Shown here one piece after another: positions 1-64,000 of a stretch of DNA of 64,000 bases. Made by a program: the position numbers and the translations under genes. A model generated the notes under the pieces. That model had not been told where the DNA came from and searched no databases. It worked only from the letters and a program-made list of their open reading frames with translations. How positions within the stretch are numbered: position 1 is the stretch's first letter; every line of letters starts with the position of its first letter. Location of the stretch: the NCBI GenBank assembly GCA_023014365.1, contig JAEBUN010000018.1, forward strand, positions 921,990 to 985,989, written 5' to 3'. This DNA is from Lepiota brunneoincarnata. Taxonomy: Eukaryota > Basidiomycota > Agaricomycetes > Agaricales > Agaricaceae.

Positions 1-640
1 ATCTCAGGTTTTCAATAGGTTGAAAGGTCTGAATGACTCAGCGGCCAGTCAGACGGGCGAAGAAGACCGTTGGTATGTCGATTAGCGATGTCAGATCCAT
101 CACCGCTGGAGCAGATGCCCACGGGCACATATGCATGTTAGAGATTCGAGAAAGCATGGACAGAGAGGAACAGCCAGAGTGCCAGTTGGGCTGATGACGA
201 GGATGGGGTATACATATGTACACCACTGCTCCCTAGCCGTTCAGAAAGAATATGACACGATCAACGGACCGACCCACGACTGGCATCATGTTGACAAAGT
301 GGGAATAGATCCCTTGCTAATAATATGGCTTATCGGTGACCTTTGGCCGCGCATTTTGGGCGGGTGCTGATAAGTGCCGATGCTTGGGAAGCGGGAGGCC
401 TGATATTGGGAGCTGAGCCTGTGAACCTGTCATAGAATTGGCAGCCCATATGGAACGTTGGAGGGGGAGTGATCGAGGTCGGTAGTCCAATCACGAATCA
501 TCATTTCCGAGATTGTCAAGGCACGAAAGCTGCCTGGTACAGGGAGAACCAAGGAGACAAGTTTCCGGTAAATATGGTCCAAGGAAAGTGTGATACTCGC
601 GCCCTATTCACGAAAACCGGCTTTATAACACTCCGTGCAT
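1..640 (-). repeat. Diverged copy of a repeated gene-remnant segment
   Basis: Bases 1-130 match 20660-20785, and about 165-510 match 23270-23640, at roughly 75-80% identity by eye. The shared DNA is continuous here but split by about 2.5 kb in the other copy. The minus strand has short open stretches but none I can assign to a family. Position next to F-box/LRR-like fragments in both copies suggests a dispersed, decayed host gene family. The segment is cut by the window start, so its left limit is unknown. Confidence 0.5.
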
Positions 641-1689
641 CAATGGAACGACCGTGGGGTGCCTCAGCCATATCATGGAACCTGCCACGATGCCACTCAC
701 TCGTGATGTTTGGCATGAAGTGCTTGAGTATTTTCGGTACGAGTTCATAAACGATTTGAAAGATGGATATGGGGGGCGGGGACGGACATTCTCAGCATAG
801 CGCTCCTTTCCCATCATTGACGTGCATCGCACTGGACATACTTCGAATGGGGATGACACTGTTAGAGCCTGTGGTACAGGTTACCAATTCCCCTGATCTT
901 CTCCGGAAAATACATACCTTGAGGCGGTTGGAATTGGTGATGACTGGGGTGTGGAGCGACATTTGGTGAGTTCTCCACCTTGTCTTGGTGTTATCCATAC
1001 TTAATCGTGACCATCTGCGGGAGCTGCAAAAACCGATTGAAGGCTTGACAGTACACTCTCATGCACAAGAATATCTGGCTCGGGTACAAGTTTTCTGCAT
1101 CAATGCCCAAACATTCCAAGCGGAAACGCATCTACTATAGCTTATTCTTGCAAGGTGTTTCGGCTGTAACAGATTTCTCCTTCCTAATCTGCGGACGCTC
1201 AAACTAAACTTGATGGTGGAGTATATCCCTTTGCATCTGGCCGTTGATCTAATCCCAATGGGCCAATCCTCTCCCTCCAATAACAACCCTCTCGATATCC
1301 CGCGGCTGGCGCAATGCTGGTGAAAGCCCGTTACCGTAGTGCATGCTCACAAGAAAGAATGATCTCAAGACTCACAAGTTCACGTCGAAATGAGTGATTC
1401 CCGTTGTCTTGTTCGTAAGAGGAAAGGGATATATGTATCGATACAAGAAGGTAATACGAATGATGGTAGAAGGAAAAGAGAGAGAGATTAGATTACGCAA
1501 GCATTCGACCATCTATATCTCTGGCATTGTTAGTACACGTGATGTAAGTACCATACTTACAGCTGGTGTATATGTTACTCGAACTGCTTAAGTGCCATGG
1601 GTGTTGGTTGAAGAGGATCCACCAGATATCCTCACCCCATGTCCCTCAACGACTTAAGGTATTTGTCATCTAAACCATAGGAGTGATCA
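641..1689. other. No supportable gene
   Basis: Only short overlapping open frames on both strands, with no codon signature, splice pattern or recognisable motif. It lies between two pieces of the decayed F-box/LRR-like segment and may be unrecognisable remains of it. Confidence 0.4.
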
Positions 1690-2060
1690 CGCACAGTGGG
1701 AGAGCTTGGTTCCCCATTCTCAGATCCTGAAGCAGCTTCCTCTCTGACTAGCAGTCAGATTTATCTCGGAATGGAGCATCCCCAGTCCATGACTCCACTC
1801 TGGAAATACTCGATCTCACAGGAGAGCTGACGACTTGGATAACTTCCTATCAAATCCACTTACATCGTCCTCTCTCCAGTTTTCATTGCAGAGGAATGAC
1901 CAAGCCTTATTCTCGTATCAATTGGATGGTGGTTTAAACACTCATCGGCATTCCATTTAAGTGTGAAGGCTTGAAGGGCAAACCAATGAGTTGACCAGAC
2001 TTGGAGCACCAAGCATTTTTTAGTAACCCTCCAGGATAACAGAGGAGAAATCAAGCCCAT
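1690..2060. pseudogene. Decayed F-box/LRR-like protein gene, two pieces in opposite orientation
   Basis: The plus strand at 1700-1890 aligns with the reverse complement of 23770-24005, where the coding version reads as a leucine-rich stretch (key words PSLTSLRIDLEF and DELGNFLSNQLTSPSLQSF). Here it has stops and frame changes. At 1890-2060 the minus strand carries a second piece (LQAFTLKWNADECLN), matching 24290-24385 (LQAFTLKWSDDESLN). Leu-rich segments of this kind are typical of the large F-box/LRR families of Agaricomycetes, which select substrates for SCF ubiquitin ligases. That assignment is inference from style, because no F-box itself is visible. The two pieces point opposite ways here but the same way in the other copy, so this locus is rearranged. 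Confidence 0.45.
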
Positions 2061-2457
2061 CATTGCACTCAGGAGGAAGAGTAGGCTTTCTCTATTTACA
2101 AACATATGAAGCTGCAAATGGAATGGGAGGTTGTCAAAATGGCAATGCTCTGGCGCTCTGAGATCTTTGATCCAAAATTGGTTCCAGGTTCATCAAGGTT
2201 CATTCCAGGTTCACCACAGTATGAGAGGTGGCAAGTGGTGGCCACTACATGAGTAGCCACTCGTCCACCTTCATCCCCTGATTGACAGCTGATCGTATGT
2301 TCCCATTTTGGTCTTTTCTAGATCCGAGAGAACTTACATTCTCTCACAGATGATGATCATGCGGTACCTATGCATCCTTCAAGTACACTGCAACATTGCA
2401 GTATGCCATTCCCAACAATCTGCACCCCCTTCTGTTGCACATTGGCAAAAAAGTGGG
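2061..2457. other. No supportable gene
   Basis: AT-moderate DNA with a short local direct repeat around 2175-2215 (ccaggttcat type). No open frame or motif could be assigned. Confidence 0.4.
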
Positions 2458-2769
2458 TCATGGTGCAGGCAAGTCTGTTGAGACAACAGCCAGTTCTCCA
2501 TATTCTTTGAGAAACAGGATAAAGACTTGCTCTTTATTTACACCCAGGTCACCACACCCCCCAAATCTATCATTGTAACAATTGTAAATGACCTGTCCTA
2601 TGCCCAGATGACGAAGTACAGCAGTGCACATGATGCAGGGTTCAGTTGTGAAATAGAGAATGGTGGTGGAGGAGAGAGCATAGGGTGTTATTTTTGGAGT
2701 GAGGGTCTTGTCGGCAATGATAGCATTGATAGCTTCCAGCTCTGCATGTTGTGTTACCTGTGGAACCAT
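2458..2769 (-). pseudogene. TAD2: Fragment of tRNA-specific adenosine deaminase subunit (Tad2/ADAT2-like)
   Basis: The frame holds the two hallmarks of the cytidine/deoxycytidylate deaminase fold. HAELEAI supplies the zinc-binding His and catalytic Glu, and TEPCIMCTAVLRHLGI supplies the PCxxC zinc ligands. It continues into NDRFGGCGDLGVN, the wording typical of eukaryotic Tad2, which with Tad3 makes the A34-to-I34 deaminase of tRNA anticodons. A plausible intron acceptor (ttccacag) precedes VTQHAELEAI. The N-terminal strand-helix and the usual C-terminal helix cannot be found next to it, and the last 25 residues do not look like Tad2, so I read this as one or two exons of a truncated copy inside a repeat-rich region. 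The functional gene is probably elsewhere. Confidence 0.7.
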
Positions 2770-3045
2770 GGGAATGCATTTTATACATCAGCAGGGCATC
2801 TGGCGAGGCATGAGCCAGATGCTGAATCTTGCACAAGGATGGACACATACAGTGCTTCTTGATCTTTTACCATCACCACTGGCCATGGGAGGGGGTGAAG
2901 TTGGGTGAAAGGTATGGTCACTCATTTATCACACTGGGTGGAATACCCACTCTGACACCTGGAGAATGGGGTGGAGCTCCTCTGAGATCTGGACAGTTAT
3001 GAGATACACCCATTAGCAAGTTGGCCAGTACACCAACTATTCAGG
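2770..3045. other. No supportable gene
   Basis: Could contain an upstream exon of the Tad2-like fragment: a GTATGT donor at about 2850 on the minus strand would pair with the acceptor before HAELEAI. The flanking frames do not match Tad2 convincingly. Confidence 0.3.
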
Positions 3046-3821
3046 TATAAAACGAGTTCTTTGTTAGCAACAAAAATGACTGATAAATAGTCAGACCAAT
3101 GAAACAGTCTAGGGGCTTAGGTCCATGTAAAAAGGAGAGCGTGATGAATAAAAGAATGTGTGTGTAATTAGATGGTCAAGAGTATATGTAGAGAGTTTTG
3201 AGAGTAACAAACAAAGGAGGAAGGGGGGAAAAAACTAGACTAGCCAGGTGCTCAAGCAACCAGATTTATACTACAAATCCGAGATAATTAGCTACCTGAA
3301 GTGGGACAAGTTGTGAGGGAGGTGAATAGTATCTATGGCAACAAAGAGAGGAAACTATGCTAAGGAGGGGAGGGCATTGTGCCACTGGAAGCGACAATGG
3401 CTTGGAATCAAGTTGCATTGGGATCTGATGAGACAATGGTGATGTTAGGGGAAGGTAAGAGCGCTGAAACCAAGTTGATATTTGGGTGGCAAATACAATT
3501 GACACCCACACTACTTATATACATAGTGGTCTGCGCACAGACTGGGTAGCCAAACACTATGTAGCTACTAGAATATAACATATGCAAACAATACACAAAC
3601 AATGTCAGTTGTATGCGGATCAGACTTGGGGATGGGGGTAGCCGAAGGTTGAGGCCCCAGGCTTAGGCATTGGGCATTGGCTAGAGAGGCCAAGCCCAGA
3701 CACCCAACCACAGACCCCTAGACATACCTTGCATAAGGGGGTGCACAAGGTGCTCATCCCCTTACAGGTGAGGAGGAAGTGTGCAACAAGCTGTGTGCAT
3801 AGGTGTGTTTCCTCCCTCACA
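3046..3821 (-). mobile_element. 447-bp LTR (3' LTR of decayed Gypsy), split by a solo LTR
   Basis: Excluding the inserted 3443-3766 and one TSD copy, the sequence is 447 bp and matches 16693-17139, also 447 bp, almost base for base. Ends are TATAAAAC... (TGTAAAAC... in the other copy) and ...CCTCCCTCACA, a TG...CA-type LTR. On the minus strand it follows the decayed integrase at 3838-4480, so here it is the 3' LTR. The other copy sits upstream of a gag of the same clade, as a 5' LTR would. Confidence 0.75.
3443..3766 (-). mobile_element. 324-bp solo LTR with 5-bp TSD GGTGA
   Basis: Starts TGTTAGGGGA and ends TCCCCTTACA (imperfect terminal inverted repeat, TG...CA). It is flanked by GGTGA at 3438-3442 and 3767-3771. 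The paralogous LTR at 16693-17139 has the uninterrupted empty site with a single GGTGA at 17085-17089. A second, inverted, truncated copy of the same LTR lies at 38501-38742. No internal region was seen, so this is a solo LTR left by LTR-LTR recombination. Strand is assigned from the other copy and is arbitrary. Confidence 0.85.
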
Positions 3822-3837
3822 TCCGAGGGGTACTTGA

Positions 3838-4480
3838 ATATTGACTTCCTAGTCAATCAGATGTCAGAGTGGCAGAAGCAGGTCACTGGTTGGCTTGGTA
3901 TCATAGGTGTTCTCGTCGAGCTCCTGCAGGGACATGTTGGTGATCTTGGTGAGTGGGATGGCTCAGATGTCACGTGGGTGGTAAGGAACAAGCTGAAATG
4001 CAGCAAACCAGAGCTTGGAGATTGCTCTATCGAGCTCAGCAAGAATGTAGCTACCTCCTTTTGTACGTTGTAGGACTACCATAGGGCCAAAGTAATGGGG
4101 CTGTGTCTTGTTGCCAAGGGTGCCATCAAGTCATGAATTTTGGACCAGTATGAGGGTGCCAGGATCAAAGTTGAAGTCCTTGATAGTGTTGGCAAACCTC
4201 TCATGAAACTGTCAAATAGAGTTGTAGCGTGCCTTGATGACCAAATCCTTTACATGCTTGAGGTCTTGGGGATGCTTTTGGAGCTGGATAGCCCTATAGG
4301 TGATGAGGTCAGCAGTGGGGATGGGTTTGGTGAGAACAGGAGCAAGATGGGTGGCTTCTGCAGGGTTGAAAGGTAGGAGGGGTTCAAGTCTGTGAGCTAT
4401 ATAGTAAGGGGAGTAGCCTGTGGAGTTCTGGATAGAAATGCATTCAGCCCAAAATATGGAAGGGGCAACGGAGTGTTGAG
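3838..4480 (-). pseudogene. Decayed Ty3/Gypsy integrase C-terminal region
   Basis: Translating the minus strand gives an integrase tail of the same clade as the pol at 55483-56163. Shared words include [43 protein letters not shown] and FAAFQLVPYHPRDI. These correspond to the end of the integrase core and the GPY/F-like DNA-binding region, which directs integration of the element's cDNA. At least three in-frame TGA codons interrupt it, at places where a CGA arginine codon is likely. It ends against the LTR at 3046-3821 and is cut at about 4480 by the Copia element, so the catalytic core is missing here. Confidence 0.8.
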
Positions 4481-4743
4481 CTAAGCAAGCTCATGTCAAG
4501 CCAGAAAGCTCATGTCGAGCTTTCCGCAACATATCCTGTTTAGGGATTCTTTTGTTTGTACATTGTTTGTCAACACTGGGCATGTTTCTGCCCATTTATG
4601 GATATCTGTTGGTAGTGTATATACCTACCAGCCTGCTGTTAGACACCTCAGTACTCACATTATGAGCTACTGAGGTGAGTAGAGTCTTCTCATGTTTTTC
4701 CCACTATGATACTTATGCCTATGTTAGACTTAGTTATTCTACA
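4480..4743 (+). mobile_element. 5' LTR of Copia element (left limit approximate)
   Basis: The right end is fixed by ...TTATTCTACA followed directly by the primer-binding site. The left end is uncertain. A TG at about 4473 or 4604 could be the start, and without a second LTR copy in the window this cannot be settled. It interrupts the integrase remnant to the left. Confidence 0.55.
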
Positions 4744-4757
4744 GGTTATGGGCCCCA
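4744..4757 (+). promoter_or_regulatory. Copia primer-binding site, half-tRNA type
   Basis: GGTTATGGGCCCC follows the LTR directly. It is complementary to the anticodon stem-loop of initiator tRNA-Met, the internal site used by copia-type elements primed with a 5' half-tRNA, rather than to a tRNA 3' CCA end. Confidence 0.75.
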
Positions 4758-4803
4758 ACCCAAAAAATTTTTCTAACACTCATTACAACGTGTCATACAC
4801 AAC

Positions 4804-7616
4804 ATGAACACCATAAACGACAACCTCTCCACCTCTGTACCACCCCTTGACCTCCAAGGCACAAACTGGCTAATATTCTCTGTGCGTTTCCATACTGTCA
4901 TACATGGAAAAGGACTATGGGGTCACTTTGATGGAAGCAAGCTACGTCCCACCCTTACCACTTCATCCACCACCCCTTCTGGTACCCCATCCATTGACAA
5001 AGGCAAAGCAAAGAGCACTACCCCCACAGTCCCTGTAGGAACGGATGCAGACATCCAAGAATGGGACAGAAATGAGGACATAGTGTGTTCCCTGCTGTCG
5101 CAACATTTACCAGACTCTATCCTGATAATGACAGAGAGTTTTGACTATGTCAAGGAAGTCTGGGATGCTGTAGTACAAGAATTCACATACTGAGGGGCTT
5201 TCAACCAAATGGAGATGCGGGCCAAGTTTTTGGAGTCCAGATATCCCAAGGATGGTGACATTAGGATGTTCCTAAATGACCTGAGGACCAGGAGAGCAGA
5301 GCTGTATGTGATGGGAATAACAATCAATGATGATGACTACTGAAGCACAATACTTCAATCACTTCCTTTCCAACTTGCAAACTTTGCATCATCACAGCTA
5401 TCTGCAGCGAAGATCATAGGAGGCACAGTACACCCTGATATGTTAGTCACCATGTTGCGTGATGAATGGGATTGCCTATACTCATGGAAGTCACATGGGT
5501 CAAGTTCCAGCTCCAAGGCTAAACCGAAGAATTCAGAGGGGGATGACACTATGGCAGTAGAACATGGTCCCAAGAAGCCTAGATGGGAGACAAAAAAACC
5601 ACCTGGAAAATGCTTTAACTGCAATGAGAAAGGCCACTGGAGATTGGACTGTCCAAAACCACCAAAGAAAAAGAAACAACCAGCTAGTGCCCCAAAGGGG
5701 CAGGAGGCCAATGCAGTTGCAACAGATGATGAAGCCTTTTTCATAGAAACAGAGACCCTGGGTGATGAGGACAACCTTACCTCACCAGACATATTCCCAA
5801 CCTGTGGGGAACAAAACGATGAATGCGCCCTCACAGACAAAAGTGATGAGATGCCAATTGCAGCTCAGTCAGAGGAACACCCACCCCATATCATAATCAT
5901 CGACTCTGGTGCCGCAAGGCACATATCCCCATACCATGAAGCCTTCCATGATTTCAAAACAATTGAATCGAAGCCACTACAAGCTGCAAACAAGCAGCAA
6001 TTCAGTGCTACAGGCAAGGGGAGCATGATAGTGGACCTACCGAATGGTGCTGAAATGACAAGCATATGTCTATCGGATGTCCTATATGCACCCGAAGTAG
6101 GATATACTCTCATATCAGTGGGGAAGCTAGATGAACAAGGCATAACCACAAAATTTGCCAAGGGATGATGCACTATCCACAATGCAAAAGGGAAGAAGAT
6201 TGCTGAGGTACCATGTTCTGAGAGAGGGCTGTACAGATTTGAGACAGCAGAAGGATGTGTAGAAGCAAATACCATCGATGAACCAATGTCCCTAGACCAG
6301 CTACACCACCACCTTGGACATATCTCACCCCAGATTGCCTGAAAACTTGTTGAGGAACAAATGATAACTGGTGTAAACCTTGAAAGACTATCAGCAAATA
6401 CTCCCATCAAGTGCGAGTCATGCACTTATGCAAAACTCACCAGGAAGCCCATCTCAAAAGAGCAAACAGATGATTGAGCAACAGAATTTGGCCAAGAGAT
6501 CCACAGCAATGTGTGGGGGCCAGCACCAGTACAGACGCAAAGGGGGAAGAGCTACTATGTCACCTTCACCAATGATTGGTCATGATATACCCATCTTGAG
6601 CTGCTAGCAAACAAATCTGATGTGTTTGCAACCTACCAAGCATTTGATGTCTGGTGCAAAGTTCAATATGAAGCTCAGATCAAATGCCTTCATTTGGATC
6701 ATGGTGGCAAGTACACTAGTAAGGATTTCAAAGAGTATTTGAAATCGCAAGGGACTAAGCAAAAGCTCACTGTCCATGACACTCCACAACACAATGGTGT
6801 AGCAGAACGGCAAAATTGGACCATCCTCGAGTGTGTCCGAGCACTCCTCCATGCAAACAAGCTTCCCCAGTATCTATGGGGCAAGGCAGCCAAACACGTG
6901 ATCTGGCTCATGAATCGAACCAGTACAAGGGCCCTCGATGGAAAGACACCATATGAAATGGTTCACGGTCGTAAACCTGACATGTCAGAGGTCCACAAGT
7001 TTGGAGAGAAGGTGTGGGTGCAAGTAGAGAATCGTAACAAGCTGTCAGCAAGGGCAAAGGAGGGACGATGGCTGGGTTTTGACAAGACCAGCAATGGTGT
7101 ACGAATTTGGTGGCCTGACACATGAAAAGTGTCCGTTGAGCAAAATATTTGATATATAAAGGGCCATGTCACCACTGCTAGTCTTGAGGGGGAGAGAGTG
7201 ACATCACCACCAGCAAATGAGACTGCAGAGGCAAACATACCTGCTGCAACAACAAATGTGACAGCAACACCCCAAGCCCCAGCCCCAGAGAACTCCTCAA
7301 CAAAACAGATAGAGCAACCAGACACTGCCAAAAATGCCTACCATACACCCCATCCCCAATGTACTCAAATGCCAAGCCAGAAAGCTCAAGACCTTCAAGA
7401 AGGTTGTGCAGTCATAGCTGTAGAGGCAAACGAGTGGGAGGAAGTCCACATTTTCACTGCAGAGATGGCAGAAGCTGAGGCACTAGAGCCTCAAAACCTG
7501 AAAGAAGCTTGAAAACAAGCAGACTGGCACCTATGGGAGCAAGCAATTTGCGAGGAGCTCAACACACTCCAGAAAGCAGGAACCTGGGAGCTAGTGGATG
7601 CCCCAGAGGGCATAAA
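4804..7616 (+). pseudogene. Ty1/Copia gag-pol, one frame with nine in-frame TGA, truncated before RT
   Basis: One reading frame runs from ATG 4804 to 7616 with no frameshift. It encodes a UBN2-type Gag, a CCHC zinc knuckle (CFNCNEKGHWRLDC, near 5615), an aspartic protease (IIIDSGAARHI, near 5895), the GAG-pre-integrase segment (LDQLHHHLGHIS), the integrase core with CESC zinc ligands, DHGGKY and HNGVAERQN, and a linker into the start of RT (WELVDAPEGINV). All stops are TGA: 5191, 5341, 6166, 6340, 6475, 6583, 7123, 7150 and 7510. They sit where the family normally has Arg, as expected from CGA to TGA. The RT and RNase H are absent, because the frame is cut at 7616 by a solo LTR of element A and the sequence beyond is unrelated. 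The element is dead. Confidence 0.9.
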
Positions 7617-8314
7617 TGTTATGATCCGTGCTCCTTCTGTATCCGAGGATAACTGGAGACGGCCTTCAATCACTCTACAAGGTGTCCGAAACGGTTGGCC
7701 TTATAGAGCTTAGTGGATCGCGCTCAATGAGATAACGAGGGAAGACGCCAAGTTAAGGCAGAGAGGTAAACGACCGCTGTTAACAAGATTAAAGCTTGAG
7801 GCTTTAATCTCTACTTGTACAGACCTTATATACCTATGAGGTGCTATATACTCGTTATAGGTTACTTGGCTGTTCTACTGGTCGTGCGCAGTCCTGACCA
7901 TGATGCACATCCTGGCTGATGGCATCCTAGTGCTATTTATATTACAATGAGTCAGTACTCTCGCTACTGCTGTGCGATGTTCCATCGCTTTCCTCTGACT
8001 CATAATCTTCTTCTCCCGATTGTATCTCCATGGAGTCCTCTCCGTTCTCGCTCTCCATTCTCTCAGTGCTTCCATCCGTATCGGAGGTTGGGTCGGTTGA
8101 TCCATGGTTATCTTCTTCGTCCTCGGGGTATTCCAATATATCCTCCAAGGTTATCTCCATTCCTGCTTCTCTCGCCAGGTCCTGCATGGCGGTGTAATAT
8201 TCCCCTTCCTCATCTTCGTATTCTTGCGCCCGTAATTGGTCTGTAGTCTCCTGTACCCATCTTGTAAAGTCGAACAATAGTTCTTGTTCCTCCCGGTCTG
8301 GACTGTTCATAACA
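7617..8314 (-). mobile_element. Solo LTR of element A (698 bp)
   Basis: TGTTATGA...TCATAACA with perfect 8-bp inverted ends, nearly identical to the LTRs at 42150-42847 and 49694-50389. Unlike the copy at 17807-18504 it lacks a matching duplication (ATAAA before, ATGTC after). The Copia pol does not resume on the right, so a deletion or ectopic LTR recombination probably removed the flank. Like the other copies it contains a minus-strand acidic open frame (8310-7942), the LTR-borne end of element A's third ORF. Confidence 0.9.
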
Positions 8315-9258
8315 ATGTCTGCCTATCATACACAAGGATGTGGCTTCAGACCTATAGTATAATCTGGGAGAGATCGAGAGAATGCTGAGTGGAGATGACC
8401 ACAGGCACCTTGTACCCCTGATGTCTTAAGTTGCCTTGACCAGGAGGATTAAGTGTAGCAAGAAGGAACGCTGGAGGAAGATGGAAACTACATGGCAACA
8501 TAACTCTCTTGTAAGCCAGATCTGCAGGCTTACATAAACACACCTTGACATACTTGGACTGGTACCGTGATGCCTGCACCACTACACTAGCCTGGCTCGA
8601 TTCACGCTCAACATGACTTACACGTATGCAGCTGAACTATACGAGTACCAAGGCATGCATCCAACACAAATTTCTTCATTTTTACCATCTCTTTTTGTCT
8701 TCCCCCCTCCTTGTAGTTTATTCTGCGCCCTTCCAGTTCCAGTCTAATTGTGGTTGATAAAAACCTTCTCTGTGCCTCATTTTCTTCTGCCCCACATCTC
8801 CGAACATACCTTGGACCAGTAGAATAAAAGTAGGACAGATCATGTCATGCGAATACTCAGTGAATTATTTACTCCACCTTTTCTCGCCCCTCTTCTCCCT
8901 CTATCTCACCTTGAGGATTAAAGCCCAGCAATTGATGGACACGGTCGCGCTCGCATCCCAACCACCTTCCCCTCTCCTCAAGGGGATGAAATGCTTACGT
9001 AGTGGATATGTGATGACTAGCGAAGCAGACATTGCTGATTGATCGAGACCTTATCTGAAAGTGCCAACTCTCGTTGCGGACTACTGGGCACAATTGGACA
9101 CATCTGTAACTACATATGCATATCCCTCCCGCTTCTACTGGTCATGATCTTTCCTGCTCAACTTCTTGGAGACCTTTGTGGGCGACTGTGTTGCCTCATG
9201 AATCTTGATGCAGATGGTTATTTTAATCTTTCCGAAGGTTAGCTCCCACAAAACCCTG
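8315..9258. other. No supportable gene
   Basis: Several short frames on both strands (for example 8352-8582 minus, with GQGNLRHQGYKVPVV) but no family I can name. Pyrimidine-rich tracts occur at 8670-8720 and 8870-8900. Confidence 0.35.
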
Positions 9259-9967
9259 CTATGACAATCTACTCACTTTTCTTTTCTTGCAAGATTTCCT
9301 TCCACCACTTTCCCCCAACCCACGCTTACAACCATTTGTGGATGCTACGCTACCAGCAATGGTACTATTGCTTCTGTCTGTAGCTGCTGCAGTCTTGGTC
9401 ATATCAGCACCTCTTGATTCAGTGATGACTGCATTCCTGTGTGTGCTGATACCAGCGTGCCCCCCATTCACGCTTGTGACAGAATGGTCTGGCACCTGCC
9501 TGATAACTATGGAGCTTCTCAGCAAAGTGGGGCATTGTAGGTCAAGCTGTCTCACCTTCCACCTTGGCTGACGCATTTTCAGAGCAGTTGTCTTCTTTCC
9601 TTGCGAGCATGGAAACTTGTCCTGATTGTCAGCTATTGCCATAGTAAGTACATTTGGTACTCCTACCATTTCCACTGGCCTGGGCGATAGCATTGACATA
9701 ATTCTTCACAGCCTGCTGGCATAGCTCCGGTATGTTGGGATGCAGAACTCCCACCATGTCCCAATGCACAAGTTGGTTAGAGCAGTCGCATACCCCAGGC
9801 ATCCGCTCATGCAATTCAGTCAATGGTTGAGTCTCAATTGAAGGCCCAGGCGATGGTCCACGCGATTCGGTTGATGATTCAGTTTCGGTTGTCGACCCAG
9901 GTGACAATATTGAAGCTCCTTGACAAGGACTAGCTCCATGGCTATGTGTGTTGGGTGAAAGGACCAT
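9259..9967 (-). CDS. Hypothetical protein, possibly spliced, low support
   Basis: Two adjacent minus-strand frames (9967-9629 and 9699-9259) have coherent composition: a Ser/Thr/Pro-rich start, then PELCQQAVKNYVNAIAQASGNG, then a basic end rich in Lys/Arg. Joining them needs a very short intron (about 34 nt beginning gtaggagt) or a frame change near 9665. I do not recognise the family. It lies upstream of, and divergent from, the gene at 10634. Both could belong to one unidentified transposon between the solo LTR and 12.27 kb. Random open frames cannot be excluded. Confidence 0.3.
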
Positions 9968-10633
9968 TGTCAGTGATAACTGGATTCACTGACACATCAT
10001 ACTGCTCATTTATATATGCACAAAGGCTCGACAAAGGGCTACCCAGCTTGCCAACTTGTGAGACCGGTGGTACCTATAGCCGGATACACCCCAAGCGACA
10101 AACATTGGTGGTAGCAGGATCCAGCACTGCAGTCAAGCTAATGGATTCAATATTGGTGAGTTATTGCCTCCTAATTCCTTACGTCCTTATTTTATATTAG
10201 CCAAAACACATGCTCTTGTTCACCTCGGATTCTCTCCCACCCTGCTATCCCTTAGGACTTTGATCCACCAACGATTCATTGCATCAGGGCACTACAAATG
10301 GGAGTACAATGTGTGGCCTGTAGGCATTGGTTATCCATGGATGTTGTCACTGATGCACTGCACCAGGGCACCATGCACGTGAATTAGACGTAATAGATAA
10401 TAGACTCATTCCGGTACGTCTGACCCATTTTTACCAAGCACGGCTCATGTTCCTGCCTGGTTCCAATGCTCCCCAGCTCACTGCCGGACAATGACAAGTT
10501 CCTTCACCCGAGTGCCCCCTCCACGTACACTGCCAACGTACCTTCAAGAGGTATTCAATTACAAGTTCAGATAGGTATTTAAGGATTTCGTGGTCAAACA
10601 CTGCTTCCTGCAGTCGCTCACACTTTATTCATA
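9968..10633. other. Intergenic, likely promoter of the 10634 gene
   Basis: Contains TATTTAAGG at about 10576, 58 bp before the ATG at 10634, a reasonable TATA-like element. Nothing else could be assigned. Confidence 0.35.
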
Positions 10634-11829
10634 ATGCGTATGAACATGACCAGCACCAAGAAAACCACCAGTGCCTCCAAGAAGCCCGCTAGGCAGACGA
10701 TCAGCACCACAGGTGGGAAACCCAGCTCCCAGCCGACATCGTCACAGACACCCACCACTGCCACCACAAAAGCTACGAAAAAACCTACAAGGAAGGCACC
10801 CACCCCACCAAAAGAGAACAGGATGCCCGCACCACCTCAAGCACAGACCCAAACCCCAAATGATGCCGTCCTGGCCACCCTGCTTGCCAAGGTTGCAAAA
10901 CAAGAAGGTAAGTCCATTATTTTCTTCGTACTATCTATACGACTGACATTGTTTAGCAGAGATTGATAAGTTGAAGAAAAGTAGTGCCTCAAAGGCCAAG
11001 GATCAAAATATGAAACAGATCCCTCGCCCCCATGGCAGCATTACAAGGCTTCAAGACAAAATGGGTTTGGAGAACAACAAGCCGCTCTACAACTACTATC
11101 GAGTAAGTTCTTCCCTCATTTTACTTTCAATGCTAATTTTCGTCGCAGACATATATTGGTGATATCCTAGACAACGCATGTATACCATGCAAAGTTGATT
11201 GGAGGCGTCAAGACCCACTTCCCTTAGCCCGGGTTGTAAATATTGTATGTTTATTCTCAGCCACCTCTAAATCCTGACTGTGAACTACGTACACCACACA
11301 GGTACATGCTAAGCATCCACAACTTTGACGTTATGAAGGAAACTGGGCTACTCTGGAGATCATGAGGACAGTGCTCAAAAACAAAAGGTCCAACAGAAAC
11401 AGAAGCCTCTGCGCTCTGAACAGCACCCAAGTTCAGGAAGGTGAGGACCATGAGGGTACTAACAAGGATCAAAACGGGACCAGAAATGCTCCTGAGCTTG
11501 AAGAGCTGGGGATGAGCAGTGGTAAGGGTGCAGGTGAAGAAGGAGCAAGCAGTGATGGGGGAGAGGCAGGTGGTGATGCTGGGGAAGAGAGGGATACCAA
11601 TGACGAGGAAGAGAACGGTGCCCATGACAAGGGAGAGAGTGGTGCTGACAATGATGAGGAGAACAGTGCCAATGATGAGGAAGGGAGTGGCGCTGATGAC
11701 AATGAAGAGAATGGTGCTGATGATGAGGAAGAGGGCAGCGTCGATGGTGAGGATACTGGGGTTTTGGTGGGGATGAAGAGAAAAGCGATGGAAAGTGGTG
11801 GAAAGATGAAGAGGTTGAGGAGGAAGTAG
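10634..11829 (+). pseudogene. Spliced hypothetical gene with one in-frame TGA
   Basis: Four exons join in frame: 10634-10907, 10960-11102, 11149-11244, 11302-11829 (introns 46-57 nt, GTAAGT or GTATGT...CAG). The protein has a basic Ser/Thr/Pro/Lys N-terminus, a short Leu/Lys helix, a central segment PRPHGSITRLQDKMGLENN followed by YIGDILDNA and the YEGNWATLEI block, and a 100-residue tail of Asp/Glu/Gly/Asn repeats ending in a basic KMKRLRRK. The central block resembles a multi-copy hypothetical family of Agaricomycetes, recalled and not checked. A TGA at about 11326 precedes CGT-TAT, where an Arg would fit, so it may be another CGA to TGA change. The acidic tail followed by a basic end suggests a nuclear protein. 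Function unknown. Confidence 0.55.
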
Positions 11830-12273
11830 TACAGATATATTGTTGCCTATTGATCTAGTAATAGGCAATAATTACACACTTTTCACGCTCACATCTGAGG
11901 GGGCTGACCACCTGAACATTCAACTTAAGCATCTTTTGTAGTCAAGAATGACAGCTAAGACCATCATCTCTTCCACTGACTAACTAGCATGATTTCCTCC
12001 AGAACAGGGGTTGTGATTCCCTTCAGTTTCCTTCCCAGAAAAGGTTGTGATTTTTGTCAGTTTCCTTCTGAACAAATGTTGTAATCCTTTAAAAACTCGA
12101 TATGAATCACAGCCCCTCATGACCTTAAATATAGTGATATTCCTCCATTAAGTGTGGTAATCAAGTACACTAAGGTGCATAATTACTACATTATCAGTGA
12201 ATATCCACAACACCAATATCCCTATTTATAGTAGGAATTGACCACACCTTATGCTGGAATCAGAGGTTGTTTT
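11830..12273. other. AT-rich spacer, no gene
   Basis: Contains short repeated words (gttgtgat with tttccttc near 12005-12075) and many TA-rich runs. It separates the spliced gene from the Gypsy protease remnant and may include the end of an unidentified transposon. No terminal inverted repeat was found. Confidence 0.3.
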
Positions 12274-13528
12274 TCATGACCCCCTGGATCTCACAGTGAG
12301 ACTAGCAGGTGTGTAGTGGACATGGGGTTGAGTGGGGATGGTGATGACAGATTGGGTGTTGGGGTTGGTGAGTATGATGCTCAAACTTCCATTGGGGTAG
12401 TGATGGGTGACTGCATTAGTCAGCATGAGGAAGGAATGGCCAAGTAGAACATCATAAGAGGCATTTTGCACCACCTGCGCCTGGATGTAAAAGATTGATG
12501 TACCAATATGAACTGGAAGGTCCTTTAGGAGACCTATGGTAGCATCCCTAGATGCATTAGCTGACTCCATGACCATAGTGTGATCAGATCTCATTGGTAT
12601 GCCCAATTTCTCCCATACATCTCATCAAATGCCTATGATCTGCAACCCTTCATCAAGAATCATGTCAACTGTAAGCTTGCTGTTGATGTTGAGTGGAATA
12701 GTGTGGAGGTCTTCAATTGGATTGGTGACAATGATGTTATTGGGGAGGGGGTGCTGCTGAACATAAGCAGTGACTGAGTTTTCTTCAGGCACCTCATTGA
12801 TTGTGGCGATGCTGGTGGTAGCAGTGGTGGGGATCCTTCATGTAGTTATCTGGTCCTTGATATGTTTTTGGATGTCTGGAGTGATTGCATATAGTTCTCA
12901 TTGGGTAAGGGTGACAGTGCTGCTCAAGCTACGGTCAATGACATCTTGGACTGAAGCTGTGCTCTCAATTGGTGTATTGTAGCAGAATTGGGGGCCAGAG
13001 GGTGCTAGAGGAGTCGTTTTGGTAGGTAGCTGGGGGGCTGCAGGCCTGTCAGCTCAAGGGGTACTTTTACTGGTATCTTTGGGCTTCCCCATAGTCCCTA
13101 TATGTTTACAAATCTTGTCAGTGTGTTTCATAGATGAGACTGCCACTGTATCAAGAAGCCATAACTCTTCTAGCTCCTGGACAGAAATACTTGCCAGCTC
13201 TGTCAGCACTGAGTTAGCTGGTGTGGCATCATAAGAGTATTGGTGTGCCATTGAAGCCTTGAGGATATTGGTGTGCACTGTTGGTGGCTGAGGTAGCATG
13301 CTTGGCATGGCTTGACCTTGGTTGTGGTGCCAATTGTCGATTCCTTCCATCATGTTCTGGCCCAGAGCTGACCGCCTTGAGACCAGAATGTCATTGGGGA
13401 GGGTGAGCCAGTTCTGTGTGTCAGACTTGCACAAGCCCCTCTGTATGTACTCTACTACCTTATGGCAATCACATATTTGGTGGTTTTCTGAGCAGAAATG
13501 GCAGTCCCAATTTGTTGGTCCAACGCGT
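12274..13528 (-). pseudogene. Decayed Gypsy Gag C-terminus and protease
   Basis: Reading leftward, the first piece (13520-13054) has a cysteine-rich HFCSENHQICDC knuckle and the Gag tail. The second (12606-12274) has VVQNASYDVLLGHSFLMLTN, matching VHIVRNPAYRVLLGRPFDVM in the family-B protease ORF at 59232-60365, so it is the end of a retropepsin. The catalytic DSG could not be found in an open frame. This continues the Gag at 14830-15885 and was separated from it by the solo LTR at 13529-14829. The element is non-functional. Confidence 0.7.
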
Positions 13529-14829
13529 TGAAAAGGTAGAAACTTTCGTAGGTTTTAATATAGATAGTGGGCTTGTTTTCACTAAGCTTAGCCACAATTC
13601 GATAAGCTTAAGCTAATACAAGTGGAATGAGATAGATAATGAACAGTTTCATCTTTTAGGGTGTTCTGGGGGTGCGTTCTAACAGCGAAATTCAAGAGAG
13701 TAGTGTTTTTAGAGGTTAACAAACAGCCGTTGAAGTTATCTTAGCCATACAGTGCAACAATGAAAGGACAATCCCTGTCAATTCAAAGCGCAGGGTCTCT
13801 GGTCTCTGGTCTCTGGTCTCTGAACTCTGGTCTCTGTCTCTGTCTCTGTCTCTAGCACTCTGGAACTCTAAACTCTGAACTCTGGTCTCTGTCTCTGTCT
13901 CTGGGTTGGTCGACGACCAAAGAAATCACACTTAACGACGCACACTAAATAGCCCTCTGAAACCGTTCTTGATCACAGCTTGCAGACTTGCATGTGGAAG
14001 TGGGGGTGAGACCTCTTGCTTCTCCATGAACAAGTGCGACCGTATTTATATTGTTTAGATACATACAAGAGATAGTAAATATGAAATAGAAAACAATAAG
14101 CTTAATTGTTACAGGCACTGTAGAACATTTTGGAAGGTTCGGCAGCATTTCTACCTCACCCTGGGTTATGGGTTTTTCTCTGATTAACGAATGGCAATCC
14201 AGCCAGACATGTTCTATGCTCATCTGCATTATTCTGCGTCCACGTGAGCACGTTAAGTTTCCAGATCAATTATGATCAGAATGTATAGTGGATGGACAAT
14301 CCCTTGATCCATTGTAATTAATCTCAGTTAAGCAGTATGCCGAAGTGCCAGGACCCACAAAGCACTCGTTAATTAGGAGTCTTTGATATTTCTAGGGTTT
14401 TGGGCATTGGGTATTGCCTCTCGAATGTTGGACGTTCCGTTCCATGGTCCGGTCATCATTATTGAACTTGCTATAGACATAATACGCCTGCGACAGCCAC
14501 TAGGTACATTCTTTTATGTTCAAATGCATTCGGGTTCATCAGAAAACTGCTTGTAAGATCCCTTGATGCGACCGGGGTATACTCGATAGGCTATGTAGAG
14601 TCCTGAATCCCTCCAGAGAGCGTTCTGATAGCTTGGTTCACTAAGCTTAGTGATAATGAACTGGTTTGAACATGTCCAAGGCTTGAGTATCCTCAATTCG
14701 GTCAAACTGGCTACTACAGGATATAGTACCAATCCTCTATAGAGTTCTTTAATGATATAGCCAATGATTCTATGTAGAGAATCATTCCGGAGTATGGAAT
14801 TCATGTATAGGCGTGAAATCGGCATATCA
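13529..14829 (-). mobile_element. Solo LTR of family B (1301 bp)
   Basis: TGAAAAGGTAGAAAC...GGCATATCA, same length class as the family-B LTRs at 38743-40045 and 62388-63673, and somewhat diverged (CG to TG/CA). Flanks are GCGT(T) and GTGT(T), a target duplication with one CpG transition. It splits the Gag of the decayed Gypsy. It holds four exact TAAGCTTA sites (13583, 13603, 14097, 14642, the last inside the 14-bp palindrome CACTAAGCTTAGTG) and a CTCTGG-type microsatellite (13795-13905). Orientation is by the pol strand of the full element. Confidence 0.9.
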
Positions 14830-15885
14830 GTGTTGTGCATACAAGGAGGTGGGTGGCTGAGGTGATTGGTTGCCAAGCTTTCCAGCTAATTGGTCAAGGA
14901 ATGCATCTGAAACGAGGAATTGCTCTACAGATGACAAGTCAAATGTTGGGTGTGAGGCTGCAGGAAGGACTGGTGGTGGAGCTGGTGCAGGAATGGTAGC
15001 AGGGGCCTGCTGGTAGAAATGCGTTGGAAATGTGGCTGCGCTGGATACCCCATTGTGATCGAGAAAAAATCTAGCTGCTCGTTCCACATCCTGGATGTCC
15101 CAAGGTTGCATGAGTGGGTGGTCAGGGTTCTTCAGCCAAAGCTGACTGTGTAACTGGCCACAGAAATCGATATGGAACCCTGAGAGGAAGAACATATTAC
15201 ACTCCCTGATTGTGAGCTCTCCTTGGTCAAGTAACCAGTTAGCTATGGTAATGAACTGGTGATAATACTCACCAAACTGATACCAGCTGCGCATGGGGAC
15301 AGTAGCTTGTGTCTTGACAAAGATTTCCAGGTCGGCAAGTGAGTATTTATGGTTGTCCTCTGCACCAGGATATAATGCTATGATATCGTGTTTGAATTGG
15401 CTCCAATCATGACCTTGAGCAAAGCCACAGGATTGCCAGACTTCGTATTCTCAGCTGTTGAGGTAACAGAGGGTGTGCTGGATTAACTCTGAAGGTGTTA
15501 GCCCACAATCATGACCCAGAATTTTGAGCTCAGTGAAGAACCACTTAAGTGACAGCGGTTGACCATCAAACTTGGGGGCCCCCCAGTCATGAGGGGCAGG
15601 CATGTGGCATTGAGTCTGGGGCCCATGATAATGGTGGTGGTGGTGCTGAGACTGTGTTGGAGCTTGATGTGCTGGCACAGAAGGCTGTGCAAGTGCCAAT
15701 GGCTGAGCAGTAGCTGGTGTCTGGTACTGGGGAGGATGATGCTGAGGAACTTGAGGAGGGATTGGATATGTAGCTTGAGGGATTGGTGGTGGTAAGGGAT
15801 CTCCTGCCAGATCTATGTTTGATGGCATTGGAAATGCAATTGAGGAAGATGCTGTCGAGGGGAGGGCAGTATTTCCCCATTGCAC
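14830..15885 (-). pseudogene. Decayed Gypsy Gag N-terminal part
   Basis: Two frames, 15885-15451 and 15294-14827, read as a Pro/Gln/His-rich N-terminus followed by a Gag-like helical domain (WYQFGEYYHQFITIANWLLDQ and FFLSGFHIDFCGQLHSQLW), then a Pro/Ala-rich linker. This is the usual capsid layout of Agaricomycete Gypsy elements. A stop and a frame break lie near 15440. The frame is interrupted at 14829 by the family-B solo LTR and resumes at 13528. Together with the LTR and PBS at 16671-17139 it defines the 5' half of the decayed element. Confidence 0.65.
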
Positions 15886-16670
15886 GGGAACAAAGCCAGG
15901 CCTGGGAGGTGTGGTCAGGGCATTACCATAATGGGGAACTGGAACATGTGTTGGGTTAGGGTTTATAGACAGGGTGTGTTAGGGCAACCTGGGAGGCCTT
16001 GACAGCTCAGGGGGAGCCGAAATGACTGCAGGGAAATCCTAAGAGAATATTAAACTATGAGTTATGTACAGGACACATACCTGCAGGGAAATCCTAAGAG
16101 AATAGGATGAGGAAACCCCTGCAGGCGAAAACTATGTATATACCTAACTTATATAATCAATATAAATCGAACCAGGCCTAGCTGTGGTGTCTCTAGGTTG
16201 CACAAGGCCTGGTGTGGTTGAAACAAATGTGGGATGTGAATATGACAGTCTAGAGTCTGTAGGAATGAGAGGAAATGAGGGAGGGTTTTATCTGGACAGT
16301 GAGGGAGTGTATGGAGTATTCTGGCTGTGTTTGCAGTGTGAGCGTTTGAAGGGAGGGATATATAATGCGTTGGAGGGTACAGGGGTGTCGATAGGGTTAA
16401 TGGAGGTGTTGCTGAGGTGTCTGGAGTGTCCCCTTACAGGGTGTTGGCCCAGGCAAGCTAGTCTTCAAAGAAGTTGTCTTGATAATACACCATTGTCAGA
16501 TTGATTGTGTACTGAGGTACCATGTAGAGTGCCATTGGTGTTGAAGAGCCTGGTGAGGAATAGATGAATGTGAGCCTCCAGAGTGAGGTGTCAGATATGA
16601 GGACCCAGAGAACAAATGAGGGCAGCTCTGAAGCAAGCAGGTGATGTTGGATAATAAAACAGACCTAGAA
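15886..16670. other. Gypsy leader region with a local direct repeat
   Basis: Lies between the PBS and Gag of the decayed element. A 24-bp word starting ctgcagggaaatcc is present at 16026 and again at 16081 (55-bp period). No other open frame is convincing. Confidence 0.4.
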
Positions 16671-16690
16671 GCCCCTTGCAGTGGGCTACA
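16671..16690 (-). promoter_or_regulatory. Primer-binding site of the decayed Gypsy
   Basis: On the minus strand, two bases inside the LTR, TGTAGCCCACTGCAAGGGG. It matches the family-B PBS TGGAGCCCACCGCGAGGGG, apart from two CpG-type changes and one G to T, so both elements used the same tRNA primer. Confidence 0.6.
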
Positions 16691-16692
16691 GT

Positions 16693-17139
16693 TGTAAAAC
16701 AAGTTCTTCGTTAGCAACAAAAATGACTGATAAATAGTCAGACCAATGAAACGGTCTAGGGGCTTGGGTCCGTGTAAAAAGGAGAGCGTGATGAATAAAA
16801 GAATGTGTGTGTAATTAGATGGTCAAGAGTATATGTAGAGAGTTTTGAGAGTAACAAACAAAGGAGGAAGGGGGGAAAAAACTAGACTAGCCAGGTGCTC
16901 AAGCACCCAGATTTATATTACGAATCCGAGATAATTAGCTACCTGAAGTGGGACAAGTTGTGAGGGAGGTGAATAGTATCTATGGCAACAAAGAGAGGAA
17001 ACTATACTAAGGAGGGGAGGGCATTGTGCCACTGGAAGCAACAATGGCTCAGAATCAAGTCACGTCGGGATCTGATGAGACAATGGTGAGGAGGAAGCAC
17101 GCAACAAGCTGTGCATGTAGGCATATTTCCTCCTTCACA
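16693..17139 (-). mobile_element. 447-bp LTR (5' LTR of the decayed Gypsy)
   Basis: TGTAAAAC...CTCCTTCACA, aligned over its whole length with 3046-3821 once the solo LTR there is removed. It keeps the empty GGTGA site at 17085-17089. It is followed on the minus strand by the PBS and Gag. Confidence 0.8.
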
Positions 17140-17806
17140 CAGGACACTGACAGCTGGAAGCCTTGGCAAGGATGCTGGTGGTACAAATGAGGGACCCTGG
17201 TGACAGGCAGGGGTGATGGTTTGTGTGATGAGCTGATGAGAGGTTATGTATCAGGGTAATTAGGTGTAGCCTCCCTCAACAAACTGCAATCATGCACCAG
17301 TGAATAGGTACTATCACATGTTATGGGTTTCAAAATACCAGAGAGTTTCAAAATGCAGTTTTTTAAGAGATTGCTGCAGCAAATTAGCTGATCTTTGCTT
17401 GGGTATATCACCTATATACTACACAATCATGGATCACAAAATAAATCAAGAAGTTTCATTGTGCTTGCCTCACAATCTTGCTGATATTGCATGGGATGAC
17501 TCAATTTTTGATTAAAACAGCCGTGGATTTGAGCATTTCTCAACACAATACTGTAAAACTTTCAGGGTATCATCTATGTATATCATTAAAGTTAAATACA
17601 AAATTATAAAGCATCTAGAGCAGTATGAGGGGAGATACAGACAAAAGGGTGAATTTGCATGACAAGGTGGCTCGACACACATCAGATTTCAAAGTCCGCC
17701 CCTCAGATGCATCATGTCATGTTTGTGTGACAATCCGTGACAAAAGTTTTGAAACTCCCAATTTTTGGACCTGCACAATCAGCTTTCTTCTGACACAACC
17801 ACCTAT
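17140..17806. other. No supportable gene
   Basis: AT-rich, with only a short plus-strand frame (17300-17515). The word ttttgaaactccc at 17746 recurs at 18625, on either side of the solo LTR. Confidence 0.4.
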
Positions 17807-18504
17807 TGTTATGATCCGTGCTCCTTCTGTATCCAAGGATAACTGGAGATGGCCTTCAATCACTCTACAAGGTGTCCGAGACGGTTGGCCTTATAGAGCT
17901 TAGTGGATCGCGCTCAATGAGATAACGAGGGAAGACGCCAAGTTAAGGCAGAGAGGTAAACGACCGCTGTTAACAAGATTAAAGCTTAGGGCTTTAATCT
18001 CTACTTGTACAGGCCTTATATACCTATGAGGTGCTATATACTCGTTATAGGTTACTTGGCTGTTCTACTGGCCGTGCGCAGTCCTGACCATGATGCACAT
18101 CCTGGCTGATGGCATCCTAGTGTTATTTATATTACAATGAGTCAGTACTCTTGCTACTGCTGTGCGATGTTCCATCGCTTTCCTCTGACTCATAATCTTC
18201 TTCTCCCGATTGTATCTCCATGGAATCCTCTTCATTCTCGCTCTCCATTCTCTCGGTGCTTCCGTCCGTATCGGAGGTTGGGTCGGTTGATCCATGGTTA
18301 TCTTCCTCGTCCTCGGGGTATTCCAATATATCCTCCAAGGTTATCTCCATTCCTGCTTCTCTTGCCAGGTCCTGCATGGCGGTATAATATTCCCCTTCCT
18401 TGTCTTCGTATTCTTGTGCCCGTAGTTGGTCTGTAGTCTCCTGTACCCATCTTGTAAAGTCGAACAATAAGTCTTGTTCCTCCCGGTCTGGACTGTTCAT
18501 AACA
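17807..18504 (-). mobile_element. Solo LTR of element A (698 bp), TSD CCTAT
   Basis: TGTTATGA...TCATAACA, flanked by CCTAT at 17802-17806 and 18505-18509. It carries the TATATAAGG box and the AGATTAAAGCTT/GCTTTAATCT inverted repeat found in the full element's LTRs, and the acidic minus-strand frame (start near 18500). Confidence 0.95.
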
Positions 18505-19383
18505 CCTATCAACCTTCTAATAAAGTAACACTTCAAGTGGATAGTTCATATACTATTGCATCAACCCCAAAAGTCCGATTGTTAAAAGGTGTTGTTGATG
18601 TTTCCCTATTCATGATTTAGTTAAAGTTTTGAAACTCCCCACACATGATAGTAGTGTAGCCACTGCCTGTGGTTCTTGGGGCCCTCCTACTCTCCATAGC
18701 CACATCTGGCTTTGCCAGAATAGAATGGAATTAGAATAAATAAAAAAGGGTGGACATGTGACAAGGTCACACCACCTGTAAGTTAGTATGCCATTTTATG
18801 TTTGTATGTACAGCACACACACACTGATACAGGTGCAGTAGAGCGGTGCACAGTTCTGGGTGAACCAACCATGCTTCCTCCTCGGCTTCACCATCCAGGG
18901 TCAATGGGGTTGAGGAAAGCCCTGTCCCTCTCCCCCAGCCCACACAGTATCAAGTTCTGTTTTTCTACACCACTGGTAATCTATATTTATATTTTATGTT
19001 ACCTGGAACCTCACAGTGCAAGATTTATATGGTAAGTAACATTTTTGCTGAGATTTGTAGCTGGTTTGTCTGGTTTCTGACCTTGTGATTACCACACCAT
19101 CTCCCACAGGGACACAGCCAACTGGCACCTCACCAGCTGCTAAAGCCTCCTCCACCTACAATATATTTTTGATTTGGCCCTGGAAAGTCAGTGTGACATA
19201 CCATGTTCATGGCTTCCCAAATCCATTGGGCATGGAGGCTGTTCATTTAGACCATTGGCTTTCAGCACATGCTGATTAGAGAAATGAGGGACAAACCTTA
19301 TCCTATGATAAAGCCTGCCCTGATGTGTCTGAGAGTGTGCCCTGATATCTGGTCCTCCTCCACACCATCCACAGAATACTAAG
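18505..19383. other. No confident gene
   Basis: Short frames only. The last 300 bp may include upstream exons of the decayed secreted-protein gene. CACACA and TATA-rich tracts occur near 18810 and 18975. Confidence 0.35.
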
Positions 19384-20250
19384 ATGTTGGCCATACTGCT
19401 GCTCTTGGTTGCATCCCCACTTGTTGGCACCTCACTGCTCCCTCTTGCACAGCCAAACGACATCCTGTTTGTGGCTGCCTTGAGTCCTCCGGTGCCCCGG
19501 CAGCAGGGTACTATACCAACTGTCCCATGTGAACAGGACTGTGAGGGCACTGTGGGGCAAATTAGCATTATACTGAATGTTCCTGCCCCATGTGAACGGG
19601 ACTGTCACCCTATCAACACCCAAGTCCATGAAGTGAGTTTCAAGTCTCACCAATCCCGGTTGCAGCTGACAGATTCCCAAATCTAGGGTTGTCCGCCCTC
19701 AAAATGTTGTCTCCCCAGTTTTGTAAATGGGTATTTCAACTGCCTGAAATGTGTTGGAACGAACATACATGTCGAGGATTTTTCTCCGGCACAAACTACA
19801 CTTGACTGTAAGTAGGCTTTTCTTGACCTCTCGGTCACAGGTGGCATTAAATAAATACATGACCAGATCTTGTTGAGCAGTGTGTTATACAGGGTTTCAG
19901 TGTCCCGAGGCACATCCTTCCTGGTGTTGATCCGAGCATCCCACTCCCAGGGGTCACATCCTCTACGGGAGCTTCAGCAAGGTCAGCCTCGCTGTCTACT
20001 AACTTACCACTCGCCACCTTTTGTCTTACCTCTACCACGCCCCGTTCTCCCATCCCTGCTTCCCCCCTGTGCTTTTAGCCAAACTACTATCACCTCAATT
20101 GACCCGCTGAACACCCCAACTCCCCAGGGGGCCACGCCGACCAGCACGTCGACCAGCGGCACCATCACACACCATCTCTCTGTTCCTCAATTCTCACACC
20201 TAATCATTCCCAGCATTTTGTTTGTTGTATTCGCCTGCCTCGTGGTGTGA
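19384..20250 (+). pseudogene. Decayed gene for a secreted, Cys-containing, GPI-anchor-like protein
   Basis: The first exon begins with a hydrophobic leader (MLAILLLLVASPLVG) and has two PCE-x-DC motifs (PCEQDC, PCERDC). An exon near 19727-19812 reads VNGYFNCLKCVGTN, then HVEDFSPAQTTLDC. This NxYxxCxxCVG pattern is seen in many fungal extracellular proteins of unknown function. A Ser/Thr/Pro-rich linker follows (19920-20075). The final exon (from about 20079, after ...gcttttag) ends with a hydrophobic tail, LIIPSILFVVFACLVV, and a TGA at 20248-20250, as in GPI-anchored proteins. Joining the exons needs frame corrections around 19720 and 19870, so I call it decayed. Location would be the cell surface. 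No enzyme motif is visible. Confidence 0.45.
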
Positions 20251-20416
20251 GATCATTTCGTTGAAGCTTCTGAACCATATTGCAACTTCTGTCATGTGAA
20301 TCATGTATATACGTACAATACATTAAGGGACGATATCAAATGAAAAATAAAAAAGATAAAGTATATGAGTTTGTCTCCATATCTTGCCCAGAATGAATAT
20401 CCGTTAGAGGTGTGTG

Positions 20417-20620
20417 TCACAGGCGCATTTTCTTCAGAGCCTGACGGACGGCTGGGTCACCTAATACATCTTCCACGCCAGTGAGAACTGCAAAGAAAGA
20501 ACAAACATCAGAATCAGATAATATCATACCAGACGTGGGTTAATAGGACAGGTAGGAGCCCTTACTGACATCAAAACTGGAGCCCCGATGGTAGTATAGC
20601 CATGGTTAGTTCCGGATCTT
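20417..20620 (-). CDS. Last exon(s) of an unidentified gene
   Basis: On the minus strand an exon from about 20620 to 20566, a 78-nt intron (20565-20488, GTAAGG...TTTGCAG) and a last exon (20487-20417) read ...SSFDVILTGVEDVLGDPAVRQALKKMRL and stop at TGA. The splice signals and even codon use make a real exon likely. Upstream, the gene runs into the decayed repeat at 20650, so it may be broken. Family not recognised. Confidence 0.4.
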
Positions 20621-20649
20621 CAGATGAAAAAATATATAGGAACCGCTGA

Positions 20650-20790
20650 CGTGGTCAATACTCTCAGGTTCTCAATAGGCTGAAGGGCTTTAATGACTCA
20701 GCAGCCAGTCAGACAGGCAAAGAACGTTGGAATGTCAAATAACGATGTCAGATTCATGACTGGTGGTGGAGCAGATGCTTGCGGGCAGAT
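20650..20790 (-). repeat. Left part of the repeated gene-remnant segment
   Basis: Matches 1-130 of the window. In this copy the segment is interrupted: the part corresponding to 165-510 lies at 23270-23640. Confidence 0.5.
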
Positions 20791-23269
20791 GCATGATGGA
20801 TGCGTCCCGCGACACTGAATACGAGAACAACAAGCGGGTCATCCCTCTTTCTCCGCGCATGCGATCTCATGTGTACATGTCTCGGTCTCCTCATGAGTTT
20901 TCACACATGGCATACGTCCGCTCCCGCTCCCTTCGAGTGGCAGCCGCACAGAATCGCTGTGGCGTGGCACACCATAGAAGTTGAGAACGAACGCACCCCA
21001 GATGTACGCCTCATTTATTCCTTTACCCAACCTCGGAGCGGGCGGTGGGAGTATATTTTTGCCATTGAATCTGCGAGGCCAGGTTCGAATGATCATTCGC
21101 CTCCTTGTTTCTTCCCTGGAAAATATTTCCTTGTGGTCTTGCTCTGAAAGAGCCGCATCGGCGCTTTCAGCCTTCAACATGATCTTTAACAATGCAGTCG
21201 TGAGCGGATTTCCGTATTGGGTCAGGTAGTGGCTTAATCTCGTGCCCTTGTGTATGTATCGGAAGAGTAACGATAACATCACTTGGAGGAGTGAGAGAAA
21301 GCGACGAGTACGATCCACAGGCGCTCAGGAGCACGGGCGACGCGGGAGTTTCTGGAGTTGGTATGGTTAATGTGGAGAAAACCGAGCATAAGCAAGTCAT
21401 ACCAGGAGCCAAGGTCATCAGGTCGAAGGCATATAACGAGACCCCGTTGGTCGAACTTGTTAATCTTGGGTCTAAAAATCTTGAGATAAATCGTCTATTA
21501 TTACCTGGGACGCAATGTATTTGACGATCCTTGCACACATTTATTCGGCAATAGCCTCCCGCAAGCAACTGCCAAAAGGTGCCAAAGTACAGTGAATGAG
21601 GCATTTCTCGACTCTGGAGAGAGCAATCAAACGATGACGACGAGCATTTTTTCAGGCACGATGATGAAACATGAAGCAACACGCAGAAACACAACAAAAG
21701 TACTTATAAGCCAAAACACAAAAAGAAAAACACAAAAAAACAGCAACAAGGTCGGGACCCTCTGCTGTTGGCTGTGCTGTTGTCGTCTTGTGGCAATCCG
21801 GCACTTGTATTATGAAAATAAGCTCCCGCACTCCAGAGGCGCACTCGGCTGGTTAGGCCTTGTTTTCGTATCAGAAGCAATGTTGGAATTGAGAACCTAA
21901 AATAAACGATACGTCCATCGACGATGACTCATCAAGGCTGTGATGTTGTTATTTGTGAGTCCTTCTTGAAAATTGAAATACAGACTGAAACTTCTTGGTA
22001 CTCCGGGTATCATGCAGTTTGATACCTATTGTTGCATAATAAACGGAGATAGAGCCTAAAAGGACTGTGGATGTCCGGTCCCCAGGTTCAACAACCACAT
22101 CCACCGTTCTTCAACTCTTCTTTCTCGCGAAATGATGACCATCCAGTGGGGTCTCTATGCTTTGGCTCCTTGCTGTAGGCAGCACACTCTCCTAAGCTCT
22201 AGTCGTTGCAAGGGCGAGTCCCCAGTCTTCTTATACCATTAGACCTCTCGCATCCACTAGTCTCTGTGTAGACATCCAACGCTCTGCTGCTGGAAATACA
22301 ACGGGACTTGTTCTGTGTGTGCCGCGTTCCAACTTGACCATGGTCAATAGTCTTAGTACTCACTCCCGAATTCTTTAACCTACAGACAGACATGTGACGG
22401 CTCGAAATCCCAAAACTGGGTGTATGATCATCTTACATGGCGGATGCATGACACAAACCAGTGCATGACTCGTGACGGTGAGTAGTCCGAGCCACGGCCC
22501 TACTTCATGTTTTAATTCACAAAAGAGAAATGGACCGGGGTTGGGAATTTGAGGGGTTCAATCACGGTCGAGGTTGCACAAAGTCTCATTATCAAGCCTG
22601 GAATGCCAAACTTATACCCTTCTCAAAAAATACAACCGAAATCGGCCTTGGCTTCAAGTATTCCGCTTACAATAAAACCAGCAGCTATGGTAAGATCACA
22701 TAATGAAAACGTGGTCGAGCGAGTAGTTGTTGAAGTTTTGCCTCATCTGCACAGGTAACCCTGCTTTGCTGACCGCTATGCAACTGCCGGAGACTCTAAA
22801 ACCCAATACTACAGTTGGATTTGGTTGGGAAAGCTCAAACTGGGATGGCTGGAAAAATCCACAAATTTGGGCCCTCTTCTAGTCTCAGAAGTCAGCGAGG
22901 GCAAGGCCACCGAGCAGCTTGCCGCCAGGGCTTTAGTTAGTCGGACTTGGGTACTGATTCACAGGGCGCCGGGGGCTCTGAGGCAAGTACAGGGGATATT
23001 AAGGACAGAGTACTCTAAGAAAGTGTACATAAAATTAGGACATAATCAGTCAAGAGCAGAAGAGGAGGGGGCAGCCGTCCATTCTAGAGTGGTCAGTTTC
23101 TCCCCCAGTGGAGGCGCGGAGCCATTCGAAAGGTTTGGGGTGATAAGAACTTCGGGTGTGGCATTCCCCGATCATTTATTTGACCCTCCCGGGCCCTCAA
23201 AATCCGAAGCGCGGACTCAATCTCAAGACACTGCTCAATGGCGTTCAAGGCTGCGAAGATGGAGGTTCC
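20791..23269. other. About 2.5 kb present in one repeat copy and absent in the other
   Basis: Lies between the two halves of the segment matched by 1-510. Open frames such as 21318-20839 (minus, 159 aa, with LSEQDHKEIFSREETRRRM), 21697-21167 (minus) and 22825-23307 (plus, 160 aa) are not recognisable. No terminal inverted repeats, LTRs or transposase motifs were seen, so it may be an insertion or may be deleted from the other copy. Confidence 0.3.
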
Positions 23270-23640
23270 GGCGGGAGGAGCAGCCAGAGTGCCAGCAGGG
23301 TTGGTGACGAGGATGGGACATACATATGTACACCACTGCGCTTTGGCGGCTCAAGAAGAATATGACACGATCGACGACGGGCATGCTACGGACCCACAAC
23401 TGGCATTATGTTGACGAAAGTGGGAATAGATCCATTACTAAACCTATGGCTTGTCAGGTACCTTTGGCCATGCATCGTGGGCAGGTGTTGATAGGTGCCG
23501 ATACTTGGGAAGCGGGAGGTCCAATATTGAGAGATGGACATGTGAACTTGACATAGAACGGGCACTCCAATATAGAACGTTGGAGGAGGGGTGACTGAGG
23601 GTCGGTAGCTCAACCACGAATCATCATTTCCAATCTCGGT
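23270..23640 (-). repeat. Right part of the repeated gene-remnant segment
   Basis: Aligns with 165-510 (shared landmarks cagccagagtgccag, tacatatgtacaccactgc, ggaagcgggagg, cacgaatcatcatttcc). No sound coding assignment. Confidence 0.5.
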
Positions 23641-23769
23641 GGACAATTAGTGGGGTGCCCAAGTCAACTCAAGTTCCGTCAACTGCGTTGATAGGATCGG
23701 AAAGAGATCTCACGGGAGCAGTAGGATATCCCAGTTGGAAGTCTCCGCAGCTCTCCCGCATAAGATTGA

Positions 23770-24439
23770 TCACCACCACGGCCAGCATCTGCAAATGAAA
23801 GACTGGAGAGAAGGCGATGTAAGTTGATTTGATAGGAAGTTCCCCAACTCGTCGGCCTCTCCTGTGAGACCGAGGCTTTCCGGAGTGGAAGTATGGACTG
23901 GGGACGCTCCACGATTCAGCAAAAATTCGAGATCAATCCGAAGGCTAGTCAGAGAAGGGATCTGTTTCAGGATCTGAGAAAGGGGGGCCGAGCTCTCCCA
24001 TTGTGTGCAATCCCTTCTGTGATTTATATGACAAATACTCCAAGTCCTTGAGGGACATAAAGGTGAGGGGAGTGGCGAGAAATATCCGTAGTAGTGAATC
24101 CTCTTCAACTTACACCCCATGGCACTTGAGTAGTTTGAATAACATTTGCACTGCACCAGCATCGCACCCAGCCATTGGATACCACGAGGGTTTTTATTGG
24201 AGGGGAGAGGATTTGGATTGGATTGATGGCAGGATGCAAGGGCACCTTTTCACCGTTTGAGTTCTCCCCATCGAATGACATCTCTGACACGTGGACGAGA
24301 CGAAATGACCACGCGTTATCCTCAGATCGATCAGATGGTAGTTCAAAGATTCATCGTCACTCCATTTCAATGTGAAGGCCTGAAGGCGACTGATGAGTTG
24401 ACGCAGACTCAACTGCCGCTTAAGTAGTCGCTTTTCCAT
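23770..24439 (-). pseudogene. F-box/LRR-like gene remnant (better preserved copy)
   Basis: Minus-strand frame 24162-23770 contains LSQILKQIPSLTSLRIDLEF and DELGNFLSNQLTSPSLQSF. Frame 24439-24194 contains LRQLISRLQAFTLKWSDDESLN. The periodic Leu pattern and the SLTSLRI/SLQSF words are those of fungal F-box/LRR proteins, which recruit substrates to SCF ubiquitin ligases. That assignment is inference. Both pieces are on the same strand here, in contrast with the mixed orientation at 1690-2060. There is no F-box or continuous ORF, so it is scored as a remnant. Confidence 0.45.
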
Positions 24440-25436
24440 TTCTAGGTAAACCTCCGGTCACTGTACTCAGGAACAGACTTAAAGTTTAATTCCTCAATGT
24501 ACATCCCGCCCATCTAATCTGTGTGTTTGTCCCAAGTCTTGCGACCCCAATATACATATATTCACGGAAATGCATCATCATCGTGATCTGAGCTATGTTT
24601 ACACAACTGTGTTCAAGCGTTTCCGGACATGATAATGCCATCATGTATTCGCGAGGAGAGTACCCCAATGCAGAAGCCAGAAAAACCAGCCCCCTCAGTG
24701 TTATGACGCTTGAACGCATGATGGACTACATCTTAGCTCTGGATGTCGACGTCCTATTTGCGACATAGTGAGTCAGAGCAAGGGTGGTTCAACTCCTTGG
24801 TCGGCCTCGCTATGCTTCGTTTCCTATAGTTGGAACACCACAGCCTTTTCACATGACCGTGTTACCGGGGGAAGTTCGCTATTCTCAGTGACACGTTGCC
24901 TCAGAAGTCTCGAGTGAAAGCTTAATTATTGCCAAGTGATTATCAATACCCTTCATTCCTAACGTTCTATAGGATCAACAATTTAGAAAGTGAACCGAGG
25001 ATCCTGACTTATGCAATGACAGATAACAGTGAGAAATTGGACCCGCAGAATACATTCGAAGGGAATTTTGAACCCCGTGAAATTTGGGATTCGGAAGATG
25101 ACTGATACAGTATGTCAGCTGATTCTAGCTGATAGCGGATATAGCCACCTCCGGACTTTGGAGAAGACTTAGCTGAGTACATACATGAGGCGGGTCCCAT
25201 TACGTTGGGTCCCAGAGTCCTGCCGGTAAACCAGTCACCCTGACGGGCCATCCGATTCAATAGCCCATCGATGAAAACTCAAAGGGCGGCGACTGCTTCT
25301 GGCATCTGGCCCATACAGGTGTACACACAGATACATAGACGATATATCAGTTCGTGATACACATGTTCAACTGCACAAATATCTTTCCCTTACAGAGACG
25401 GTCCCTCCCCCCTCTAGTGACGTATAAGAACTTTAC
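24440..25436. other. No confident gene
   Basis: A minus-strand frame at 25260-25009 (83 aa) and shorter ones have no recognisable motif. The last 60 bp (CT-rich, then tgacgtataagaac) probably belong to the promoter of the 25437 gene. Confidence 0.35.
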
Positions 25437-27305
25437 ATGACTTCCCCCACGAGTACTCGGTCATTTATTTCTCCCCTCTTAAGTGCCCTCGGCATCATGT
25501 CTAGGAGTAGCCAGGGAGAAGCCCCGTTCACCTTCCACGAGTTCGAGTACGGGAAAATGCCCATAGACCAGTTCTACAACCACCTGACCAAGGTTTACGT
25601 TATCAATGAGGGGTTGACCAGAGCTGAAGCCTACTATGTATCCGAACTTCGGGTGTTGAAGGAATCGTCTAAAACATGCCACGAGTACACTATAGCGGTT
25701 ATCAAGAGGACGGATGGGAAGGACGAAGTAAACTACCTCGCGTTCGAACGATCGATAGGGAAGCAACTGCAGAGTGAAGATGATCTGCATTCCCCCCACC
25801 CAAATCGCGCACTTGAGCGACGGATTTTTATGGAGAGGCAAGAGGTACCGGATTCCGACAACGAGGATGTTCAAGGGGAACTGCGACCCGGCCTAGCCCT
25901 GGTTGACAGGGCGATGGCCAGCACCACTTCCTTGGATTCCATAAGGAAGAAAGCGGTACTAGCGGATGACCGTGTCCTTGTCCTCAACCGGCCCTACTGT
26001 CAAAAGAACGATAAAACAGTAGCAGTTCTCCGCCTCCAACCGCCCCCTAATGCCGTCATCCCCCCGGAATCATCTACAAGCTCATCTACACCTACCATCT
26101 CCCGCTTCCGATCCAGGAAACTGAGCAACCCCCCTCGCGAACAAAGCCAACCCCTTCATCGTACAACTTCAGGCCCTAGTGCCATCTCAAATGTTCCTCG
26201 CGATCCCACAGTATCCAGCACCACTCCTTCCATAGTCGAGACCTCTCCATCATTCGCTGTGCCTGCCACTCCCACTACGCCGAGAGCTAGCTCGAAACCC
26301 ACCAAACGAAAATGGATCTACCTATACGAACTAGTCATCATCGCGTACAAACTGAACAAATCCAAATCACTCTACCGGGTATATTCCAAAAATTGCTATT
26401 GGTTCGCAGGGATGTTGATCCAGGTTGCACGGATGTTCACTTACATTGAGATGGAGGTACATGAAGGCAATAGTGTCAGTCATCTTCAGCCGGGTGAGGA
26501 GACCTTGTCGTGGTATAATAACCAGATGGGAAAGTGGATGAACGTGATTAGGGTTGTGAAGACACCAATGAATTCTACCCTGGAAGCGCTTGTGGATGAG
26601 TTCTGGGCGCAGAAGCTGAAATTCGAGGAAGGCGTGAGTTGGATTCTAAAATTAATGGCGTCTGTGTTGAGCACTCGAGAACAGGTCGTTAGGCAGCGAC
26701 TTCAACACACAAGAGAGGCTAGAGAAAGGGAGAAGCGTAAAGAGGAAGAGCTGCGGAGGGCCCGTGAGGAAAGGCGGAAGGGAGAAGAGGAATTGCGGAA
26801 GGCTCGAGAGGATACAGAAATAGAGAGGAGGAAGCGAGAAGAAGAACTGGGGAAGGTGCGGGCGGCCGGGGAGGAAGAACTAAAGAAGGTACAAGAGGCG
26901 AAAGAGGAAGAGCTCAAGAGGGTACAAGAGGCGAAAGAGGAAGAGCTCAAGAGGGTACAAGAGGCGAAAGAGGAAGAGCTCAAGAGGGTACAAGAGGCGA
27001 AAGAGGAAGAGCTCAAGAGGGTACGAGAAGAGGAGAGGGGGAAGAATGAGGAAGAACTCAGGAGGGTACAAGAGGCGAAAGAGGAAGAACTCAAGAGAGT
27101 ACGAGAAGAGGAGAGGGGGAAGAACGAGGAGGAGAGGAGGAGAAACGAGGAGGAGCTTCAAAGAGTAAGAAGCGAGCAGGAAAAGGACAGAAAGGCGAGA
27201 GGGGAGGCGGAACAGAGAATGAAATTGTTACTAGAGTACGTAAAAGCTGGTAACGCTCCTCCCCCAGAACTACTAGCAGAGATCGCAAAAACGCCTCAAG
27301 TATAA
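25437..27305 (+). CDS. 622-aa protein: possible permuted papain-like core plus long charged coiled coil
   Basis: Single intronless frame from ATG 25437; a second Met near residue 21 is an alternative start. Residues 27-110 form a conserved-looking domain with His82 (TCHEYTIAVI). A Ser/Pro/Thr-rich linker follows at about 205-300. A second domain has Asn319-Cys320 (SKNCYWFAGMLIQ). His before an Asn-Cys nucleophile is the order in circularly permuted papain-like (LRAT/PPPDE-like) folds, and similar proteins are common in Agaricomycetes, so thiol hydrolase or acyltransferase chemistry is possible but unproven. Residues about 420-600 are Glu/Lys/Arg-rich, with an 11-residue repeat (VQEAKEEELKR), predicted as a coiled coil or single alpha helix. 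A short Pro-rich tail follows. No signal peptide or TM segment, so probably cytosolic. Not transposon-associated. Confidence 0.85.
   Translation: MTSPTSTRSFISPLLSALGIMSRSSQGEAPFTFHEFEYGKMPIDQFYNHLTKVYVINEGLTRAEAYYVSELRVLKESSKTCHEYTIAVIKRTDGKDEVNYLAFERSIGKQLQSEDDLHSPHPNRALERRIFMERQEVPDSDNEDVQGELRPGLALVDRAMASTTSLDSIRKKAVLADDRVLVLNRPYCQKNDKTVAVLRLQPPPNAVIPPESSTSSSTPTISRFRSRKLSNPPREQSQPLHRTTSGPSAISNVPRDPTVSSTTPSIVETSPSFAVPATPTTPRASSKPTKRKWIYLYELVIIAYKLNKSKSLYRVYSKNCYWFAGMLIQVARMFTYIEMEVHEGNSVSHLQPGEETLSWYNNQMGKWMNVIRVVKTPMNSTLEALVDEFWAQKLKFEEGVSWILKLMASVLSTREQVVRQRLQHTREAREREKRKEEELRRAREERRKGEEELRKAREDTEIERRKREEELGKVRAAGEEELKKVQEAKEEELKRVQEAKEEELKRVQEAKEEELKRVQEAKEEELKRVREEERGKNEEELRRVQEAKEEELKRVREEERGKNEEERRRNEEELQRVRSEQEKDRKARGEAEQRMKLLLEYVKAGNAPPPELLAEIAKTPQV
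26885..27130 (+). repeat. 33-bp in-frame tandem repeat
   Basis: Unit begins gtacaagaggcgaaagagga (33 nt, 11 codons). Four nearly identical tandem units lie at about 26889-27020, with degenerate ones on either side. Repeat number probably varies between strains, which would change coiled-coil length by 11 residues per unit. Confidence 0.85.
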
Positions 27306-27593
27306 CAATATTTATAATAGCACGGGCCCCCCGTCGGATAATACTCGTTCCGCTCCTACTTCCTGAAAGCGGTTTTGTTTACCAGGTAACGACTTGAGTA
27401 GAGTCCGAACATTCTGTCGGAGGCTTACTTGCTCTGACTTGTATAAATATCAAACGTCACAATTTCAAACTTCACATGCACGTCAACACTAATTGGTTTC
27501 AAAGACAATGAGATATAGGTCCCCAACTAGGGGCGGATTGAAACCACCAATAAGCAACACCAACAAATATCGTCTGCTCTGCTCCTCCAACAG
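27306..27593. other. 3' intergenic spacer between convergent genes
   Basis: Separates the stop at 27303-27305 (plus) from the stop at 27594 (minus). Nothing else was seen. Confidence 0.5.
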
Positions 27594-28233
27594 TTATCTT
27601 CCCCTCAGAGCAGCAGAATACGTCCTCTTCGTGGCAGCCAGAAAATCATCGTAGTCAATCGGTTCCCACTCATCCTCGCTAGGTTCGCTGTCGAAATCCT
27701 GATCTTCCAATACAATAACGTCCCTGATCCTCTTCACAACCTCAAACTCTTTTGCGATACCTTCGAGGCAGAGAAAAACGTCTCAGATGAGTTGGTTCAT
27801 CTGACAACTGGGGTGGGAGGAAGCTGTACCTTTGACCTTGGCAGGCTTTGCCATCGCCATCAAGTCAACTATCACCGTCTTCCTCTCAACGAATTTCTCG
27901 TTCTCGTCCTTCCTCTCGGGAACCTCAAAGGTGGTGCGGTCGCGCCCCTGCCCCTTATGTTGACGTAGCTGGTCACCCATCATGTTTCGTCGCGCAGGAC
28001 GGTGGGGGTGAGTGGGTAGGTTGAGCTTGGAACGGTAAGTACGCGTTCCCTCAACGTTCTGGACCCGTTGTAGTACGGATACGAAAGATGTTTGTTCTTC
28101 AGCAGCACGTGCGCGAAGAGCCTAGAGAGAGAGGAAATCATATAAGCATTGGAGGACTCTCAGAGGTGGAGATTTAGTTGAATCATACCTTGTTAAATGC
28201 TTTGCGTCGAGAAATCTTCTCTGGTCGAGTCAT
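27594..28233 (-). CDS. Intact three-exon gene, 167-aa protein of unknown function
   Basis: Exons on the minus strand are 28233-28189, 28121-27830 and 27760-27594. Introns of 67 and 69 nt have GTATGA...CTAG and GTACAG...AAG ends, and the exons total 504 nt in frame. The product starts MTRPEKISRRKAFNKALRAR, has a Lys/Arg-rich middle (RPARRNMMGDQLRQHKGQG) and a Glu/Asp-rich C-terminal third (EPSEDEWEPIDYDDFLAA), then ends with a basic RTYSAALRGR. No TM segment, signal peptide or zinc motif. Charge pattern and size would suit a small nuclear or nucleolar accessory protein, but this is a guess. The gene is convergent with the coiled-coil gene and has no frameshift or stop, unlike the surrounding repeats. 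Confidence 0.75.
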
Positions 28234-28984
28234 TGTGGATTAGAGTAAATAGGGGGTATAGGCTTGAGTGTGTGTGGGGGGGGTACTAGTGGTAGTAGTT
28301 AAATAAGTTAGGAGTGGAGAAGACCTTGGGTCTCTCTGTGTGTCGCTGGTGATGTAGGTGGTAGCTTGAGCCACCCCACTATGACAGCGGACCGGTATAT
28401 ATAGGGTGTAGATCCGGCTCCGAGTCATATCGGCGACAACCCTGGGCCTTAGTAACAGACGCGTGCCAATGCTCGATTTGGGTGAGCGGTGAGTCACCGC
28501 CTCCGAATTGAGTCGAGAGTAGTTGCAACTTGAAAGAAAGCGGTGCCCGGAGACAGGTGTTAGAATTAGCTGAGTCAGCGCTAGTTGGCCGGTTGAAAGG
28601 CGAGTCAGAGTGCATCATTGTGGTCACATAGTTTCGTGATAACATACAACAGGAGTCATCAGCTTGAGAAACGGCGCCAGAAGCTGCCAGAAGGTTGCTG
28701 AAGGACGTAGTTGGTGGAAGACGGCAGCTTGGCTGAGGCTCAAACATGGACAAATCATACTCTGCATCGGATGTTCCTGGGTCACATGAGCACTTGTGCT
28801 CAACACTGTCCAACCGGATCTCTGTGCAGTCTGCGCACTTGCACGTTTTGCCCAGGTCCGACGACCTCACTCAATCTCTCTTTCACGATACAGCAGACAA
28901 ATTAACCTCTCTTCGAACACTGTCCCCATCCACCCCCCCCTCCGAATGTCTCATGGTGGAAAACGCAAAATCTGATTTGTCGCC
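28234..28984. other. No confident gene
   Basis: Holds the promoter side of the 28233 gene. Overlapping frames on both strands (28870-28379 minus, 163 aa; 28746-29060 plus) lack recognisable motifs, and neither was chosen. Confidence 0.35.
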
Positions 28985-31900
28985 GGCTGGATCGCATCTT
29001 TCCATTCACCACGGCCTGGGAGACGGGCACGGATGTTTAGCAATGCAGAGTCACTCATGATGCTCGGACGTCTATTCCTTCTATTGTCGCTTTCACGATT
29101 TATGACATTATTGCAGACGAACGTTTCCACCAATTGTCCCATTGGCGCCTAGGAGCAGATCATGGACAATGTCCAGAAGACAACCAACGTACCCGCAGGA
29201 ACCTGCACGAGTACGATAAGGCCGCGAGCATGATGTCACCCCAATATGTATTCGAATCGATTGGAGAAGGCGGACTTGAATAGCGACCCCTCTCAACCGT
29301 GGATCTGTCTGTAAAACACACGAGCATACCAGAAGCTAGCAAAGACGATGGGCCCGAGGCGCTTCACGGCTCCATACCAGTGCCTGGTACTGACTTTCTA
29401 TCTGTTATGGTAGCCTCAGACCGGGTAGCTCCAGGCACTGCCACTGGCCAAATCGCCTGCACATTGGCAACTCCAAATCCGCATGTCATGTCAGTGGCGT
29501 AGGGCAGTAGTTTGCTTCGGAAAGTGCCCACAAGCCTACACGAAAGGTATGCAAACCGCGATGCATGATGCGAATCCTGAGATCCTTGGTTGAAACTCAG
29601 CAGGTAAGATACGAGAATAATGGGTAATTTCGTACACATGTACTGATAAGGGCGGACCGCCAGGAACGGTGTTCTAACAACAAAGACGGCGAGACTCAAC
29701 AGAACTCGAAAGGAACGCGGGCGGCTATTAGCCACAGGACGTGGGCCCTGATGAGAAACGCCAGCACCGCCATGCTATGATACAATGTGATCCTGTCCCT
29801 ATGAGTTGACAAATACTGTATATGTACAGTGGTGTGATTATAATCTACGCAATCATGTCACCGCATCCGAAGGTTGGTAACTGTTCGGTTCGGTGCCCAC
29901 CTCCGAATAGATCCCAAATAATTCTTTTCCCAGGATAATATCTGTCAGACCACCCGGGCGTTGATAGTACGACATCGGTAAGCAGCCATCAGCATCATCT
30001 ATCAGCCTAGTAATCATAAGAAGCCTTCCAGGAGCAGTGTACCGGGAGCCTCCGCGTTTGTTCGTCTTGCGTATCCTTTTCGTTTATCTCTAGGAGATGA
30101 CCATGGATCTGCGGTTAACAACTCAATATTGTAGTGAAGATGAGCAGGAGCCGAAGTCGCCTGGTGGATGGACCTCTAGGGCGCTGATGATGTGTGAAGT
30201 AATATGAGCGAGAAGACGTCCTGTGAGAAATGGTCAAGGGGTGGCGTCGATGGAATGAGAGAAGGTGGCGTGGGCGAGATCCTGATTGGACGACAGAAAC
30301 AACCAGCCTTATTTTTTGGTCGTTCTATCATTGAACTTGGCTATCCATAGAACTTGGACTTGAAATAGTTCGATTTGGGCGGCCATGTGTAGGCGATGAA
30401 TATCAGGGACATCGCGGTGCATTTGATCTGGTGTTGATGCAGCGGAGGGCTTCATAAATTGACTATATCCCGGGGCTCCGAGCAATGGCCTAGAAGTGGC
30501 AGAAACCAGATGCAAGTAGTTCCCGGCGCTGCTCTTTATTATGTTCATAAATGACAGGTTCGCTCGCAAAGATAGAGCGCGCATATTAAACTTCAGTTCA
30601 GAGTTTGTCTAGACGCAATGACCATGATTACCCATCATTTCAGGATTCAGTATTCAACACCAGCCCCGAAACCAATGGCTCCTGCCATCCGGGCTTTTGT
30701 ACACCGGCAAGGCCACGATTGACGGGTACGATTTTGACACACATTTCGGCATTGATATGTAAGCCAGTGACTGCATCCCCTTCCACCGTCTTTCCAGTCA
30801 AATCTTTGGCTGGCTGAATGTTAGTATCATTGCAACATGACGTGTACGGGGAGCCGTTTATCTAAAATCCACACAGTACGAGCAAAGCATGAGAAAACAA
30901 GCTTAAATCTGGGTATTCTGATCGCAGGCCCTGCCATGATACACATCTCGAGATGGCCTTCTTTTGATCTAACTATTTCAGGCGAGAAGGTGACACCTGC
31001 GAAAAACTATAAGCCAATTAATTCCACAATAGATCACAGAAGACCATATATAGTGGCTCTGCTGCGACCGCCACACATCAACGCCAAATTATCTAGGAGG
31101 CATGACACCTGCAGACGCACGGTCCAGCTCCACCTTGCAATCTCCCAATGACCTGGCACTGTTCAGAAAATTTCTCACTCGCATCCTTATATTCATAGTC
31201 GTTGAAGCTGCATTCATCGCCCTCGCCATCATTTGTGCGATCAGGCCCGTCGATCTACAACTACCTCTTTCGGAAGCCCAGGCCCAGACTGCCTTCACCA
31301 TCATATTCATCGTGTGGCATGCGGTTGCAATTATCAAGGTAGAATACTGTGTCTTGCACGGTTTCAGCAGCGAATGGTACCACCGTTTTCGCGCCACGAG
31401 GAGCCTGATCCCGGGATGCACCGACCTCGTTTCGACAATCAATTCTGGACTGCTTGTTCGAGCTAAACACCTATTCGCGAGGGACGCGAACCTTTCCTAC
31501 CGTATCTCGTTTCTCGTCTCTTTGGCATTGGTTGCCCTTGCAGGTATTGGACCCAGCGTTATTCGGGTCGATGGTAATCCCCGATTCGTTGCCGGGTCAC
31601 TCAACATTACGAGGTTCGCCGTCCCAGGAGGGAATATAACTACAATCGGACCTACTGTCATGTCTGCCGGAAGAACGTTTACCGACCTTGAACAGAATCG
31701 AGGCACCAACGGCGTTTTTGATGTGCAGGAAGGATTCATAGTTGCAGGGGTGGGCGGGCGCAACAATGGACCAACCACAGACATCACATACCAGTCTGAT
31801 GTCTGGCTCTATAACATGAGTTGTCGATGGGAAAGGCCCTCGTTTAACCTGTCCTCCTGGAACACCACTTGGTACGCAGGTGGATATACCTGGTTTTCCC

Positions 31901-32312
31901 GATCCCCACCGTTGACTGGCGCAGAAGCGATTAGCGGTCAGCTCAACTAACACACTCCGGACTAGTTGCTGTCCACTAACACTAGTGCTTAGGAATGATG
32001 CCCATGTACCGCTTCTTGAACGACCCGAAGCCTGGTGACCTAAGGAATTACCCCCAATTTATACCAGAAATGGGCGAAATCATAGGGTTATCAGGATATC
32101 TGTTCTATGGCTGGAATAGCACCTTTCCGCGCCCACAAAGGAACATGAGCAGTGTCGTCCTTGACCACCTTCCGACATTATACCGCCCTTCCGGATTCCA
32201 TTTCATTAGCTTCGATGGTGAAGATGGATTCTTCGACTGCCCGCTTGCGACATTCCTCATCTGCGATCCACAGGCTCAACTTGTAGATGGTCAAGTCCTC
32301 GTGACACCAGGT
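28985..32312 (+). repeat. Segmental duplication, unit 1 (about 3.3 kb)
   Basis: Aligns with 35092-38404 from gggtcgcatctttcca to gtgacaccaggt, with many small indels in the non-coding 2 kb and higher similarity over the membrane-protein exons. Offset between the two gene starts is 6093 bp. This unit keeps the intact gene; unit 2 has a pseudogene. Confidence 0.8.
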
Positions 32313-34624
32313 AATCAAAGTGTCGCGATTACTTCGACATCTCAGCCTCCAAATCTCCTCTCAGGGAGTGTGGGAAACATTCCGGTTGGAGCTGCTGGTG
32401 CTATCCTCAGCCTCAGCTTGCTTGACGCACTTGACACAGATGATGAGAAGGCCGATATTCGCGTAGGCGATCTAGCTGCTCAAGTGTTTCTCAACGACTC
32501 TACTCTGGATTTCGACTCCGATTCCCCCACCTCCCCTCATATTGGAGTCCTCCCAATTCAGGACATTCAACGCAACCTCAACAAATACATCGCCGTCACA
32601 GCAAAGGGATTTTTCTCCTATTTTCCGGAAATAGATCCTTCACCCGCTCAGGGTGCGGTTTTGGTGGATCAACTAGTGCTTGAGTCGAGCAGACCCTTGC
32701 TGATCACAACAATTGTTCTCGCGGTCGGTGTCATCCTCGCACTGGCCACCAATCTCGTCTTGTTGCGCTCGTGGCAAGTTCCACCATTCAAGCTTGAGAC
32801 ATTAATGCGACATGTCGAAGTAGAAGAAAAGGCATCAATTATCTTGAGCCCGCAATCGGATCTTTCGACCGAGGCCTACCATTCATTTAGGTCTCGCGCT
32901 GAAACCAAAAGGTTCGTTGCTCTCTCTGGTTCTACTGCATGTTCAAGCGCTCATCATACACTCTCAGACTTCCCAAAACTAGCACTATTCCCACCAGTAG
33001 ACCGAGAAGCCTACACTTCATGTTACGACTTTCTGTGTTTGTGATTATGGAAGTCGCATTTCTCGCACTGGCTTTCATCTTTTCTTCGCGCAACACTGTC
33101 ATTCACGCACCGCTATCACCGACAGAAGTCAAAGCTGGAGTCAATGTCCTATTCATCATTTGGCAATCCTTTGCCATCTGGCTCGCTTCTGAAGCAACAA
33201 CATTTGCCTTCAGCTGTGAATGGTCGCTCCAGCATCAGGGGATACATCATCTGGTACCCGGAATCACCGACCGCGTTTCGCGGCTGACGTCCAACCTCGA
33301 TGACAGGTCCAGATATTTTTTTACTCGAAGGTCCAGCACAACATTCCGCATCGCTTTCTTCGTTTCGCTGCTGCTGATGGCATTGAGGTCCATCATTCCT
33401 GGAGCAATTTCGGTGTCGAATATTCGGAAAAATGACAGGGTTCCGCTCAACGTGAGCGACCTGAGGCAGCTGACTTCCTCTCAAAATGATAGTAACGCGA
33501 ACAACCTCAGCTTTCATGATGGCCGAAGCCACCTGGTTTACGTGATGGAAGAAGATCTGGGCCTTGTGCATGGCTTTTCGTTAGAGCCTAACTGGATAAT
33601 GGGTTGGCCTGATGGCTGGGACATCACGAGAGGGAATGCGGAGTATCCGACTGACATTGCCCATTTTGATTTCACTTGCTCATGGGAGATCCCACGATTG
33701 GCGTCGCATAATGCGGATACGGCCTGGGTTGTGAACGGGCAGGAATGGGAGGTTTGGGGTACGCCCTTAGATGAGATACAGTATATTGGGGGTAAGTCCT
33801 TTAGTGCGAAGGCCCCTGTTCTAGCTGACCATCGTACAGGGATCATTCCGCTGTATCGTTTTGTCGATGTCCAACCAGACCCCCAATCTGCATTTCTATT
33901 TATTGGGACAAACGACTCATTTCCGGTCAGCAATGACAAGAACACACGACCCATCACCAACCTCAACAATATCCCGACGCTTGCGCATCCTCGTGGGCTT
34001 ACGATAAACGTTTCTTCCGATAATACTCATTGGAGAGCCCCTCTCTCCGCCTTCCTCCTGTGCGACCCTCACATGAATCTCTCGGGTGGCGAAGTAGAAT
34101 TGGTCAGTCCGAACAACCTCAAGGTGATCCGTTCTGGCCTATCGCCTATCGGCAATATACCAGAGAACGCGGCTAGGACGGTCCTCACCCGAACAGTGCT
34201 GTACGAACTTGATACAGAGTTCAGGGAGAACGTGAAATATATAAGCCCTACGAGTGCTGGGATCTTCCTCACCAATTTCACTGCTGCGGGGTCGGAGGCG
34301 CATCCCCGGGGATTCCCACCACGCGATCTGGCATCGATTGGCCAGAATTTGAACAAATTCGTCAACATTGCGAGCAAGACATTCATGGATGCAGCCCATG
34401 TTGATGGGCGGAACCAGTCGAATGTTACGTTCCCCGTCATGGCTATCAGTGGGAGCGGACCTGTTGTGAAACTGGCCTTGGTGGGTAGTCTTCCGGTGGC
34501 AATTATTTCGCTTTGCTTTCACGTAGTTATTGTTCTTGCTTATGGAGCATTGGTGCTGGCACTGAGAGTGCGACCCGGTGAACCTTTTGATCTCGAGCAC
34601 TTGTTATCGAAAATGGGACTCTAA
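31102..34624 (+). CDS. Two-module membrane protein (two 4-TM units fused by splicing)
   Basis: Proposed exons 31102-31936, 31993-32911, 32968-33791 and 33840-34624 total 3363 nt, open throughout (1120 aa). Each half has three N-terminal hydrophobic segments (first half ILIFIVVEAAFIALAIICAI, AFTIIFIVWHAVAII, ISFLVSLALVALAGIG; second half LSVFVIMEVAFLALAFIF, VLFIIWQSFAIWLA, IAFFVSLLLMALRSII), a large region with N-glycosylation sequons, and one C-terminal TM segment. Introns 1 and 3 sit at the same place in the two halves, before GMMPMYRF and GIIPLYRF, showing an internal duplication. Intron 2 (32912-32967, GTTCGT...CTCAG) joins the halves in frame. Without it the first half reads to a stop at 33044 and overlaps the second. 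The family is an uncharacterised Agaricomycete membrane protein type. Two separate genes, the second starting near 33019, remain possible. Confidence 0.7.
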
Positions 34625-35091
34625 GCAATTGGGACCGTATACTGGAATGTAAAATGTAAATTAGATTCTCTTGTATTCGCTAAGAATGTAATATGGCTTC
34701 CATCAGCCGTTCTAATGATAATAGATTGTGTGCTGACCTCGTTCCCGGAACTGGAAACAAAGCGACTGAAGTCCGGAAATTCGAGTCTCCCCCATCCTTC
34801 TCAAATGAGGACTGGTTTATGGGCACCTTGAGCTGTCCACGGGTGCCTGTTGTTGGAGCGCTTCATCGGCATCTTAGTCTATATGGGGTAGGGAAAACCC
34901 ACCCAGGACGGCCCGGCCTCAAGTGTGGCCTCCCCGGGGCCTGGACCTGGATCAAGAAACCGTTGACCAGGAGCAGCCTCTGCCGCGGCCCCTATCACGG
35001 TCTCAGAAGTGGTTTGCGGTGTTCATATCGCTCAACGGCGCGCCAAACGTGTTCCTCAACTCCTCTGGCTGCAAGCACATTTTTCACCAGT
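34625..35091. other. Spacer between the membrane gene and duplication unit 2
   Basis: Short plus-strand frames (34693-35157, 34923-35165) without recognisable motifs. Confidence 0.35.
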
Positions 35092-38000
35092 TGGGTCGCA
35101 TCTTTCCATCCACCACAGCCTGGGATATGGGCACGAATGAGTGGCAATCCAGGGTGAGAGAGTGACTCATGATGCTCGAACGTCTGTTGCTTCCCTCTAT
35201 TGTCCCCTTCATGATTCATGATATCATTGCAGACAAACGGTATATACAGGGATGTAGATCCAGTTCGGGGTTTCCATCAGTACTCTGCTGGTGCCTGGGA
35301 GGATCTCCAAAGGCAACCAACCCCCTCTGGACGACTCGCCGGAACCCACACAGGTATGGTAAGCCCGCGAGCATGATGTCATCCCAACATCTATTTGAAT
35401 CAATTAGGAAAGGCGGAATTGGATAGTGGCCCCTCTTAACCGTGGATCTGTCTGTAAAATGCATGGGCACATTAGAGGTTAGCAATGACGATGGACCCGA
35501 GGAGGTTTACCATTACCTGGCACCGACTGTAGCTGCTACGGGTAATCAGGCCGGGTAGTTCCAGGCACTGACCAAATCGCTTGCACCTTGGCAACTTCAA
35601 TCCGCATGTCATGTCAGCGGCGTGGGACAGTGGTTTGCTTCAGAAGATGCCCAAAAGCCCACACGAAAGATCACACCACGATGCATAATACGAACCCTGA
35701 GATCCTTGATTGAAGCTCGACAGGCAACCTTCGAGCATAATGGGTAATTTCGTACATGTGCCAATAAGGTCGGACCGTCAGGAGCGGTGTACTGACAACA
35801 AAGACAGTGAAACTCCAGACGGCTCGAAAAACCGAAAACACATGTGGCCATTAGCCATAGGAGGCGAGTCCTGATATGAAACGCCAACACCACCATGCTG
35901 TAATACAACGTGATCCTATCACAATCATGCAATCATATCCCGTACCCGAAGGTTGGTAGCTATTCGGTTCGGCGCTCACCTCCGGAAGGGTCCCAGATAA
36001 TTCTTCTCCCAGAGTGCTACTCTCATTTATCCCTAGGAGACGACCATGGATCTACGGCCAACAGCTCAATAGTGTAGTGACAACGAACAGGAGCTGAAGT
36101 TGCGCATGCGCAGCTGGTGAACGAACCTCTAGCATGCTGATGAGGTGTTAAATAAGCCGAGCAAGAAAGCGTCCTGTGAGAACGCGCTCGGGGTAGAGAT
36201 GGGGTGGCGATGATTATACAAAATGAGAGAAGATGGCTTGGAAGGGTTCTTGAGTAGAAGGTGGAAAGAACTAGCCTTAATTTTCGGTCTTTCTGTCATT
36301 AGCATAACCAGGTGCACTGTTACTATCCATAGAACTCGAACTTGAAATAATTCGATCTGGCCAGCCATCTCTAGGCGAAGAATATCAGAGATTGTGATGG
36401 ATTTGGTCTGGTAACTATGCAGCGGAGGGCTCCCACAAATGGACTCACTATCCGCTACACCAGTTACGTATCAGAGATCCCAGAACTTCGAGCAATGGTC
36501 CAGAAGTGGCGATAAACATAGAAATCAGATGGAAGTAGTTCTCGGCGCTGCTCCCAAGGTGATATATTCCTATATGACAAGCTCACAATCTCAAAGATTG
36601 AGTGCACATATCAAATTTCACTTCGGAGTCTATCTAGGCTCGTTGATCATTGACTCACTGGTAATATGTTCCCATCAAACTCACTTAGAGTTTTCCTTAG
36701 CAGAAGCGGTTATTTGTGTAGACAGGAGGGACCCAGTAGCGAAATTAACAGAGGTGGTAACCCATTACCTTAGCATTCAATATTCAACATCCGTCCCTAA
36801 TCCAATGGCTCCTGCCACCCAGGCTTTTTTATACACCGGCAAGGCCATGATTGATATGCATGCCAGTGATTGCATCCCCTTCCCCTGTCTTTACAGTCAA
36901 ATATTTGGCTGGCTGAATGTTGATGTCATTGCAATGTGATGTATACGCGGGGTAGTCTATTCAATACTCACACAATATGAGTAGAGCATGAGAAAACCGG
37001 CTTACATTGGGTATTTTGATCACAGACCCTGCTATGATACACATCTCGGGATGGCCTTCCTTCGACCTAACCGTTTCAGATGGGAAGATGATAACAGGCC
37101 AATTCTGGAACCATCGTGCACGTAGACCACAGAAGACAATATATAGTGCCTCTGCTGCGACCTCCATACATCAACACCAAATCATCCAGGAGGCATGACG
37201 CAGGCCGACCCACGGCCCGGTTCCACCTTACAATCTCCCAACGACCTGACGCTGCTCAGGAAATTTCTCATTCGCATCGTCATTTTCGTAATCCTTGAAG
37301 TTGCATTTACCGCCCTCGCCCTCATTTGTGCAATCAGGCCAGTCGATTTTCAACTACCTCTGTCTGAAGCGCAGGCTCAGACTGCCTTCACCATCATATT
37401 CATTGTGTAGCATGCGGTTGCAATTATCAACATAGAATATTATGTCTTGCATGGGTTCAGCAGCGAATGGTACCATCGTTTTCATGTTACGAGGAGGATG
37501 ATCCCAGGACACACTGACCTTGTTTCAACAATCAATTCCGGACTGCTCGTTCGGATGAAATACTTGTTCGCAAGAGACGCAAGTCCCTCCTACCGTATCT
37601 CGTTTCTCGTCTCTTTGGCGTTGGTTGCCCTTGCGGGTATTGGGCCCAGCGTTATTCGGGTCGATGGTAATCCCCGGTTTGTTGCCGGGTCACTCAATGT
37701 TACCAGGTTCACTGTCTCAGGAGGAAATATAACAACAATCGGACTGACTGTCATGTCTGCCGGAAGAACGTTTACCGACCTTGAACAGAATCGAGGCACC
37801 AACGGCCTTTTTGATGTGCAGGAAGGATTCCTAATTGCAGGGGTGGATGGGGGTAGCAATGGATTAACCACGGATACCATATACCAGTCTGATGTCTGGC
37901 TCTATAACATCAGTTGTCGATGGGAAAGGCCCTCGTTTAACCTGTCCTCTTGGAATACCACTTGGTACGCAGGTGGATATACCTGGTTTTCCCCATCCCC

Positions 38001-38404
38001 ACCGTTGACCGGTGCAAAAGCGATTAGTGGTCAGCTCAACCAGCATTTCCCAGAATGATTACTGTCCACTAACACTAGTGCTTAGGAATGATGCCCATGT
38101 ACCGCTTCTTGAACGACCCGAAGCCTGGTGACCTAAGAAATTACCCCCAATTTATACCAGAAATGGGTGAAGACACAGGGTTATCGGGATACCTTTTTTA
38201 TGGCTGGAATAGCACCTTTCCGCGCCCACAAAGGAATATGAGTAGTTTTGTCCTTGACCACATTCCGACATTATATCACCCTTCCGGATTCCATTTCATT
38301 AACTTCGATGGTGAAGATGGATTCTTCGACTGCCTGCTTGCAGCATTCCTCATCTGTGATCCACAGGCTCAACTTTTAGATGGCCAAGTCGTTGTGACAC
38401 CAGG
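35092..38404 (+). repeat. Segmental duplication, unit 2
   Basis: Second copy of 28985-32312. Its right end at 38404 coincides with a break into transposon-derived DNA, so the duplicated block may originally have been longer and included the second membrane module. Confidence 0.8.
37195..38404 (+). pseudogene. Duplicated first membrane module, stopped and truncated
   Basis: Parallels 31102-32312, including the intron before GMMPMYRF (the intron ends gtgcttag just before 38086). A TAG at 37408-37410 replaces the Trp codon of the second hydrophobic segment (IIFIVWHAV in the intact copy). The frame then reopens and runs through the glycosylated region. It ends abruptly after gtgacaccaggt at 38404, where transposon sequence begins, so the C-terminal TM segment and the whole second module are missing. 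Confidence 0.85.
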
Positions 38405-38500
38405 TGTTAAATAAAGTGACAGATCACTTATTAGTTAGTAACAAATTATGATATATAAGTAATTAGTTGTTATGTACATACACCCATCCCTTGGGGATGT
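38405..38500. other. Unassigned 96 bp at a transposon boundary
   Basis: AT-rich, between the broken membrane gene and the 324-bp-type LTR. May be the end of another element. Nothing is identifiable. Confidence 0.3.
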
Positions 38501-38742
38501 TGTAAGGGGACTGGCTTGTATGCTCTGCGTCATGCTCCCCCTTATGCAAGGTATGCCTAGGGATCTGTGGTTGGACGTCCAGGCTCGGCCTTCCTAGCCG
38601 ATGCCCGATGCCCAAGCCCAGTCTCATCCTTCGGCCACCCCCATCCCCGAGCCTGATCTGTGGGTGACTTCTCACTATTAGTTGTTTGTTTATTGTTTGC
38701 ACGCATTATTACTGGTAGCTATTGTAGTGTTCGGTTACCTGG
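38501..38742 (+). mobile_element. Truncated copy of the 324-bp LTR
   Basis: Reverse complement of the element at 3443-3766: it starts TGTAAGGGG, shares cccccttatgcaaggtatg and ttcggccacccccatcccc, and is cut off after ggttacctgg by the outer family-B LTR. The remaining part should lie beyond the window. Confidence 0.8.
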
Positions 38743-40045
38743 TGAAAAGGTGGAGAAACTTTCGTTGGTTTTAATATAAATAGTGGGCTTGTTTTCACTA
38801 AGCTTAGCCGCAATTCGATAAGCTTAAGCTAATACAAGTGGAATGAGATAGATAATGAACAGTTTCGTCTTTTAGGGTGTTCTGGGGGTGTGTTCTGACA
38901 GCGAAATTCAAGAGAGTAGTGTTTTTAGAGGTTAACGAACAGCCGTTGAAGTTATCTTAGCCGTATGGTGCAACAATGAAAGGACAATCCCTGTCAATTC
39001 AAAGCGCTGGGTCTCTGGTCTCTGGTCTCTGGTCTCTGAACTCTGGTCTCTGTCTCTGTCTCTGTCTCTAGCACTCTGGAACTCTAAACTCTAAACTCTG
39101 GTCTCTGTCTCTGCCTCTGGGTTGGTCGACGACCGAAGAAATCACACTTAACGACGCACACTAAATAGCCCTCTGAAACCGTTCTTGATCACGGCTCGCA
39201 GACTTGCGTGTGGAAGCAGGGGTGAGACCTCTTGCTTCTCCACGAACAAGTGCGACCATATTTATATTGTTTAGATACATACGAGAGATAGTAAATATGA
39301 AATAGAAAACAATAAGCTTAATTGTTACAGGCACTGTAGAACATTTTGGAAGGTTCGGCAGCATTTCTACCTCACCCTGGGTTATGGGTTTTTCTCTGAT
39401 TAACGAATGGCAATCCAGCTAGACGTGTTCTGTGCTTGTCTGCATTATTCTGCATCCACGCGAGCACGTTAAGTTTCCGGATCAATTATGATCGGAATGT
39501 ATAGCAGATGGACAATCCCTTGATCCATTGTAATTAATCTCAGTTAAGCAGTATGCCGAAGTGCTGGGACCCCCAAAGCACTCATTAATTAGGAGTCTTT
39601 GATATTTCTAGGGTTTTGGGCATCAGGTATTGCCTCCCAAACGTTGGACGTTCTGTTCCGTGGTCCGGTCATCATTATTGAACTTGCTATAGATGTAATA
39701 CGCCTGCGACAGCCGCTAGGTACATTCTTTTATGTTTAAATGCATTTGGGTTCATCAGAAAACTGCTCGTAAGGTCCCTTGATGCGACTGGGGTATACTC
39801 GATAGGCTATATAGAGCCCTGAATCCCTCCGGAGAGCGTTCTGATAGCTTGGTTCACTAAGCTTAGTGATAATGAGCTGGTTTGAACACTTCCGAGGCTC
39901 GAATATTCTTAGTTTGGTCGAACTGGCTACTACGGGATATAGTACCAATCCTCTATAGAGTTCTTTAATGATATAGCCAATGATTCTATGTAGAGAATCA
40001 TTCCGGAGTATGGAATTCATGTATAGGCGTGAAATCGGCATATCA
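38743..40045 (-). mobile_element. Outer family-B element: left LTR (pol-sense 3' LTR)
   Basis: TGAAAAGG...GGCATATCA, 1303 bp. It is followed on the right by the purine tract (AGGGGGAGA on the minus strand, 40046-40054) and by the internal region with the Zn2Cys6 gene, so the element continues right. It is interrupted at 41541/41542 by the inner copy, resumes at 63674 and leaves the window. It has four TAAGCTTA sites at 38799, 38819, 39313 and 39858. Confidence 0.9.
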
Positions 40046-40365
40046 TCTCCCCCTAACCAAATTGCTGACTGTCCTCAGTCATTATCTCCTTCAAATTCAC
40101 AGTATCTGAGTCTCTCTGACGTGCTCTATGGTCTAGAACGTTCACCAGCTTCGAGGGTAGCGCACTTTCGCTAAGCTTATTTCAGAATGATGTCATGTCA
40201 CCAAGTTTAAATGTATAGATCAACTTCTTGTCGCTATAGCTTAAATTTTTATCTCGTTATTGGGTCTTTTAAATGTCCCAAGGTCTCGTTTCATCTCTTT
40301 CGTTCTCCCTCTCACTTCTTACTCGTCTATCCTGCTCGCATACTCACTTTTTAACGCCCACTTCA
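40046..40365 (+). promoter_or_regulatory. PPT and likely promoter of the antisense gene (outer copy)
   Basis: Begins with the minus-strand PPT, then a TAAGCTTA at 40172 and a pyrimidine-rich stretch (40290-40345, ttcgttctccctctcac). CT-rich tracts of this type precede transcription starts in basidiomycetes. It corresponds to 51073-51397 in the inner copy. Confidence 0.5.
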
Positions 40366-41541
40366 ATGGACAGAAACACGCGCAGCAGCAAACGTGCTTG
40401 CTACGAGGAGGACTCGGACTCTTCTTCCAGTAAGTAGAGTTCAAGTTACAGTTTTCTCTGTTTTCTTAACCTGTTTTCAGGCTACCCTGGGCCGAGCAAC
40501 GCCTCAACGGCTTCCCAAGGTGCGCCTTCATCATTGATCGCACAACGTAAGTCGCGTTTTCCCCTGTTCTCGTTGTCTTTACTTATGTTTTCTCTACTTT
40601 TAGGTCTCACTATTCGCCTCCCGGCGCGTCGCAACCTCCTATCTCAATGGGAACCACCAGCACCGCATACTAGGAGGGCTAGAGGAGGGCGAGGAGCTCG
40701 AGGAGCTCGCGGAAATCGTCAGGTGGGTGTGGCAAGGACCCCTCCTCCACCATACTCTCCGCCCTGCGAACCAACTCCTCCGCCGGCCTCTCCCTTGTAT
40801 GCTCCAGTGCCAAGACGCGTGATTTCCATCGTGTCATTGTGCAATCCAACCGACAAGCGCTCTGCCGGATTTTCCGCAGAACTCTCGTCAGGTATCCCCG
40901 TTGGCAGGCCCTCTGGTGGATTATCCACAGAGGCTTCGTCCAGTTCAATGTCGCTGCCCCCTCTCGCCGTCTCTCTGCGCACCCTGGACGAGGAAGACTC
41001 GCTGGTGCTCCCTCCCTTGGGTATTGCATCAGGTTCGGAGGTGCCGGGCCCTTCAACAAACCAGCCTTCTTCCCCCGTACTCTCTTCTGCTACTTCAACG
41101 CGTAAGCTTAGTCATTTTTCACGATATATTTGTTCTTTCCGCTGACTTCTGCTTTAGCGCGTATACCAGCTGCCCTTAAAGGAAAACAGAAGGCAAAACC
41201 ATCGACGCCGCCCCCTACGCCTCTATTTTTGGCAAATTCAAACTCGCCATCACGTTCTCCAGTCCCTGAGATCTCTCAAGCCGACCTCTTTAAAATTTTT
41301 AGCTGGTCCTCGTCTCTGGATGGGCAACATGTGCTGGCTTTGCCTAGGTGCCCAACACCATCACCACCTCACTTAGCTGGTGCTCCAGTCATGTCTCCCG
41401 CAAGCGCCGTGGAGATTTCTCCTTCGCCAGATTTGGAGCTCCTTCTGGAGCCTTTGCCTGCCCCTCAAGAACCGGCTTTTGTTTTTCAAGACGTGTTCTT
41501 AGCTTCTCCGACCCCCGTCCCTTCTTGTTTGCCTAGCCCGG
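40366..41541 (+). CDS. Zn2Cys6-type gene of the outer family-B element, 5' part (split by insertion)
   Basis: Exons 40366-40429, 40481-40546, 40604-41101 and 41158 onward, with the same intron positions and exon lengths (64, 66, 498 nt) as the complete inner copy at 51398. Exon 4 is broken at 41541 by the inner element and continues at about 63679, in frame once one target-site copy is removed (605 nt against 614 in the inner copy). The encoded part is Ser/Pro/Arg-rich (RLPARRNLLSQWEPPAP, PRRVISIVSLCNPTD). Differences from the inner copy (roughly 85% amino-acid identity by eye) include no stop or frameshift, suggesting that the gene was under selection before it was interrupted. Intron 3 starts GTAAGCTTAG, containing the family palindrome. 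Confidence 0.85.
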
Positions 41542-42149
41542 TGAAAAGGTAGAAACGTTCGTATGTTTTAATATGGATAGTGGGCTTGTTTTCACTAAGC
41601 TTAGCCGAAATTCGATAAGCTTAAGCTAATACAAGTGGAATGAGATAGATAAGGAACAGTTTCGTCTTTTAGGGTGTTCTGGGGGTGCGTTCTGACAGCG
41701 AAATTCAAGAGAGTAGTGTTTTAGAGGTTAACGAACAGCCGTTGCAGTTATCTTAGCCGTACAGTGCAACAATGAAAGGACAATCCCTGTCAATTCAAAG
41801 CGCGGGGTCTCTAGTCTCTAGTCTCTGGTCTCTGTCTCTGTCTCTGTCTCTAGCACTCTGGAACTCTAAACTCTGAACTCTGGTCTCTGTCTCTGTCTCT
41901 GGGTTGGTCAACGACCGAAGAAATCACACTTAACGACGCACACTAAATAGCCCTCTGAAACCGTTCTTGATCACGGCTCGCAGACTTGCGTGTGGAAGCG
42001 GGGGTGAGACCTCTTGCTTCTCCACGAACAAGTGCGACCGTATTTATATTGTTTAGATACCTACGAGAGATAGTAAATATGAAATAGAAAACAATAAGCT
42101 TAATTGTTACAGGCACTGTAGAACATTTTGGAAGGTTCGGCAGCATTTC
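41542..42149 (-). repeat. Inner family-B left LTR, first part
   Basis: Part of the pol-sense 3' LTR, interrupted by element A after ATTTC (42145-42149). It contains TAAGCTTA at 41596, 41616 and 42095, and the CTCTGG-type microsatellite (41808-41903). Confidence 0.9.
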
Positions 42150-42847
42150 TGTTATGATCCGTGCTCCTTCTGTATCCGAGGATAACTGGAGACGGCCTTC
42201 AATCACTCTACAAGGTGTCCGAGACGGTTGGCCTTATAGAGCTTAGTGGATCGCGCTCAATGAGATAACGAGGGAAGACGCCAAGTTAAGGCAGAGAGGT
42301 AAACGACCGCTGTTAACAAGATTAAAGCTTAAGGCTTTAATCTCTACTTGTACAGGCCTTATATACCTATGAGATGCTATATACTCGTTATAGGTTACTT
42401 GGCTGTTCTACTGGTCATACGCAGTCCTGACCATGATGCACATCCTGGCTGATGGCATCCTAGCGTTATTTATATTACAATGAGTCAGTACTCTCGCTAC
42501 TGCTGTGCGATGTTCCATCGCTTTCCTCTGACTCATAATCTCCTTCTCCCGATTGTATCTCCATGGAGTCTTCTCCATTCTCGCTCTCCATTCTCTCGGT
42601 GCTTCCATCCGTATCGGAGGTTGGATCGGTTGATCCATGGTTATCTTCCTCGTCCTCGGGGTATTCCAATATATCCTCCAAGGTTATCTCCATTCCTGCT
42701 TCTCTCGCCAGGTCCTGCATGGCGGTGTAGTACTCCCCTTCCTCGTCTTCGTATTCTTGTGCCCGTAGTTGGTCTGTAGTCTCCTGTACCCATCTTGTAA
42801 AGTCGAATAATAATTCTTGTTCCTCCCGGTCTGGACTGTTCATAACA
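42150..42847 (-). repeat. Element A 3' LTR
   Basis: 698 bp. The third ORF enters at 42847 (ATG three bases inside the LTR end) and stops at 42475, so coding fills the first 373 bp of U3. Downstream in the same sense are the TATATAAGG box and the AAGCTTTAATCT start region. Confidence 0.95.
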
Positions 42848-44104
42848 TTATCCCCTTCGTAAGGTCTGATGTCCTCATCAGACATATCCTCAGTATAGTC
42901 CGACAGGCTCTCCTGTAATGTTTGATTCGGCGATGGGGTCCCAGTCGAAGTATGGGTCGGGTTCTGGGGAGTCGCTTCGGTAGCTTGGTGGTCTGGGGAT
43001 GGCGGGTCTTGGGTGAGGTCGATGACGATGGGTTCTCTGGAGTGAATGGTGGCGGGTGTGCTGAAGGATCGATTCAGGAAGTCGGTGGCTTCCACTAGCA
43101 GATGTGGTGGTGGCGTTGGTGGTCGGAATGACGATGGGGGCATTTTGAATTCGGGTGCGGAGGGGTCTGGCTGAAGCGGGGCGCTGCTCGGTGCTTGCAA
43201 CAATGTGTCGAATATTGTTGTTTGTGGTTTCGCGTGTGAGGGATCGAGCTCTGCTTGGTATTCCTCGTGGGCGGCGATACAGGCCAGGTACCATACTTGC
43301 GGGTTGATGCTGGTAAGGGTTTCTCTCGCAGTGCTTCTCGTAATGGCCTGGGGCAATCTTTCGACAATATCGACATTGGTAGCGCGGGCATCCTGCTTTG
43401 ATATGGCCGAATCGACGGCAGCAATTGCAGCGAGTTCGGGTGGTGGATAAGTGAGTGGTGGTAGTCCCGATGGGGGCGTCATTAGAAGCAGATATAGCTT
43501 GTACAACACTTGATGGTTGGTTACTCGTATCCACCATGGGAGGGTTGGAAGGTTGGGTGGTGGTCCCGATAGGTAGGATAGGGCGGTCCTGACTTCCGCT
43601 TCCATTGCTCGGGCTTGGGATCGGACTCTCGAACGGGAATTCGGTGAGAGCGGTTGATAGCATGGCAGAAATGGTATTGCGGTCCTGTTCCTCTGTTGCG
43701 CTAGAAAGAATAGTGGCGCATAGTTTTTCGAATTCTGTTGCTCGGTCGTGGACGAGGCGCTTGTGATACAGAAGAGCAGTAAATGTCTTCCAGCAGGTGT
43801 CGACCAGGGGTACCATCGCTGGACTGCGTTTAAGACGGGTTCCGGTAATATGAAAGGGAACTTCGTGTAAAAGGATGGATCGTATCTCGGGTTGGTTGGA
43901 GGGAAGGAAGGTATGCCGGATGATATAAGGACTGTTGGTCCTGTCTGGTTGGTCGTCAGCGGTATCGGTGGCAGGGTTAGGTTGGCTATTTCCTTCGACG
44001 CGGTTCGCCAGGGATATGATTCTTTCCCGGATGAGAAGGCGTCCATCGTTGTCTGGCTCTGGGAGGTCTGGAGTGGTTGCTCGAGTGTTGGGTGGTTGGG
44101 TCAT
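42475..44104 (-). CDS. Element A third ORF: zinc-knuckle protein with acidic LTR-encoded tail
   Basis: Two overlapping minus-strand frames. The first (44104-42890, 404 aa) starts MTQPPNTRATTPDLPEPDN and has a double zinc-knuckle-like block near 43380-43430 (CNCCRRFGHIKAGC, CRYCRKIAPGHYEKHC). The second (open 44046-42475) looks coding in its last two thirds (REPIVIDLTQDPPSPD, then MNSPDREEQELLFDF, then a Glu/Asp/Ser tail). A frame change after the knuckle, or an intron, would give one protein; alternatively the first frame ends on its own (ESNITGEPVGLY). Extra zinc-knuckle ORFs downstream of integrase are known in Agaricomycete Gypsy elements and have no established function. Nucleic-acid binding is inferred. 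Confidence 0.65.
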
Positions 44105-45400
44105 TGGTGGGGTTGTCTAGTTTGTGGGCCCTTTTATATTCTTCAATGACTTCCTTGGCGTTCTCCAGGTTTGCTTCTGGCTCCCAGGAATCCTCAGTGG
44201 GAAGGTATCCTTTCCATCTGACTAGGAATTGATACTTGTTCCGGAATTTTCTGTGGCGCAGTATTGACTCGACCTCGTATTCTTCTTCTCCATTTACAAG
44301 GTCGGGTGGTGGGGCTGTGTTGTATTCCCCATGTGTGTCGTTCTCTTCTGCAGGCATTAGGAGGCTCGCATGAAACTTGTTGTGGATCTTCCATTTGATG
44401 GGTAATTTTAGTTCGTAGGTAACAGGTCCGAGTTTTCTTGTTATGGTGAAGGGACCTTCTCGGCGTTGGGCCAGTTTCTTTGAGGCGTACTGAATTGGGA
44501 GGTTGCGGTTGTCGAGCCAAACCTTCTGTCCAACTTTTAGATTGATATCTGGCCGGTTATATCTTGCAGCCATTTTTAGTCTGGCTTGTTCATGCGCAGC
44601 TTGGGCTTCTTGGCGTATCTTGGCGAGGTATTTAAACTTCTCTCCTATTGCTGGAATGTTCGTTGGCTCCTCGGAGGTCGGAAATCCTTTGGGGCTTGAT
44701 CCATAGAGGAGTTCAAATGGGGTATGTTGGTGTTCAGCGTGTGTTTTCGAGTTGTGGACATATTCCAGGAGTGGGAGTGCCTTTACCCATTTGTTCGGGT
44801 TCGATGAGCAATAGATGCCAAGGTAGAGTTCTATTTCTTGATTGAATCGCTCTGTTTGTCCGTCTGTCTGGGGGTGGTAGGCGGTAGAGAGTGCTTGTTC
44901 GATTCCGAGTTGTTTGTAGAATTCTTTCATGGATTTGGCAGCGAATCTGGGGTCGCGATCACTGAGAACTTTCTCGGGAAGGCCAAATCTAGAGAATAGC
45001 CGTTTGATAAGAATTTCGGCGATCTTGTCCGCGTTGGCGGTTTTCGCAGTAGGTTCTAGAATTATCCCCTTCGTAAGCTGGTCGACCACGACCAGTATAG
45101 AATCATGGGGTCCGTCCGGGGGTAGGTCTGTGATAAGATCCATCGAGATGTTCGAGAATGGACGGGTAGAACGGGGTCCAGGGATAGGTTGAAGCGGTGG
45201 TTTTAGGGGGTGGCGATTGATCTTGTATTGTTGGCAAGCGCCACATCCTTTGACGTAGTTTTTGACAAATGATCGCATCCCGGGCCAGTAGGCGTATTCC
45301 TGGAGTTTTCTAGTTGTTTCTGCGATTCCAGGGTGTCCTGCGGTGGGTGAGTCGTGTACTCTTTGCAGTAAGCGGCGTCTGAGGTGTAGATCTTGTGGTA
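43986..45400 (-). CDS. Element A integrase with chromodomain
   Basis: From about 45400 the frame gives the HHCC zinc domain (HDSPTAGHPGIAETTRKL, then CGACQQYK). The catalytic core follows with D (SMDLITDLP), D (LSDRDPRF) and E (HPQTDGQTERFNQEIE), then the GPY/F-type region (RREGPFTITRKLGPVTYEL). A chromodomain comes next (EYEVESILRHRKFRNKYQFL, then VRWKGY and EDSWEPEANL). The enzyme inserts element cDNA into chromosomes, and in chromoviruses the chromodomain steers insertion to modified chromatin. The frame is offset from the RT ORF: a 1-nt indel near 45400-45410 separates RNase H from integrase, so pol is broken here. The end overlaps the start of the third ORF. Confidence 0.92.
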
Positions 45401-47655
45401 TAAATAGTTTCCTTGAACACGTGGGTGTCCTGAGTCATCTTCTTGGGCGATGTCGGTCTGTTTCTTTTTCTTCCACAGCTCTTTTATTTCCTGTTTAGTA
45501 TTTTCGTCGATAATATGGATATGTTGTGGCTGTTCTGAGGTGAAGAATTTGTCAGGGAGTGCAACGACCTGTTTGTTGTCTCTTGTCTTGGGTTCATGAT
45601 CGGGTCGTCTGGAAAGGGCATCTGCTGGTCCATTTTTCTTTCCAGGGATATGTCGGATTTCGATGTCAAATCGTTGCATGTAGGCAATCCATCGGGCTTG
45701 TCTTCTGCTGAGGTCTTCAGGTTTTCTCCAGCGGCGAAGGTTGTCGTGATCTGACCATACGATGGTCTTGTGTGATGATCCTTCTATGTGGTGGCGCCAT
45801 TCTTTGAGTGCTCGGATAATGGCGAAGAGTTCCTGTTCGGAGCAATGATAGTTGCGTTCGGCTGGTGAGAATCCTTTTGAGAAGTATGCGACTGGGTGTT
45901 TAACTCCATTGTTGTCGCGTTGAAGTAGGACTGCTCCTGATGCAAATAGTGATGCGTCGCATTCGATTTCGAAGGGTTTGTCTCGGTCGGGGACCATTAA
46001 TACCGGTTCGCTTTGGAATTTTCTTTTGAGAGTATCGAAGGCGTTCTGGCATTCTTCTGTCCATTCGAATTTCTTGGTTTTGGACATTAGGGCATTGAGA
46101 GGTTTTGCCCATGTGGCGTATTGGTGTATGAATTTTCGATAGAAGTTGCAAAATCCTATGAATTTTCGTACGTCGCGCGGGGTAGTTGGTGTTGGCCATT
46201 CAGCGATGCCTTTGAGCTTTGCTGGGTCCATCGAAACTGAGTCGGGAGTGATAATAACTCCTAGATATTCGAGTCGTTGTCGTTCGAATTCGCATTTCTC
46301 GGTTTTGAGGTATAGATCGTTGTCCTTGAGTATCTTGAGTACTTCTCTTGTGAGGCGTCGAAGTTCTTGTTTTGTTTTTGCGTGAATGAGGATGTCGTCC
46401 ATGTAAACGATTACTCCTCCATTGTCGATGAGTTTTCGGAATAATGAGTCCATCATGGTTTGGAATGTTGCTGGGGAGTTACACATTCCAAAGAACATAA
46501 CCGTGGGTTCGAATAATCCTCGGGGTGTCCTGAAGGCTCCTTTCCATTCATCTCCTTTGCGTATGCGGATGTTGTTGTATCCTGCTCGTACGTCGAGTTT
46601 GGTAAAGTATTTTGATCCTCGGAGTTTGTCGAGAATATGAGAGATGAGGGGGAGGTTGTACGCATTTTTGACGGTATGCTCGTTGAGGTACCTGTAGTCT
46701 TGACAGGGGCGTAGTTTTCCATCTTTCTTTCCTACGAAGAAGAAAGGTGATGCCATTGGCGATTCGGATGGTCGAATGTATCCCTTTTGAAGGTTTTCTT
46801 CTAGGAACGTGTCGAGTTCCTTTTCTTCATTGAGGGAGAGTCGGTAGGACTTCATGGCAATTGGTTTGAATGATTCCTTGAGTTCAATTTTGTGATCCCA
46901 TGGTCGTTGTGGGGGGAATCGTTCGGCTTGTTTCTTGCTAAATACTGGGAGGTATTCGTGGAATTCCGTGGGTACGACTTTTCTTGGGTCGTCGTTTTTC
47001 TTTTCTCCGTGTTGTACGGCGAGGAATTGTGATGCGGAGGCTTTGAAGTTGATTTCTTCGAAGCTTGTGGGCTCTAGTGTGGAGATGTGGTTGAGTTGGT
47101 CGTTGTAGATCCAATCGGGTTCCATGGATTGGATGAGTTCTCGGAATATAGTGTTGTCCCAACGTTCGTTTCTCCAGCGTAGTTGTTTGGCATCCCAGTC
47201 GATGTCTGGGTTGTGTTCTGCAAGCCAAGGGAATCCAAGGATGAGTCTTGGGCTTCCGAGGGAGACTACTTTTGGTTTGATCTCCATATTCTTCCCGTTA
47301 ACCGTTAGGTTGAGGGTCGTGTAGTGGGTGGCTGTTCCATTTTCGTTAACAGATCCATCGGCATTTCGTACTTCGATGGGTCGATCGAGGGGTGTTGTTT
47401 TGAATGAATGTTGTTTGACCATTCCGGGGTCAATGAAGTTTCCTGCTGCTCCTGAGTCGAGTAGGGCGAGTAGTTCCACGCTTTCGGGTCCTTCCTTAGT
47501 GAACTTGTGTTTTCGGATTCGACAGGGTAGATGTATTACGCGTGCTGACGATTCCTGTAACTTTACAACATTAATATCATTTTGTGAATAGGAAAGGGAA
47601 GGAGGTCTTTGTGGAGGGCTAGACGTGGTGGCTAGTCTCCTTAGGCAAAATCCTT
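45203..47655 (-). CDS. Element A protease, reverse transcriptase and RNase H
   Basis: The frame is open from about 47655 with no obvious ATG; the codon at 47479 is GTG. Retropepsin motif LLALLDSGAAGNF lies near 47450. RT follows, with LRPCQDYRYLN, FTKLDVRAGYNNIRI and the catalytic YMDDILIHAK (near 46400). RNase H follows, with FEIECDASLFASGAVL, ELFAIIRALKEWRH and the GPADALSRR end. It converts element RNA to cDNA in Gag particles. The last 60 residues before the stop at 45203 are out-of-frame integrase sequence, because of the indel near 45405. No other stop was seen. Confidence 0.92.
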
Positions 47656-47683
47656 AACCAGAGGGGCATCTGGGTGGTTGGAT

Positions 47684-49503
47684 TCATTTGCAAAATGTTC
47701 GTAGATGTCCTCGACTTCTTCGTCGGTTGCATCTTCTAGTATGTTGTATAGCGAAGTTCTTTTTCCTGTAGCTTACTTGTCTTCTTCTGGATATCGCATT
47801 TGACCGGTTTCTGGCATCCAAATTGCGGGGTAATTCGGATCGGCGATATATTGTCTTCTTGGTGGGGCATTCGCGGGCGAAGTGTCCAGTCTTGCGGCAG
47901 TTGAAGCATCTCTTTTCTTTGAGATCCTTTCTTTGGGCGTCCGTGAGGATTGCATTGAGGGCTTCGCGGGTGCGTTCTTGTACCAACTGGTGGAGTCTGT
48001 CTTCTTCGGTCTCCTCGTCTTCATCAGCTTCCTCGGCGAGTAGATCTGGCTCGTCCTCAAAGTCGAGGTTGTAGACTGCTTCGGTGAGTTGGTCAATATC
48101 CATTGCGTTAGGGTCTGTTGCTTGATAGGGCAGTGGGACACGGCGCGTAAAAGCATTTCTTTTCCCTTTAAATGGGCGAGTGCGCGAAGTCGTTGGAAAC
48201 GAGGGAGTTCCTCGAGTTTGCATATAGTCGCGTTGAGTTTGTAGTATTTGATATGCTGTTCGAGCTTGCTTGAACCAGTCGCTGAGTTTGTTTCCTGGAT
48301 TGAGGCTAATTGTCTTGATTGCGACGGGGCGATCCAGCCCGTTCTTGAAATAGTTGACCGCCGCCACTCCATCTCCAAGGTCGGCCTGATAGGCAAGTAT
48401 CTGGAACTGGGATATGTAATCGTCGATATATCGTCCATTCTGTTTGAGGTGGCGGATTCTGTCCATTGCGTCGGCGGGGACATTGTTTGGGGCGAAGGAT
48501 GTATCGAGTCCTTCGAGAAATTTCTTCCATGTCGGAAGGGTCTGGCTTCCATCAAGTTCTTTGTTTGATTCCAAGAATGCTCCTCTCCATGTTGCGGCGG
48601 GGCCGGTGGACATGTATGAAAGGGCGAATTGTATCTTGGTCTTGTCATCGGAAAAGGCTCCTGGCTTTGCATCGATGTATAGTTGTACTGCGTCCTTCCA
48701 GAGGCGGAAGTAGTCGGTCTCTCCATTAAAGGTTGGGGGTGTGTTAATTTTTGCGGAGGAGGCCATATTGTTAATGTCAGAGGTTGTGGATTCCTCGTCG
48801 GAAGTGTGAATAGACCCGGTAGTGGGGCTAATTTCGGATGGTTCGGATTGTACAGGGGAACTGGATCGAGGCGGTGAGTGTACCGGTGATCCAAGTGGTG
48901 ATGTGAGGGGTGAGAATGTTCTTGGGGGTTTCTGTTGCGAAGTGTAGTCGCTAGTTCTTGTACTTGTTGAGGGTTGAGGACCGGAGGATGGGGTAGATGT
49001 TCTATGAATCGGCTCCCCGAGCTTTGAGCGGGTAGAGGTGGCAGTTCTTTCAGGTGGTGGTTGTTTAGGTAGGGATTGAAGAACTGATGCTGGGGGTGCT
49101 GGGTATCCTGGGTCTTCTGTTCGACGTTGAACTCTCTCGGTAGGTTGTGTAGGGTACGGTGCGGAACCAGAGGGTGAACGAGTGAGGGGTATAGGTTTTG
49201 TTTTCTTTTTAGGGTCCGTGGTGGAGGGGGTGTGAAGTCGGGTTCGGAGTCGGTTGTCGACCAGTCAGAACTGTTGGATTCTTCGTAGTCGGTGGCAAGG
49301 GGGTCGTTTCGGTTTGTAGACAGGGTGAAGAGGGAAGAAGTCGAAGGTGAAGGTGAGGGTGAATAAACAACGCTTGCGGGTGCGTTATCCCAATCGACGC
49401 TTGAAGGTGCGGATGACCTGTATACAACGCTTACGGGTGCGTTATCCCAATCAACACTTAAAGGTGTGGATGACCTATCAACGCTTTCGGTGCGTCTGAC
49501 CAA
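47684..49503 (-). CDS. Element A Gag, with two compensating frame shifts
   Basis: The capsid domain starts near MASSAKINTPPTFNGETDYF (48766) and ends at the zinc knuckle CFNCRKTGHFAREC (about 47880). The same frame is open upstream without an ATG to about 49260 and reads as a Ser/Pro/Thr-rich N-terminus. The other frame, starting at 49503, reads coherently up to about 49215 (SVDWDNAPVSVVYRSSAPSS, an imperfect 19-residue duplication) and again after the knuckle (RQYIADPNYPAIW, to 47773). The simplest reading is one Gag of about 600 residues with a 1-nt change near 49215 (by a GGAGGGGG run) and a compensating one near 47850. Gag forms the particle and binds RNA. Confidence 0.8.
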
Positions 49504-49679
49504 GGGTGCAGAGGGTATGGTGGCCTGCTCTACGGGGGTGTATCACCGGACAGCGACAAGGCGTGTCGTCAGATACGGTTGGCACTCGGATAGCGATAAA
49601 GCGTATCGTCTGCCGGTGTGGAAGGGTAGCGACAAGGCGTACCGATACCACGGGGTGTACGATGGAGTTCGTCCAAAGG

Positions 49680-49693
49680 AAGCTTTAATCTAA
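49680..49693 (-). promoter_or_regulatory. Element A primer-binding site, self-priming type
   Basis: Adjacent to the 5' LTR on the minus strand, TTAGATTAAAGCTTCC does not begin with TGG and does not look like a tRNA 3' complement. Its 12-nt core AGATTAAAGCTT is the exact complement of AAGCTTTAATCT at 49874-49863 within the same LTR, about 35 nt downstream of a TATA box, i.e. at the expected transcript 5' end. This is the Tf1/sushi self-priming arrangement. Confidence 0.7.
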
Positions 49694-50389
49694 TGTTATG
49701 ATCCGTGCTCCTTCTGTATCCGAGGATAACTGGAGACGGCCTTCAATCACTCTACAAGGTGTCCGAGACGGTTGGCCTTATAGAGCTTAGTGGATCGCGC
49801 TCAATGAGATAACGAGGGAAGACGCCAAGTTAAGGCAGAGAGGTAAACGACCGCTGTTAACAAGATTAAAGCTTAGGGCTTTAATCTCTACTTGTACAGG
49901 CCTTATATACCTATGAGGTGCTATATACTCGTTATAGGTTACTTGGCTGTTCTACTGGTCGTACGCAGTCCTGACCATGATGCACATCTCTGGCTGATGG
50001 CATCCTAGCGTTATTTATATTACAATGAGTCAGTACTCTCGCTACTGCTGTGCGATGTTCCATCGCTTTCCTCTGACTCATAATCTCCTTCTCCGATTGT
50101 ATCTCCATGGAGTCTTCTCCATTCTCGCTCTCCATTCTCTCGGTGCTTCCATCCGTATCGGAGGTTGGATCGGTGATCCATGGTTATCTTCCTCGTCCTC
50201 GGGGTATTCCATATATCCTCCAAGGTTATCTCCATTCCTGCTTCTCTCGCCAGGTCCTGCATGGCGGTGTAGTACTCCCCTTCCTCGTCTTCGTATTCTT
50301 GTGCCCGTAGTTGGTCTGTAGTCTCCTGTACCCATCTTGTAAAGTCGAATAATAATTCTTGTTCCTCCCGGTCTGGACTGTTCATAACA
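49694..50389 (-). repeat. Element A 5' LTR
   Basis: 696 bp. Three 1-bp deletions and one 1-bp insertion relative to 42150-42847 break its acidic ORF. It is the promoter LTR in pol sense. Confidence 0.95.
49863..49909 (-). promoter_or_regulatory. Element A core promoter and transcript start region
   Basis: TATATAAGG (49909-49901), then AAGCTTTAATCT (49874-49863) at typical start distance. An inverted repeat AGATTAAAGC...GCTTTAATCT surrounds the start. The same arrangement is present in all four element A LTRs in the window. Confidence 0.6.
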
Positions 50390-50394
50390 ATTTC

Positions 50395-51072
50395 TACCTT
50401 GCCCTGGGTTATGGGTTTTTCTCTGATTAATGAATGGCAATCCGGCCAGACGTGTTCCGTGCTCGCCTGCATTATTCTGCGTCCACGCGAGCGCGTTAAG
50501 ACTCCGGATCAATTATGATCGGAATGTATAGCGGATGGACAGTCCCTTGATCCGTTGTAATTAATCTCAGTTAAGCAATAGGCCGAGGTGCCGGGACCCA
50601 CAAAGCACTCGTTAATTAGGAGTCTTTGATATTTCTAGGGTTTTTGGGCATCGGGTGTCGCCTCCCGAACGTTGAACGTTCCGTTCCGTGGTCCGGTCAT
50701 CATTATTGGGCTCGCTTTCGACGTAATACTCCTGCGACAGCCGCTAGGTACATTCTTTATATTCAAACGCATCCGGGTTCATCAGAAAACTGCTCGTAAG
50801 GTCCCTTGATGCGACCGGAGTATACTCGATAGACTATGTAGAGTCCTGAATCCCTCTGGAAAGCGTTCCGATAGTTTGGTTCACTAAGCTTAGTGATAAT
50901 GAACTGGTTTGAACACTTCCAAGGCTCGAATATCCTCAATTCGGTCGAACTGGCTACTACGGGACATAGTACCAATCCTCTATAGAGTTCTTTAATGATA
51001 TAGCCAATGATTCTATGTAGAGAATCGTTCCGGAGTACGGAATTCATGTATAGGCGTGAAATCGGCGTATCA
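50395..51072 (-). repeat. Inner family-B left LTR, second part
   Basis: Continuation after element A. It contains CACTAAGCTTAGTG (50882-50895) and a minus-strand open frame (51047-50763, 94 aa) present in all family-B LTR copies. It ends ...GGCGTATCA at 51072. Confidence 0.9.
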
Positions 51073-51081
51073 TCTCCCCCT
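51073..51081 (-). promoter_or_regulatory. Family-B polypurine tract
   Basis: AGGGGGAGA on the minus strand, directly against the left LTR. It primes plus-strand cDNA in pol sense and fixes pol orientation as minus. The same tract lies at 40046-40054 in the outer copy. Confidence 0.8.
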
Positions 51082-51397
51082 AACCAATTGCTGACTGTCC
51101 TCAGTCATTATCTCCTTCAAATTCGCAGAATCTGAGTCTCTCTGACGCGCTCTATGGTCTAGAACGTTCACCAGCTTCGAGGGTAGCGCACTTTCGCTAA
51201 GCTTATTCCAAATGATGTCATGTCACCGAGTTTAAATGTATAGATCAACTTCTTGTTGCTATAGCTTAAATTTTTATCTCTTTATTGGGTCTTTTAAATG
51301 TCCCAAGTTCTCGTTTCCTCTCTTTCGTTCTCCCTCTCACTCTTTATTCGTTTTATCCTGCTCGCAGATCACTCCTTAACGCCCACTTCTATCAACA
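51082..51397 (+). promoter_or_regulatory. Likely promoter of the antisense Zn2Cys6 gene
   Basis: TAAGCTTA at 51198, AT-rich stretch with cttaaatttttatctc near 51265, then a pyrimidine tract (51313-51350) ahead of ATG 51398. Conserved with the outer copy. No clear TATA box. Confidence 0.45.
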
Positions 51398-53436
51398 ATG
51401 GACAGAAACACGCGCAGCAGCAAACGTGCCCGATACGAAGTAGACACGGACTCCTCCTCTGGTGAGTAGAGTTCGTGTTACAATCATCTTTGTTTTTCCT
51501 CACACTGTCCTCAGACTACGCTGGGCCTAGCACTGCCCCTCCGGCCTCTCAGGACGCGCCCTCTTCGTCGATTGCGCAACGTAAGTCTCTTTTCTCTCGC
51601 TCTCGTTGTTTTCCTCATGCTTTCTTTGTCCTTAGGTCTCACTATTCGCCTCCCGGCGCGTCGCAACCTCCTTCCTCAATGGGAACCACCAGCACCACGT
51701 GTTAGGAGAGCTAGAGGAGGGCGAGTGGGACGAGGAGCTCGCGGAAATCGCCAGGGAGGTGTGGATAGGACCCCTCCCCCACCGTACTCGCCGCCCCGCG
51801 AACCAACCCCTCGGCCGGCCACTCCCCTGTCCACTCCTGTGCCGCGACGCGTCATCTCGATCGCGTCACTGTGCAATCCAACTGACGAGAGTTCTGCCGG
51901 ATTGTCCGCAGAACTTTCGTTAGGTATCCCTGTCGGCGGGCCCTCTGGTGGATTATCCACAGAGGCTCCGTCCAGTTCAATGTTGCTGCCCCCTCTCGCC
52001 ATCTCTCTGCGCACCCTGGACGGTGAAGGCTCGCTGGTGCTCCCTCCCCTGGGTATTGCGTCAGGTTCAGAGGTGCCGGGCCCTTCAACAAACCGCCCCT
52101 CCTCTCCTGTAGCCTCTTCGGCTACTTCTACGCGTAAGCTTAAGCCTTTTTCTGCTTATTTCTCCGCTCCTGCTAATAGTGTGCCTCATAGCTCGTATCC
52201 CTGCCGCTCTCAAAGGCAAGCAACGTGCACAGTCATCTGCGCCGCCCCCGTCGCCTCTGTTCCTGGCGAGTTCAAATTCGCCATCGCATTCTCCGGTCCC
52301 AGAGGTCTCCCAAGAAGACCTCTTCAAAATTTTTAACTGGTCCTCTACCCTGGTCGAGCGGAACGCATTGGCCTCTCCCAGGTGTCCTACGCCCTCGCTT
52401 CCTCACTTGGCTTCTGCTTCAGTCGAGTCTCTCCCAAGTCCCGCGGAGGCCTCGCCTTCTCCAGATTTGGAGCTCCTCTTGGAGCCTTCGCCTGTTCCCC
52501 AGGAGCCGGCGTTCGTTTTTCAAGACTCATTCTTAGCTTCTCCAACCCCCGTCCCCTCTCGTTTGCCGAGCCCGGTGGTCCCAGACACATCCCAGTCCTT
52601 GCCTCCCCAAGCCGGACCTTCAGGGTCGCGTCGCGCGCGCGTAACCCTACCGAAGAAAAGCTCTAACACGCGCCCAAAGAAATATACTCCCCGGGCGCGC
52701 ATCCGACGTTCTGAAGCCGAAATAATCCGGGATCATGGATACCGGCACCCAGTCCCGCTCTTTTGTGAGGACTTTTCTAGGCTGCTGGCAGCTAGCCAGC
52801 TTTCGGTACGTTCTCCAAGTTTTTCTCGTGTTTCCTTATTAACTGTTTTGCCCCTTCCCTAGTACGTGCCGCCTCGGTCTCGGTGCACTACTTGCGCCGC
52901 TCGTAAGTTGGAGTGCGAGCCTCTGGGCAAGGGTAAGAAGTGTCGCAGCTGCGACCTGTACAACTACCCCTGTACCTTCGCAGACCATCCGCGAGTCTCG
53001 GCTGGCGTTGCGAACGCCCTGGTCACGTCCTCACTGACCAGTGAATACCGTAAGTTTCTCTGTTCACTGTTTTTCCCATTTATTCACTTTTTATTTCCCA
53101 GATCTTGCTGCCTTCGCACGTGTTGCGTCCTCCAGCTTGGTCAGTCTGGAGGCCAATCGTGTTGCCTACGAGGCATCGGCCTTCCACCACCGCCGTGTAA
53201 TCTACCAGTTCGTCCAGGAGATGCAAGCTACCAGGACGGCCTTGGACGGTAACGACGTGGCGTTCGTGGAGATGGGTATGGCCGAGTCCCTCGAAGACGT
53301 CCAGGCGTTCTTCGAGTTTGCTGACAACTTTCCGGGGGTCCCGACATACGAAGAATTCGAGGAGCTCAAATCGCTCCTCTTCCTCGCTTTCCCGATGACT
53401 CAGGATCCGGAGTCTGTCTTGGAGGACTTGAACTAG
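51398..53436 (+). CDS. Antisense spliced gene 1 of family B: 587-aa protein with C-terminal Zn2Cys6-type cluster
   Basis: Six exons: 51398-51461, 51515-51580, 51636-52133, 52192-52805, 52863-53049 and 53102-53436. Introns are 52-58 nt with standard signals, total coding 1764 nt in frame. Residues 1-45 are short and polar (MDRNTRSSKRARYEVD). About 45-330 is Ser/Pro/Arg-rich. About 345-412 is basic (RPKKYTPRARIRRSEAEII) and contains LFCEDFSRLL. Cys422, 425, 432, 441, 444 and 451 form C-X2-C-X6-C-X8-C-X2-C-X6-C, the spacing of fungal Zn2Cys6 DNA-binding clusters, here unusually near the C-terminus. A helical tail follows (residues 460-587). It lies antisense to pol between integrase and PPT. The outer copy has the same gene structure. 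A nuclear DNA-binding role is inferred from the cluster only. Confidence 0.88.
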
Positions 53437-54057
53437 TGCCTGCTTCCCTTTCCTCTCTTGAATGTAATATATCCTCTTGTCCTGTATATAGTTACATTTC
53501 GCTTAACGATTCTTGTCTCTTGGTATCTTTCTGAGTTAAGCTTAAGGCCCTTCTGGAATATCCCAAGCTAAGCTAAGGCTTCCAGCCGCTTATACGCTCA
53601 TCAGATATTTCTCTGATACTTCTGCTATGTTTATTGACATCTCAGCGCGCCACGATTCGCCATGTGTAGTGAACCGGTCATCCGTTCCGGCTTCATTTAC
53701 AAGCCCGAACCCGAACCAGCCTGTACACGGGGTTTGACGCGCCATTTGCGCCACTTGGGGCCCGTCTCCCCCTAGCCAAATTGAAATCGGTGCCCTCACC
53801 GTTCCATCCGAATCCCTGTGCACACTGATAACCGCGAGACCCTGGCGACCTGTTACCCAATAAGGCAACTGTGGTTCAGCTAGTCTGTCGAAGGCTGGCT
53901 ACTCAAGATTACAGGTTTCCTAGGCCTCTCAGGTCATAAGCTTAGGGTGGAGGGTGCTCTTTATCCACTCGTCATGATTCGTCATCACTGCCGACAGCCT
54001 TTTCTTATAAAAGCGAGGGAGCGACGTCTCATTCTAGCAGACACTCTTTGTAAGAAA
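53437..54057 (+). promoter_or_regulatory. Spacer between antisense genes, with promoter of gene 2
   Basis: Contains TAAGCTTA at 53537 and 53937 and a TATAAAAG box at 54006-54013, about 50 bp before ATG 54058. A minus-strand frame (53868-53590) was not considered real. The first 100 bp probably hold the gene 1 3' UTR. Confidence 0.55.
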
Positions 54058-55405
54058 ATGGCTTCTTCAATCCCCAACCTTCAAGTCGAGCTCGACGATC
54101 TCATCAGCAACACCAAAGGTCGTCTTCAGCGCCTGCAAAACGGTCAAGTCGCTCGTCCCCTCGTCGAGAAGGCTCTCCTCGCATTCGACGCCCCTGGGGT
54201 ATGTCTATTCTTTTCATGCTTCTCTCGCTGTTCCTCAATCATTTCTAGTCTGCTTATATTGAAGCGTTATCGGAGGATAATGAAGCTATCAAGCTTCATG
54301 TCAACCAAGACTACGTCTTCCGTATTCGCAAGCTCTACGAAATTTACCAAAACAACTACCATTCGTCTTATGAGATGCCCGCGATCTATAAGGCGCTCTC
54401 TGAATGCTGTAGCCGCATTAATCGCGTCCGCTCTGAAGAATCCCACAAAACCCGTACCGAAGAGGCTCAGAACCCGTCGTCCACGACTGGCTCTACTTCC
54501 TCCAACGTTGCCGAAGGCTCTGCTGTCCCCAAACGCGTAAGCTTAGCGTTCTTTTGGCTTCAAATCGTCTTCTCATGCATAAGCTTAGCCTCGCAAGGGT
54601 CGCAAGGCCCCTATCTCTGCTGCTGTTGTGGTAGACACCGATACCGAGCCTGCGGAGAGTATGAATAGTGCCTCCAACTCCCGAGCAACTGGTGCTGACA
54701 CGGTAATCTAGCTGCTTCTCAACCTATTACATTGGCTGAGATCATCGCTCGCCTTCAGGACATGATGGTCGACGAGGAGGTCTCTCAAGCTATCGTCGAA
54801 GAGGTTCGTGTAGTTCCGCCTTATCGCAAGCGTCGTTTGTCTACCTCCGACGTGGTGCGCCAGCTCCACTCCCCCCAACCACTGATTCTGACTTCCTCTC
54901 TCTCTAGGAGACTGTCAAAAAGTCCTCATCGTCTAAAGGCTCTGTCCGTCTTCTTCCCTATTGTCAAGTTCCCAATATGAACACTAAACACTGCTGTTAT
55001 GTCCGGGCTGAACAGGTTCTAGCCAAAGCCAGCGCCAATACTGCCAAACGCGCCCGTACCGAGTCTGCTTCTGATGAGCGCACCTTCGCAGGCTTATCCG
55101 GTGGGCAATTTCTCACTTCTGTTCGTTAAGCTTAGCGGTTCTGACACTTTTCCCGGGCAGCTCGTTTGCTCCAGGAACTCCAAAACCTCCTGTCTCACTC
55201 TCGCGACGAGTACGAGTCTGAATCTCGCAGTGACGACGCTCGGTCTGTCAAATGCGACCTCAATTCGCTCAGCCGGGACTTCATCGAGGCTATTCCCTCG
55301 CTCGAAGCTAACTTAAAGAGGTTCCAATTCCTCATTCAAGAGCGCATCCGTCTCAAAAGTCTTTTGCGCAACCTCTCCGACTTGGACAAGCCCCTCCCCA
55401 CTTAA
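54058..55405 (+). CDS. Antisense spliced gene 2 of family B: 338-aa basic, helical protein
   Basis: Proposed exons 54058-54198, 54249-54536, 54589-54667, 54712-54854, 54908-54943, 55016-55100 and 55161-55405, total 1017 nt in frame. The first two introns (50 and 52 nt) and the last are well supported. The 44-nt intron at 54668 (GTGCCT donor) and the 72-nt one at 54944 (GTCCGT, itself open) are less certain. The protein has a helical N-terminal domain (IPNLQVELDDLISNTKGRLQ, then EIYQNNYHSSYEMPAIY), a basic patch likely to be a nuclear signal (PKRPRKGRK), a second one (TAKRARTES), and a C-terminal Leu-rich coiled-coil-like region (ARLLQELQNLLSHSRDEYES). No known family. Intron 54537-54588 begins GTAAGCTTAG and ends ATAAGCTTAG, and the stop codon is the TAA of TAAGCTTAA. 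It converges on pol, with 77 bp between stops. Confidence 0.72.
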
Positions 55406-55482
55406 GCTTAACGCTTTTACAGTCCCTAGGATAGTTTTCCGTCGATAAGTAGATAGTTCTGTCCACAATATCAGGTTTTTTT

Positions 55483-56698
55483 CTATCCTTCCAACTCTTC
55501 CGGCTCCCATCTGTCACTAGGCTCATCCTCAGTAGTCTCCTCCAGGGTCTTCAGTCCCTCTGGCGACAGATCTATCAACTCTTGTAATTCCGGCGGCAAC
55601 GGTATATGTTTCCTGGCTAAGTAGGGAATTACTCTGAACGCCGCCACTTTATTCTGCCATACCGAACCGTCCAACTCTGCCAGGATATAAGATCCTCCCT
55701 TTGATCTAGATATGACCACCATGGGTCCTAGATACCTGGGTTTCATCTTCCTGTCTGCTGAGCTCTCTATAGCCGTATTTCTCACTAATACTAAATCTCC
55801 CGCGCCGAAGCGATAGTCTTTTATCTTATGCGCTGCTTGCCGTTCCATTTCCCAAGCCTTGCTAAGCTTAGTGTCTGAAACACGCTGACGCATCTCCTCA
55901 ACATGCCGAACATGTTTTGCCAAAGCCTGAGCTCGATATCCTATCAACTCGGCCGTGGTCAAGTACTTATTCGGTAGCTGCACCAGCCAAGTGGCCTCTT
56001 TGACATCCAAAGGTAGCGTCGGGTGCGCTCCGGTTACCAAAAAGTACGGGGAACACCCCATTCCTTTTCTAATGGTGATCCGATCTGCCCACATAACGTG
56101 CGGTAGGTGCCAATACCACTTTTTGACGTCTCCATCTGTAGCTTTGTACAACATTTGTCGCACATCCCAGTGGGGTCGCTCAATAATCCCGTTCGCTTTG
56201 GAATTGTAAGGAGATATCGTTACTCCCTTTATCCCATATTTTTCTTCCTAGCCATCGAACAGCTTTCTTAAATGGAGAACCGTTGTCCGTGACAATCTTC
56301 ACTATACAGCCCCATCGGCAAATGATATCTTCGAATAACCACTGCGCGATCGAACTGGCGTTCTCTTTTCTCAACGCTTTTGCCTCCATCCAAGATGACA
56401 GTCCACACCTTCCATGCACAATATAACTACACCCATTAGAACTTGGCGTCATATGTAGTGTGTCCACATGTAGCACTTGGAATATCGACGGCGTGGGCGT
56501 TACTATTGGCGGCGTCTCGATGATCACCTTTTGCCGTTGCTGGCATAGATGGCACGATTGCACATACCAAGCTACGTCTCCTTCAACTTCCGGCCACCAG
56601 AACCTCTGCGTTATAAGCTTAGTGGTTGCGTATATTCCTCTGTGTCCTAGGAAGTCGTGGCTGGCTCGCAACATATACATACGTTGCTCCTTATCCAC
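55483..56698 (-). CDS. Family-B integrase, broken by a 1-nt shift
   Basis: Frame 56698-56180 has the zinc domain ([28 protein letters not shown]) and the first core aspartates ([18 protein letters not shown]). Frame 56163-55483 continues with [28 protein letters not shown] and the [20 protein letters not shown] region. The junction near 56240 (gaagaaaaatatggg) needs one base to restore RKKYG and the core Glu (GIIERPHW), which would lie between the two frames. Catalyses cDNA insertion. The same clade as the decayed copy at 3838-4480. The stop at 55483 lies 77 bp from the convergent gene 2 stop. Confidence 0.85.
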
Positions 56699-56717
56699 TA
56701 CTAGCTGATGCTGACCG

Positions 56718-59108
56718 CTAGGACTTCGTCCTATACAGCCTCCCCTCTTTATCCAAGAAGAAATGCTCTACCATATGCTTAAGCTTACGCAGATCTGGCT
56801 CATCCAAGCCTTCAGCTGCGCTACTGCCCCCTGTTTTCAGGTATTCCCTGACTTTGGGTATCCTTTCATCTTGTATTCGCGCTGTATCTGTCCTGCGCGA
56901 CTCATCATATGTTTCCTCTATCTCGGCCGACTTTTCCTCTTCGAAATCTGGCACTAGCCTGACATCCGTCATTAAGCTTAGTACTTGTCGATGGTTTTCT
57001 GGACAGGCTGGGTCTTCTATAACCCTAAGCTTAGCCTGTTGTTCATCCAAGTACTCTTCCCGGGCTTGATCCAGCTCATACTCAAAATCATACACATCAC
57101 GCGCCAGACCCTGGTTGAAGCCAGAGCGACTGTCGATCTCATCGCAGAAGGCTTCCAAGGGTAAAGGATCTGCGGCCCCTGGATCTTCTTTGATCAGTTC
57201 GAACTCCTCTCCTTCATCCTCGGATCCATCGTCGAAGCGACGGGCTGTCTCATCACCGGGATAGTAGCGTCGCCTGGACAGTCCGTCCGGTCCAAAGTTC
57301 TTCCCTTCTTTGTGTACTAGCGTGAAGTGGAACGACCTAATGAAGTCCACCCAGCGGTTTACTGTGGCGTTCGGGAGCTTCCCTGGGTTGTTTAACATCC
57401 CGAAGAGAAACTTCGCATCCGTCTCCACCACTAAGTTTCTTGATCCCCACAGTAAATATTTCTCTTGTTCCAGCACCATTCTTAAGCCGCATAGCTCTCG
57501 CTTGGGCTGAGAGTATCTCTGCTGTCTTTCATCCAATAATATTGACCCAAACTTCACATAATGTATAAGCTTAGCGTCTTCTCCATCTCTCTGATATATG
57601 TAGTATCCCACCGCCCTCCATGAGGTATCCACGGCTACTACTATGGGTTGTTTACTCGGAAATTCGGGGTTCCTGGTCGGGAAACAGCGCTGAATCGCAT
57701 CTTTCAGCTCCTGCTGCGCTTTCCGTTCGTTTTCTCCCCACTCAAACTCTTGCCCTTTTTTAAGCTTTTCGTACAGAGGTGCCGCTATGGCTATGAACTT
57801 TGGGATATGATTCCTGCAGCGCGTAGCTGTTCCTAGAAAACCCCTTAGCTCGGAGACATTCTCGCAATCCCCCCATCTTAATATCTTCCCAATGGTGTCT
57901 GTAGCAGGCAACCGTCCTTTATATGAGCATTCAAAACCCACCACGGTGATTTCATCAGCGCAGATAGTCGTCTTGGGCCCAGAGAAGGTCCCTCCTACGT
58001 ATTTCATCCTCTGTAGAATCCTATTGACGGTCTGCATGTGTTCCCATACAAATCTTCGGATCCCTGGGTTCTCTTTCAACGTCTCTTCCGTGCCATCTGG
58101 CAACTCATATCTAGTTTTCGGCCCTCTGATAGGTACATCATCTATGTACGGCATCGTGTATTCTGGTATCTCACTGGCTAGGATCGCTGTTACATCCTCA
58201 TGGAATATAGGCACTGAGTTGGTCCATCCCATGGGTAATGTCACTAAGCGTAGCGCTCCAAAAGGCGTCTGGAACGTTGTTAAGTCCCGAGACGACTCAG
58301 CTAACAGTCGCTCGTCATAGCCAACATATAGATCCAGAATGCCTCCGCAAGCTCTGCCTGCGAAGTGCATCGCCAAATCTTCCGTTGCTGGCGGCAGTCC
58401 TGAATGCGCTATCGTCACTCTGTTCAGCGGCTCCAAGCTGTGTACCAGTCTCAAACTTTTCCCATCTTTCTTCACCACACAGAACCATCGGGATCTATAG
58501 GATGAGTTCGACGGCTCGTATACACCAGCACTAATCTTTCTCTTTATAATGGCACAGACTTCATCATAGATCGCTGGTGGAATCGGAATGGGCTTCTCCA
58601 CCCACGGAGTATGTTCTACCGTCGGTATCTCGATCGGCGGGAAGAAGTCTTCCCTAAAACATCCCCTCTCCTCATCTGTCCATGCGAATGCCCTTTCCTG
58701 AAGCATCATGACTTGGTGCATCAGCTTTCTTTCTTCTGGCCACAAGAAATCCCCTGCATGGGCTTCATCCAGCTTAAGCTTGCGCTCCTCCGTATATCTG
58801 CCTGTCGGGACAAACTCTGGAGGATGCATGCTAAGCTTAGGCATTTCTGCCAGCGGATCCCCTTTTATTTCTCGTTTTATCCTGAATTTCTCCGGTAAAT
58901 CACCTAACACTGGCCTCACTTTTAAAGCGACTGGTTTATATTTCTTCCCAGCCAGGCATTGTACAATATCTTCGTCATCCCCTTCAGTTTCGAAGACAGT
59001 CATTCCCTGACCCTCCGTATCCTGTGCGTTGGCGATGCGCCCTAGGCACGAATAACGCCGTTGCTCTATCTTCCTGTGGGCAGTCCTCATCGCGTATGAC
59101 TCGGTCAA
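56718..59108 (-). CDS. Family-B reverse transcriptase and RNase H
   Basis: 796-residue frame. RT has SRWFCVVKKDGKSLRLVHSL, TPFGALRLVTLPMGWTNS and the catalytic YIDDVPIRGP (near 58145), a YIDD rather than the common Y[VM]DD. RNase H starts at VVAVDTSWRAVGYYIYQRD and ends at NFGPDGLSRRRYYPGD. A charged linker of about 150 residues precedes integrase. A 1-nt shift near 56730 cuts the frame just before the integrase start (RLYR, then SPSGQHQL in the next frame). Upstream, a short frame 59235-58984 bridges to the protease ORF, so further frame changes lie at 59.1-59.25 kb. Six exact TAAGCTTA sites lie inside this frame. Confidence 0.88.
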   Translation of the reverse strand: MTESYAMRTAHRKIEQRRYSCLGRIANAQDTEGQGMTVFETEGDDEDIVQCLAGKKYKPVALKVRPVLGDLPEKFRIKREIKGDPLAEMPKLSMHPPEFVPTGRYTEERKLKLDEAHAGDFLWPEERKLMHQVMMLQERAFAWTDEERGCFREDFFPPIEIPTVEHTPWVEKPIPIPPAIYDEVCAIIKRKISAGVYEPSNSSYRSRWFCVVKKDGKSLRLVHSLEPLNRVTIAHSGLPPATEDLAMHFAGRACGGILDLYVGYDERLLAESSRDLTTFQTPFGALRLVTLPMGWTNSVPIFHEDVTAILASEIPEYTMPYIDDVPIRGPKTRYELPDGTEETLKENPGIRRFVWEHMQTVNRILQRMKYVGGTFSGPKTTICADEITVVGFECSYKGRLPATDTIGKILRWGDCENVSELRGFLGTATRCRNHIPKFIAIAAPLYEKLKKGQEFEWGENERKAQQELKDAIQRCFPTRNPEFPSKQPIVVAVDTSWRAVGYYIYQRDGEDAKLIHYVKFGSILLDERQQRYSQPKRELCGLRMVLEQEKYLLWGSRNLVVETDAKFLFGMLNNPGKLPNATVNRWVDFIRSFHFTLVHKEGKNFGPDGLSRRRYYPGDETARRFDDGSEDEGEEFELIKEDPGAADPLPLEAFCDEIDSRSGFNQGLARDVYDFEYELDQAREEYLDEQQAKLRVIEDPACPENHRQVLSLMTDVRLVPDFEEEKSAEIEETYDESRRTDTARIQDERIPKVREYLKTGGSSAAEGLDEPDLRKLKHMVEHFFLDKEGRLYRTKS

Positions 59109-59260
59109 TGAACATTAGCTGTAGCTCGGCCTCTGAGAAGCTTCCTTTTGCTAAGCTTAGTGTTTGTGCGACGACAGGGCCCTTCTCATCATCATAGTCT
59201 ATTATACAAGCCACCTCTCCTTGTCCCTCAGTCAACTCATCGAGGTTTCTTGAAAATTTT
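58984..59260 (-). CDS. Family-B linker ORF between protease and RT
   Basis: Frame reading FSRNLDELTEGQGEVACIID, then AQTLSLAKGSFSEAEL. It overlaps the end of the protease ORF and the start of the RT ORF in different frames. Probably part of one polyprotein interrupted by indels, or reached by frameshifting. No separate function is assigned. Confidence 0.5.
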
Positions 59261-60380
59261 GACTGTTTTCCCTAAGCTTAGGAGGATTACACTCTCCTCG
59301 AGCATAAGTTGGTAACACAGCCCGTTCTCTGGTATTTGGGTCCGTAATAACCAAGGTTTGCTCGCCACTGGCGCTATTCCTGACTTCGCTAGCCGTCATT
59401 ACATCAAAGGGTCGTCCCAAGAGTACTCGATACGCGGGGTTACGAACGATGTGAACTTGCAAATAGATTGTGACTCCCCCGCAGGTAAAGCCTACGTTCT
59501 TTGCCAGTCCACAAGTCTTTTCAACCTGCCCATTCGCACTCTGCAAATTTATCGTAGTATCTGGATCCCAAGAAACTTGACATGCAATCGCCGCTTCCTG
59601 ACTCATGGAGACGATCTGTGACCCGCTATCTAGCAAGGCCTCTTCCTGCCGAATCCCATTTATCAGAGTTGGCACTACTCTCAACGGCTCGCATTCTTTC
59701 GCAATAAACACTTGCCGTCCCCTGTCTCTTCGAGGAAGTGACTCCAAGTACTGCATGATTGGATCCTGCGCTACCCAGGCTTGGGTTGCCGAGCCTTCTC
59801 GGAGCACTGTATCATACTTCCGAGTGCCGTCTGCTAGCTCCGTTATCATGACTTGTACTGGCCCACTATTAATCTCTATATCTTCTGTATCATCGTCCCA
59901 GGGCCCTACTCCTGCTATTAAGCTTTGACTTGTGGGTACCCGTTTTCTCATAATGCGCTCCCTATAAGCGTTCCTGTATATCGGTGACAATGCCAAGAGT
60001 TCTCCATGCGATACTGAGGCTTCTCGCTTCAATACCCTGCTGAGTACTTCCTCCACATCGACACTCCTCTCTATAGGGGCCTGGTGCTTATACGCAGGCT
60101 CCTTCTTAGATGGTTCCATCCTTCTGACAGGCAACGGTGGCACCTCAACGACCGGGCGCAGTGGTTTCACATTTCTATATGGTAATTCCCCTGCTGCAGC
60201 ACGCACTGGTTCCTCCGTTGTCTGCCCTATTTCCTCATTTTCTGATTCTTCTGATCGCTCGGAATCCGACGCGTCCTCAGGAGTCTGTCCTCTGGCGAAG
60301 GCGACCTTCTTCTTCAGAGCCGGCTCCTTCCTCGAACCCTTTAGAAACCCGACTCCGAGTTCCAAGTCTTCGCGCCACTC
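59232..60380 (-). CDS. Family-B protease ORF
   Basis: 377-residue frame. The first 240 residues are acidic and Pro-rich, with a helical segment (VDVEEVLSRVLKREASVSHG). The retropepsin part has EEALLDSGSQIVSMS (catalytic DSG) and ends VHIVRNPAYRVLLGRPFDVM. It overlaps the Gag end by about 25 nt in the -1 frame (Gag TGGAACTCGG..., Pro TTGGAACTCGG...), consistent with -1 frameshifting or an in-line junction. Releases mature Gag and Pol proteins. Confidence 0.82.
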   Translation of the reverse strand, partial: EWREDLELGVGFLKGSRKEPALKKKVAFARGQTPEDASDSERSEESENEEIGQTTEEPVRAAAGELPYRNVKPLRPVVEVPPLPVRRMEPSKKEPAYKHQAPIERSVDVEEVLSRVLKREASVSHGELLALSPIYRNAYRERIMRKRVPTSQSLIAGVGPWDDDTEDIEINSGPVQVMITELADGTRKYDTVLREGSATQAWVAQDPIMQYLESLPRRDRGRQVFIAKECEPLRVVPTLINGIRQEEALLDSGSQIVSMSQEAAIACQVSWDPDTTINLQSANGQVEKTCGLAKNVGFTCGGVTIYLQVHIVRNPAYRVLLGRPFDVMTASEVRNSASGEQTLVITDPNTRERAVLPTYARGECNPPKLRENSQNFQETSMS

Positions 60381-62362
60381 CTGGTGTCCAAATACTGGCT
60401 TGCCGAGGGCGTACCATCCGTCAGACCACTAAGCTTAGCCTGTATCTGGGCCAATTGCTCGGCCAAAGACTGTATCTCGACGTTATCATCCTTTCTTGTC
60501 ATAAGCTTAACCTTTGGGGTACTCCCAGCGTGGATGGCAGCTGTCTCCAACATTTCCATGCGCTGCTTCAGACGGCGGATTTCTTCTTCCGCTGGCGACC
60601 TTTGGTTTTCTGACCTCGGGAACGCTCTCTGTGCAAACACTGCTGACGTTGGTACTTGCGGTAACTCAGGCTCAACCTCCGGCAGTTCTGGTATCTGAAC
60701 GAAGAGTTGTCCCTTTGTCGCATAGTACTTTGCCACTTTCTCTTTAATAGGCCCTTCTCCTCGAGGGATACTCGAGCCGTCTCCCATATATATTTTGTTC
60801 CCTTCGACTCTAATTCGGCCGGCTTGTTTATCCGCCTCCATGTCCGGGCAGAATAACCAACTATGCCCTAATAACCAGCAGTAGAAACACTTGCGATCGG
60901 AAAGCGACCCTGCCGGCCCACTTCCGGTATTCCTCTGGGCGTGATTATAACCGGCATGATTATGTCCGTCTTTCGCCGAGCTCTCTAAATATGTTTTTAA
61001 GGTATGCCCCTGGATATTCATGAGGTCCTTAAGCTCAGCGAGGCCACCTGCCATCTGCGAGACTTCATCCTGAAATTTCTGCTTTAAGCTTTGCAGTTCT
61101 CGCTTTACCACCGGGTCATAAGTCCCTGTTCCGGACGTCGCAGGTGGATGGCTCATCGATGCCGAGTTTACCGGCCTCAAATCCTGATGAAGGGATCGCA
61201 TAAGTGTTTTGCCAATCGAAATTTCGACAGCTTTATCCACGACAATCCTCCAATCATAGGGGTCCTCTTCGCGTAAATCCTTCGCAGTCAGTGCCGACCC
61301 ATCACTTGCGGTTCTACGCGCCCCGGTGATCGCTAATCTCGCATTGAGCACATCCTGGAACACCGAGTCCAGTGCGCTCGTAAATAACTCGACTAGCTCT
61401 CGGTTCGAGACTACCGCCGGCGACTTTAGACACTTCTCTGCTTCGAGAATGAATCGCCTTTTAAAGTCCAAGACTTTATGCTCCTCATTCATCGCAATGC
61501 CTCTACTCTCTGCGCAGAGTTCCCTCAAGCGTCGCACTGAGCCCTGCTCGGCTGCCACAGCCTCGGGATACTCTTTCTTTAATCTCTCTACGAAGCCTGT
61601 CCAGCTTCCTGCTAAGAACTCCGCAAAACTCATCCACTCTTCACGGATATCCTGGTCCACATATGACACCGCCCAATTTATTCTTTCTGCCTCGTCCGTC
61701 GTCTTCGTTATCGTGAAGAGACGTTCCAGCGTCCAGAGATAATTTCTCAATGTCTGTGGTTTTGATGCATCCCACCTGGGAGCATTATTGCTAAAGGGAA
61801 TTGGCATACGCTCGTGTCCCATTTTTCTAGCTGTAGTCGTCGTCGACGGCGTAGTTTGGTTTGTCTGTACAGTCGGAGTTGACTGTGATATCTGTGGTAC
61901 CGTGGGGGCACCAAAAGGGTTCGTATGAAACGAGTTTTGGTTTGGTAACGCTAAGCTTAGCATAGGAACGGTCTGACCGTCCTGGTTTTCGGTGTGCAGA
62001 ATATGCGCTATGTTGCGAGCTGAGGCTGGAAGCCTTATAGTAATTCTGGGAGCAGTAGAGATCGGCGGTACGGCTTCTCTCAATACTGCAACTGCTGAAC
62101 CACTCGCTGTGTTCGCAGCTAAAGCGCTAACGGGATCTTTTCGCTTTCGAGAGGTACTAGCGGCGATGAGGCCTTCAGAACCTTCTGGACGATTGGAGTT
62201 CCAAGTAGGTCTCTGTTTTGGTGGGTCGACCGTCCTGAGACTGCTCTCGAAGGACGTTTTGGGTGACTTTACGGTCTTTGCTTGAACCTTTTTCTGCTTC
62301 GCAGGTGAAAGGCAGGCCAGTGTCCAAGTCTTTTGGTGTTTGTCTCGTGAAATTCAACTGAA
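60341..62362 (-). CDS. Family-B Gag
   Basis: Open from about 62362 without an ATG until MLSLALPNQ (near 61963), whose ATG abuts a TAAGCTTAG site. The true start may lie upstream through an intron or in the LTR. The capsid-like domain has NYLWTLERLFTITKTTDEAE, WAVSYVDQDIREEWMSF and FKRRFILEAEKCL. The zinc knuckle is CFYCWLLGHSWLFC (near 60885). A C-terminal coiled segment follows (EEEIRRLKQRMEMLETAAI, then AEQLAQIQAKLSGL). Forms particles and packages RNA. Confidence 0.8.
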
Positions 62363-62366
62363 AACC

Positions 62367-62385
62367 CCCCTCGCGGTGGGCTCCA
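62367..62385 (-). promoter_or_regulatory. Family-B primer-binding site
   Basis: Two bases inside the right LTR on the minus strand, TGGAGCCCACCGCGAGGGG. It is the complement of a tRNA 3' end terminating in GGGCTCCA. The primer tRNA was not identified. It matches the PBS of the decayed Gypsy at 16671-16690. Confidence 0.75.
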
Positions 62386-62387
62386 GA

Positions 62388-63673
62388 TGAAAAGGTAGAA
62401 ACGTTCGTATGTTTTAATATGGATAGTGGGCTTGTTTTCACTAAGCTTAGCCGAAATTCGATAAGCTTAAGCTAATACAAGTGGAATGAGATAGATAAGG
62501 AACAGTTTCGTCTTTTAGGGTGTTCTGGGGGTGCGTTCTGACAGCGAAATTCAAGAGAGTAGTGTTTTAGAGGTTAACGAACAGCCGTTGAAGTTATCTT
62601 AGCCGTACGGTGCAACAATGAAAGGACAATCCCTGTCAATTCAAAGCTGCGGGGTCTCTAGTCTCTGGTCTCTGGTCTCTGTCTCTGTCTCTGTCTCTAG
62701 CACTCTGGAACTCTAAACTCTGAACTCTGGTCTCTGTCTCTGTCTCTGGGTTGGTCGACGACCGAAGAATTCACACTTAACGACGCACACTAAATAGCCC
62801 TCTGAAACCGTTCTTGATCACGGCTCGCAGACTTGCGTGTGGAAGCAGGGGTGAGACCTCTTGCTTCTCCACAAACAAGTGCGACCGTATTTATATTGTT
62901 TAGATACATACGAGAGATAGTAAATATGAAATAGAAAACAATAAGCTTAATTGTTACAGGCACTGTAGAACATTTTGGAAGGTTCGGCAGCATTTCTACC
63001 TCACCCTGGGTTATGGGTTTTTCTCTGATTAACGAATGGCAATCCGGCCAGACGTGTTCCGTGCTCGCCTGCATTATTCTGCGTCCACGCGAGCGCGTTA
63101 AGACTCCGGATCAATTATGATCGGAATGTATAGCGGATGGACAGTCCCTTGATCTGTTGTAATTAATCTCAGTTAAGCAATAGGCCGAGGTGCCGGGACC
63201 CACAAAGCACTCGTTAATTAGGAGTCTTTGATATTTCTAGGGTTTTGGGCATCGGGTGTCGCCTCCCGAACGTTGAACGTTCCGTTCCGTGGTCCGGTCA
63301 TCATTATTGGGCTCGCTTTCGACATAATACTCCTGCGACAGCCGCTAGGTACATTCTTTATATTCAAACGCATCCGGGTTCATCAGAAAACTGCTCGTAA
63401 GGTCCCTTGATGCGACCGGAGTATACTCGATAGACTATGTAGAGTCCTGAATCCCTCTGGAAAGCGTTCTGATAGTTTGGTTCACTAAGCTTAGTGATAA
63501 TGAACTGGTTTGAACACTTCCAAGGCTCGAATATCCTCAATTCGGTCGAACTGGCTACTACGGGACATAGTACCAATCCTCTATAGAGTTCTTTAATGAT
63601 ATAGCCAATGATTCTATGTAGAGAATCGTTCCGGAGTACGGAATTCATGTATAGGCGTGAAATCGGCGTATCA
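62388..63673 (-). repeat. Inner family-B right LTR (pol-sense 5' LTR)
   Basis: 1286 bp, same length as the reconstituted left LTR. TAAGCTTA at 62442, 62462, 62942 and 63486. Minus-strand frames 63074-62790 and 63648-63364 are shared with other LTR copies. Confidence 0.92.
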
Positions 63674-64000
63674 CCGGTGGTTCTGGAGATCCATCAAGAG
63701 TCCCCTCATGCTGGCCCGTCGCGTCAACAACGTGTCCTTTCGTCCAAGAAGAGTTCCAACACGCGGACAAAGAAATACGTTCCCTGGGCTCGCGTTCGGC
63801 ACTCTGAGGCCGAAATTATTTGGGACCATGGATACCGGCACCCAGTCCTGCTCTTTTGTGAGGACTTTCCTAGGCTGCTGGCAGCTAGCCAGCTTTCGGT
63901 ACGTTCACCAAGCTTTCTTGTGGTTCCTTACTGACAGCTTTGACATCTGCTCCAGTACGTGCCACCTCGGTCTTGGTGTCCTTCTTGCGCTGCTCGTAAG
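63674..64000 (+). CDS. Zn2Cys6-type gene of the outer family-B element, continued
   Basis: After one copy of the target site, exon 4 resumes (from 63679, VLEIHQESPHAGPS, then KKSSNTRTKKYVPWARVR) to 63898. The intron is 63899-63955 (GTACGT...CCAG). Exon 5 starts YVPPRSWCPSCAARK, the first Cys pair of the cluster, at the window edge. It is the same gene as 40366-41541, separated by the 22.1-kb nested insertion. Confidence 0.85.

Follow-up and report, generated by a model that had tools for sequence, protein, structure and literature searches.

Family B, a Ty3/gypsy-type LTR retrotransposon, carries the 8-bp palindrome TAAGCTTA at 24 distinct sites per element, 20 of them internal and four in the LTR. 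The excess of this word is limited to B when compared with element A, family C and the other sequence of the window, i.e. the whole 64-kb stretch of DNA analysed here. We propose, with about an even chance of being right, that a putative DNA-binding protein encoded by the element recognises TAAGCTTA, the core of the extended motif CTAAGCTTAG, as a family-specific site and would thereby mark the element's own copies.

The window holds 38 exact copies of TAAGCTTA, against a mean of 0.69 and a maximum of 4 in 100 dinucleotide-preserving shuffles. Four lie in each of four LTR copies (at 13.6 kb, at 38.8 kb, in the LTR interrupted by nested element A and at 62.4 kb), 20 in the internal region of B and two in the outer, truncated B copy, and none was found in element A or in other non-B sequence of the window. 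The exact positions thus bear out the tally of the original prediction; the range given there, 51198..61959, covers the internal sites and is incomplete, as the feature extends into the LTRs. A count of 8-mers, suggested as a check, places TAAGCTTA at the top of all exact 8-mers in the internal region (20 against 0.15-0.18 expected), where its one-mismatch relatives are few (8 against 3.8 expected). A soft preference for C in the flanks yields CTAAGCTTA(G); beyond this C/G preference the flanks vary from site to site, and a longer shared repeat around the sites was rejected on this basis. Regular spacing was likewise rejected, the distances being irregular (42-1450 bp, mean 566, CV 0.83).

The genome-wide count, set beforehand as a test capable of refuting the excess, gave 5370 sites in 55.6 Mb, as compared to 842, 419 and 675 for the control palindromes ATTCGAAT, TTAGCTAA and AATCGATT, respectively. 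Among the first 100 of the 5370 places listed (C1:207723-876105), with the last excluded, three have no other listed match within 2.5 kb; two of these (L001 and L002), taken with their flanks, had no blastn match to B, and the third lies inside family C. Pairs of TAAGCTTA 12 bp apart, as in the LTR pair, occur at 550 places in the genome.

Assignment of B to the Ty3/gypsy type is based on its LTRs, its protease and RT-RNase H domains and, by comparison with family C, its pol order. The element lies on the minus strand, with the 5' LTR at 62388..63673 (sites at 62442, 62462, 62942 and 63486) and the internal region at 51079..62387 (sites at 51198, 52135, 53537, 53937, 54538, 54580, 55127, 55403, 55863, 56614, 56780, 56973, 57026, 57566, 58832, 59152, 59273, 60430, 60502 and 61952). 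The other LTR, on the same strand, is split by nested element A (about 42150-50389, borders approximate) into a part at 50390..51078, with one site at 50885, and a remainder at about 41542-42149, with sites at 41596, 41616 and 42095. A gag-like open frame of 670 aa (60341..62353, minus strand, three sites) is named by its position and a zinc knuckle-like CX2CX4HX4C, and had no Pfam match. It is followed, also on the minus strand, by the protease ORF (59232..60428, gag-asp_proteas, Pfam E 2.7e-8, one site), the RT/RNase H ORF (56718..59114, RT_RNaseH, Pfam E 4.1e-12, five sites) and the C-terminal pol/integrase ORF (55483..56247, one site, 55863). RT/RNase H is separated from integrase in this copy, and 15 of the 56 listed matches lie in a 1261-aa frame, in some cases across stop codons. 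Many homologs contain RNase H and PF17921 domains, which also fits the Ty3/gypsy type, and just one of the close homologs bears a species name, from Agaricus. B-like elements of Agaricus bisporus match in pol at 67% (P0004), and no viral contig was found for P0004. Two further B copies, with approximate borders, lie in the window: an LTR at 13538..14700 (sites at 13583, 13603, 14097 and 14642) and a truncated copy at 38754..41543, with LTR sites at 38799, 38819, 39313 and 39858 plus a stretch of internal sequence that shares about 80% identity with 51301-52577 (sites at 40172 and 41103).

As originally predicted, sites are found in LTRs, introns, spacers and coding DNA, and one additionally overlaps a stop codon. 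Eleven of the 20 internal sites fall in gag-pol (6754 bp), four in the 546 bp of introns of two predicted antisense genes and five in 1168 bp of spacer, the introns and spacers being the densest compartments, and none in the 2842 bp of predicted plus-strand exons. Codon-preserving shuffles of the gag, PR, RT-RH and INT frames (n=5000) gave a mean of 0.077 sites and a maximum of 2 as compared to the 10 observed; the excess thus persists under codon-aware randomisation, the second check that could have overturned it. In coding DNA the word is read in two phases, as K-L and as L-S-L, and the RT-RH residues that it encodes are poorly conserved among the 12 closest relatives (identity 0.35 against 0.64 for other residues), with random blocks equally poorly conserved in 1.2% of draws. 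A point against the proposed reading is that at site 58832 the residues PKLS, as in B, are found in 42 of 120 homologs. Survival of codon shuffling, the two phases, the non-coding sites and the poorly conserved RT-RH residues together indicate that a DNA word rather than a peptide recurs. The earlier wording that this word is 'kept' holds less firmly, since retention partly reflects the absence of CpG. The codon-shuffle and compartment results point to selection. Motif turnover also favours the proposed reading: of the sites 58775 and 58832, 57 bp apart, clade B1 has one and clade B2 the other.

Antisense gene 1 (51398..53436, plus strand) is predicted to have six exons encoding 587 aa and to contain a Zn2Cys6-like cluster, C-x2-C-x6-C-x8-C-x2-C-x6-C, at 52884..52973 on the plus strand. 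Zn_clus domains follow the spacing rule C-x2-C-x6-C-x5-12-C-x2-C-x6-8-C. The cluster fits this rule and is the sole match to a slightly looser pattern in the six frames of the window, and L051, L052 and a distant homolog with 61% identity across the C-terminal exon retain its six cysteines. A family with a gene 1 homolog at 61% lies near C60:120804 and C35:357839. The score lies below the Pfam PF00172 (Zn_clus) cut-off (16.7 against 21 bits for the domain region, 13.5 for the full protein), and zf-ChsH2 scores higher over 17 residues, also below its cut-off (20.8 against 23.2). Gene 1 is under purifying selection, with exon dN/dS of 0.16-0.20 in three comparisons. A protein-database search at E <= 1e-3 retrieved no relative of residues 370-587, and a 105-aa piece had no match among solved structures. 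Antisense gene 2 (54058..55405, plus strand), with six predicted exons and 358 aa, was searched at the same threshold, again with no relative retrieved. The predicted introns of both genes are short and of fungal type. TAAGCTTA is located at the predicted 5' splice site of gene 1 intron 3 (52134), at both ends of gene 2 intron 2 (54537-54588) and within gene 2 intron 5 (55127), while another copy overlaps the gene 2 stop codon (55403). A role as splice signal was rejected, as just three of the 20 internal sites (52135, 54538 and 54580) lie at predicted intron ends.

In the mechanism that we propose, B itself would encode a sequence-specific binder, and we infer that it is probably dimeric, with the spliced product of antisense gene 1 and its Zn2Cys6-like cluster as the leading candidate. 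Zn2Cys6 proteins are best known for binding CGG half-sites, which are absent from TAAGCTTA. According to the available part of its description, the Zn2Cys6 protein XlnR binds GGCTAA, so CTAA-type sites can be read by such proteins (PMC6323846). With sites distributed across LTRs, introns, spacers and coding positions that tolerate them, the protein would mark its own family and not the sister families. Acting in trans, it might maintain open chromatin at copies of the family or the activity of their promoters, i.e. an anti-silencing or activating outcome, in a host where CpG is rapidly lost from transposon copies, presumably through methylation.

Family C, 64% identical to B in pol at the DNA level, has no TAAGCTTA excess, and none of the nine B sites alignable to C is TAAGCTTA there. 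A different word, TAGKTAAC, is dispersed in C, less strongly enriched (13 against 0.83 expected) and found after the fact; its value of 10^-11.2 compares with at most 10^-8.0 for the best words in 40 Markov simulations and with the 10^-10.3 reached by low-complexity words in other real stretches. The third sister, D (L047), is without TAAGCTTA and matches C or B over just ~1.5 of 9 kb, so that this absence carries little weight. In the part of the C locus analysed, which stops short of where a gene 1 would lie, gene 2 and not gene 1 was identified as the antisense gene, and on this ground the gene 2 protein could alternatively be the motif reader. We tentatively advance a wider possibility, namely that every gypsy family of mushrooms has a private DNA password distributed along the entire element (TAAGCTTA in B, TAGKTAAC in C). 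The family's own antisense-encoded candidate protein, either that of gene 1 with its divergent Zn2Cys6-like cluster or that of gene 2, would read it in trans and protect or activate no other family in a fungal genome of CpG decay, which would constitute a convergent counterpart of VANC, in retrotransposons, with the code placed within coding DNA.

Alternatively, a host DNA-binding protein, i.e. a transcription, chromatin or nuclear-position factor, may bind the sites and be exploited by the element without any element-encoded reader. The motif is short and resembles a transcription factor site with a soft flank preference, and the LTR, the usual place of host-factor action, holds four of the 24 distinct sites. 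However, such a factor should have its sites chiefly in the LTR, yet the other 20 lie in the body; sharing with other families would also be expected, yet no excess is seen in C, in A or in the remaining window sequence, and C has a different word. We therefore consider a host factor unlikely.

That the word has no function, having been multiplied by drift, short-repeat spread or mutational bias, shared by descent and spared as CpG-free, is less probable still, although part of the retention data agrees with it. The evolutionary tests rest on one common phylogeny, and the pol alignment comprises 30 loci. Retention of TAAGCTTA exceeds that of matched controls devoid of CG, TG and CA in 12 of 12 sequences and is significant in only two, L041 (17/18 retained, p 0.0035) and L042 (18/20, p 0.0056), which are the loci with most sites; the other ten sequences have p 0.056-0.54. 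The synonymous-site check suggested with the original prediction was favourable in that no change was seen at motif codons in nine loci; it has limited force, as the same-codon non-CpG control expects just 1.8-3.6 changes per locus (P(0) 0.03-0.16). Conservation at face value was rejected, as the p-values from local controls weaken once CpG-free 8-mers serve as control. Copies keep TAAGCTTA above background, with much of that retention reflecting the lack of CpG in the motif in a genome of fast CpG decay: in six old loci CpG was lost at 1322 of 1807 places, as compared to 8.5% change at other bases. To look for a protective footprint of the motif, CpG loss was counted by distance to it (<=50, 50-150, 150-300 and >300 bp) and was 89/604, 292/1242, 281/1206 and 161/981 in 15 B2 loci, 15/533, 52/1086, 49/1053 and 30/858 in 13 young loci, and 160/226, 397/542, 402/538 and 363/501 in the six old loci; loss near motifs is not cleanly below that farther away, and other bases vary with distance, too. 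The shrinking excess and the strong CpG decay thus speak for a functionless word. Nevertheless, descent leaves unexplained why about 24 unrelated places in one element bear the same 8-mer, the differing flanks show that they were not copied within a longer repeat, a general mutational bias would not spare C, A and the remaining window sequence, and the evidence for selection given above also stands against it.

A site for a DNA-modifying or recombination enzyme, such as a methyltransferase-linked palindrome, as proposed for cyanobacterial HIP1, or a hotspot of recombination or gene conversion, has a similarly small chance of being the explanation. It would suit the exactness of the palindrome, with its few one-mismatch relatives, and the mosaic look of clades B1 and B2, which are about 83% identical in gene 1 and about 95% in pol. 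However, no such Pfam domain was found in the element proteins scanned, and the excess is confined to one family and is not genome-wide. Finally, a function in the element transcript (packaging, dimerisation or processing), also raised originally as RNA structure, is improbable: the palindrome could pair between RNA molecules and some sites lie at predicted splice signals of the antisense genes, yet these are only the three noted above, and predicted accessibility at real sites does not differ from that of the motif placed randomly in B (minus strand 0.454 against 0.431, p 0.59; plus strand 0.388 against 0.435, p 0.29).

If an element protein does read the word, sequence-specific self-recognition would have evolved separately in transposons of two kingdoms and two classes, and a DNA-binding code embedded in the protein-coding sequence of a retrotransposon would be seen to be under selection. 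Fungal LTR elements would then offer a compact test bed, with one 8-bp site, two candidate proteins and a site-free sister as control; even with a host-factor reader, a strong, family-specific and body-wide word needs explaining. Our literature search, short on subscription journals, turned up no description of a recognition word that is dispersed and family-specific in LTR retrotransposons of fungi. The cyanobacterial HIP1 is a frequent 8-bp palindrome as well (PMC4390886); in the available part of that report it is genome-wide in bacteria and discussed with methyltransferases, whereas the TAAGCTTA excess is confined to one transposon family. Fungal DNA transposons encoding TET/JBP dioxygenases, in Agaricomycetes and other fungi, have been proposed to escape methylation (PMC12730594); their route is enzymatic, and the accessible text describes no family-specific word, whereas B is an LTR element with such a word. 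Similar in layout is the plant gypsy element Retand, whose long region between pol and 3' LTR holds antisense ORFs suspected to encode DNA binders (PMC11963269), as B has antisense gene models between pol and 3' LTR. Retand differs, as far as the source text at hand goes, in its TRP28 domain and tandem repeats, as compared to the Zn2Cys6-like cluster and dispersed word of B; the B antisense proteins had no Pfam match to TRP28 (PF04195), and their host is a fungus, not a plant.

A further close parallel is the VANC/VANDAL system, in which, according to the available portions of the reports, a short word is enriched in one transposon family and rare in its sisters, which have other motifs, and extra genes are present (PMC5735166, PMC10398659). 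The motif of B is similarly enriched in one family relative to A, C and the other window sequence, and family specificity, spliced antisense gene models and the Zn2Cys6-like cluster fit the VANC-like reading offered in the original prediction. VANC motifs are described in the accessible text as tandem arrays with a shared orientation, located chiefly in non-coding DNA (PMC5735166), whereas the sites of B are single, dispersed and palindromic, with more than half of the internal ones in gag-pol, so the reading fits only in part. VANDAL is, moreover, an Arabidopsis MULE DNA transposon with proven binding, and B a fungal LTR retrotransposon with a candidate reader. The motif of B thus resembles VANC/VANDAL self-recognition in the manner of convergence.

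The window (C12:921990-985989 within a 55.6-Mb assembly of 95 contigs) contains 38 copies of the palindrome TAAGCTTA, as compared to a mean of 0.69 and a maximum of 4 in 100 dinucleotide shuffles. Of these, 20 lie in the internal region of the gypsy-type LTR element B, where a second-order Markov model predicts 0.18. Genome-wide there are 5370 copies, against 842, 419 and 675 for three control palindromes matched in base composition (two contain CpG), and pairs separated by 12 bp, the LTR-pair spacing, are found in 550 genomic places. One-mismatch variants are in mild excess (8 versus 3.8 expected), and because they lie little above expectation, the enrichment is one of the exact word. The immediate flanks favour C (26 of 48, from 24 distinct sites), and T is disfavoured one position further out (2 of 48).

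Besides several B sequences, the window comprises a nested element of gypsy type (A) and further sequence. Element B is oriented on the minus strand, with LTRs of ~1.29 kb and the gene order gag, protease, RT-RNase H, integrase. Pol of the window copy is divided into two separate open frames; 15 of the 56 matches listed are set in a 1261-aa frame, some with stops read through. The sole species-named close relative of the B RT protein comes from Agaricus bisporus (67%), and two further relatives reach 72%; the host is thus presumably a mushroom-forming fungus, as the intron type of the antisense genes would also suggest. Between the integrase and the left LTR lie two predicted plus-strand genes with short, fungal-type introns, i.e. 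gene 1 (51398-53436, predicted spliced product of 587 aa) and gene 2 (54058-55405, predicted to be spliced to 358 aa in a single clean frame). Element A (42390-50394) appears from its ORF to have a chromodomain-like tail, and carries four copies of ATGAGTCAG (versus 0.03 expected), which may be a word of A's own, linked to its LTRs. Elsewhere, 31054-38058 holds related ORFs resembling multi-pass membrane proteins in appearance (31030-31329 and 37123-37422 share ~86% DNA identity), and 25428-27305 holds an open frame of 625 aa, toward the end of which a long repeat (EELKRVQEAK) resembles a coiled coil.

The 20 internal sites are distributed over gag-pol (11 in 6754 bp, including the stretch separating the two pol frames), the introns of genes 1 and 2 (4 in 546 bp) and spacer (5 in 1168 bp, counting by its midpoint the site at 55403, which starts with the gene 2 stop codon), with none in the 2842 bp of plus-strand exons. 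Ten sites fall in the gag-pol frames, as compared to a mean of 0.077 and a maximum of 2 in 5000 synonymous-codon shuffles. Five sites in RT-RH touch 19 residues, whose agreement with the 12 closest homologs is 0.35, versus 0.638 for the remaining residues; random blocks are equally low in 1.2% of draws. The PKLS residues at site 58832 recur in 42 of 120 homologs, which counts against low residue conservation at motif sites, and in none of the 12 closest. Predicted intron 2 of gene 2 (54537-54588) starts with GTAAGCTTA and finishes with TAAGCTTAG, so that both predicted splice signals of this 52-bp intron come from the motif.

The sister family C, with 64% DNA identity to B in pol and 12 protease matches of at least 88% among 150 scored, has a single TAAGCTTA in ~12.9 kb. 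It lacks the word at all nine B sites that can be aligned with it, and its own sites coincide with no B site; the closest approach, between C1:691176 and 59273, would amount to ~12 bp. The strongest C word is instead TAGKTAAC (13 versus 0.83 expected, 11 of 13 in the same orientation), present in the inferred LTR, gag, pol and the antisense region. Its score of 10^-11.2 compares to 10^-8.0 for the best of 40 Markov simulations of the same sequence and to values up to 10^-10.3 for purine-run words in other real stretches. Site retention in copies of C is 11/11, 7/8 and 4/5, at p 0.049, 0.041 and 0.38, respectively, versus local 8-mers (without CpG control). Genome-wide TAGKTAAC shows no excess (857 + 865 versus 2433 + 2348 for the reversed control), compatible with a low-copy family. 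The data are suggestive of a word of C's own. Triplets of TAGTTAAC ~1360 and 79 bp apart, as at C1:694538-695989 (locus L044) and many other genomic places listed, are probably solo LTRs of C. The sequence of a third sister family, D, is incomplete.

Thirty pol loci form two clades, B1 and B2, ~4.5% apart. Eight of 13 motif positions are intact in all 30 and three in 27, 28 and 29, the losses being partly gaps; the remaining two split 15:15, with 58832 intact only in B1 and 58775 only in B2. In the four older loci covering both, 58775 is present throughout and 58832 in two (L039, L042). Older loci retain 10/13 (L039), 2/2 (L040), 17/18 (L041), 18/20 (L042), 4/6 (L045) and 7/9 (L046) window sites, and motif codons show no synonymous change in nine loci, versus 16-39% at other synonymous sites. 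However, these six old loci have lost 1322 of 1807 CpG places (~73%), with 8.5% of other bases changed, and in-frame stops among the B copies listed are mostly TGA, indicating that transposons of this genome undergo strong CpG decay, which probably stems from methylation. As TAAGCTTA is free of CG, TG and CA, the conservation signal is cut down. Against 8-mers equally free of these dinucleotides, retention is higher in 12 of 12 sequences, reaching significance in just two, L041 (p 0.0035) and L042 (p 0.0056), with p 0.056-0.54 in the remaining ten. With identical codons outside CpG as the control, motif codons should have accumulated 1.8-3.6 synonymous changes and show none (P(0) 0.03-0.16; five loci with one common history). 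Site conservation therefore agrees with selection, yet is insufficient to carry the case, which rests on abundance, confinement and placement.

Gene 1 contains a C-x2-C-x6-C-x8-C-x2-C-x6-C cluster, and its exons have dN of 0.08-0.11 and dS of 0.48-0.55 (ratio 0.16-0.20) in comparisons with two B2 copies and the window's truncated B copy; pol against one B2 copy gives 0.023 and 0.25 (ratio 0.09). Between B1 and B2, gene 1 is ~83% identical (dS ~0.5; window 51398-53436 versus L051 and L052) and pol ~95% (dS 0.25), so the element looks mosaic, or gene 1 and pol have separate histories. Two equally scoring homologs at 61% identity, C60:120804-121136 and C35:357839-358171, are probably another sister family; all six cysteines are retained in a more divergent homolog, which is 61% identical across the C-terminal exon and whose 1.2-kb stretch lacks TAAGCTTA. 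For gene 2, dN/dS pairs are 0.063/0.302 (L042) and 0.123/0.404 (L039) in exons 1-2, 0.120/0.233 and 0.086/0.445 in exons 3-5, and 0.084/0.148, 0.114/0.508 and 0.107/0.162 (L041) in exon 6, taken in the frame terminating at the stop codon, where constraint is therefore weaker.

We propose that the sites could be bound by a homodimeric protein, if site number matters, since the word is exact, palindromic, element-wide, confined to one family, located in protein-tolerant places and exchanged over short distance. Such a putative reader would discriminate B from its sister families, which suggests that B encodes it, and strong CpG decay would give B reason to resist silencing. CpG loss close to the sites shows no clear reduction as a direct footprint. 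The product of gene 2 remains a rival candidate, as gene 2 is the antisense gene detected at C: the match at C1:685195-685599 is likewise antisense (28.7%, E 1e-6 without composition correction) and contains stops. Its membership in C is likely, albeit unproven, because it lies just outside the part confirmed by a second copy (read to 685641). The candidate reader that we favour would be the gene 1 product, which is conserved and has a cluster of DNA-binding type. Zn2Cys6 proteins are not restricted to CGG, as XlnR recognises GGCTAA (PMC6323846), which resembles the GCTAA half-site favoured in B, an analogy of our own.

Among known systems, the likeness of the B word to HIP1 is limited to form (PMC4390886). 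Other fungal transposons have been proposed to carry TET/JBP enzymes against silencing (PMC12730594). By analogy, B may function like the VANC/VANDAL anti-silencing system of Arabidopsis, yet it is not a member, its carrier being an LTR element, and VANC targets are marked by tandem non-coding arrays, which B lacks (PMC5735166 and PMC10398659). Compared to the plant Retand elements (PMC11963269), B is without the Retand domain but has antisense genes in common with them.
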